Assembly (NCBI GenBank): GCA_020832515.1 | Contig: JAFIEN010000006.1 | Coordinates: 1 to 33,183, forward strand | Source of the DNA: Rubellimicrobium sp. | Lineage (GTDB): Bacteria > Pseudomonadota > Alphaproteobacteria > Rhodobacterales > Rhodobacteraceae | Length of the DNA: 33,183 bases | Reading direction: 5' to 3' | Shown here: piece after piece, positions 1 to 33,183 of the stretch | How positions within the stretch are numbered: position 1 is the first letter of the stretch | Layout: every line of letters starts with the position of its first letter | Notes under the pieces: model-generated | Databases searched by the model: none | Told to the model about the DNA's origin: nothing | Seen by the model: only the letters and a program-made list of their open reading frames with translations | Translations under genes and position numbers: made by a program

Positions 1-30
1 GGCGGGGGGGGGCCCCCCCCCCCCCCCCCC
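1..30. other. Homopolymer G/C fold-back at sequence start (probable contig-end artefact)
   Basis: ggcggggggggg followed by an uninterrupted run of about 18 C; no coding or regulatory interpretation. Confidence 0.7.
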
Positions 31-69
31 ACGCCCTGATCTTGCAATCCCGAAAGGCCCTCGCCTGCG

Positions 70-1020
70 ATGACCGAAACCGCCGCACCTGCCCGGACCG
101 ATCAACCAGATGCGTCGGGCGCCCTGCGGCAGGGTCGATCGCGCTTCGGCGCCGAGGCGCGCCAGACGACTTTCGCGCTCTTGCTGGTGCTTCCGGTGGT
201 GGCGCTGATCATGGGCCTGGTCGCCTACCCGTTCCTGTTCTCGATCTGGATTTCCTTTACCGACCGGGTAATCGGCGGCGGCGGGAATTTCATTGGTTTC
301 GACAATTTCCGTTTCCTTGCGGGGTCTTCGCTGTTCAGCGCCGCGATCCGCAACACGATCACGATCGTCGTGGTGACCGGGGTGCTGAAACTGGTCATCG
401 GTCTTGGCCTGGCACTCATCGTGCATCAGAAGATCCCGGCGCGCGGGTTTCTGCGCGCCTTTCTGATGTTGCCCTGGGCAATGCCTGCCTTTGTGGCTTT
501 CCTGACGTGGCGGGTGCTGTATCAGCCCATCGGTGGCGGATTCAACCTGATCCTGACGCAGACGGGGCTATATCCCCACATCGTCGACTGGCTGGGCCAA
601 CGGTCCACCGCGATGCCGTCGGTGATCGTCGCATCCGTCTGGCGCGGTTTCCCGTTCTGGTTCATCAGCATTCTCGCCGCCCTGCAATCCATCCCGCGCG
701 ACCTCTACGAAGCCGCTCGTGTCGACGGCGCAACGCTGTGGCAGCAGTTCTGGACCGTCACCGTGCCGGGCATCAAGCAGGTGGTGATCGTGACGACGCT
801 CTTGTCGTCGATCTGGACGGCCAATGCGTTCGAGCATGTCTGGTTGCTGACGCAAGGTGGGCCGTCGGATGCCACGATGGTGTTTCCGGTGCTGGCCTAT
901 CTTGGCATGCAGACCCAGCGGATAGGAGAGGCGGCAGCGGTTTCCGTCGCCATGCTGCCGGTGCTGGTGATCCTTGTTCTTGTTGCAACCACGCTGTTGC
1001 AGCGCGATGACGACAGATGA
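70..1020 (+). CDS. Carbohydrate ABC transporter permease (CUT1, MalF/UgpA-like)
   Basis: Hydrophobic multi-TM protein; EAA-type loop 'DLYEAARVDGATLWQQFWTVTVPGIKQ'; 4-bp overlap with the next permease. Confidence 0.93.
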   Translation: MTETAAPARTDQPDASGALRQGRSRFGAEARQTTFALLLVLPVVALIMGLVAYPFLFSIWISFTDRVIGGGGNFIGFDNFRFLAGSSLFSAAIRNTITIVVVTGVLKLVIGLGLALIVHQKIPARGFLRAFLMLPWAMPAFVAFLTWRVLYQPIGGGFNLILTQTGLYPHIVDWLGQRSTAMPSVIVASVWRGFPFWFISILAALQSIPRDLYEAARVDGATLWQQFWTVTVPGIKQVVIVTTLLSSIWTANAFEHVWLLTQGGPSDATMVFPVLAYLGMQTQRIGEAAAVSVAMLPVLVILVLVATTLLQRDDDR

Positions 1021-1886
1021 CCGTGGTCCGATCCCCTGCGCAACTGCGCACCCGACCGCCGGTCCGCCCCGACGTGGCGCGCATCGTCAGCTACATCGTG
1101 CTGGCCATCGCGGCTTTGGCGATCCTGTTTCCGATCTACTGGATGATCATCACCTCGCTGAAACTCCCGCGCGAGATCTACCGCACCCCGGCGCTCTGGC
1201 CCTCGGTCTTTACGCTCGACAATTACCGCAACCTCATCAACGAAAAGCAGTTCCTGATCCCGATCCGGAATTCATTCGTGGTGGCGCTGACGGTCACGGT
1301 GATTTCGGTCTTCATATCGTCCTTCGCGGCCTATTCGCTGGTGCGGTTTCGCTACAGGTTCCGGGGGCTGATCGGGCGGATCATCCTGTTCGCCTATCTT
1401 ACACCGACGTCGCTTCTGTTCATTCCACTCTCGATCCTGATGGCCCGGATGGGGATGAGCAATTCGCTCTACGGGCTGATGCTTGTCTATCTGACGTTCT
1501 CCCTGCCGCTCTCGACATGGATGCTTCAAAGCTACTTTCGCGCGGTCCCGCGCGAGCTTGAGGAACAGGCGATGATCGACGGGATGAGCAGGTTCGGCGC
1601 GCTGATCCGCGTCGTTCTGCCCCTTTCGGCACCGGGCATCGCCGCCGTGTCGATCTTCACCTTCACCGGCGCATGGAACGAGATGCTTCTGGCACTGGTC
1701 CTGATCACATCCGACAGCCAGCGCACCGCACCCATCGCGCTGAACTACCTCATCACCAGCGACGTTCTGCCCTGGGGGCCGCTCATGGCAGGCGCGGTTC
1801 TGTCGTCGGTGCCATTGATGATTCTCTATTTCGTTGCGCAACGGTTCATGGTGAACGGCCTCTCGGACGGGTCGGTCAAGGGATGA
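1017..1886 (+). CDS. Carbohydrate ABC transporter permease (CUT1, MalG/UgpB-partner-like)
   Basis: Multi-TM; EAA loop 'ELEEQAMIDGMSRFGALIRVVLPLSAPG'; overlaps upstream permease. Confidence 0.93.
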   Translation: MTVVRSPAQLRTRPPVRPDVARIVSYIVLAIAALAILFPIYWMIITSLKLPREIYRTPALWPSVFTLDNYRNLINEKQFLIPIRNSFVVALTVTVISVFISSFAAYSLVRFRYRFRGLIGRIILFAYLTPTSLLFIPLSILMARMGMSNSLYGLMLVYLTFSLPLSTWMLQSYFRAVPRELEEQAMIDGMSRFGALIRVVLPLSAPGIAAVSIFTFTGAWNEMLLALVLITSDSQRTAPIALNYLITSDVLPWGPLMAGAVLSSVPLMILYFVAQRFMVNGLSDGSVKG

Positions 1887-1917
1887 TGCCCGCGCGCCCA
1901 ACCCCGGAGAAAGTGAC

Positions 1918-2964
1918 ATGACCATCCGTATCGGCGTCGGCCAGTTCAACGAACTGACGGACGAGAAATTGCGTTTCGCCGCCCAGATCGGCGCGACGGG
2001 CGTCCAGATGAACACGCCGAAACTGCCCGGCGAGACGCATTGGGAAGAGGCCGATCTGGCCGCTCTGGTGGCAAGGACCCGCGAGTTTGGCCTGACATTC
2101 GAGGCGATCGAGAATGTCCCGGTGCAGTTCTACGACAAGACCATGCTGGGCCTGCCCGGACGAGATGAGCAGATCGAGAATTACGCGAAAACCATCCGCA
2201 ATGTCGGCGCGGCGGGCATCCCGGTGCTGGGCTATCATTTCATGCCCAATTCCGTCTGGCGCACCGAAAAATCCGCGCCCGGCCGCGGCGGGGCGGGCTG
2301 CACTGCCTTCGATCAGGCCTTGGTCGATGCCGCCCCCGACCGGGACGCGTTGCGCGCCTTCCTGCCCACGGGTCTGGGCCATCAGGACCGGATGCCCCTG
2401 CGCGGCCCCGACGAGCCGATCAGCACCGAGGAGGAGATGTGGGACAATTACGCCTATTTCATCAAGGCCGTGATACCCGTGGCCGAACAGGCAGGTGTGC
2501 GCCTTGCACTTCATCCCGACGACCCGCCGGTGCCGGTGCTGGGCGGCGTCGCGCGCCTGTTCTACCGGCCCGAGGGTTTCTACAAGGCCCACGAGATTGC
2601 CGGAAGCAGCCCCGCATGGGCGCTTGACCTGTGCCTGGGTTGTTGTTCGGAAATGGTGGGCGGCGCGCAGAACGTGCGCGACCTGATCCGATATTTCGGC
2701 CCCAAAGGCAGCCTTGCCTATATCCATTTCCGCGACGTGCAGGGCACCGTGCCCAACTTTCGTGAATGCTTCATCGGCGAAGGCAATTTCGATCCGGCCG
2801 AGGTGATGATGCTCTTGCACGAGGTGGGCTTCGACGGGTTTCTGCTGGATGATCATGTGCCGCAGATGGATGGCGACACGCCCTGGAACCATCGCGGGCG
2901 GGCGCATGCCATCGGCTACATGCAGGGGCTCTTGCGCATGGCGCAACTGGCCCGCGCGGCCTGA
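1918..2964 (+). CDS. uxuA: Mannonate dehydratase (UxuA family)
   Basis: Motifs 'LALHPDDPP', 'LDLCLGCCSEM', 'IHFRDVQGTVPNFRECFIGEGNFD' typical of the UxuA family. Confidence 0.85.
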   Translation: MTIRIGVGQFNELTDEKLRFAAQIGATGVQMNTPKLPGETHWEEADLAALVARTREFGLTFEAIENVPVQFYDKTMLGLPGRDEQIENYAKTIRNVGAAGIPVLGYHFMPNSVWRTEKSAPGRGGAGCTAFDQALVDAAPDRDALRAFLPTGLGHQDRMPLRGPDEPISTEEEMWDNYAYFIKAVIPVAEQAGVRLALHPDDPPVPVLGGVARLFYRPEGFYKAHEIAGSSPAWALDLCLGCCSEMVGGAQNVRDLIRYFGPKGSLAYIHFRDVQGTVPNFRECFIGEGNFDPAEVMMLLHEVGFDGFLLDDHVPQMDGDTPWNHRGRAHAIGYMQGLLRMAQLARAA

Positions 2965-2985
2965 GCCGGGACAGGGGGTAAGGGC

Positions 2986-4086
2986 ATGGCCACGGTCGAG
3001 ATGCACCATGTGCGCAAATCCTTCGGCAAGGTGGACGTCATCAACGACGTGTCATTCACGATGCAGGATGGCGAGTTTCTGGCCCTCGTCGGCCCGTCGG
3101 GCTGTGGAAAATCCACGCTTCTGCGGATGATCGCGGGGTTGGAGACAATCTCGGCGGGCGACATCGTGATCGGCGACCGTGTGGTGAACGACCTTGCCCC
3201 CAAGGACCGCGACATCGCGATGGTGTTCCAGAGTTATGCGCTTTACCCCAACCTCACGGTGGAACGGAACATGGGCCAGCCCCTGCGCCTTGCCCGCCGC
3301 CCCAAGGCCGAGATCCGCGAACGGGTGGCCGAAGCGGCGCGCATCCTGTCGCTGACACCCTATCTTGACCGCTATCCACGGCAATTGTCGGGCGGCCAGC
3401 GGCAGCGCGTCGCGATGGGCCGCGCGATCGTGCGTGACCCGGCCGTGTTCCTGTTCGACGAACCCCTCTCGAACCTTGACGCGAAACTGCGCGTGCAGAT
3501 GCGGTCGGAAATCAAGGAGTTGCACCAGCGCCTGCGCACAACGACCGTCTATGTCACCCATGATCAGGTCGAGGCGATGACGATGGCGGACCGGGTGGTG
3601 GTGATGCAGGGCGGCCGCATCGAACAGCTGGGCGCGCCGCTTGAGCTTTACGATCGGCCGGTGAACCTTTTCGTCGCGGGCTTCATGGGATCGCCCGCAA
3701 TGAACCAGATCGCGGGACATGTGGTGGTGGGGCCGGACGGGCCTGCCTTCCAGACCGATGCGGGTCTGCGCTTCGCCTTGCCCGCTCAGGCACTTCCTGC
3801 AGAGGGGCGCAGGGTCGTGATGGGCATCCGGCCCGAACACCTGGCCATCGACGGCACCGATCCCGCGCTGACCGCGACTGTCGCGGTGGTCGAGGCGTCA
3901 GGCGCCGATACGCTGCTGATCCTGCGCGAGGCCGGCCTGTCCTTGACCGTCCTTGTCCGGGACAGGGTTGACGCAGGTCCGGGCGCGCGCGTCGGGCTGA
4001 CCCTCATCCCCGGCAAGCTGCACTTCTTCGATGCCGAAAGCGGTGCCCGGATTGCGCCCGGGACCTCTCTGTCACCACCCGGGTGA
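2986..4086 (+). CDS. ABC transporter ATP-binding protein (MalK/UgpC type)
   Basis: Walker A 'GPSGCGKST', signature '[19 protein letters not shown]', Walker B '[12 protein letters not shown]', C-terminal TOBE-like region. Confidence 0.96.
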
Positions 4087-4569
4087 TTGCAGGCCCGTTT
4101 GCCAGACAGGCCCGGCCTTCGACCTTGCCAGTCCTTGGGCGCATCGACCGGGGATCGCCCCTTTAGGACGGATTGCGGAAACGGGCCGTTGTCGAGGAGG
4201 GCATCGCACGGCCGGGTTCGCTCGGGGCTGTCATGGCTCCGGAAGCGATGGCCCTGATCGTCCGAGGCCGCATCTGGGGGCGCGAGACGACGCTCGATGC
4301 CGCGTCCGGCGCAGAGCAGATCGAACGCGGCCTGTGCCCGATGGATCCGCACAAAGACCCGGCGCGTCGCGCGGTCGGCGGCCGCGAAAGGGTAGTGGCG
4401 ACCCGCCCCCGTGCAGAGGGGTCCCCGACCTTGCGGGCGACGCAACATCACCCCCTCCGGTCGTGGACCGGGCATCGGGATTACGGCCCCACCCATGACC
4501 GAAGGCACGGTTCACAAAGCCGCCGCCGTGACCCAGTCTTGCTTCGAAAGATTTGCGAGGGATACTGCC

Positions 4570-5667
4570 ATGAAGGATCGAGTGCGCGTCGGGGTCATCG
4601 GGATCGGAAGCGTCTCGCGCGTCTACATCCCCCATCTGCGGCGGCTGAACCTCGAGGGCCTGCCGAACGAGATCGTCGTCGCCTGCGACTTGAACCCTGC
4701 CCGTGCGGCGGTTGCCCGCGACACCTACGGGATTGATACGTTCACCACCGACTACCGCGAGGTTCTGGCCCGCGATGACGTGGATGCCGTCCTGATCCTG
4801 ACCGCAATGCAGGTACATGGCGAGATCACCCGTGCCGCCCTTGCCGCCGGCAAGCATGTGCTGGTTGAAAAGCCCATGTCGATGGACCTCGACGAGGCGG
4901 CGCTGATCGTCAAGGAGGCAAAGACCGCCAAGGGCATCCTTGTCTGCGCGCCGCATACCACGCTCAGCCGAACCTATAAGGAAATGTGGCGCGCGATCCA
5001 TTCCGGCAAGATCGGCCGCCCCGTTTCGGCCAGGGGATTTTATGGCTGGTCGGGACCAAGTTGGGGCAAGTGGTTCTACCAGCCGGGCGGTGGCCCCATG
5101 TTCGACCTGGGCGTCTACAACGTCATGACCCTGACCGGGCTGCTGGGCCCCTGCAAGCGCGTCATGGCGATGACCGGCACAGCCATCCCCGAGCGCGTGG
5201 TCGATGACGAGATGATGACCGTCCAGACCGAGGACAACTTCCAGCTTCTGCTTGATTTCGGCAACCAGTGCTTCGGCGTGGTGACCACAGGGTTCACCTT
5301 GCAGAAATACAAGGTGCCGGGGATCGAGATCTACGGCACCGAAGGCACGATCCAGATGTTCGGCGAGGACTGGGATCCCCAGGGCTACGAGATCTGGGAG
5401 AACGACAAGGGCTATTGGGCCGTCCACGAAGACCGCTCGCGTTGGCCCTGGACCGACGGGGTGCGCGACATGCTGGCCGCAATCCACGAGGGGCGCAAGC
5501 CGGTGAACAGCCCCGAGCACGCCTATCATGTGCTCGACATCATGGTGAAATGCGCCGAGAGCGGCCGCAGCGGACAGGCGATCCCGGTGACCTCGACCTT
5601 CGAGCCGCCGCATTTCGGCGAGGCCGGGGACAGGATCGCCCCCCATCTGGACCACGCGCCCGAGTGA
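4570..5667 (+). CDS. Gfo/Idh/MocA family oxidoreductase
   Basis: N-terminal Rossmann 'VRVGVIGIGSVSRVYIPHL', 'AGKHVLVEKPMSMDLDEA' EKP motif; start chosen at internal ATG 4570 of the ORF beginning at 4411. Confidence 0.92.
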   Translation: MKDRVRVGVIGIGSVSRVYIPHLRRLNLEGLPNEIVVACDLNPARAAVARDTYGIDTFTTDYREVLARDDVDAVLILTAMQVHGEITRAALAAGKHVLVEKPMSMDLDEAALIVKEAKTAKGILVCAPHTTLSRTYKEMWRAIHSGKIGRPVSARGFYGWSGPSWGKWFYQPGGGPMFDLGVYNVMTLTGLLGPCKRVMAMTGTAIPERVVDDEMMTVQTEDNFQLLLDFGNQCFGVVTTGFTLQKYKVPGIEIYGTEGTIQMFGEDWDPQGYEIWENDKGYWAVHEDRSRWPWTDGVRDMLAAIHEGRKPVNSPEHAYHVLDIMVKCAESGRSGQAIPVTSTFEPPHFGEAGDRIAPHLDHAPE

Positions 5668-6518
5668 TGGCCTACAAATCCTCGCCCCGCCCCGACTTCG
5701 ACGCGCCGACGCCCATTCCCTACAGCGCCGTGACCCGGCATCTGTGGGGCGATGCCGCGGCGGGGTTCGTGGACGACTGGATCTATGTCTCGTCCATGCA
5801 GATCCACCAGCTGCTGTTCGGCCTGCCGCCCGGCGGCGCCTTCCGGCATTCGCCCGACTACCGGACGGTCTTTGCTGCGGACGAGACGCTGACCGTGCTG
5901 TCGGGGACGATGATCCTGTCGAACCCCGAAACCGGCGAGGTGGTTCCGGTCCGGACGGGCGAGACGGCCTTCTTCCGCCGCGACACTTGGCACCATGCCT
6001 TCGCCTGGGGAACCGAGGAGTTGCGGGTGCTGGAGTATTTCGCCCCACCCCCGGCAACCGGCTCTTCGGGGGCATATGCGAAGACGAAACCCTATGTCGA
6101 CCAACCCCGCTACGACCGCCCCGGGATGATCGGCAACTTCACCGGGACCCTGCCCGAGGGCACGATCCGCGTGATCCGCGAGGCCGACCGGCTATGGTCG
6201 CTCGATCCCGAGGATCAGCGGGTGATGACGGGGTTGTTCGTCTCGACCGAACATCTGACGTCGGGGACGATCCGCCTGTCGCCGGGGGGGCGGTCGGGGG
6301 TGATGTCGCATCGCGGATCGGTGGGGCTTTACGTCCTGTCAGGGCGGCTGAACGTCCTGCTCGAAGGGACCGACATTCTGCCGCGGTGGTTCGAGCTTCA
6401 TCCGCAAGACGGCTTCTTCCTGCCCGAAGGCACGCGCTACCGCCTTTGCAACATGGGCGGGACCGAGACCGAGACTGTCTTCGGCTGTGCCCCCGATTTC
6501 AGGAGCCCCGAGGAATGA
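5667..6518 (+). CDS. Two-domain cupin protein
   Basis: ATG overlaps TGA of the upstream gene; cupin-like 'LSGTMILSNPETGEVVPVRTGETAFFRRDTWHHAFAWG' and 'GLYVLSGRLNVLLEG...HPQDGFFLPEGTRYRLCNMG'. Confidence 0.75.
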   Translation: MAYKSSPRPDFDAPTPIPYSAVTRHLWGDAAAGFVDDWIYVSSMQIHQLLFGLPPGGAFRHSPDYRTVFAADETLTVLSGTMILSNPETGEVVPVRTGETAFFRRDTWHHAFAWGTEELRVLEYFAPPPATGSSGAYAKTKPYVDQPRYDRPGMIGNFTGTLPEGTIRVIREADRLWSLDPEDQRVMTGLFVSTEHLTSGTIRLSPGGRSGVMSHRGSVGLYVLSGRLNVLLEGTDILPRWFELHPQDGFFLPEGTRYRLCNMGGTETETVFGCAPDFRSPEE

Positions 6519-7468
6519 CCACCGTCGCGCCCCCGTCCTGTCCGGTGATCGGCCTTGATGTGGGCGGGACCAAGATCGCGGGCGGGCTTGTCGATCCGGC
6601 GACGGGCCGCATCATTGCCCGGCGAGAAGAGCCGACCGAGGCCGGTCAGGGCGGGTTCGCCGCACTTGGCCGGGTCGAGCGGATGGCGCGGGCACTGGCG
6701 GCCGAGGCGCCGGGCGGTCGCGTCGCCGGGGTCGGGCTGGGGGTCCCTGAACTGGTGGACCGGCAGGGGCGGCTGTTTTCGGGCTACCGGATCGATTGGC
6801 AGGGGCTGCCGGTCGTCGACCGGCTTTCCGCGCACGGTCGGGTGCGGATCGAAGCCGATGTCCGGGCCGCGGCCCTTGCCGAGGCGCGGGTCGGCGCGGG
6901 CCACGGGATGACCGATTTCCTTTTCGTGATCGTGGGCACCGGGATCAGCGCCGTATCGGTGCAGAACGGGGTGCCCTATCCCGGGGCACGGGGTGCAGCG
7001 CTGGTTCTGGCCAATGGCACGACGCGGCACCGCTGCGGGGAGTGCGGGGCCGAAACGGCCTATGTGCTTGAGGATGTGGCTTCGGGCCCCGGCCTTGTCG
7101 CAGCATTCCGCGCGGCCGGTGGCATGGCGGACCGGGCCGAGACGGTGCTCGAGGCCGCCCGGTCGGGCGATGCGCGCGCCACAGATGTGATCGCACTGGC
7201 GGCACTCCGTCTTGGGCAGGCGCTCGCGCTTCTTGTCGGCGCGCTCGATCCCGAGGCGGTGGTCCTTGGTGGCGGCCTCGGCTCGGCCCCCGGTCCCTAT
7301 TTCGATGCCGTCGCAGCCGAGATCCGCGCAGGTCTCTGGCCCGACGACAGCCGCAGCCTTCCCGTCCTGCCCGCGCGCCTTGGCCCCGATGCGGGGCTGA
7401 TCGGGGCCGCGCTGGGCCTTGCCGAAAGCCTGAACCAAGAGCCGGTCAACCGGTCGATGCACGCCTGA
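6515..7468 (+). CDS. ROK family sugar kinase
   Basis: ATG overlaps upstream stop (ATGA); 'VIGLDVGGTKIAGGLVD' phosphate motif; 'IVGTGIS'; Cys motif 'HRCGECGAETAYVLEDVASG'. Confidence 0.85.
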   Translation: MTTVAPPSCPVIGLDVGGTKIAGGLVDPATGRIIARREEPTEAGQGGFAALGRVERMARALAAEAPGGRVAGVGLGVPELVDRQGRLFSGYRIDWQGLPVVDRLSAHGRVRIEADVRAAALAEARVGAGHGMTDFLFVIVGTGISAVSVQNGVPYPGARGAALVLANGTTRHRCGECGAETAYVLEDVASGPGLVAAFRAAGGMADRAETVLEAARSGDARATDVIALAALRLGQALALLVGALDPEAVVLGGGLGSAPGPYFDAVAAEIRAGLWPDDSRSLPVLPARLGPDAGLIGAALGLAESLNQEPVNRSMHA

Positions 7469-7495
7469 AAACTTGATCCAAGGGAGAGAGATGCC

Positions 7496-8866
7496 ATGAA
7501 CATTCAGAGACTGCCCCTTCGCCGCCGCAGCTTCCTGCAAGGAAGCGCGGCTCTTTTCGGGGCCTCTGCCCTGCCATCCCGACTGATGGCCCAGAACGGC
7601 GGGCCGATCACGCTCTGGACGCCGGGCGGCAGCGAGTTGATGTGCGAGATCCACATCGACATCGTGAACGAGGTTGTCGCACTTGGCGGTCAGGTGACCA
7701 ACGGCGATGTCGTCTGCGGCTTCGGCCCCGGGCAGGATTACACCCAACGCCTGTTCGGCGCGATCGCTGCGGGGCAGGTGCCCGATGTCTCGATCCTGTG
7801 GGACAGCCCCGTCTCGCTTGGCGTGCAGGGGGCGTTCATCCCGCTGGACGAATACATGCAGCAGTTCCCGGGCCTCGCGGTTGAAAACTGGCCGGGCGGA
7901 CTTCTGGCCTCGTGCCAGTTCCAGGGCCGCACCTACGGCCTTCCGGTCGTCGCCGGGGTCTATTCGATGTGGTACAATCCCGAGATGTTCGAGGAACGCG
8001 GGATTTCGTCCGCACGCGAGGACTTCCCCAAGACCTGGGACGAGCTGCGCCGCATCAGCAAGGAATTCACCCGCTGGGATGGCGACACCCTTCTGACCGG
8101 GGGCTTCGTGCCGCCGCGGTCGGCGCCCACGCTGCCGATCTGGGCCGCGCTGAACGGCGGGCGCATCTTCAACGCCGACGAGGCCCGCTACGAGATCGAC
8201 AGTGAACAGAACAACGAGATGTTCAATTTCTGGGTCGAGTGGATGGACGAGGAATACCGGGGCGACCTGAACCTTGTGGATCGCTCGGCCAATTTCTCGA
8301 GCGGCTATGTCAACTACGATCTCGGCACCGGGTCGGGCTTCCGCGAGGGGCGGGCAGCGGTTGTCCATGACGGAAGCTGGCTTATGGGCGACTACTGGCA
8401 GGAACCCGAGCCCACCTTCCTGAACTGGGATCTTGCCGCCCATCCTGTCGGGCCTTCCGGGACCGCGACGGTCTCGGGCATCTGGCCGAACTGGGCGGTC
8501 ATCCCGGTGGGCGCGCGCAACCCCGAAGGGGCGGCGGCCTATCTGGACTATCTCTCGACCGTGGGGGTGGTGGACTGGTACCGCCAGATCCCCGACGTGC
8601 CGACCAACACCCTGGTCGAGGCCGAGCCGCCGACCGTCGTGGTGGAACAGCGGGGCGAGGATTTCGCCCGCGACGTGACCGAGTTCCTGCAAGAACAGGC
8701 CGGCATCGTCACGCCGATGTGGCACAGCCCGGTCGAGGCCTTCGCGCAGGATCAGCTGACCCTTGCGATCCAGAAGATCTTTACCAAGACAGCGCCCATC
8801 GCCGAGGCGCTGGCCGATGCCCAGTCCGCAAGCCAGGCCGAGCTTGAACGGGTCCTGCGCCAGTGA
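7496..8866 (+). CDS. Extracellular sugar-binding protein (CUT1 type) with Tat-like signal
   Basis: N-terminus 'MNIQRLPLRRRSFLQGSAALFGASALPSRLMAQ' (twin-arginine motif); 'ITLWTPGGSE'; followed by two permeases and an ATPase. Confidence 0.9.
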   Translation: MNIQRLPLRRRSFLQGSAALFGASALPSRLMAQNGGPITLWTPGGSELMCEIHIDIVNEVVALGGQVTNGDVVCGFGPGQDYTQRLFGAIAAGQVPDVSILWDSPVSLGVQGAFIPLDEYMQQFPGLAVENWPGGLLASCQFQGRTYGLPVVAGVYSMWYNPEMFEERGISSAREDFPKTWDELRRISKEFTRWDGDTLLTGGFVPPRSAPTLPIWAALNGGRIFNADEARYEIDSEQNNEMFNFWVEWMDEEYRGDLNLVDRSANFSSGYVNYDLGTGSGFREGRAAVVHDGSWLMGDYWQEPEPTFLNWDLAAHPVGPSGTATVSGIWPNWAVIPVGARNPEGAAAYLDYLSTVGVVDWYRQIPDVPTNTLVEAEPPTVVVEQRGEDFARDVTEFLQEQAGIVTPMWHSPVEAFAQDQLTLAIQKIFTKTAPIAEALADAQSASQAELERVLRQ

Positions 8867-8896
8867 CCAGGCCTTGCGCCACACATGACGCGATGC

Positions 8897-8916
8897 GGGG
8901 GCCATTCGTGGCCCCC
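8897..8916 (+). promoter_or_regulatory. Intercistronic stem-loop between binding protein and permease genes
   Basis: GGGGGCCA-TTCG-TGGCCCCC: perfect 8-bp stem, TTCG loop, 31 bp after the binding-protein stop. Confidence 0.6.
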
Positions 8917-8966
8917 CGTCAAACGACCTGCGGGCAAGGCCCGGCCAGCGGCGGCGGCAGCGGGTC

Positions 8967-9884
8967 ATGACCGTCGCGCCCGGCAAGCGGCGGCGGTCAA
9001 GCCGGTACGAGACGACGGCCGCCTGGCTGTTCGTTGCGCCATGGGTGGTCAAGCTCGTGCTGCTGACCGTGCTGCCGCTGATCGCGACCGTGGCGCTGGG
9101 TTTCATGACGATGCCGGTCACCGGCATGCCACGCTGGGCGGGCCTAGCGAATTACGAACAGATGATGGCCGACCCGGCCTTCCGCCGCTCGGCGCAGAAT
9201 TCGCTGACCTTCGCACTGGCCTCGGTCCCGCTGCGTCTGCTGATCGCGCTGGGGCTGGCGTTGCTGTTGCACCGGACGCGGGCCTTCTCCGGGTTCTACC
9301 AGACCATCTTCTACCTGCCGTTCCTGATGCCGGCCGTCGCGGCCTCGATCGTGTTCATCCTGCTGCTGACACCCGGCGCAGGCCCGGTGAACGTGATCCT
9401 GCAGACCTTCGGTCTCAACCCGCCCGACTGGCTGCGCGACCCGCGCGCGGCACTCTGGACGCTGGTGCTGATCTCGCTCTGGCCCCTAGGGGTCGAGACG
9501 CTGGTCTTCCTGAGCGGATTGCAGAACATCCCCAAGGACGTGCAGGAGGCGGCCGAGCTTGACAGCGACCGGCCCTGGCACCGTCTGGTCTGGATCACCA
9601 TTCCGCTGATCACGCCGATGATCCTGTTCAACCTCGTCATCGGGATCATCTCGTCCTTTCAGATCTTCACCCAGGCGCTGGTGATCGGCGGCCCCTCGGG
9701 GCAACCGGCGGAATCGACGCTGATGTACATGGTCGTGATCTACCGGACGGCCTTCCGCTACTTCAACCTTGGCTATGCGGCGGCGCTGTCGACGGTGCTG
9801 TTTCTGGGCGTGCTTGTGGTGACGCTTCTCATCTTCAGCACGGCACGGTCCTGGGTGCATTACGAAGGGGGGGACCAGCGATGA
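8967..9884 (+). CDS. Carbohydrate ABC transporter permease (CUT1)
   Basis: Multi-TM; EAA-type loop 'DVQEAAELDSDRPWHRLVWITIPLITP'; overlaps next gene by 4 bp. Confidence 0.93.
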   Translation: MTVAPGKRRRSSRYETTAAWLFVAPWVVKLVLLTVLPLIATVALGFMTMPVTGMPRWAGLANYEQMMADPAFRRSAQNSLTFALASVPLRLLIALGLALLLHRTRAFSGFYQTIFYLPFLMPAVAASIVFILLLTPGAGPVNVILQTFGLNPPDWLRDPRAALWTLVLISLWPLGVETLVFLSGLQNIPKDVQEAAELDSDRPWHRLVWITIPLITPMILFNLVIGIISSFQIFTQALVIGGPSGQPAESTLMYMVVIYRTAFRYFNLGYAAALSTVLFLGVLVVTLLIFSTARSWVHYEGGDQR

Positions 9885-10786
9885 CCGACCTCGCCGGACC
9901 GCGCGATGGGGCAGACCCGCCCGCCGCAGCCGCCCGCCGCAGACGGGGCAAGCGGCGGCAGGGAACGGTCGTGGGCACCATACTGTCGCACGCTCTGATG
10001 CTGAGCATCGCGGCGATCTTCATGCTGCCGTTCTACTGGATGGTGATTTCGGCCTTCAAGGCGAACAACGAGATCTTCACCGCCACGATCACCTGGTTCC
10101 CCGACCCGATCCGCTGGGAAAACGTCCCTGCCCTGTTCAACCGGCCCGACTTTCCCTTCCTGCGGCAGTTCGGGAACTCGGTCTTCTATGCCGGGATGGT
10201 GACCATCGGCACCGTGCTGTCCTGTTCGATCGCGGCCTATGCCTTTGCCTGCCTGCGCTGGAAGGGGCGGGATCTTGTCTTCGGCCTGACTATCGCCACC
10301 CTGCTGATCCCGGCCATCGTTCTGTTTCTGCCGACCTACATCGTCTTTGCGCGCGTGGGCCTTGTCGGCACCTACTGGCCGCTGATCGCGCCGGCCTTTC
10401 TGGGGGATGCCTTCTTCATCTTCATGCTGCGGCAGTTCTTCCTTGGCATCCCGCGCGAGCTGATCGACGCCGCGCGGCTGGACGGCGCGTCCGAGTTCCG
10501 CATCTTCTGGCAGATCGTCCTGCCGCAGGCGCAGACGGCGCTGGTCGTCGTGGCGCTTTTCACCATCGTCTATACTTGGCACGAATTCTTCGGGCCGCTG
10601 ATCTACCTGATCGACCGCAACGACTTTCCGCTGTCGCTTGGCCTTTACGCCTTCCGCACGCAGCGGGCGGTGGAATGGTCGATGACGATGATGGGGTCGT
10701 TCTTCACCGCGCTGCCTCTGGTCGTGCTTTTCCTCTTCACCCGCCGCCTCTTCCACGAGGGTCTGGCCACATCGAGCCTGAAGTGA
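9881..10786 (+). CDS. Carbohydrate ABC transporter permease (CUT1)
   Basis: Multi-TM; EAA loop 'ELIDAARLDGASEFRIFWQIVLPQAQT'. Confidence 0.93.
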   Translation: MTDLAGPRDGADPPAAAARRRRGKRRQGTVVGTILSHALMLSIAAIFMLPFYWMVISAFKANNEIFTATITWFPDPIRWENVPALFNRPDFPFLRQFGNSVFYAGMVTIGTVLSCSIAAYAFACLRWKGRDLVFGLTIATLLIPAIVLFLPTYIVFARVGLVGTYWPLIAPAFLGDAFFIFMLRQFFLGIPRELIDAARLDGASEFRIFWQIVLPQAQTALVVVALFTIVYTWHEFFGPLIYLIDRNDFPLSLGLYAFRTQRAVEWSMTMMGSFFTALPLVVLFLFTRRLFHEGLATSSLK

Positions 10787-10793
10787 GGGCAGC

Positions 10794-11873
10794 ATGGGCA
10801 GCGTGACATTGCGCGAAGTGCGCAAGCTCTATGGCACGTTCGAGGCCATAACCGGCATCGACCTGCAGATCGGGCAAGGCGAGCTTGCCGTCTTCGTCGG
10901 CCCCTCGGGCTGCGGCAAGTCCACGCTTCTGCGGATGATCGCGGGGCTTGAGGATGTGGATTACGGCGACATCCTGATCGACGGGGTGGACGTGACCGAG
11001 ACCGCCCCCGCCCGGCGCGGCGTGGCGATGGTGTTCCAGAATTACGCGCTTTATCCGCATATGACCGCCTTCGGGAACATGGCCTATGGCCTGCGCCGGG
11101 CGGGGCTGCCAGCGCCGGAAGTGGAACGGCAGGTGCGGGCCGCGGCAAGGATGTTGCAGATCGAGCCGCTTCTTGACCGCAAGCCGCGGGCCATGTCGGG
11201 CGGCCAGCGGCAACGCGTCGCCATCGGGCGGGCCATCGTGCGCGAACCGAAGGTGTTCCTGTTCGACGAACCGCTCTCGAACCTCGATGCCGCGCTTCGG
11301 ATCGAGACCCGCGCCCAGATCGCACGCCTCCACCGCGAGCTTGGGGCGACGATGATCTTCGTGACCCATGACCAGGTCGAGGCGATGACGCTGGCCGACC
11401 GGATCGTCGTGCTGAACCAGGGCCGGGTCGAACAGGTGGGCACCCCGCGCGAGGTTTATCACCACCCGGCCAATGTCTTTGTCGCGGGCTTCATCGGATC
11501 GCCCGCGATGAACCTGCTTCCCGCCACCATCGCCTCGCGCGATGGCGACCGGCTGACCCTGTCGCTGGGCGCCGATCTTGGCGAGGTCGGCCTGACCGGC
11601 GCCTATGGTGGCCGGGCGGGCGACAGCGTGACGCTGGGCCTGCGGCCCGAGGCGATGACGCTGCAGGCGGATGGCATCCCGGCTGCGGTCACGCTGGCCG
11701 AGCATCTGGGGGCCGAGACCATCCTGCACCTGACCGCCGCAGGACGGACGCTGGTGCTCAAGTCCCCCGGCGACCTTGCCGCCGAAGGGGGGCAGACGGT
11801 GGCGGTCGCGCTGAACACCGAAGGCGCCTGCCTGTTCGACGCGGCGGGCCAGAGCCTTTCCGGTCGCGCCTGA
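10794..11873 (+). CDS. ABC transporter ATP-binding protein (MalK/UgpC type)
   Basis: Walker A 'GPSGCGKST', '[19 protein letters not shown]', '[12 protein letters not shown]'. Confidence 0.96.
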   Translation: MGSVTLREVRKLYGTFEAITGIDLQIGQGELAVFVGPSGCGKSTLLRMIAGLEDVDYGDILIDGVDVTETAPARRGVAMVFQNYALYPHMTAFGNMAYGLRRAGLPAPEVERQVRAAARMLQIEPLLDRKPRAMSGGQRQRVAIGRAIVREPKVFLFDEPLSNLDAALRIETRAQIARLHRELGATMIFVTHDQVEAMTLADRIVVLNQGRVEQVGTPREVYHHPANVFVAGFIGSPAMNLLPATIASRDGDRLTLSLGADLGEVGLTGAYGGRAGDSVTLGLRPEAMTLQADGIPAAVTLAEHLGAETILHLTAAGRTLVLKSPGDLAAEGGQTVAVALNTEGACLFDAAGQSLSGRA

Positions 11874-11924
11874 ACCGCGACCGACCGCCATGGCAGACCG
11901 ACGACCACGAAGGAGGCGCAGCCG

Positions 11925-11978
11925 ATGACCCATCAGACGAACGCCAGCCGCGCCCCGACGACGGGGGGCCGCAGATGA
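11925..11978 (+). CDS. Possible 17-aa small ORF translationally coupled to the downstream Gfo/Idh gene
   Basis: GAAGGAGG at 11909-11916, 8 nt before ATG; MTHQTNASRAPTTGGRR*; TGA overlaps the ATG of the next gene (ATGA). Confidence 0.4.
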   Translation: MTHQTNASRAPTTGGRR

Positions 11979-13039
11979 GCACCCCCTACCGCCTGGCCGT
12001 GATCGGGGTGGGCGATGTCGCCTATCGCGACTACCTGCCCGCAATGCCCCGCATCGCCGATCTGGCGCGGATCGAAATGGTCATCGCGCGCGATCCCGCC
12101 CGTACCGCCGCCGCCGCCCGCGACTTCGGCATCCCCCGACAGGCCAACGACTGGCGCGCGGCGCTAGAGGACGGCATCGACGCCGTGATCAACCTCACCC
12201 CCGCGCCGGTGCATGGAAAGATCAACCTCGCGCTCGCGCAGGCGGGGCGGCCCTTCTATTCCGAAAAGCCGCTTGCCCGCGATCTGGCCGAAGGCCGCGC
12301 GATCCGGGCGGCGGCCCGGGCCAGCGGCGGGGTGATCGCCTCGGCCCCCTCGGTCATGGTCTATCCGCAGGTCATGGTCGCACAGGCGATCCTCGTTTCG
12401 GGTGAGTTGGGCCCCATCCATTCGGTGCGTGCCACGGCCACCACCGCCCCTCCGCCGTGGGACGGTTTTGTGGGCGACCACCAACCCTATTTCACCTCGG
12501 AAGTCGGACCATTGTCCGACATGGGCTGCTATCCGCTGCATGCACTGACCGGGCTTCTTGGCCCCGTCGCCGCCGTCTCGGCCATGGGGCGGCGCACGCG
12601 CGACGGGTTCGACGTGACCGAAGGCCCCTTCGCGGGCGATCACGTCCCGGTCGAGGTGGACGACAACCTGAAGGCCATCCTGCAGATGAAGAACGGGATC
12701 CTTGCCTCGCTGCAGGTCGCCTTCTGCATCCGGCAGCGCGACTCCTGCCATGTCGAGATCTCGGGCGAGGACGGCAGCATGACCATCGCCATCCTCGACC
12801 CGACGGCACCCCTGATCGTGTCCACCCGCAAGGGCACGCGCGAGGAACCGGTGAACCATGCCCGCACCGATGGCCCCGACCACATCCTGGGCGTGCAGGA
12901 CCTGCTTGCATCGCTTCGCGACGGGCGCGACCCGGTGATCGGTGCGGATCTTGCGCTGCATGTCATCGCCGTGCGCACGGCCATCGAAGAGGCGGCCCGA
13001 AGCGGTGCGCGCGTCACCGTCGATCCCATTGGAGAGTAA
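11975..13039 (+). CDS. Gfo/Idh/MocA family oxidoreductase
   Basis: 'RLAVIGVGDVAYRDYLPAM', 'AGRPFYSEKPLARDLAEG' EKP motif. Confidence 0.92.
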   Translation: MSTPYRLAVIGVGDVAYRDYLPAMPRIADLARIEMVIARDPARTAAAARDFGIPRQANDWRAALEDGIDAVINLTPAPVHGKINLALAQAGRPFYSEKPLARDLAEGRAIRAAARASGGVIASAPSVMVYPQVMVAQAILVSGELGPIHSVRATATTAPPPWDGFVGDHQPYFTSEVGPLSDMGCYPLHALTGLLGPVAAVSAMGRRTRDGFDVTEGPFAGDHVPVEVDDNLKAILQMKNGILASLQVAFCIRQRDSCHVEISGEDGSMTIAILDPTAPLIVSTRKGTREEPVNHARTDGPDHILGVQDLLASLRDGRDPVIGADLALHVIAVRTAIEEAARSGARVTVDPIGE

Positions 13040-13040
13040 G

Positions 13041-14192
13041 ATGACAGACCATCCCCCCGTCCGCATGGGTATCGTGGGCGTCGGCACGCTGACCCTGCGC
13101 GCGATCCTGCCGCATCTGACGCAAGCCGACATCGCCGACAGGGTCACCGTGACCGCCGTCTGCGACCCGGTTCTGGCGCGCGCCGAACAGGCGGCACAGG
13201 ATTACGGCGTGCCCGCCGCCCACCCCTCGCTCGAGGCGATGCTCGCGGCGGATGACGTGGATGCCGTCACGGTCGTCAGCCCCATCGGCCTGCATTACGA
13301 CCACTGCCGCCGCGCGCTCGAGGCGGGCAAGCATGTGCATGTCAACAAGACGATGACCACCACCGTGGCCGAGGCCGACCACCTGATCGCGCTCGCCCGC
13401 GACAAGGGTCTGCGCATCGTCGCCTCCCCGGGCGAGATCCTGCGCCCGCAGGTGCGCGCTGCCCGCAGGCTTCTGCGGGACGGGGCCATCGGGCATATCG
13501 CCTGGGCCGAATGCGGCGTGTCCTTCGGCACCTATCACGAGAACGAACCCGAACGCACCGCCGGCAAGACCGCCATCGACCCGAGCTGGTATTACCGCCG
13601 CCCCGGCGGCGGGCCGGTGTATGACGTGACCTCCTATTCGCTGCACCAGCTGACCGCGATCCTTGGCCCGGCGAAGCGGGTGACAGCCATGTCGGGCATC
13701 CGGGTGCCGTCCCACATGTTCCAGGGGGCGGAGGTTCGGACCGAGATGGACGACAACACCTTCCTGCTGATCGACTTTGGCGAGGGCACCTTCGTCTTCG
13801 CCTATGGCGCCGCCGCCGGACGGTCGAACCCGCAATTCGCGGCAGCCACCTATCATGGCACGAAAGGCACGCTCGACGGTATCCTGCTCAATGGCGAGAT
13901 GATCGAGTTCGAGGGGCGCGAGGACACGCTCGACAAGCCCGTCACCGACTGGGAAGGCCAGTGCCGCACCCTGCCGCATGTGACCGGCCCGCATCGCGAC
14001 ATCCCCGAGGCGCATATCTTCGAGGACATGATGCAGCTTGTCCGCTGGATCCGCGAAGGCGTGCCCTCGCTTGCCACTGCCGACCATGCCCGCCATGTGA
14101 TCGAGATCATCGAGGCGGGCTATGCTGCCGCCGCCGAAGGCCGGACGGTCGCGTTGAAGACCTCGTTCGACCTGCCTGACGATGACCTCTGA
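13041..14192 (+). CDS. Gfo/Idh/MocA family oxidoreductase
   Basis: 'MGIVGVGTLTLRAILPHL', 'AGKHVHVNKTMTTTVAEA' at the position of the usual EKP; start chosen at ATG 13041. Confidence 0.9.
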   Translation: MTDHPPVRMGIVGVGTLTLRAILPHLTQADIADRVTVTAVCDPVLARAEQAAQDYGVPAAHPSLEAMLAADDVDAVTVVSPIGLHYDHCRRALEAGKHVHVNKTMTTTVAEADHLIALARDKGLRIVASPGEILRPQVRAARRLLRDGAIGHIAWAECGVSFGTYHENEPERTAGKTAIDPSWYYRRPGGGPVYDVTSYSLHQLTAILGPAKRVTAMSGIRVPSHMFQGAEVRTEMDDNTFLLIDFGEGTFVFAYGAAAGRSNPQFAAATYHGTKGTLDGILLNGEMIEFEGREDTLDKPVTDWEGQCRTLPHVTGPHRDIPEAHIFEDMMQLVRWIREGVPSLATADHARHVIEIIEAGYAAAAEGRTVALKTSFDLPDDDL

Positions 14193-15012
14193 CCCCGCAC
14201 TGCAGGTGATCGCCACGCAGGATTACGGTTGGTCGCAACTCGCGGTGCGCGCCGGACGGGACTGGCCGGACGCGACGGGATGGGCGATGGACCAGGCTGT
14301 CGCGGCGGGGATCGGGGCGTGGGAGCCGTCGTTGAAGGGCGCCGAGGATGCCCGGCGCATCGGCACCCTTGCGGCAGAGCGGCGTCTTGCCATGCCCTCG
14401 GTCTTTGTCGCGGGGCCGCTTCACGGCGACGGGGCCGAGGCGGCGCTGGACCGGATCGTCGAAACCGCCCGCGCGGCGAAAGACTTCGACTGCCGGATGG
14501 TGATGATCTATCCCGAACCCGCACGCGTCGGGCGCAAATCCGATGCGGAACTGGCCGCACAGGCGCGCAACCTCGAATTGCTCGCGCGCAGGATCGCACC
14601 GGTCGCGCTGCTCTATCACGCAGAAGAGGCCGAGATGGCCGAAGACGGACGCGAATTCGAACATGTGCTGGCGACAACGGATCCGGCGCTGCTGCGGCTC
14701 TGCCTCGACCCCGATTCGGTCTGGCGTGGAGGGAAGCGGTCGGCGGACGCCCTTCTGGGGACCGCGCACCGGCACCTCGACCGGATCGACGCGGTCCACC
14801 TTCGCCAGTCACAGGGCGGGATCTGGGACGAGACGGTCGGCCCGGGCGACCTGCCGCTCGAGGCGCTTGCCGACATTCTGGCCCCGCGCGCGCCCCTGCT
14901 CGTGATCGAACATGCCTATGAGGCGGGAACGCCGGAAGATCTCGACGCTGTGGAAGCGCACCGCCGCAGCCTGTCTTTCGTCCGCGCCGCCTTCGGCACA
15001 AGGCCGCAGTGA
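14182..15012 (+). CDS. Sugar phosphate isomerase/epimerase-like TIM barrel (xylose isomerase-like / AP endonuclease 2 superfamily)
   Basis: Putative metal-site segments 'LLYHAEEAE', 'LCLDPDSVW', 'AVHLRQS', 'LLVIEHAYE'; overlaps preceding Gfo/Idh gene. Confidence 0.75.
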   Translation: MTSDPALQVIATQDYGWSQLAVRAGRDWPDATGWAMDQAVAAGIGAWEPSLKGAEDARRIGTLAAERRLAMPSVFVAGPLHGDGAEAALDRIVETARAAKDFDCRMVMIYPEPARVGRKSDAELAAQARNLELLARRIAPVALLYHAEEAEMAEDGREFEHVLATTDPALLRLCLDPDSVWRGGKRSADALLGTAHRHLDRIDAVHLRQSQGGIWDETVGPGDLPLEALADILAPRAPLLVIEHAYEAGTPEDLDAVEAHRRSLSFVRAAFGTRPQ

Positions 15013-15021
15013 GAAACAGTT

Positions 15022-15041
15022 CATGGCTCGACAGAGCCGTG
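15022..15041 (+). terminator. Hairpin directly after the last gene of the plus-strand cluster
   Basis: CATGGCTC-GACA-GAGCCGTG: 8-bp stem with one G-T wobble, 9 bp after the stop; no T-tract. Confidence 0.35.
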
Positions 15042-15042
15042 C

Positions 15043-15113
15043 CATGACCCCGGCGACCGGGGCTCACCGACAATCACAGGGTCATGCCGCCCGTACCGGC
15101 CGCCGGGGTCATG
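15043..15113. repeat. 18-bp inverted repeat (one mismatch) upstream of the luxR-type gene
   Basis: CATGACCCCGGCGaCCGG (15043-15060) and CCGGcCGCCGGGGTCATG (15096-15113), 35-bp spacer. Confidence 0.8.
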
Positions 15114-15256
15114 CCCCGGCCTGTCCAAAAGTCGGCAAACCCGCGCAGAGGCATGGGACAAAATCTCATCATCCATTACTCTGTGGGCGCAGCCGCACAA
15201 TCCTGCTTCAGGCCAATCGCCATGACCGACAACGCACAGGGATCATGCCAGGATGA

Positions 15257-16267
15257 ATGATCGTGGGTAAGTTGCTTGTTTCGTTGATAGATACGATCGG
15301 AAGTCCTCAGTTCTACGACAGGCTTCTCGACTTCGTCAGCAATACCGTATCGAACGACCTTGCGGCCCTGGTGCGGTATTCGCGCTCCGGTCCACCTGAC
15401 TTGATCGTGCCCCGCATCAAGCCGACCCCGGCCATGGAAAGCTACACGAAGGAATTCTACCTTCATGACCCGTTCCACCTTCACTGGACCACGACCGGTC
15501 TGATCGGCGTCTTTCACCTTCGCGAAATCGCTCCTGCCATCGGGGGGACGCGATATGCCCGCGAATTCCTTTCCGAAATGCGGATCCATGACGAGATTGC
15601 CGTCTTCCTGCCCCCCCTGGGCGAAGCGGCCCCGACCTTGATCCTGGATCGCGCCGAAACGGGGTTCACCCGGGCGGACGTGGCCAGGATCAATGCGCTT
15701 TTTCCCCTGCTGGCTGCGGTGCAACGGCGGCATCTGGAATACATAGTGCTGAGCGGGGGAAACTTCGGCCTTTCGGCGGCCGAAGAGATACAGGCCCTCA
15801 GGATCGTCGACCAGATCGGTCGTGTCGTCTATGTCACGCAGCCCTGGCGCAAGCTCGAGGCACGCGGGCTCCCGAAACTTGCATCCCTGATCGAGCGGTT
15901 TGGCGATACCGGCCCCTGCGTTTCTGCCATCGACGAAGGCCTGATCATGAAGCGCACGCGCTTGCCGTCTGATTTTGGGGCGGCTCCCGGTGGGTTCTGC
16001 GACGAGATCCTGCCCGAGGTCCTTCCCCGCGGCATGCCCATGGAACTGCCAGAGGCACTGGCTGAAAAGCTTACCCCGCGGGAACGGGATGTCGCCCGCC
16101 TGACCCTGCGGGGCTATCCGGGGATCGAGATCGCAAGGCGGCTCGGTCTAAGCCGGGGGACGGTCAAGAACCACCGCGCCGCGATTTACCGAAAGCTCGA
16201 CATCACGACCGAACGGGAACTGTTTGGCGAGTATCTGCGCGCCTTCGGGACGGCTTCGACGCCCTGA
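15257..16267 (+). CDS. LuxR-family transcriptional regulator (C-terminal HTH)
   Basis: C-terminal 'LTPRERDVARLTLRGYPGIEIARRLGLSRGTVKNHRAAIYRKLDI' GerE/LuxR HTH; N-terminal domain not an obvious autoinducer-binding domain. Confidence 0.88.
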   Translation: MIVGKLLVSLIDTIGSPQFYDRLLDFVSNTVSNDLAALVRYSRSGPPDLIVPRIKPTPAMESYTKEFYLHDPFHLHWTTTGLIGVFHLREIAPAIGGTRYAREFLSEMRIHDEIAVFLPPLGEAAPTLILDRAETGFTRADVARINALFPLLAAVQRRHLEYIVLSGGNFGLSAAEEIQALRIVDQIGRVVYVTQPWRKLEARGLPKLASLIERFGDTGPCVSAIDEGLIMKRTRLPSDFGAAPGGFCDEILPEVLPRGMPMELPEALAEKLTPRERDVARLTLRGYPGIEIARRLGLSRGTVKNHRAAIYRKLDITTERELFGEYLRAFGTASTP

Positions 16268-16311
16268 ATGTCGATCTTCACCCGGAACCGGAACGGGTTT
16301 CCGTCTAGAAT

Positions 16312-16329
16312 GGACCCGACCCCGGGTCC
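16312..16329. terminator. Hairpin between convergent genes
   Basis: GGACCCG-ACCC-CGGGTCC, perfect 7-bp stem in the convergent intergenic region; no T-tract. Confidence 0.35.
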
Positions 16330-16453
16330 GGATTTCGGGTCACGCCGCCGTCGCCCGGGCGCGACCGCGAGGAAGGCCTGACGGTGCGCAAGCGGAAGGC
16401 CCGCCGCAAGGCGAGGTCCTCTGACAGGTCCAACAAGACCATTCGACATGGCT

Positions 16454-17296
16454 TCAGCCTGTTCGCGCGGCCGACAGGTCGATCTCGGTGATGTGCCAGC
16501 GTCCAAGATTGGCCGTGTACATCCGGTCGCCCTTCAGGGCCATGTTCGTGGGATGGGCCAGCACCGTGGCATGGGGGTCCTCGATCAGGATCTCGGCCTG
16601 CCTTGTCCCCTTGATCCTGCGGTAGATGCGGCCCGGTTCGTAGCAGGAGATGTAGAGGGTTCCGTCCGGGGCCAGCGCCAGCCCGTCCAGCACCTGCCCC
16701 AGGCCGGTGACAGCATCCGTCGCGGGCGCGGCGCTGCCATCCTCGCCGATCGCGACATGGCGGATGCGGCCGGTGAAGCTTTCGACCACGTAAAGGCCCG
16801 ATCCGGCTTCATCGAGGCACATGCCGTTGGCGAAATCCCAGTCCTCGAGGCTCCAGGGCCCGCCTTCGCCGGTGGCAAGGTCGAAGCGGAAGATGCCGGG
16901 CCCCGGATTGCCTTCGCCCCGACTGTCCGAGACCCAGAGCACGCCGCGTGCCTGATCGACGACCGGGTAGTTCGGCACGAGGATACCCGAGGAGGCAAAT
17001 AGCGCGAATGTGCCCGTCGCCGCCTCGTAACGCCAGATCGCGGCCTGGAGCAGGTCGCAGGCATAGCAGTTGCCTGCATCGTCGAAGGCGATGCCCAACA
17101 GGAACCCGCCGGTGGAGCCAAGGCATTCGTAGGACCCACCATCCGGCGCGATGCGGATCAGCTCGCCATTCTCGGTTCCGCACCAGACCGAGCCGTCCTT
17201 GTGGATCGCAACGCCCTCGGGATGGGCAAGGCGCGGGGTGCCAAAGATGCCGTCACAAAAGACACGGGCGGCGGTGATGGGCAGGATCGGGGTCAT
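16454..17296 (-). CDS. SMP-30/gluconolactonase/LRE family protein
   Basis: Beta-propeller motifs 'HPEGVAIHKDGSVWCGTENG', 'FANGMCLDEAGSGLYVVESFTGRI', 'LDGLALAPDGTLYISCYEPGRIYR'; RBS GAAGGAG before ATG at 17296. Confidence 0.87.
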   Translation of the reverse strand: MTPILPITAARVFCDGIFGTPRLAHPEGVAIHKDGSVWCGTENGELIRIAPDGGSYECLGSTGGFLLGIAFDDAGNCYACDLLQAAIWRYEAATGTFALFASSGILVPNYPVVDQARGVLWVSDSRGEGNPGPGIFRFDLATGEGGPWSLEDWDFANGMCLDEAGSGLYVVESFTGRIRHVAIGEDGSAAPATDAVTGLGQVLDGLALAPDGTLYISCYEPGRIYRRIKGTRQAEILIEDPHATVLAHPTNMALKGDRMYTANLGRWHITEIDLSAARTG

Positions 17297-17324
17297 GGCG
17301 GTCACTCCTTCAAAGCGGATCGAC

Positions 17325-17356
17325 TTCACAGGGGTTCGACTTCACAGGGGTTCGAC
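17325..17356. repeat. Two tandem copies of a 16-bp unit (TTCACAGGGGTTCGAC)
   Basis: Exact tandem duplication covering the aldose-epimerase stop codon and 3' end. Confidence 0.95.
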
Positions 17357-18352
17357 GGTCAGGCGGTAGGTCGTCTCGAAAATCTCGCCGGGGCCGAAGG
17401 GCCGCGCGGTGGGCGTGCCCCCGTCGCTGACCGGGTTGGGTGCGCGGGCGGTGGCGGGGCCAAGGCCGAAGGGGGAACAGATGGGTTCCATCCCCAGCGC
17501 AAGGTGGCGGCCGTTCCAGGGGGCCGCCGTCCGCCCCCGGTTGGAATACCACAACAGAAGTGAGGGGTAGACCGCCGGATCCCAGTCGATCCGCACCCGC
17601 CAGCCTTCGGAAGGGTGGGCAAGGGCGGCTGTCCCGTTGATGCCGTCCAGCTGGAGAAGCTCCTCGATCGCGCCGGGCAGTGGAACATGGGCCGCGTCGC
17701 GGGTGCCGCCGGTGCGGTCGGGGACAGTGGAGAGGTCGTCGAAGGTCCGGTCGATGGCAAAGGCTGTGGCACCCGGTTCGACTGTGCCGGGATAGGTGCG
17801 CCCGGTGCGGAAGGCGCCGGGTTCGATCCGCGCCGCGCCGGGGACATCGGGCAGGCGGAAGGTGAAGTGTAGCCCAAGGGGCAGGGTGCAGGCCGCCCGC
17901 GTCTCGATCCGCAGGGTGAAATCCAGCGCCGCCCCCTCGGATGCTGCCGAGACGATCCGCTTCAGCCGCTTCACGGGATGGCCCGAAGGATAGTCCAGCG
18001 ACAGGGCAAGGGTCCCCTGCCCGGCGTCCTCCCACTGCCAGTGGCGGTTGGACGAGGGGCCGTGCGGTTCCTCGCCCGGTTCGGGGTCGCCCAGCAGAGG
18101 CGCCCAGCGGGCGGGGGTGTCTTCGACCACGGGGACGGAATAGCCGAAGGGCACGCAGGGCCATTCGCCGCGCAGCGCCTGCAGGATGCCGGGCAGGTCC
18201 GCTGCCGCCGGGTCGTCCTCCCATGGGGCGATATGCAGCGGGCTGACCTGCCGCCCGTCGGGCAGGACAAAGACTGCAGGGCCGACCATGGCGCCCAGTG
18301 CGCGGATGGCAAAAGCCACGCGTGGCCCCGCCGCTGACCTGACCATCGTCAT
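17342..18352 (-). CDS. Aldose 1-epimerase family protein
   Basis: 'SPLHIAPWEDD', 'HGPSSNRHWQW', mutarotase-like beta-rich architecture; overlaps the enoyl-CoA hydratase stop region (ATGA). Confidence 0.7.
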   Translation of the reverse strand: MTMVRSAAGPRVAFAIRALGAMVGPAVFVLPDGRQVSPLHIAPWEDDPAAADLPGILQALRGEWPCVPFGYSVPVVEDTPARWAPLLGDPEPGEEPHGPSSNRHWQWEDAGQGTLALSLDYPSGHPVKRLKRIVSAASEGAALDFTLRIETRAACTLPLGLHFTFRLPDVPGAARIEPGAFRTGRTYPGTVEPGATAFAIDRTFDDLSTVPDRTGGTRDAAHVPLPGAIEELLQLDGINGTAALAHPSEGWRVRIDWDPAVYPSLLLWYSNRGRTAAPWNGRHLALGMEPICSPFGLGPATARAPNPVSDGGTPTARPFGPGEIFETTYRLTVEPL

Positions 18353-19134
18353 GGCCGCCCCTTTTCTGCGGCCTTTGCCGCGCTGCGTTCGGCGAAGGCG
18401 CGGACGCGGGCCTGACCGGTCTCGCTGCGGTAAAGCGCCGTGACAAGCGCGCGTTCGGCCTCGAAGCCCGGCGTCGGGTCGGGGTCCAGCGCCAGTGCCG
18501 TCAGCCGTTTCAGCCCCTCGACCGCGTCCGGCGGCTCCGCCGCGATCCCTTCGGCAAGCTCTTGCGCGCGGGGCAGCAGTGCATCAGTGGCCAGCACCTC
18601 GGCCACGAAACCGCAGGCGACGAAATCGGAGGCCGGGTAAATGCCGCCCGTCAGCAGCATGTGGTTCGCCCGGTTCCGCCCAAGCTTGCGCGTCGCGCGC
18701 TGCGTGCCACCGCCGCCGGGGACAAGGCCCAGCTTGATCTCGGGCAGGCCGAAGCGGGCCTTCTCGGAGGCCAGCACGATGTCGCAGGCCAGAACGATCT
18801 CGAACCCGCCGCCAAGAGCATAGCCGTTGACGGCGGCGATCACCGGCTTGGCGTTCTGCTCGATCGCGGCATACATCCGCGCGCCGGCCTTTTGAAAGGC
18901 GTCGAATTCCGCTTCGGTCTGGGTCGCGTATTCCTTGATATCGGCCCCGGCCATGAAGCCCTTGCCTTCGCCGGTGACGACGATGGCCCCCACGGCTGCA
19001 TCAGCGGACAGGCTTTCGAAGGCCTCCGTGATCTCGCCCATCATCTGCTTGTTCATGGCGTTGAGCTGATCGGCCCGGCGGAAGGTGACGATGGCCACGC
19101 GACCCGCGCGGGTGATGCTGACGGTGTCCATCAT
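18349..19134 (-). CDS. Enoyl-CoA hydratase/isomerase (crotonase family)
   Basis: 'FMAGADIKEYA' oxyanion segment, 'GYALGGGFEIVLACDIVLASEKARFGLPEIKLGLVPGGGGTQR' with both expected Glu positions. Confidence 0.93.
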   Translation of the reverse strand: MMDTVSITRAGRVAIVTFRRADQLNAMNKQMMGEITEAFESLSADAAVGAIVVTGEGKGFMAGADIKEYATQTEAEFDAFQKAGARMYAAIEQNAKPVIAAVNGYALGGGFEIVLACDIVLASEKARFGLPEIKLGLVPGGGGTQRATRKLGRNRANHMLLTGGIYPASDFVACGFVAEVLATDALLPRAQELAEGIAAEPPDAVEGLKRLTALALDPDPTPGFEAERALVTALYRSETGQARVRAFAERSAAKAAEKGRP

Positions 19135-20336
19135 GCCTCCTGCACGGTCATGTCGCCCGCCGCCTCGAGCGCTGCGATCTCGTCGGCCGACAGCCCGTAT
19201 TCGGCAAGGATCTCGCGCCCGTGCTGGCCGATCATCGGGGCGGGGCGGCGGATCTCGGGGGGTGTCTCGCTCATCCTGATTGCGGGGGCCACGACCTTGA
19301 CCCGGCCACCGCGCGGATGGTCGTACTCACCGATCATGCCCATGTGACGCACCTGCGGGTCCTCGGCTGCGGTGCGGATGTCGTTGACCTGCGCGCACCA
19401 GACATCGACCGCAAGAAGGCGTGCCAGCAGGTCATCGCGGTCGAACCTGCGGGTCTCGGCATTGACCTTTTCCCAGACCTCGTCGCGCTTGTCGTAAAGC
19501 ACCGTCAGGTCGTCATATTCCGCCAGATGCGGCGCCTGAAGCACGTCGTAAAGCACCTTGAACGGGCTCATCGCGATCGAGACGAACTGGCCGTCGCGGG
19601 TTTCATAGATGCCGAAGGGGGCCTGAATGCCGGGATGGCCGATGCCGGAATTGGGCCGGACGAAATCCTGCCCAAGGTTCAGGACGGCCACATACTCCTG
19701 ATTGAGATGGGCCATCATCCCCGCCAGCAGGTTGACCTCGATCTTCTGCCCCTTGCCGGTGCGCGAGCGGTAGAGCAGGGCTGCAAGGATGCCATAGACC
19801 ATGTTCATCGCGCCGATCTGGTCTGCCAGCCCGGCCCCCGCAGGGATCGGCGGGCCGTCGCCGCGCCCGGTGTTGCTGGCCAGCCCCGCCAGACCCTGGA
19901 TCAGCATGTCCTGTCCGGGGCGGTCCACATAGGGGCCGTCCTCGCCATAGCCCGAGCCCGAGCAATAGACGATGCCGGGATTGACCGCCCGGAAATCCTC
20001 GTAGCCATAACCCAGCTTCGCCATCACGCCGGGGCGGAAGTTCTGGACCACCACATCCGCCGTCTCGGCCATCTTCATCACGATCCGCCGCACCTCGGCG
20101 CTTTTCAGGTTCAGCGCGATGGAGCGTTTGTTGCGGTTCCAGGCAAGGAAGTTGGGGCTTTCACCGTCCCCCACCCATTTGGCGAAGAAGGTCATCGAGC
20201 GGAACAGGTCGCCCGGCCCCGCGCGTTCGATCTTGATGACATTGGCCCCCAGATCGCCAAGCAGTTGGGTCGCGAAAGGCCCCTGCAGAAGGTGGCTGAA
20301 ATCAAGGATCGTGATCCCGTCGAGTGCCTTGTCCAT
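19131..20336 (-). CDS. CaiB/BaiF (type III) CoA-transferase
   Basis: 'MDKALDGITILDFSHLLQGPFATQLLGDLGANVIKIE', 'NFRPGVMAKLG', catalytic-Asp segment 'DRPGQDMLIQGLAG'. Confidence 0.95.
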   Translation of the reverse strand: MDKALDGITILDFSHLLQGPFATQLLGDLGANVIKIERAGPGDLFRSMTFFAKWVGDGESPNFLAWNRNKRSIALNLKSAEVRRIVMKMAETADVVVQNFRPGVMAKLGYGYEDFRAVNPGIVYCSGSGYGEDGPYVDRPGQDMLIQGLAGLASNTGRGDGPPIPAGAGLADQIGAMNMVYGILAALLYRSRTGKGQKIEVNLLAGMMAHLNQEYVAVLNLGQDFVRPNSGIGHPGIQAPFGIYETRDGQFVSIAMSPFKVLYDVLQAPHLAEYDDLTVLYDKRDEVWEKVNAETRRFDRDDLLARLLAVDVWCAQVNDIRTAAEDPQVRHMGMIGEYDHPRGGRVKVVAPAIRMSETPPEIRRPAPMIGQHGREILAEYGLSADEIAALEAAGDMTVQEA

Positions 20337-20354
20337 GGTTCCTGTCCTTTTGCC

Positions 20355-21140
20355 TCAAACCAGATCGGGCACATAGCGGGGTGTCACGCACAGGCCCCCG
20401 TCCACGCGCAGATCGACCCCGGTGGTGAACCCCGCCGCATCCGAGGCAAGATAGACCGCCGCCTCGGCCACTTCCTCGGGCCGGCCGATACGGCCCATGG
20501 GATGCATCTTGACCCAGGCCCGTGCCACCGCTTCGCCCATCTGGGCGATGACGCCTTCGTTCATCGGCGTGGCGATGGTGCCGGGCGAGATCGAGTTGAC
20601 GCGGATGCCCGCAGGCCCGAACTCGACCGCCATCTGCCGGGTCATCGCCATGACCGCGCCCTTGGCGCCGGCATAGGCCGTCCAGCCATCGAGCCCGATA
20701 TGCCCCTGCGCCGAGGCCATGTTGATGATCGACCCCGATCCCTGCGCGATCATGTGGGGCAGCGCGTATTTGCAGCCGCGAAAGACCGAGGTCAGGTTGA
20801 CCGCGATCAGGCGGTGCCACTGGTCATCCGTCATCTCGTGCACCGGCATCCCGCCGATGGCCACGGCGGCATTGTTCACCAGCACGTCAATCCGTCCGCC
20901 CCAAGTCAGGGTGCGTTCGATCATCGCGCGGATGTCCCCCTCTTCGGCCACGTCGCAGCGGATGAATTCCGCCTCGGCGCCCCCGTCGCGAAGCGCCTTT
21001 GCCGCCGCCTCGCCCTTGTCCGCGTCGATGTCGGACAGCACGACACAGGCCCCCTCGGCGGCCATTGCTTTCGCGATCGCATGGCCGATCCCGTCCGCCG
21101 CCCCCGTGATCGCCGCGATCTTGCCCTTCAGTCGTTTCAT
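20355..21140 (-). CDS. SDR family NAD(P)-dependent oxidoreductase
   Basis: 'ITGAADGIGHAIA', 'NNAAVAIGG', 'MASAQGHIGLDGWTAYAGAKGAV' (S...YxxxK). Confidence 0.94.
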   Translation of the reverse strand: MKRLKGKIAAITGAADGIGHAIAKAMAAEGACVVLSDIDADKGEAAAKALRDGGAEAEFIRCDVAEEGDIRAMIERTLTWGGRIDVLVNNAAVAIGGMPVHEMTDDQWHRLIAVNLTSVFRGCKYALPHMIAQGSGSIINMASAQGHIGLDGWTAYAGAKGAVMAMTRQMAVEFGPAGIRVNSISPGTIATPMNEGVIAQMGEAVARAWVKMHPMGRIGRPEEVAEAAVYLASDAAGFTTGVDLRVDGGLCVTPRYVPDLV

Positions 21141-21152
21141 GGCCTTTCCCCC

Positions 21153-22121
21153 CTAGCGCCTGCGCCGTTGTGTTTCGTCCAGCGCGACGGCGGCGATGAT
21201 GATCAGTCCGGTGATGACAAGCTGCCATTCGGTGGGCAGCCGCAACTGCCCCAGCCCGTTGGCAAGGAACGCAAGGATCAACACCCCCAGCGCCACACCC
21301 CAAAGCGTGCCGATCCCGCCTGCAAGGCTGATGCCGCCCAGCACGACGGCGGCGACCACCTGAAACTCGAACCCGATGCCCGTCACATGCACCGCAGATC
21401 CCAGGCGCGAGGACAGAAGGATACCCGCCACGGCCGTCAGCAGGGCCGAGATGACGAAGGTCAGGAACTTGACCTTCCGCACGTCATATCCCGCCAGTCG
21501 CGCCACCTCGGCATTGCCGCCCACGGCATAGACCTGCCGCCCGAAGGGGCGGTATTTCAGGACCCAGACGAAGAACAGGAGCACGACGATCCCTGCAACG
21601 GCGGGCCAGGGCAGGATGCCGAACAGCCGCCCGTTGCCGATCTGGTAGAAACTTTCCAGCATCACCCGGTCCGGGATCGCGCGCTGCCCGGTGTAAAGGT
21701 AGATCAGGCCGCGCAGGACGAAGAGCATCCCCAGCGTCACGATCAGTGAGTTGATCCGCGCATAGGCGACAAGCCATCCGTTCACCACGCCCACCACCAG
21801 CGCAAATCCCAGGGCCGCCGCGATGCCAAGGCCCATCGAGCCGGTTTCGTTCATCACCACGATCAAGGGCACCGCCACCGCGCCCAGAAGCGAGCCGACC
21901 GAGACGTCGATCTCGCCCGCCAGAACCACGATGGCCACGCCTACGCCCGCGATCAGCGGAAAGGCGGCCTGGCCCAGGACATTGGTGATGTTGCGCTGGG
22001 TCAGGAACGTATCGGCGGCCAGCGTGAAGAACACGATCAGCACGGCAAGGCTGAAGGCCAGCGCCGGTTCGTTGCGGGCCGCCAGCCGCCGCAACCTGCC
22101 CGCGTCAGAGGATGGCGGCAT
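21153..22121 (-). CDS. CUT2 ABC transporter permease (RbsC-like)
   Basis: 'GVGVAIVVLAGEIDVSVGSLLG', 'AVVLGGISLAGGIGTLWGVALGVLIL' typical of BPD_transp_2. Confidence 0.94.
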   Translation of the reverse strand: MPPSSDAGRLRRLAARNEPALAFSLAVLIVFFTLAADTFLTQRNITNVLGQAAFPLIAGVGVAIVVLAGEIDVSVGSLLGAVAVPLIVVMNETGSMGLGIAAALGFALVVGVVNGWLVAYARINSLIVTLGMLFVLRGLIYLYTGQRAIPDRVMLESFYQIGNGRLFGILPWPAVAGIVVLLFFVWVLKYRPFGRQVYAVGGNAEVARLAGYDVRKVKFLTFVISALLTAVAGILLSSRLGSAVHVTGIGFEFQVVAAVVLGGISLAGGIGTLWGVALGVLILAFLANGLGQLRLPTEWQLVITGLIIIAAVALDETQRRRR

Positions 22122-23610
22122 TGAGTATCTCCTCCTGCGTGGCGGTGGCGGCGTCCAGTTCTGCGGTGATCCGGCCGCCGGCCATCACCATGATCCGGTC
22201 CGACAGGCCCAGAAGCTCGGGCATTTCCGAGGTCATCATCACCACCGCCAGCCCCTGCGAGGCCAGCTGGTCGATCAGGGCAAAGATCTCGGCTTTTGCG
22301 CCCACGTCGATGCCGCGCGTCGGTTCGTCCACCACGATCACCTTGAGCCCCTTGAGAAGCCAGCGCGACACCAGAACCTTCTGCTGGTTGCCCCCCGACA
22401 GAAGCTTGATCGGCTGGTCAAGCCCGGGGGTGCGGATGCGGAAGCGGTCGACATAATCCTGAACCGCCGCCCGTTCGCGCCGCCCGTCGATGAACGGCCC
22501 CTTCGCCCATTTGGGCAGCGAGGCAAGCGAGGCATTGGCCGTCACCTCGAGGTCGAGCATCAGCCCCTCGCGCTTGCGGTCCTCGCTCAGAAGGCCGATG
22601 CCAAGCCGCACGCCGGTGGCCGTGTCATGCGGCGAAAGGGGGGTGCCGTCGATCTCGATCCGGCCCGCCCGGATGCGGTCGAAACCGACGATGGCCTTGG
22701 CCAGTTCCGTCCGCCCCGCGCCCATCAGGCCGAAGAAGCCCACCACCTCGCCCGCCCGCGCGGTAAAGGCGATGTCGCGCAGCCCCGTCGCCGTCTCAAG
22801 ATCCTCGACCGAAAGCATGATTTCGCCCGGCACATGCCCGCGCGTGCGGGGATAGAGCGCCTCGATCTTGCGGCCGATCATGTCGTGGATCAGGCTGTCC
22901 TCGGTATGCTCGGCCTTGGGTTTCGTCGAGACATGCCGCCCGTCGCGCAGGACGGTGACCGTGTCGGCGATGGCAAAGATCTCGTCCAGCTTGTGACTGA
23001 CATAAAGGACCGCAATCCCCAGCCCGGTCAGGCGGCGGATGACGGCGAAAAGCTGCTCGACCTCGGCGGGGGTCAGGGACGAAGAGGGTTCGTCCATCAC
23101 CACGATCCGGGCATCCTTGGCCAGCGCGCGCGCGATCTCGACCATCTGCTGCTGGCTGACGGGCAGGTCGCGGACCTTTGCGCGCGGATCGACGGCAAAG
23201 CCCACCCGGTCGAACAGGGCGCGGGCCTCGTCCTCGATCTGCCGCCAGCGGATCGAACCGCCGGGGCCCACGGGATATTCGCCCAGAAACAGGTTCTCGG
23301 CGACGGTGAATTCGTCGATCAGCGCGATTTCCTGAAACACGACCTTGACCCCGCGCGCGAGCGCGTCGCGCGGCGATTGCAGCGCCACCTCTTCGCCCCC
23401 GATCCGGATCGTGCCCTCGTCGGGCAGATAGACCCCGGCAAGGATCTTGATCAGCGTCGACTTGCCCGCCCCGTTTTCGCCCATCAGCGCATGAACCCGG
23501 CCCGGTTCAAGCCGCAGGCCCACATCCTCGAGCGCGACCACGCCGGGAAAGCGCTTGCCGATTCCCGTCATCTCGAGCGCCGGTGCCAGCGTCATGGCGT
23601 CAGTGTCCAT
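22105..23610 (-). CDS. CUT2 ABC transporter ATP-binding protein with two NBDs (RbsA/MglA-like)
   Basis: Walker A 'GENGAGKST', signature-like 'LPVSQQQMVEIARALAKD', 'DEPSSSLT'; second NBD 'LLSGGNQQKVLVSRWLLKGLKVIVVDEPTRGIDVGAK'; start chosen at ATG 23610 overlapping the permease stop. Confidence 0.95.
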   Translation of the reverse strand: MDTDAMTLAPALEMTGIGKRFPGVVALEDVGLRLEPGRVHALMGENGAGKSTLIKILAGVYLPDEGTIRIGGEEVALQSPRDALARGVKVVFQEIALIDEFTVAENLFLGEYPVGPGGSIRWRQIEDEARALFDRVGFAVDPRAKVRDLPVSQQQMVEIARALAKDARIVVMDEPSSSLTPAEVEQLFAVIRRLTGLGIAVLYVSHKLDEIFAIADTVTVLRDGRHVSTKPKAEHTEDSLIHDMIGRKIEALYPRTRGHVPGEIMLSVEDLETATGLRDIAFTARAGEVVGFFGLMGAGRTELAKAIVGFDRIRAGRIEIDGTPLSPHDTATGVRLGIGLLSEDRKREGLMLDLEVTANASLASLPKWAKGPFIDGRRERAAVQDYVDRFRIRTPGLDQPIKLLSGGNQQKVLVSRWLLKGLKVIVVDEPTRGIDVGAKAEIFALIDQLASQGLAVVMMTSEMPELLGLSDRIMVMAGGRITAELDAATATQEEILNAAIL

Positions 23611-24574
23611 CGCCCCGCCTCCGCACCTGATCAAGCCATGTGGCAAGGATGATGACGACGCCCGGCACCACCATCTGCAGGTCCTGGTTCCAGCGCAGGA
23701 TGATGATGCCGTTGTCGATCACCTTGAGCACCAGTACGCCAAGGATCGTGCCAAGGATCGTGCCCCGCCCGCCCGACAGGCTGGTCCCGCCAAGGATCAC
23801 GGCGGCCACGACCGTCAGCTCGAACCCGCGCCCCGCCGTGGGCTGGCCCGCATTCATGAGCGAGGCAAGGATCAACCCGGCAAGCCCCGTCAGAAGCCCG
23901 GTCAGGACGAACAGGGTGAAGCGCAACCGCTCGGGCCTGAGGCCCGCCAGCCGCGCGGCGGTGGCATTGGCGCCGACCGCATAGATCGACCGGCCCGCGA
24001 CGGTGCGCGACAACACGATCCATGCAAGGATGCAAACGATAGTCGCAAGGATCACGGGGATCGGCACCGGGCCGACATAGCCGGTGGACAGCGTGGTGAA
24101 GGACGGGAGTTGATGACGGTTCTGCACCGCCTCGCGCGTGTAGAGATAGACGCCGCCCTGCAGGATCATCAGCGTGGCAATGGTGGCGATCAGCGAATTG
24201 ACCCGAAGCCGGGTCACCACCACACCGTTGAACACGCCCACCAGACCGCCGAAGGCGATACCCGCGGCGGCGCCCAGGGCGAAGTTCCCGGTCTTGTTCG
24301 TCACATCCATCGCCACGCAGCCCGAAAAGGCCAGCGAGGCACCGACCGACAGATCGACCTCGGCCGAAATGAGCAGAAGCGTCATCCCCGCCGCCACGAT
24401 CAGGACAAGCGCGCATTGCCGCAGGATGGCGACAAGGTTCTCGGCCGAGAAGAACTGCGCCGAGCCCAGCGAAAAGCCGATCACCAGCAGCACCAGAAGC
24501 CCGAGCAGGATCAGCTGCCCGTTGGCGGCAAGGCCCGTGGCGCGCGCCGGTGCGGCGACGGATGTGTCGGACAT
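23600..24574 (-). CDS. CUT2 ABC transporter permease (RbsC-like)
   Basis: 'MTLLLISAEVDLSVGASLAFSG', 'AVILGGTSLSGGRGTILGTILGVLVL'. Confidence 0.94.
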   Translation of the reverse strand: MSDTSVAAPARATGLAANGQLILLGLLVLLVIGFSLGSAQFFSAENLVAILRQCALVLIVAAGMTLLLISAEVDLSVGASLAFSGCVAMDVTNKTGNFALGAAAGIAFGGLVGVFNGVVVTRLRVNSLIATIATLMILQGGVYLYTREAVQNRHQLPSFTTLSTGYVGPVPIPVILATIVCILAWIVLSRTVAGRSIYAVGANATAARLAGLRPERLRFTLFVLTGLLTGLAGLILASLMNAGQPTAGRGFELTVVAAVILGGTSLSGGRGTILGTILGVLVLKVIDNGIIILRWNQDLQMVVPGVVIILATWLDQVRRRGDGH

Positions 24575-24596
24575 GGACTGCTCCGGTTCCGGATGG

Positions 24597-24623
24597 TCCC
24601 GGGCGCGCAGGACGCGCCCGGGA
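24597..24623 (-). promoter_or_regulatory. Intercistronic stem-loop between CUT2 binding protein and permease genes
   Basis: TCCCGGGCGCG-CAGGA-CGCGCCCGGGA: perfect 11-bp stem, 5-nt loop. Confidence 0.7.
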
Positions 24624-24633
24624 TCGTTTCACG

Positions 24634-25656
24634 TCAAAGATCGGCGGCCGTCATCATGCAGGCGGCGGGTGCCTCGAGCTGGTTCACATTGTCCCAGTTG
24701 ATCGTGCGCACGTCGCCTTCTACACTGTAGAACTGCTGCCATTCATCCCCCACCATCGGCGCGGTGGGCGAGACGATATGCTCTGGCAGGTCCTCGCCGT
24801 TGAACAGCGCGACCGCGGCGTCAAGCGTGGTGAAGCCCACCTTCTCGGGGAACATCGCCGCCTCGATCCGCCAGGCGGGTTCGGTCTCCATCGCGTTGAT
24901 GAAGGCCAGCCCCTCGCCCCCGGTGCCGACGACCAGCAGGTTGTCCTGATCGCGGCCCGAGGCCTTCCACGCCTGCAGCCCGCCCTGTGCGGAACTGTCG
25001 TTGATGCCGTAGATGATGTTGATCTCGGCATTCTGCGCCAGCGCCGCCGCCGACACCTCGAGCGAGCGGTCGGGGTTGCCGCCGCCGTCAAGGTCATGGA
25101 CCATCACCGCATCCGGGATCACCGTCTGCAGCCCGTCCATGAAGCCCATCGACCGCAGCACCGTGGCCGACAGAAGCGGCAGGCCCACGTTCATCACCCG
25201 CGCCTCGCCGCCCAGATGCTCCATCGCGTGCGCCCCGGCGGCAACACCCGCGTGATAGCCGGTGTCATAGTCGCAGATCGCGACCATCGTGGTCATGCCG
25301 CGCACCGGGTTGCCTTCCAGCACCACGGGCAGCCCCTCTTCGCCGGCGCGGCGCAGAAGCTGGACCACGCCTTCCTCGTTCACGGGCGTGATGATGAGGA
25401 CATCGACGCCCTGCGCCATGAAGTCTTCGGCGGCGGCGATCTGCCGGGCCACGTCAAGGTTGGCGTCCCGCACCTCGAGCTGGATGCCCAGTTCGTCGGC
25501 CCGGTCCTGCATCCCCTTGATCACGTTCTGGTACCACTCGTGCGTGGCGTAGTTGACGATATAGCCGATCCGTTCCGGCGTTTCCGCCACGGCAAGGCCC
25601 GCCGTCAGGGCAAGGGCCGCAACGCCGCCGAAAAGCATGTGGTTGAGCCGTTTCAT
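24634..25656 (-). CDS. CUT2 sugar-binding protein (RbsB-like) with Sec-type signal peptide
   Basis: 'MKRLNHMLFGGVAALALTAGLAVAETPERIGYIVNYATHEWYQNVIKGMQ', 'MAQGVDVLIITPVNEEGV' periplasmic-binding-protein type 1 features. Confidence 0.93.
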   Translation of the reverse strand: MKRLNHMLFGGVAALALTAGLAVAETPERIGYIVNYATHEWYQNVIKGMQDRADELGIQLEVRDANLDVARQIAAAEDFMAQGVDVLIITPVNEEGVVQLLRRAGEEGLPVVLEGNPVRGMTTMVAICDYDTGYHAGVAAGAHAMEHLGGEARVMNVGLPLLSATVLRSMGFMDGLQTVIPDAVMVHDLDGGGNPDRSLEVSAAALAQNAEINIIYGINDSSAQGGLQAWKASGRDQDNLLVVGTGGEGLAFINAMETEPAWRIEAAMFPEKVGFTTLDAAVALFNGEDLPEHIVSPTAPMVGDEWQQFYSVEGDVRTINWDNVNQLEAPAACMMTAADL

Positions 25657-25828
25657 TCCATTCCTCCCGAGCGGTCCGCTCCTCTTTCCGCAAAGGCCCC
25701 CGACCGCGACAGGGCCTTCGTCCGTGGTGTCGGCGGCACGTCACATCGCGCCGACCCCGCCTTTCGCACACGGCAGGCCCACCCCTCCTCCGGGACGGGC
25801 TTGCCGCGTCGATGTCTCTGCACTCCGG

Positions 25829-27571
25829 TCACGCATCGGCGGCCTGGGCTTGCGTGTCGTCAAGGCAGGCGACAAGCCCCGCCCGGTCGCGGGCGAGGAT
25901 CTCGTCCAGAAGCGAGGCGCGATCGCGCGCGGCGACGAATTCCAGCCGCCTCAGGCCCAGCGGGTCGATCTGGCTGCGCAAGACTGCAAGGGTCGCCGCA
26001 TCGGGCAGGTCCATCTCGCGGCAATCGGGGGCAAAGCGCACCTCCCATCCGGTCGCCGCGCGGATCGCGTCATGGCCCACCCCGGGCAGGGTTTCGGTCA
26101 CGACAAGCGTGCCCTCCTCTTCGTCCAGCCGCAACAGGCACAGGTCGGTCAGGACGGTCGTCCCGCCCGGCCGGTAGCCCAGTTCGGCCCGGCGCGCGCC
26201 GGTCACGCCCCGGGCAGAGCTGGCGACAGCCACCTGTTCGACAAGCGTGCGGGGCGAATGGCGGGTGACATACAGCACGTTCTGCGCATGCATGTTGGCC
26301 ACGTCCGACATGCCGCCCTGCCCGGCAAGGCGCAGGGGCGCGCCCGAGGGTTTGGTCAGTTCAAGGTTGTTGACCCGGCCCCGCCGATCCACCTGCGCCG
26401 CACCGATGATCTCATGCGTGACGCGGCCGGCCTGATAATAGGCGGCATAGGTATCCTCGCCCCCGGCATGTGCGGCGGCGGTGGCTGCGTCCAGCACCTC
26501 GTAAAGCGACAGGCTTAGCGGGCCGGGCGGCACGTCAAGATGGCCTGCGGTGAAGGTCATCAGCATCATGCCCGGCGCATGGGTCGCCCGCGCCAGCCGA
26601 TAGGCGACATTGGCCAGGGGCGAGACGGCGCCTGCGCTGGCGAAAGTGGCGTCGTCCAGCATCCGCGACAGGCGGATGGCCATGATCTCGTCCACCGTGG
26701 GCGGGTCGTCGGCCGGCTTTGCGGCAAAGGCTCCGGCCCGGATGGCCTTCGGGGCAAGGCGCGCCGCCGCGCGCAGATCCGGCGCGATCCTGCGATCCGC
26801 AAGCGCCGCCACAAGGGACGGCGCATCAAGCGCTGTCCGGATCGCCTGCCAGCCGGTCACGTATTGCGGCAGGCAGGATGTGGGCGCGGCCCCGCCGGGC
26901 ACATGCGCGATCGCACCGATCAGCGGACGCGGGATCACCGTCAGCCGCCCCATCCCGGCAAGCGCGCCTTCGGGCACGATCTCGTCCACCGTCACCAGAA
27001 CATCGCGCGCGGCCCCAGCCAGCAGCACGTCAAGCGCGCGGGCGCCAAGGATCGCCACATTGCCCGCCGCATCCGCATAGGGTGCATGGATCAGCGCCAC
27101 ATCCGGGCGCACCGCCGCGACCCGGCCATAGCTGCGGCCCGACCCCTCGTCCTGCGCGACGCACAACCCGGGACAGCGGTCCGCCATGTCCGACCCTTCG
27201 GGCAGTTGCACCGGAAGGTAAGGCAGGTTGCGCATCCCGGCCTCGAGCGCCGCGATCATCGCAAGCGCGGGCCAGTCGTGTACGGGAAGGCCGCGCGCTT
27301 CGGCCACGGCGCGGAACCGGGGCGGCAGGCCGAAGATATCAAGGCTGGAGAAACACAGGTCGATCCGCGCGATCCGCCCCGCCTCGAGCAGGATTTCCAG
27401 GGGCAGACCCCCGCCCCATGAAAACCACCTCAGGCCCCCCGGCCCGACCTTGGCAAGCTGCAGAAGTGCCGCCACCGGCACCCGCGCGAAGTGATGCCCC
27501 CCCACCGCGATCCGCGCCCCTTCCGGAATGCGCGCGACCAGTTCCTCGAGCGGGACGATGCGGGGTGTCAT
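25829..27571 (-). CDS. Fused type I CoA-transferase alpha/beta-like protein (GctA-GctB / IpdA-IpdB-like)
   Basis: N-half 'MTPRIVPLEELVARIPEGARIAVGGHHFARVPVAALLQL...HAPYADAAGNVAILG'; C-half 'DEIMAIRLSRMLDDATFASAGAVSPLANVAYRLARATHAPGMMLMTFTAG'; start chosen at ATG 27571. Confidence 0.8.
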   Translation of the reverse strand: MTPRIVPLEELVARIPEGARIAVGGHHFARVPVAALLQLAKVGPGGLRWFSWGGGLPLEILLEAGRIARIDLCFSSLDIFGLPPRFRAVAEARGLPVHDWPALAMIAALEAGMRNLPYLPVQLPEGSDMADRCPGLCVAQDEGSGRSYGRVAAVRPDVALIHAPYADAAGNVAILGARALDVLLAGAARDVLVTVDEIVPEGALAGMGRLTVIPRPLIGAIAHVPGGAAPTSCLPQYVTGWQAIRTALDAPSLVAALADRRIAPDLRAAARLAPKAIRAGAFAAKPADDPPTVDEIMAIRLSRMLDDATFASAGAVSPLANVAYRLARATHAPGMMLMTFTAGHLDVPPGPLSLSLYEVLDAATAAAHAGGEDTYAAYYQAGRVTHEIIGAAQVDRRGRVNNLELTKPSGAPLRLAGQGGMSDVANMHAQNVLYVTRHSPRTLVEQVAVASSARGVTGARRAELGYRPGGTTVLTDLCLLRLDEEEGTLVVTETLPGVGHDAIRAATGWEVRFAPDCREMDLPDAATLAVLRSQIDPLGLRRLEFVAARDRASLLDEILARDRAGLVACLDDTQAQAADA

Positions 27572-27572
27572 C

Positions 27573-28382
27573 TCATCCCGCCCCCACCACGCCGGCCCCA
27601 AGATTGCGCGAGATCGTCCGGGCCGCCTCGAGCACCATCGCGCGGGCCTCGTCCCGCGGCACGGTGGCCGCACGCTGCGGAACATAAGGCAGGGTCAGCG
27701 CCGCAACCGCCCGACCCTGATGGTCAAAGACCGGGGCCGCGATATTTGTGACACCCGAAACGGCCAAGGATTCGCGCATCTCGTATCCTGCCGCGCGGAT
27801 CTGCAGGGCGCGGGCCTCGACCGCCGCGATCTCTTCGGGGGTTCGCCCCTCGTCGCGCAGCCAGTCCAGCAGCTGGTCGCGCCGCCGGTCGCCCGCGAAG
27901 GCGTAGAGGACCGTCCCGCCGCTGGTCTCGGCAAAGTCGAACTTCGCGCCCAGCATGACGGAATAGCGCATCGGCAGCGGATTATCGACCTGCAGGACGA
28001 TCAGGAACTCATGCCCGCTCAGCACGCCCAGATGGCACGATTGCAGCGCGGCGGGGGCCAGCGACTGCATCACATGCAGCGCCGAATCCGACAGGCGCCG
28101 GACCGAGGGCATCCGGTGCGCAAGATCGAACAGCTTCAGCGACAGCCGATAGCCGTCCGAGGGCACCCGCTGATACAGGTAACCCCGCGCCTCGAGGACG
28201 ACCAGCAGGCGATAGACCTCGTGGACCGACCGGCCCATCAGATTGGCGATCTCGGTCGCGGTCAGACCGCCGACCTGCGCCGCCATGAATTCAAGGATAT
28301 CGAGTGCCTTCTCGGCCGCAGGCACCGAATAGACCCGCTTTCCGGTGCCCGACTCGCTTCCCGCCGTGCTTTCGTCGTTCAT
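27573..28382 (-). CDS. IclR family transcriptional regulator
   Basis: 'YSVPAAEKALDILEFMAAQVGGLTATEIANLMGRSVHEVYRLLVVLEARGYLYQ' wHTH plus IclR ligand domain 'LGVLSGHEFLIVLQVDNPLPMRYSVMLGAKFDFAETSGGTVLYAF'. Confidence 0.94.
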   Translation of the reverse strand: MNDESTAGSESGTGKRVYSVPAAEKALDILEFMAAQVGGLTATEIANLMGRSVHEVYRLLVVLEARGYLYQRVPSDGYRLSLKLFDLAHRMPSVRRLSDSALHVMQSLAPAALQSCHLGVLSGHEFLIVLQVDNPLPMRYSVMLGAKFDFAETSGGTVLYAFAGDRRRDQLLDWLRDEGRTPEEIAAVEARALQIRAAGYEMRESLAVSGVTNIAAPVFDHQGRAVAALTLPYVPQRAATVPRDEARAMVLEAARTISRNLGAGVVGAG

Positions 28383-29539
28383 GCCATGGCCTCGGTTCCG
28401 TCCGGCACGATCCGGCCATAGGCCTCGTTCAGCCAGTCCGCGAAGGCGGCCTCTCCGGTTCCGGTCGCCACCACATCGGCGATCCTGAGGGTCGCCTCGT
28501 GGAAGAAGGCGATATAGCCCGGCGGCCGTGTTCGCAGCCATGCAGCATCCAGCGCGGGCAGGGTCGCGGCGAAGAAGCCGTTCGAGAGGTGATTGGCGGT
28601 TTCCGAGGTCCAGGCGCTGCGGCTGCCGGGCTGGCCGCCGTGTTCGACATAGGGTCCGGACTGAAAGCCCGGGCTGCACAGATGCATCGCATAGGCGAAG
28701 GCCGCTTCGGGATTGCGCGACTGCGCGCTGATGCCGATCCCGGCCCCGCCAAGGACGGTCCGTGCCGGGGCCTGCGCCACCCGGGGCGGGGCGGCAAAGC
28801 GGATCGGCCCGGTCGTGCTGTAATTCACATAATTGAAAAGCCAGGGCACATAGGCCACCTCGTCGGTGGCGGCCATGTGATCGAGGCACCGGATCGGGTT
28901 CCAGCCCCGTGATGCCGGATGAACGACAGAGAACAGGCGGCGCAGCATGCCGATCCCCTCCCTGCTCAGCTCGGGGTCGAGGAACCGACCATCCTGCCCG
29001 CGCCCCGGGTCGGCTCCGCTCGAGGCGGCAATGGACAGGAAGGTGCCCATCAGATCCGTGGGGTTTGCAGGCCAGCCAACGAAAAGACCCCGCGGCCTCA
29101 GGCGCTCTGCCAGCGCGATGACATCGTCCAGCGTCTCTGGCAGCACTTCGCCTGCCTGGGACAGCAGATCGGGCCTCGCGGCGGCGGTCTGTCCCGCAGC
29201 ATCTATCGGCAGCCCCCAGAGACCGGACCCATAGCTGTAGGATGCCCAGGATTGCCCGACTGAGTCCTTTGCGAAGGTTTGAAGGTCCTCTGCTGTCAGG
29301 AAGGCTGACAGGTCGTGAAGCAGACGCTTTTCGGCGATGTCCCCGACAAAGGGATGATCGTAGATCAGAAGGTCGTAATCGCTGACGAAGTCGGACAGAT
29401 CGCCTTCGCCGAAGGAATACAGGCTCCGCCTGTCCCAGATCACGTCCTGACCCGTCGATGCCTTCCATGGCTGGATGCTCGCTTCCAGCGGCCCCCAGCA
29501 GCGGCGATGATCCCAGGCGATGCCCTTGAGTGTCAGCAT
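28379..29539 (-). CDS. Solute-binding-protein (family 1)-like protein lacking an evident signal peptide
   Basis: Starts 'MLTLKGIAWDHRRCWGPLEASIQPWKASTGQDVIWDRRSL'; body resembles family 1 SBP; RBS GGAAAGGGG upstream of ATG 29539; 4-bp overlap with iclR. Confidence 0.75.
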   Translation of the reverse strand: MLTLKGIAWDHRRCWGPLEASIQPWKASTGQDVIWDRRSLYSFGEGDLSDFVSDYDLLIYDHPFVGDIAEKRLLHDLSAFLTAEDLQTFAKDSVGQSWASYSYGSGLWGLPIDAAGQTAAARPDLLSQAGEVLPETLDDVIALAERLRPRGLFVGWPANPTDLMGTFLSIAASSGADPGRGQDGRFLDPELSREGIGMLRRLFSVVHPASRGWNPIRCLDHMAATDEVAYVPWLFNYVNYSTTGPIRFAAPPRVAQAPARTVLGGAGIGISAQSRNPEAAFAYAMHLCSPGFQSGPYVEHGGQPGSRSAWTSETANHLSNGFFAATLPALDAAWLRTRPPGYIAFFHEATLRIADVVATGTGEAAFADWLNEAYGRIVPDGTEAMA

Positions 29540-29571
29540 GCTGGATCCCCTTTCCAGCGATTCCCAAGCCC

Positions 29572-29612
29572 ACATTAAGCCACTTTTCATATGTGTAAAC
29601 AGTTTTCTTATG
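29572..29612 (-). promoter_or_regulatory. Putative promoter with direct-repeat operator upstream of the minus-strand operon
   Basis: Minus strand TTTACA (29599-29594), 16-bp spacer, TAATGT (29577-29572); direct repeats CATAAGAAAACTG / CATATGAAAAGTG 19 bp apart; AT-rich island in GC-rich DNA. Confidence 0.6.
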
Positions 29613-29809
29613 GGAAAAATCTTCGATGGCACGCCTCGAAAGCCGCCAGGTGGGTGCTGGCGGGAGCGCAGGATCGAGCGGGCCGATACGGACAGGCCAT
29701 CCTGCTGGGTGACGTTTTCGGAACTTGCCCACCCCGGCTGACCCGCCGCCGAAGGGTGAATGCTGGACGCCGGCAAGGGATCATGACTGGATGCCCCCCG
29801 ACAGGTGTG

Positions 29810-30026
29810 GAGAGGCGCGCCAAAAGGACCCGCTTCGAGTGCAAGCGCAGCGTCTGGGCCGCGAACAGGACCGGACCGTCTCGCGGCTGATCCTGACGCC
29901 ACGCTCGTTCAGAGGATCCCGTGCGTTCGTGAGCGAGAGAGCGGGAACCGGAAGTTCAACAATGACCGCCAGGCGGATGATCCTGGCCCGCGTCTTGAAG
30001 TCCTTGAAGGGGCCGTGCCCGCTCAT
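29810..30026 (-). pseudogene. Degenerate, frameshifted N-terminus of an IS6/IS26-family transposase
   Basis: 'MSGHGPFKDFKTRARIIRLAVIVELPVPALSLTNARDPLNERGVRISRETVR' then, in another frame, 'GPVLFAAQTLRLHSKRV', resembling recalled IS6-type 'PFKGFKT..IIRLAV....LSLRNVEDLLHERGV..S.ETVRFWWNRFGP.FAAEIR.KRV'. Confidence 0.65.
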
Positions 30027-30112
30027 CCGGGACCGCTACCCAGCCACCAGACCCGCCGCAAGCAAAGGTCCCCGACAGGACCGCTGGAGTCGTTTCCCCC
30101 GGAATGGGCGGA

Positions 30113-31027
30113 TCAGAAACGCCTGGGTAGCCACCGCTTCTCGATCCGGCAGACCATCGTGTAGGCCGGGTCGAAGACATTGCCTACGTCATAGCGCACG
30201 GTCTGCCCCATGAGATGGCTGGCCGCGACCGGGCTGAGGCCGTAGTCGTGGACAAGCCAGTTGAACATGTCGGTCGTCGCATGCTGCAGCGCCTGGTCAA
30301 GCGGCCTTGCGTTGCCGACCGAGAAGATATGGGTCGCATCCTCGCCGCGCGGCCATACCAGGCCCCGGCCCTTCTCGACTGTCAGGCGCACCTCGACCTC
30401 GAAGCAGGTCTCGATACCGGTCCCGACAATCTCGCCGTCACCTTGCGTCGCATGGCAGTCGCCGAGGAAGAAAAGCGCGCCGGGCGCAGCGACAGGAAAC
30501 CAGACGGTCGTTCCCGGGCCGAACCCGCGGTAGTCCATGTTGCCGCCGTTCTCGGCGCTGGTCGCCGTCGAAAACGCCTGCCCCAAGGCCGGCGCCACAC
30601 CGAAGCAGCCGATCATGGGCTCAAGGGGCAGGATCAGATCCTCGAGGCCGGGGACCACCGGGTCAAGGGTTGCAGTCTGCGCCTGCAGGTCGATCCGCCA
30701 GTTGACCTTGTCCCTTGGCGGGAGCTTGCCCGCTGCCTCGGGATCAACGACATTTTCAGCAAGCGAAGCAATGGTCCATCCGGTGGGCCGGATCGGAGTC
30801 ATGCGGAGGATTTCTACCTTAAGTGCGTCACCCGGCTCTGCTCCCACCACGAAGATCGGGCCGTTCATCGGGTTGGGATCCGGCGCTCGCTTCACGCCGT
30901 CCTTGTCGACGCCATGCGCGTCGATGGTTTCGGTGATCACCGTGTCACCTGACTCAACGGTCAGGCTGGCCGGCACGGAGCCGAGGACATTGTGCCATTT
31001 GTCTGCGACAAAGTGATGCGTTTTCAT
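30113..31027 (-). CDS. Acetamidase/formamidase family protein
   Basis: 'PASLTVESGDTVITETIDAHG', 'NPMNGPIFVVGAEPGDALKVEIL', 'FLGDCHATQGDGEIVGTGIET'. Confidence 0.9.
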   Translation of the reverse strand: MKTHHFVADKWHNVLGSVPASLTVESGDTVITETIDAHGVDKDGVKRAPDPNPMNGPIFVVGAEPGDALKVEILRMTPIRPTGWTIASLAENVVDPEAAGKLPPRDKVNWRIDLQAQTATLDPVVPGLEDLILPLEPMIGCFGVAPALGQAFSTATSAENGGNMDYRGFGPGTTVWFPVAAPGALFFLGDCHATQGDGEIVGTGIETCFEVEVRLTVEKGRGLVWPRGEDATHIFSVGNARPLDQALQHATTDMFNWLVHDYGLSPVAASHLMGQTVRYDVGNVFDPAYTMVCRIEKRWLPRRF

Positions 31028-31477
31028 CCTGATGACCTAGCAATGCGTTCCGATGGTAGCAAGGCTGAAAGCCGGAGGCAGGATGACCTGCCCCGATCGA
31101 GTGGTCCGGTTTCAGTCTTCGTGCATGACGGGTCTTGGCGGTACGGTCGGGCGGCTCATCCGGGACCGCCAGTCAGCCCCCTGCCCCGCCTCAGGCCAGG
31201 TTCTTCTGATAGGACCCGCGGGACCATGTCGGCCCGAACCGGGTGCCGGTGAACCCCGGAGAGGCCATCACCCTCCGCGGCTTCGAGGGCAGCGACCTTC
31301 GCCTGGAAATCTGCGCGCGCGGGATCGTTCGCCCTGACGGCGCGACCGTCACCCCCGAGCACGGATACGACTTCTTGCGACGCCCGCCTGCGGCCATCGC
31401 GGGAATGCCGCCGCCTCACAAAGCCTTGAACCTGCCCGCGCGATGGGCCAGTCTGCATCAAGGGAAAGAACCCGCAG

Positions 31478-32641
31478 GTGGAAAAGGCCAAGCCTACGGT
31501 GAACGTGGCGGGAGAGTGCATGGTACCAGGTACGCCCGAAGGGTTTCTTCAGTTCGACAGGGTCCAGAAGAGCTACGACCAGACGACCCTCGTCGTCAGG
31601 GACTTCAATCTGGATGTGGCGAAGGGCGAGTTCGTGACGCTTCTTGGTCCTTCGGGGTCGGGCAAGTCGACGGTCCTGATGATGCTCGCCGGCTTCGAAA
31701 GCCTGACCAGCGGCGACATTCGCCTGCAGGGTACCTCGATCGCACGGACGGCGCCATACAAGCGCGACATCGGCATGGTTTTCCAGAACTATGCCCTGTT
31801 CCCGCACATGACCATCGCCGAGAACCTCGCCTATCCACTGAAGCTCAGAAAGCGCCCCGCTTCCGAGATCAAGGCCAAGGTGCAGGAATACCTCGACCTC
31901 GTGGAGCTGGGCGATTTCGGCACCCGCACGCCCGCGCAGCTCTCGGGCGGGCAGCGGCAGCGGGTGGCGCTCGCGCGCGCGCTCATCTTCGCGCCGCGGC
32001 TCGTGCTGATGGACGAACCGCTTGGCGCGCTCGACAAGAAGCTGCGCGAGCAGATGCAGCTGGAGATCACCCGTCTGCACAAGCAGCTGGGCTTCACGGT
32101 GATCTACGTCACTCACGACCAGACCGAGGCGCTGACGATGTCGAACCGCATCGCAGTGTTCAACGCCGGCATCGTCCAGCAGTGCGACGCGCCGGACGTG
32201 CTCTACGAGACCCCGCGCAACGGCTTCGTGGCCGATTTCATCGGCGAGAACAACTTCCTCCCCGGAGAGGTCGTGGGCCTGACCGACACGGTGGCCGAGG
32301 TGCGCATCTCCTCGGGAGACGTCGTGCGCGCGCGCCGGGCCGACGCGGACCGCGTGGGCATGCGCTGCCAGATATCGGTGCGGCCGGAAAAGCTGTTCCT
32401 CATGCCCTCCGACCATGCCTTCGACACCAAGTTCACCGCGCGCTTCACCAACCGGCTCTACGTGGGCGACTTCATCCGCTACTTCTTCAGGCTTCCCGAT
32501 GGAACGGAACTCGTCGTCAAGGTGCTGAATGATCTGGCGGCGCCCGAATACGCCGACGACCAGGAAGTGACGCTCATCGCCGCGACCAAGGATTGTTCGG
32601 CCTTCGCACCGCACAAGGCCGTTCATGAGGACGGGACATAA
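31478..32641 (+). CDS. Polyamine/spermidine-type ABC transporter ATP-binding protein (PotA-like)
   Basis: Walker A 'GPSGSGKST', '[19 protein letters not shown]', 'VLMDEPLGALDKKLREQMQ'; GTG at 31478 or in-frame ATG at 31520 are possible starts. Confidence 0.93.
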   Translation: MEKAKPTVNVAGECMVPGTPEGFLQFDRVQKSYDQTTLVVRDFNLDVAKGEFVTLLGPSGSGKSTVLMMLAGFESLTSGDIRLQGTSIARTAPYKRDIGMVFQNYALFPHMTIAENLAYPLKLRKRPASEIKAKVQEYLDLVELGDFGTRTPAQLSGGQRQRVALARALIFAPRLVLMDEPLGALDKKLREQMQLEITRLHKQLGFTVIYVTHDQTEALTMSNRIAVFNAGIVQQCDAPDVLYETPRNGFVADFIGENNFLPGEVVGLTDTVAEVRISSGDVVRARRADADRVGMRCQISVRPEKLFLMPSDHAFDTKFTARFTNRLYVGDFIRYFFRLPDGTELVVKVLNDLAAPEYADDQEVTLIAATKDCSAFAPHKAVHEDGT

Positions 32642-32678
32642 CCCGCCCGAGACAGACCACCAACAGAGGAGACAACCA

Positions 32679-33183
32679 ATGACAACAACGACACGACTTC
32701 TGGCAGCAACCGCACTTGCGGTGATGGCCGTTCCCGCGGCGGCGCAGGACCTGACCGTGGTATCCTTCGGGGGCGCCTATGGCGCGGCACAGCGCACGCA
32801 CATGATCGACCCGTTCATGCAGGAGACCGGCGTCAACATCCTGTTCGAGGACTATTCGGGCGGCATCGCCGAGATCAAGGCGCAGGTCGAGGCCGGCAAC
32901 ATCCTCTGGGACGTGGTCGACATCGAGGTGATCGACCTCGAGCGCGCCTGCTCTGAAGGGCTTCTCGAGGAGATCCCGCGCGACATCCTGCCCGCCGGCG
33001 ACGACGGCACGCCCGCGCTCGAGGACTTCTACCCCGAGGCGCTCGCCAGCGAATGCGGCGTCGGCGTGATCTTCTGGTCCACGATCTTCGCCTACAACCA
33101 GACTGCCTTCCCGGACGGCGGCCCCAAGACCATCGCCGAGGTCTTTGACACCGAAGCCTTCCCGGGTCCGCGCGCCCTGCGCC
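32679..33183 (+). CDS. Extracellular solute-binding protein (PotD/PotF-like), truncated by the window end
   Basis: 'MTTTTRLLAATALAVMAVPAAAQDLTVVSFGGAYGAAQRTHMIDPFMQETGVNI' with signal peptide; open to the last base. Confidence 0.9.
   Translation, partial: MTTTTRLLAATALAVMAVPAAAQDLTVVSFGGAYGAAQRTHMIDPFMQETGVNILFEDYSGGIAEIKAQVEAGNILWDVVDIEVIDLERACSEGLLEEIPRDILPAGDDGTPALEDFYPEALASECGVGVIFWSTIFAYNQTAFPDGGPKTIAEVFDTEAFPGPRALR

Follow-up and report, generated by a model that had tools for sequence, protein, structure and literature searches.

The protein encoded at positions 28379-29539 of the window (the whole 33,183-nucleotide stretch of Rubellimicrobium sp. DNA that was analysed), hereafter SBPL, belongs to a family of solute-binding protein (SBP) homologues whose constant partner is a CaiB-type class III CoA-transferase and not the IclR regulator encoded next to it. 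We consider it probable, at about 0.6, that SBPL is a former sugar-binding protein acting in the cytoplasm, where it would handle a sugar-acid intermediate together with CaiB and an enoyl-CoA hydratase or a MaoC dehydratase. The preliminary description of this DNA, which placed SBPL in a unit with the IclR regulator and a fused CoA-transferase, had picked up a genuine but local form of this gene neighbourhood; the family-wide partner is the CaiB gene at 19131-20336. The genes concerned are as follows.

28379-29539, minus strand: SBPL, SBP-fold protein of 386 aa without a signal peptide (Pfam SBP_bac_1, AlphaFold2, Foldseek, 124 N-termini)
27573-28382, minus strand: IclR-family regulator (Pfam HTH_IclR and IclR_C), its start overlapping the SBPL stop
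25829-27571, minus strand: fused class I CoA-transferase (Pfam CoA_trans, two stretches)
24634-25656, minus strand: RbsB-type periplasmic binding protein, the importer's own SBP (Sec signal MKRLNHMLFGGVAALALTAGLAVA; Pfam Peripla_BP_4; 52 of 52 loci of the window's clade)
23600-24574, minus strand: CUT2 permease, AraH/RbsC-like (Pfam BPD_transp_2)
22105-23646, minus strand: CUT2 double ATPase, AraG/RbsA-like (Pfam ABC_tran twice; NCBIfam AraG, 565 bits)
21153-22121, minus strand: second CUT2 permease (Pfam BPD_transp_2)
20355-21140, minus strand: SDR dehydrogenase (Pfam adh_short_C2)
19131-20336, minus strand: CaiB/BaiF class III CoA-transferase, the family-wide partner (Pfam CoA_transf_3, 350.8 bits)
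18349-19134, minus strand: enoyl-CoA hydratase/isomerase family protein (by sequence; homologous to annotated enoyl-CoA hydratases near SBPL elsewhere)
17342-18352, minus strand: aldose 1-epimerase-like protein (groups with annotated aldose 1-epimerase proteins of SBPL loci; clusters with a neighbour in locus L011)
16454-17329, minus strand: SMP-30/gluconolactonase-like protein (by resemblance to an annotated SMP-30 adjoining SBPL in Microvirga)
7496-8866: binding protein with a Tat-like signal, MNIQRLPLRRRSFLQGSAALFGASA
32625-33182: binding protein with the signal MTTTTRLLAATALAVMAVPAAA

The SBPL frame is genuine, as judged from two Pfam matches above gathering (SBP_bac_1, 41.5 bits against a gathering score of 26, and SBP_bac_8) and from 48 orthologues with 45-58% identity that a first scan found in GTDB genomes. 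The start that had been chosen for its ribosome-binding site was upheld: the ATG at 29539 is preceded by CTGGAAAGGGGATCCAGC, with a purine-rich site at a spacing of about 7 nt, and in all 48 relatives of the first scan the alignment begins at the same start, GxAWDHRRCWGPL. The overlap of the SBPL stop with the IclR start (ATGA, 28379-28382) can be read in the sequence, and the three other binding proteins of the window do bear recognisable Sec or Tat leaders, as had been reported. Upstream of the SBPL start the frame stays open up to 29902; this extension contains no hydrophobic segment, and its nearest in-frame starts give MKSGLMWAWESLERGSSMLTLKG. For the fused class I CoA-transferase the mechanical start (27685) is too early; the ATG at 27571 (MTPRIVPLEELVARIPEGARIAVGG, MTPRIVPLEEL), which suits the domain and coincides with the IclR stop, is the probable start, and therefore the IclR/CoA-transferase junction also looks translationally coupled. 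The TTG start of the CUT2 ATPase (22105-23646) was likewise set mechanically and probably lies too far upstream. An acetamidase/formamidase-family protein (30113-31027, 304 aa) that scores below the FmdA equivalog cut-off is encoded upstream of SBPL on its strand; no such gene was found adjoining SBPL among the relatives examined. Positions 1-16267 hold two more sugar import and oxidation clusters, which lie on the plus strand, face the SBPL cluster and contain MalFG permeases, UgpC-type ATPases, and Gfo/Idh and TIM-barrel isomerases; a LuxR-type regulator (15257-16267) stands between them and the SBPL cluster. The open reading frame at 5744-7468 (574 aa) is inflated by an upstream extension, and the C-terminal portion (VIGLDVGGTKIAGG) resembles a ROK-family sugar kinase.

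Relatives of SBPL were drawn from GTDB genomes, from class, family and phylum samples and from plasmids, which gave 124 members and, at 70% identity, 63 representatives. The family profile scores these members at 204-642 bits and the true binding proteins of the same loci at no more than 37 bits; members were found in Alphaproteobacteria, Variovorax, Streptomyces and Bacteroidota. Export signals were scored by a crude hydropathy measure in place of SignalP, and by this measure none of the 124 members shows a hydrophobic stretch within residues 1-20. Applied to residues 1-60 of the true SBPs from these loci, the test was passed by 68 of 95. Furthermore, the start codon lies 5-14 residues (mostly 7-12) before the invariant Trp in the 124 members, and in 56 of them an in-frame stop occurs less than 30 codons upstream, which is too close for a signal peptide. 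The absence of a signal peptide, first noted for SBPL itself, was thus borne out in its homologues, and it is a trait of the family; a missed N-terminal extension carrying such a signal was rejected because of the upstream in-frame stops in relatives. The most divergent members, L161 and L162 (204-226 bits), start with WDDPRC and not WDHPRG, and since L161 adjoins a sulfatase, the family may reach into sulfated-sugar clusters. A fusion of SBPL with CaiB, considered for members with long upstream open frames (e.g., L095), was not established, these being open frames only.

An AlphaFold2 model of SBPL, built from a full-length alignment of 23 relatives, reached a mean pLDDT of 93.9 and a pTM of 0.92, and its best solved matches in Foldseek were SmoF (7qhv, TM 0.84) and MalE3 of T. 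maritima (6dtq, TM 0.85), at 15-18% identity. The model predicts a two-lobed MalE/SmoF-like fold of the SBP_bac_1 superfamily. A single SBP domain spans the 386 residues, and neither Pfam nor the model indicates an output domain, DNA-binding or other. No Pfam family other than SBP_bac_1 and SBP_bac_8 was matched (E up to 0.001), no homology to a known enzyme family of the periplasmic-binding-protein fold was found in Pfam or NCBIfam, and no NCBIfam model was found to cover the SBPL of the window or three divergent members. With SmoF, MalE3 and T. litoralis TMBP (1eu8), SBPL shares the fold (TM 0.81-0.85) and full-length homology, and its Asp61 and Arg336 align with their cleft residues. However, SBPL differs from these proteins in its lack of a signal peptide and of a dedicated permease, in its linkage to CaiB, and in having Ala115 in place of the canonical sugar Asp and LGG[A/T]G in place of LGGW.

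Although the median pairwise identity is 34%, nineteen positions of SBPL reach an invariance of 97% or more, among them W9, R13, D61, P63, D113, A115, G264, G265, G267, Q303, W310 and R336, of which R13, D61, D113, Q303, W310 and R336 are potential catalytic residues of the cleft; Asp10 and His11 were invariant in the first alignment and vary across the wider family. The cleft positions were placed by alignment to solved relatives and not by measured distances: in the profile alignment D61 is matched by an Asp in TMBP and R336 by Arg345 in SmoF, the Asp at SmoF 113 corresponds to the invariant Ala115, and the Trp of LGGW is replaced by Thr, Ala or Val. In the solved proteins the Asp, Trp and Arg at these aligned positions make contact with the sugar or with its sulfonate, and in SBPL both the canonical sugar-binding Asp and the stacking Trp are replaced. 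The LGGW comparison covers the solved homologues TMBP, MalE3 and SmoF only, because a motif search in the true SBPs of the loci was uninformative. The site is constant across clusters with different sugar enzymes, which suggests one common ligand type, and in view of the two invariant Arg this ligand is perhaps an acid. Since the true SBPs compared for conservation are more divergent (20% median identity) and no matched control, conservation alone is not a matched test, and its strength in SBPL can also reflect one conserved ligand without catalysis.

A class III CoA-transferase gene is directly adjacent to SBPL, that is, at most 150 bp away and on the same strand, in 35 of the 63 representatives, and all 35 pairs fall outside the clade of the window, where they make up 35 of 49 representatives. 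As some reference CaiBs came from annotated plasmid loci, a second count took only the representatives found by SBPL alone in the genome draws, and adjacency was seen in 26 of 39. In the same loci, permeases adjoin CaiB in 0 of 91 cases and true SBPs in 1 of 55. CaiB lies upstream of SBPL in 17 pairs and downstream in 19, the genes mostly overlapping or being no more than 12 bp apart, and on a maximum-likelihood tree the gene order switched at least six times among paired members; the pairing is therefore hard to explain without selection for keeping the two together. All 37 partner CaiBs compared retain an Asp (Asp172) where class III enzymes have their nucleophile. This residue, the family motifs and an adjacent enoyl-CoA hydratase or MaoC are points of likeness to class III enzymes such as succinate-glutarate CoA-transferase and formyl-CoA transferase, but the partner CaiBs score far below every NCBIfam equivalog cut-off; we know of no characterised class III CoA-transferase with an SBP-fold partner. 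An enoyl-CoA hydratase or a MaoC dehydratase occurs in the neighbourhood of 43 of the 63 representatives, and the enoyl-CoA hydratase of the window falls into the same conserved neighbour cluster in 27 loci. Also encoded nearby are sugar-acid dehydratases, lactonases, Gfo/Idh and SDR dehydrogenases, mutarotases and FAH hydrolases. CaiB may not be indispensable, because it is absent from the examined stretch in 15 of 63 representatives (some of them on short contigs), several of which have MR/MLE dehydratases, lactonases or SDRs adjoining SBPL. In L097, L175 and L176, one of them with MaoC, SBPL is flanked or followed by two CaiB genes in divergent orientation, and tandem CaiB pairs follow it in L088, L093, L163 and L165; such pairs suggest heteromeric CaiB enzymes.

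We propose that a sugar-type SBP ancestor of SBPL lost its export signal long ago, that a separate importer with its own SBP would bring the sugar in, and that SBPL would work in the cytoplasm on a sugar-acid intermediate after this import, acting together with the CaiB-type CoA-transferase and the enoyl-CoA hydratase or MaoC dehydratase. In the putative cleft, Arg13 and Arg336 would hold the acid group, and Asp61, His62 and Asp113 would provide acid/base or hydroxyl-binding groups. SBPL is most likely a cytoplasmic enzyme or a substrate-handling subunit that acts with CaiB, and we infer that it would be catalytic rather than a non-catalytic subunit presenting substrate to CaiB. At somewhat less than even odds, the whole family may be an enzyme or obligate catalytic subunit, descended from sugar-binding proteins of the MalE/SmoF type, that, with CaiB and the enoyl-CoA hydratase or MaoC, makes up an undescribed CoA-dependent sugar-acid route; equally tentative is the idea that this putative route extends through Proteobacteria, Actinomycetota and Bacteroidota, where the label 'extracellular solute-binding protein' conceals it.

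A milder form of this explanation is that SBPL serves as a non-catalytic cytoplasmic carrier or specificity subunit, which would present the sugar acid or its CoA ester to CaiB. The adjacency to CaiB in both gene orders and the fully retained SBP fold would suit such a role. However, the invariant acidic residues are placed where sugar SBPs differ, SBPL loci without CaiB exist, and, to our knowledge, the cytoplasmic single-domain proteins of this fold that can be named (CDT, MqnA/MqnD and NMT1) are all enzymes, so that we regard the carrier as unlikely. Among the three roles that had been left side by side for SBPL, namely sensor, carrier or enzyme, the enzyme is thus favoured over the carrier, and the sensor found no positive support because SBPL has no output domain and the family no constant regulator partner.

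The case for a sensor is confined to the clade of the window, which comprises 14 representatives with the WDHRRCW motif that form one supported group on the tree. The gene order in this clade is SBPL, IclR, a CUT2 importer with an RbsB-type SBP (52 of 52 loci), SDR, CaiB and enoyl-CoA hydratase, with IclR directly downstream of SBPL in 49 of 52 loci and CaiB, in 47 of 52, at a median of 6.4 kb downstream, within one cluster and past a complete importer that has a binding protein of its own. The fused class I enzyme, by contrast with these genes, occurs in 8 of the 52 loci, in the closest relatives of the window only. IclR is adjacent on the same strand in 11 of the 14 clade representatives versus 3 of the 49 others, and regulators of LacI, GntR, DeoR or LysR types are found at other SBPL loci. 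The unit with IclR and the fused enzyme is therefore real locally, IclR being mostly limited to the clade and the fused enzyme to a few of its loci, and the linkage anticipated across orthologues holds for CaiB/BaiF and enoyl-CoA hydratase or MaoC, but for IclR mostly within the clade. A cytoplasmic sensor that binds the pathway substrate and modulates IclR would be consistent with the ATGA overlap and with the position of IclR in the clade; nevertheless, the scarcity of IclR elsewhere, the different regulators there and the ligand domain that IclR proteins themselves possess (Pfam IclR_C) make it very improbable, and an SBPL-IclR sensor pair was rejected as mostly clade-specific.

It was claimed that no permease is adjacent to SBPL, which is literally true, but 2.7-7.2 kb downstream the cluster includes a complete CUT2 importer (21153-25656) and the binding protein that belongs to it. 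Permeases of the MalFG and CUT2 types were modelled and counted in the 53 representative loci that are flanked by 5 kb or more on either side. A permease was present somewhere in 39 of them, 35 of which have a separate SBP, and neither type was present in 14, at least one of which (L127) has an Opp-type permease. The Bacteroidota locus of Rufibacter has TonB/SusD and RhaT and no MalFG or CUT2 permease, that of Streptomyces NBC_00184 has none by model or in its annotation, and no annotated ABC permease was found within 8-9 kb at the Streptomyces and Rufibacter loci. A continued role in transport, with SBPL serving a nearby permease after export by some unrecognised route or from a misassigned start, might be read from the 39 loci with a permease and from two representatives with permease genes within 300 bp of SBPL. 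However, in both of the latter a further SBP precedes the permeases, or seems to do so at a contig edge, and no leader was seen in the 124 members, with upstream stops in 56. We rejected a transport role on the strength of the signal-bearing SBPs in the same loci and of the permease-free loci, and give it only a slight chance. The earlier suggestion that SBPL has given up transport for a role in the cytoplasm finds good support at the scale of the family, because export signals are missing in all members, signal-bearing SBPs accompany the permeases, and 14 of 53 loci lack the searched permeases. The Rufibacter locus (L088) also encodes, at 12670-13797, a second annotated sugar ABC substrate-binding protein in its SBPL-CaiB-CaiB cluster, which is not SBPL by profile. 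Finally, a decaying or spurious, functionless SBP pseudogene that lost its leader, which the frame open to 29902 without a conserved leader might suggest, has a negligible probability and is already contradicted by the conservation of SBPL across phyla, with 19 nearly invariant positions and a conserved start and gene pairing.

Enzymes with the periplasmic-binding-protein fold are known, namely MqnA/MqnD and NMT1 (THI5), and SBPL resembles them in the presumed use of this two-lobed fold in the cytoplasm, but it has different neighbours and no Pfam match to their families (E up to 0.001). A possible evolutionary route from binding protein to enzyme is offered by cyclohexadienyl dehydratase (CDT/PheC), an enzyme with an amino-acid SBP as its ancestor (PMC7683729). 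The ancestor of CDT was a cationic amino-acid SBP, and CDT yields phenylpyruvate or phenylalanine, whereas SBPL belongs to the MalE/SmoF sugar type. The literature also acknowledges cytosolic proteins of a single domain that bear SBP signatures (PMC9602780). No description of the SBPL family or of an SBP-CaiB pairing was found in the open literature searched, most subscription papers lying outside its scope. SBPL represents a new family of a known kind, in which the binding-protein fold is probably reused in the cytoplasm with a new partner. As anticipated for such proteins, nearly all of the annotated plasmid matches listed carry the name of a solute- or substrate-binding protein, and because of these labels and the missing NCBIfam model the family looks systematically misannotated as a transport component. 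If SBPL is catalytic, it would be a fresh case of a binding protein turned enzyme, arising from a sugar-binding lineage and not from an amino-acid-type ancestor like that of CDT, and it would define a CoA-based branch of sugar-acid catabolism. It would also open a way to study CaiB-type enzymes, which have been described as having no known precise role, e.g., in SAR202 sponge symbionts (PMC6306507).
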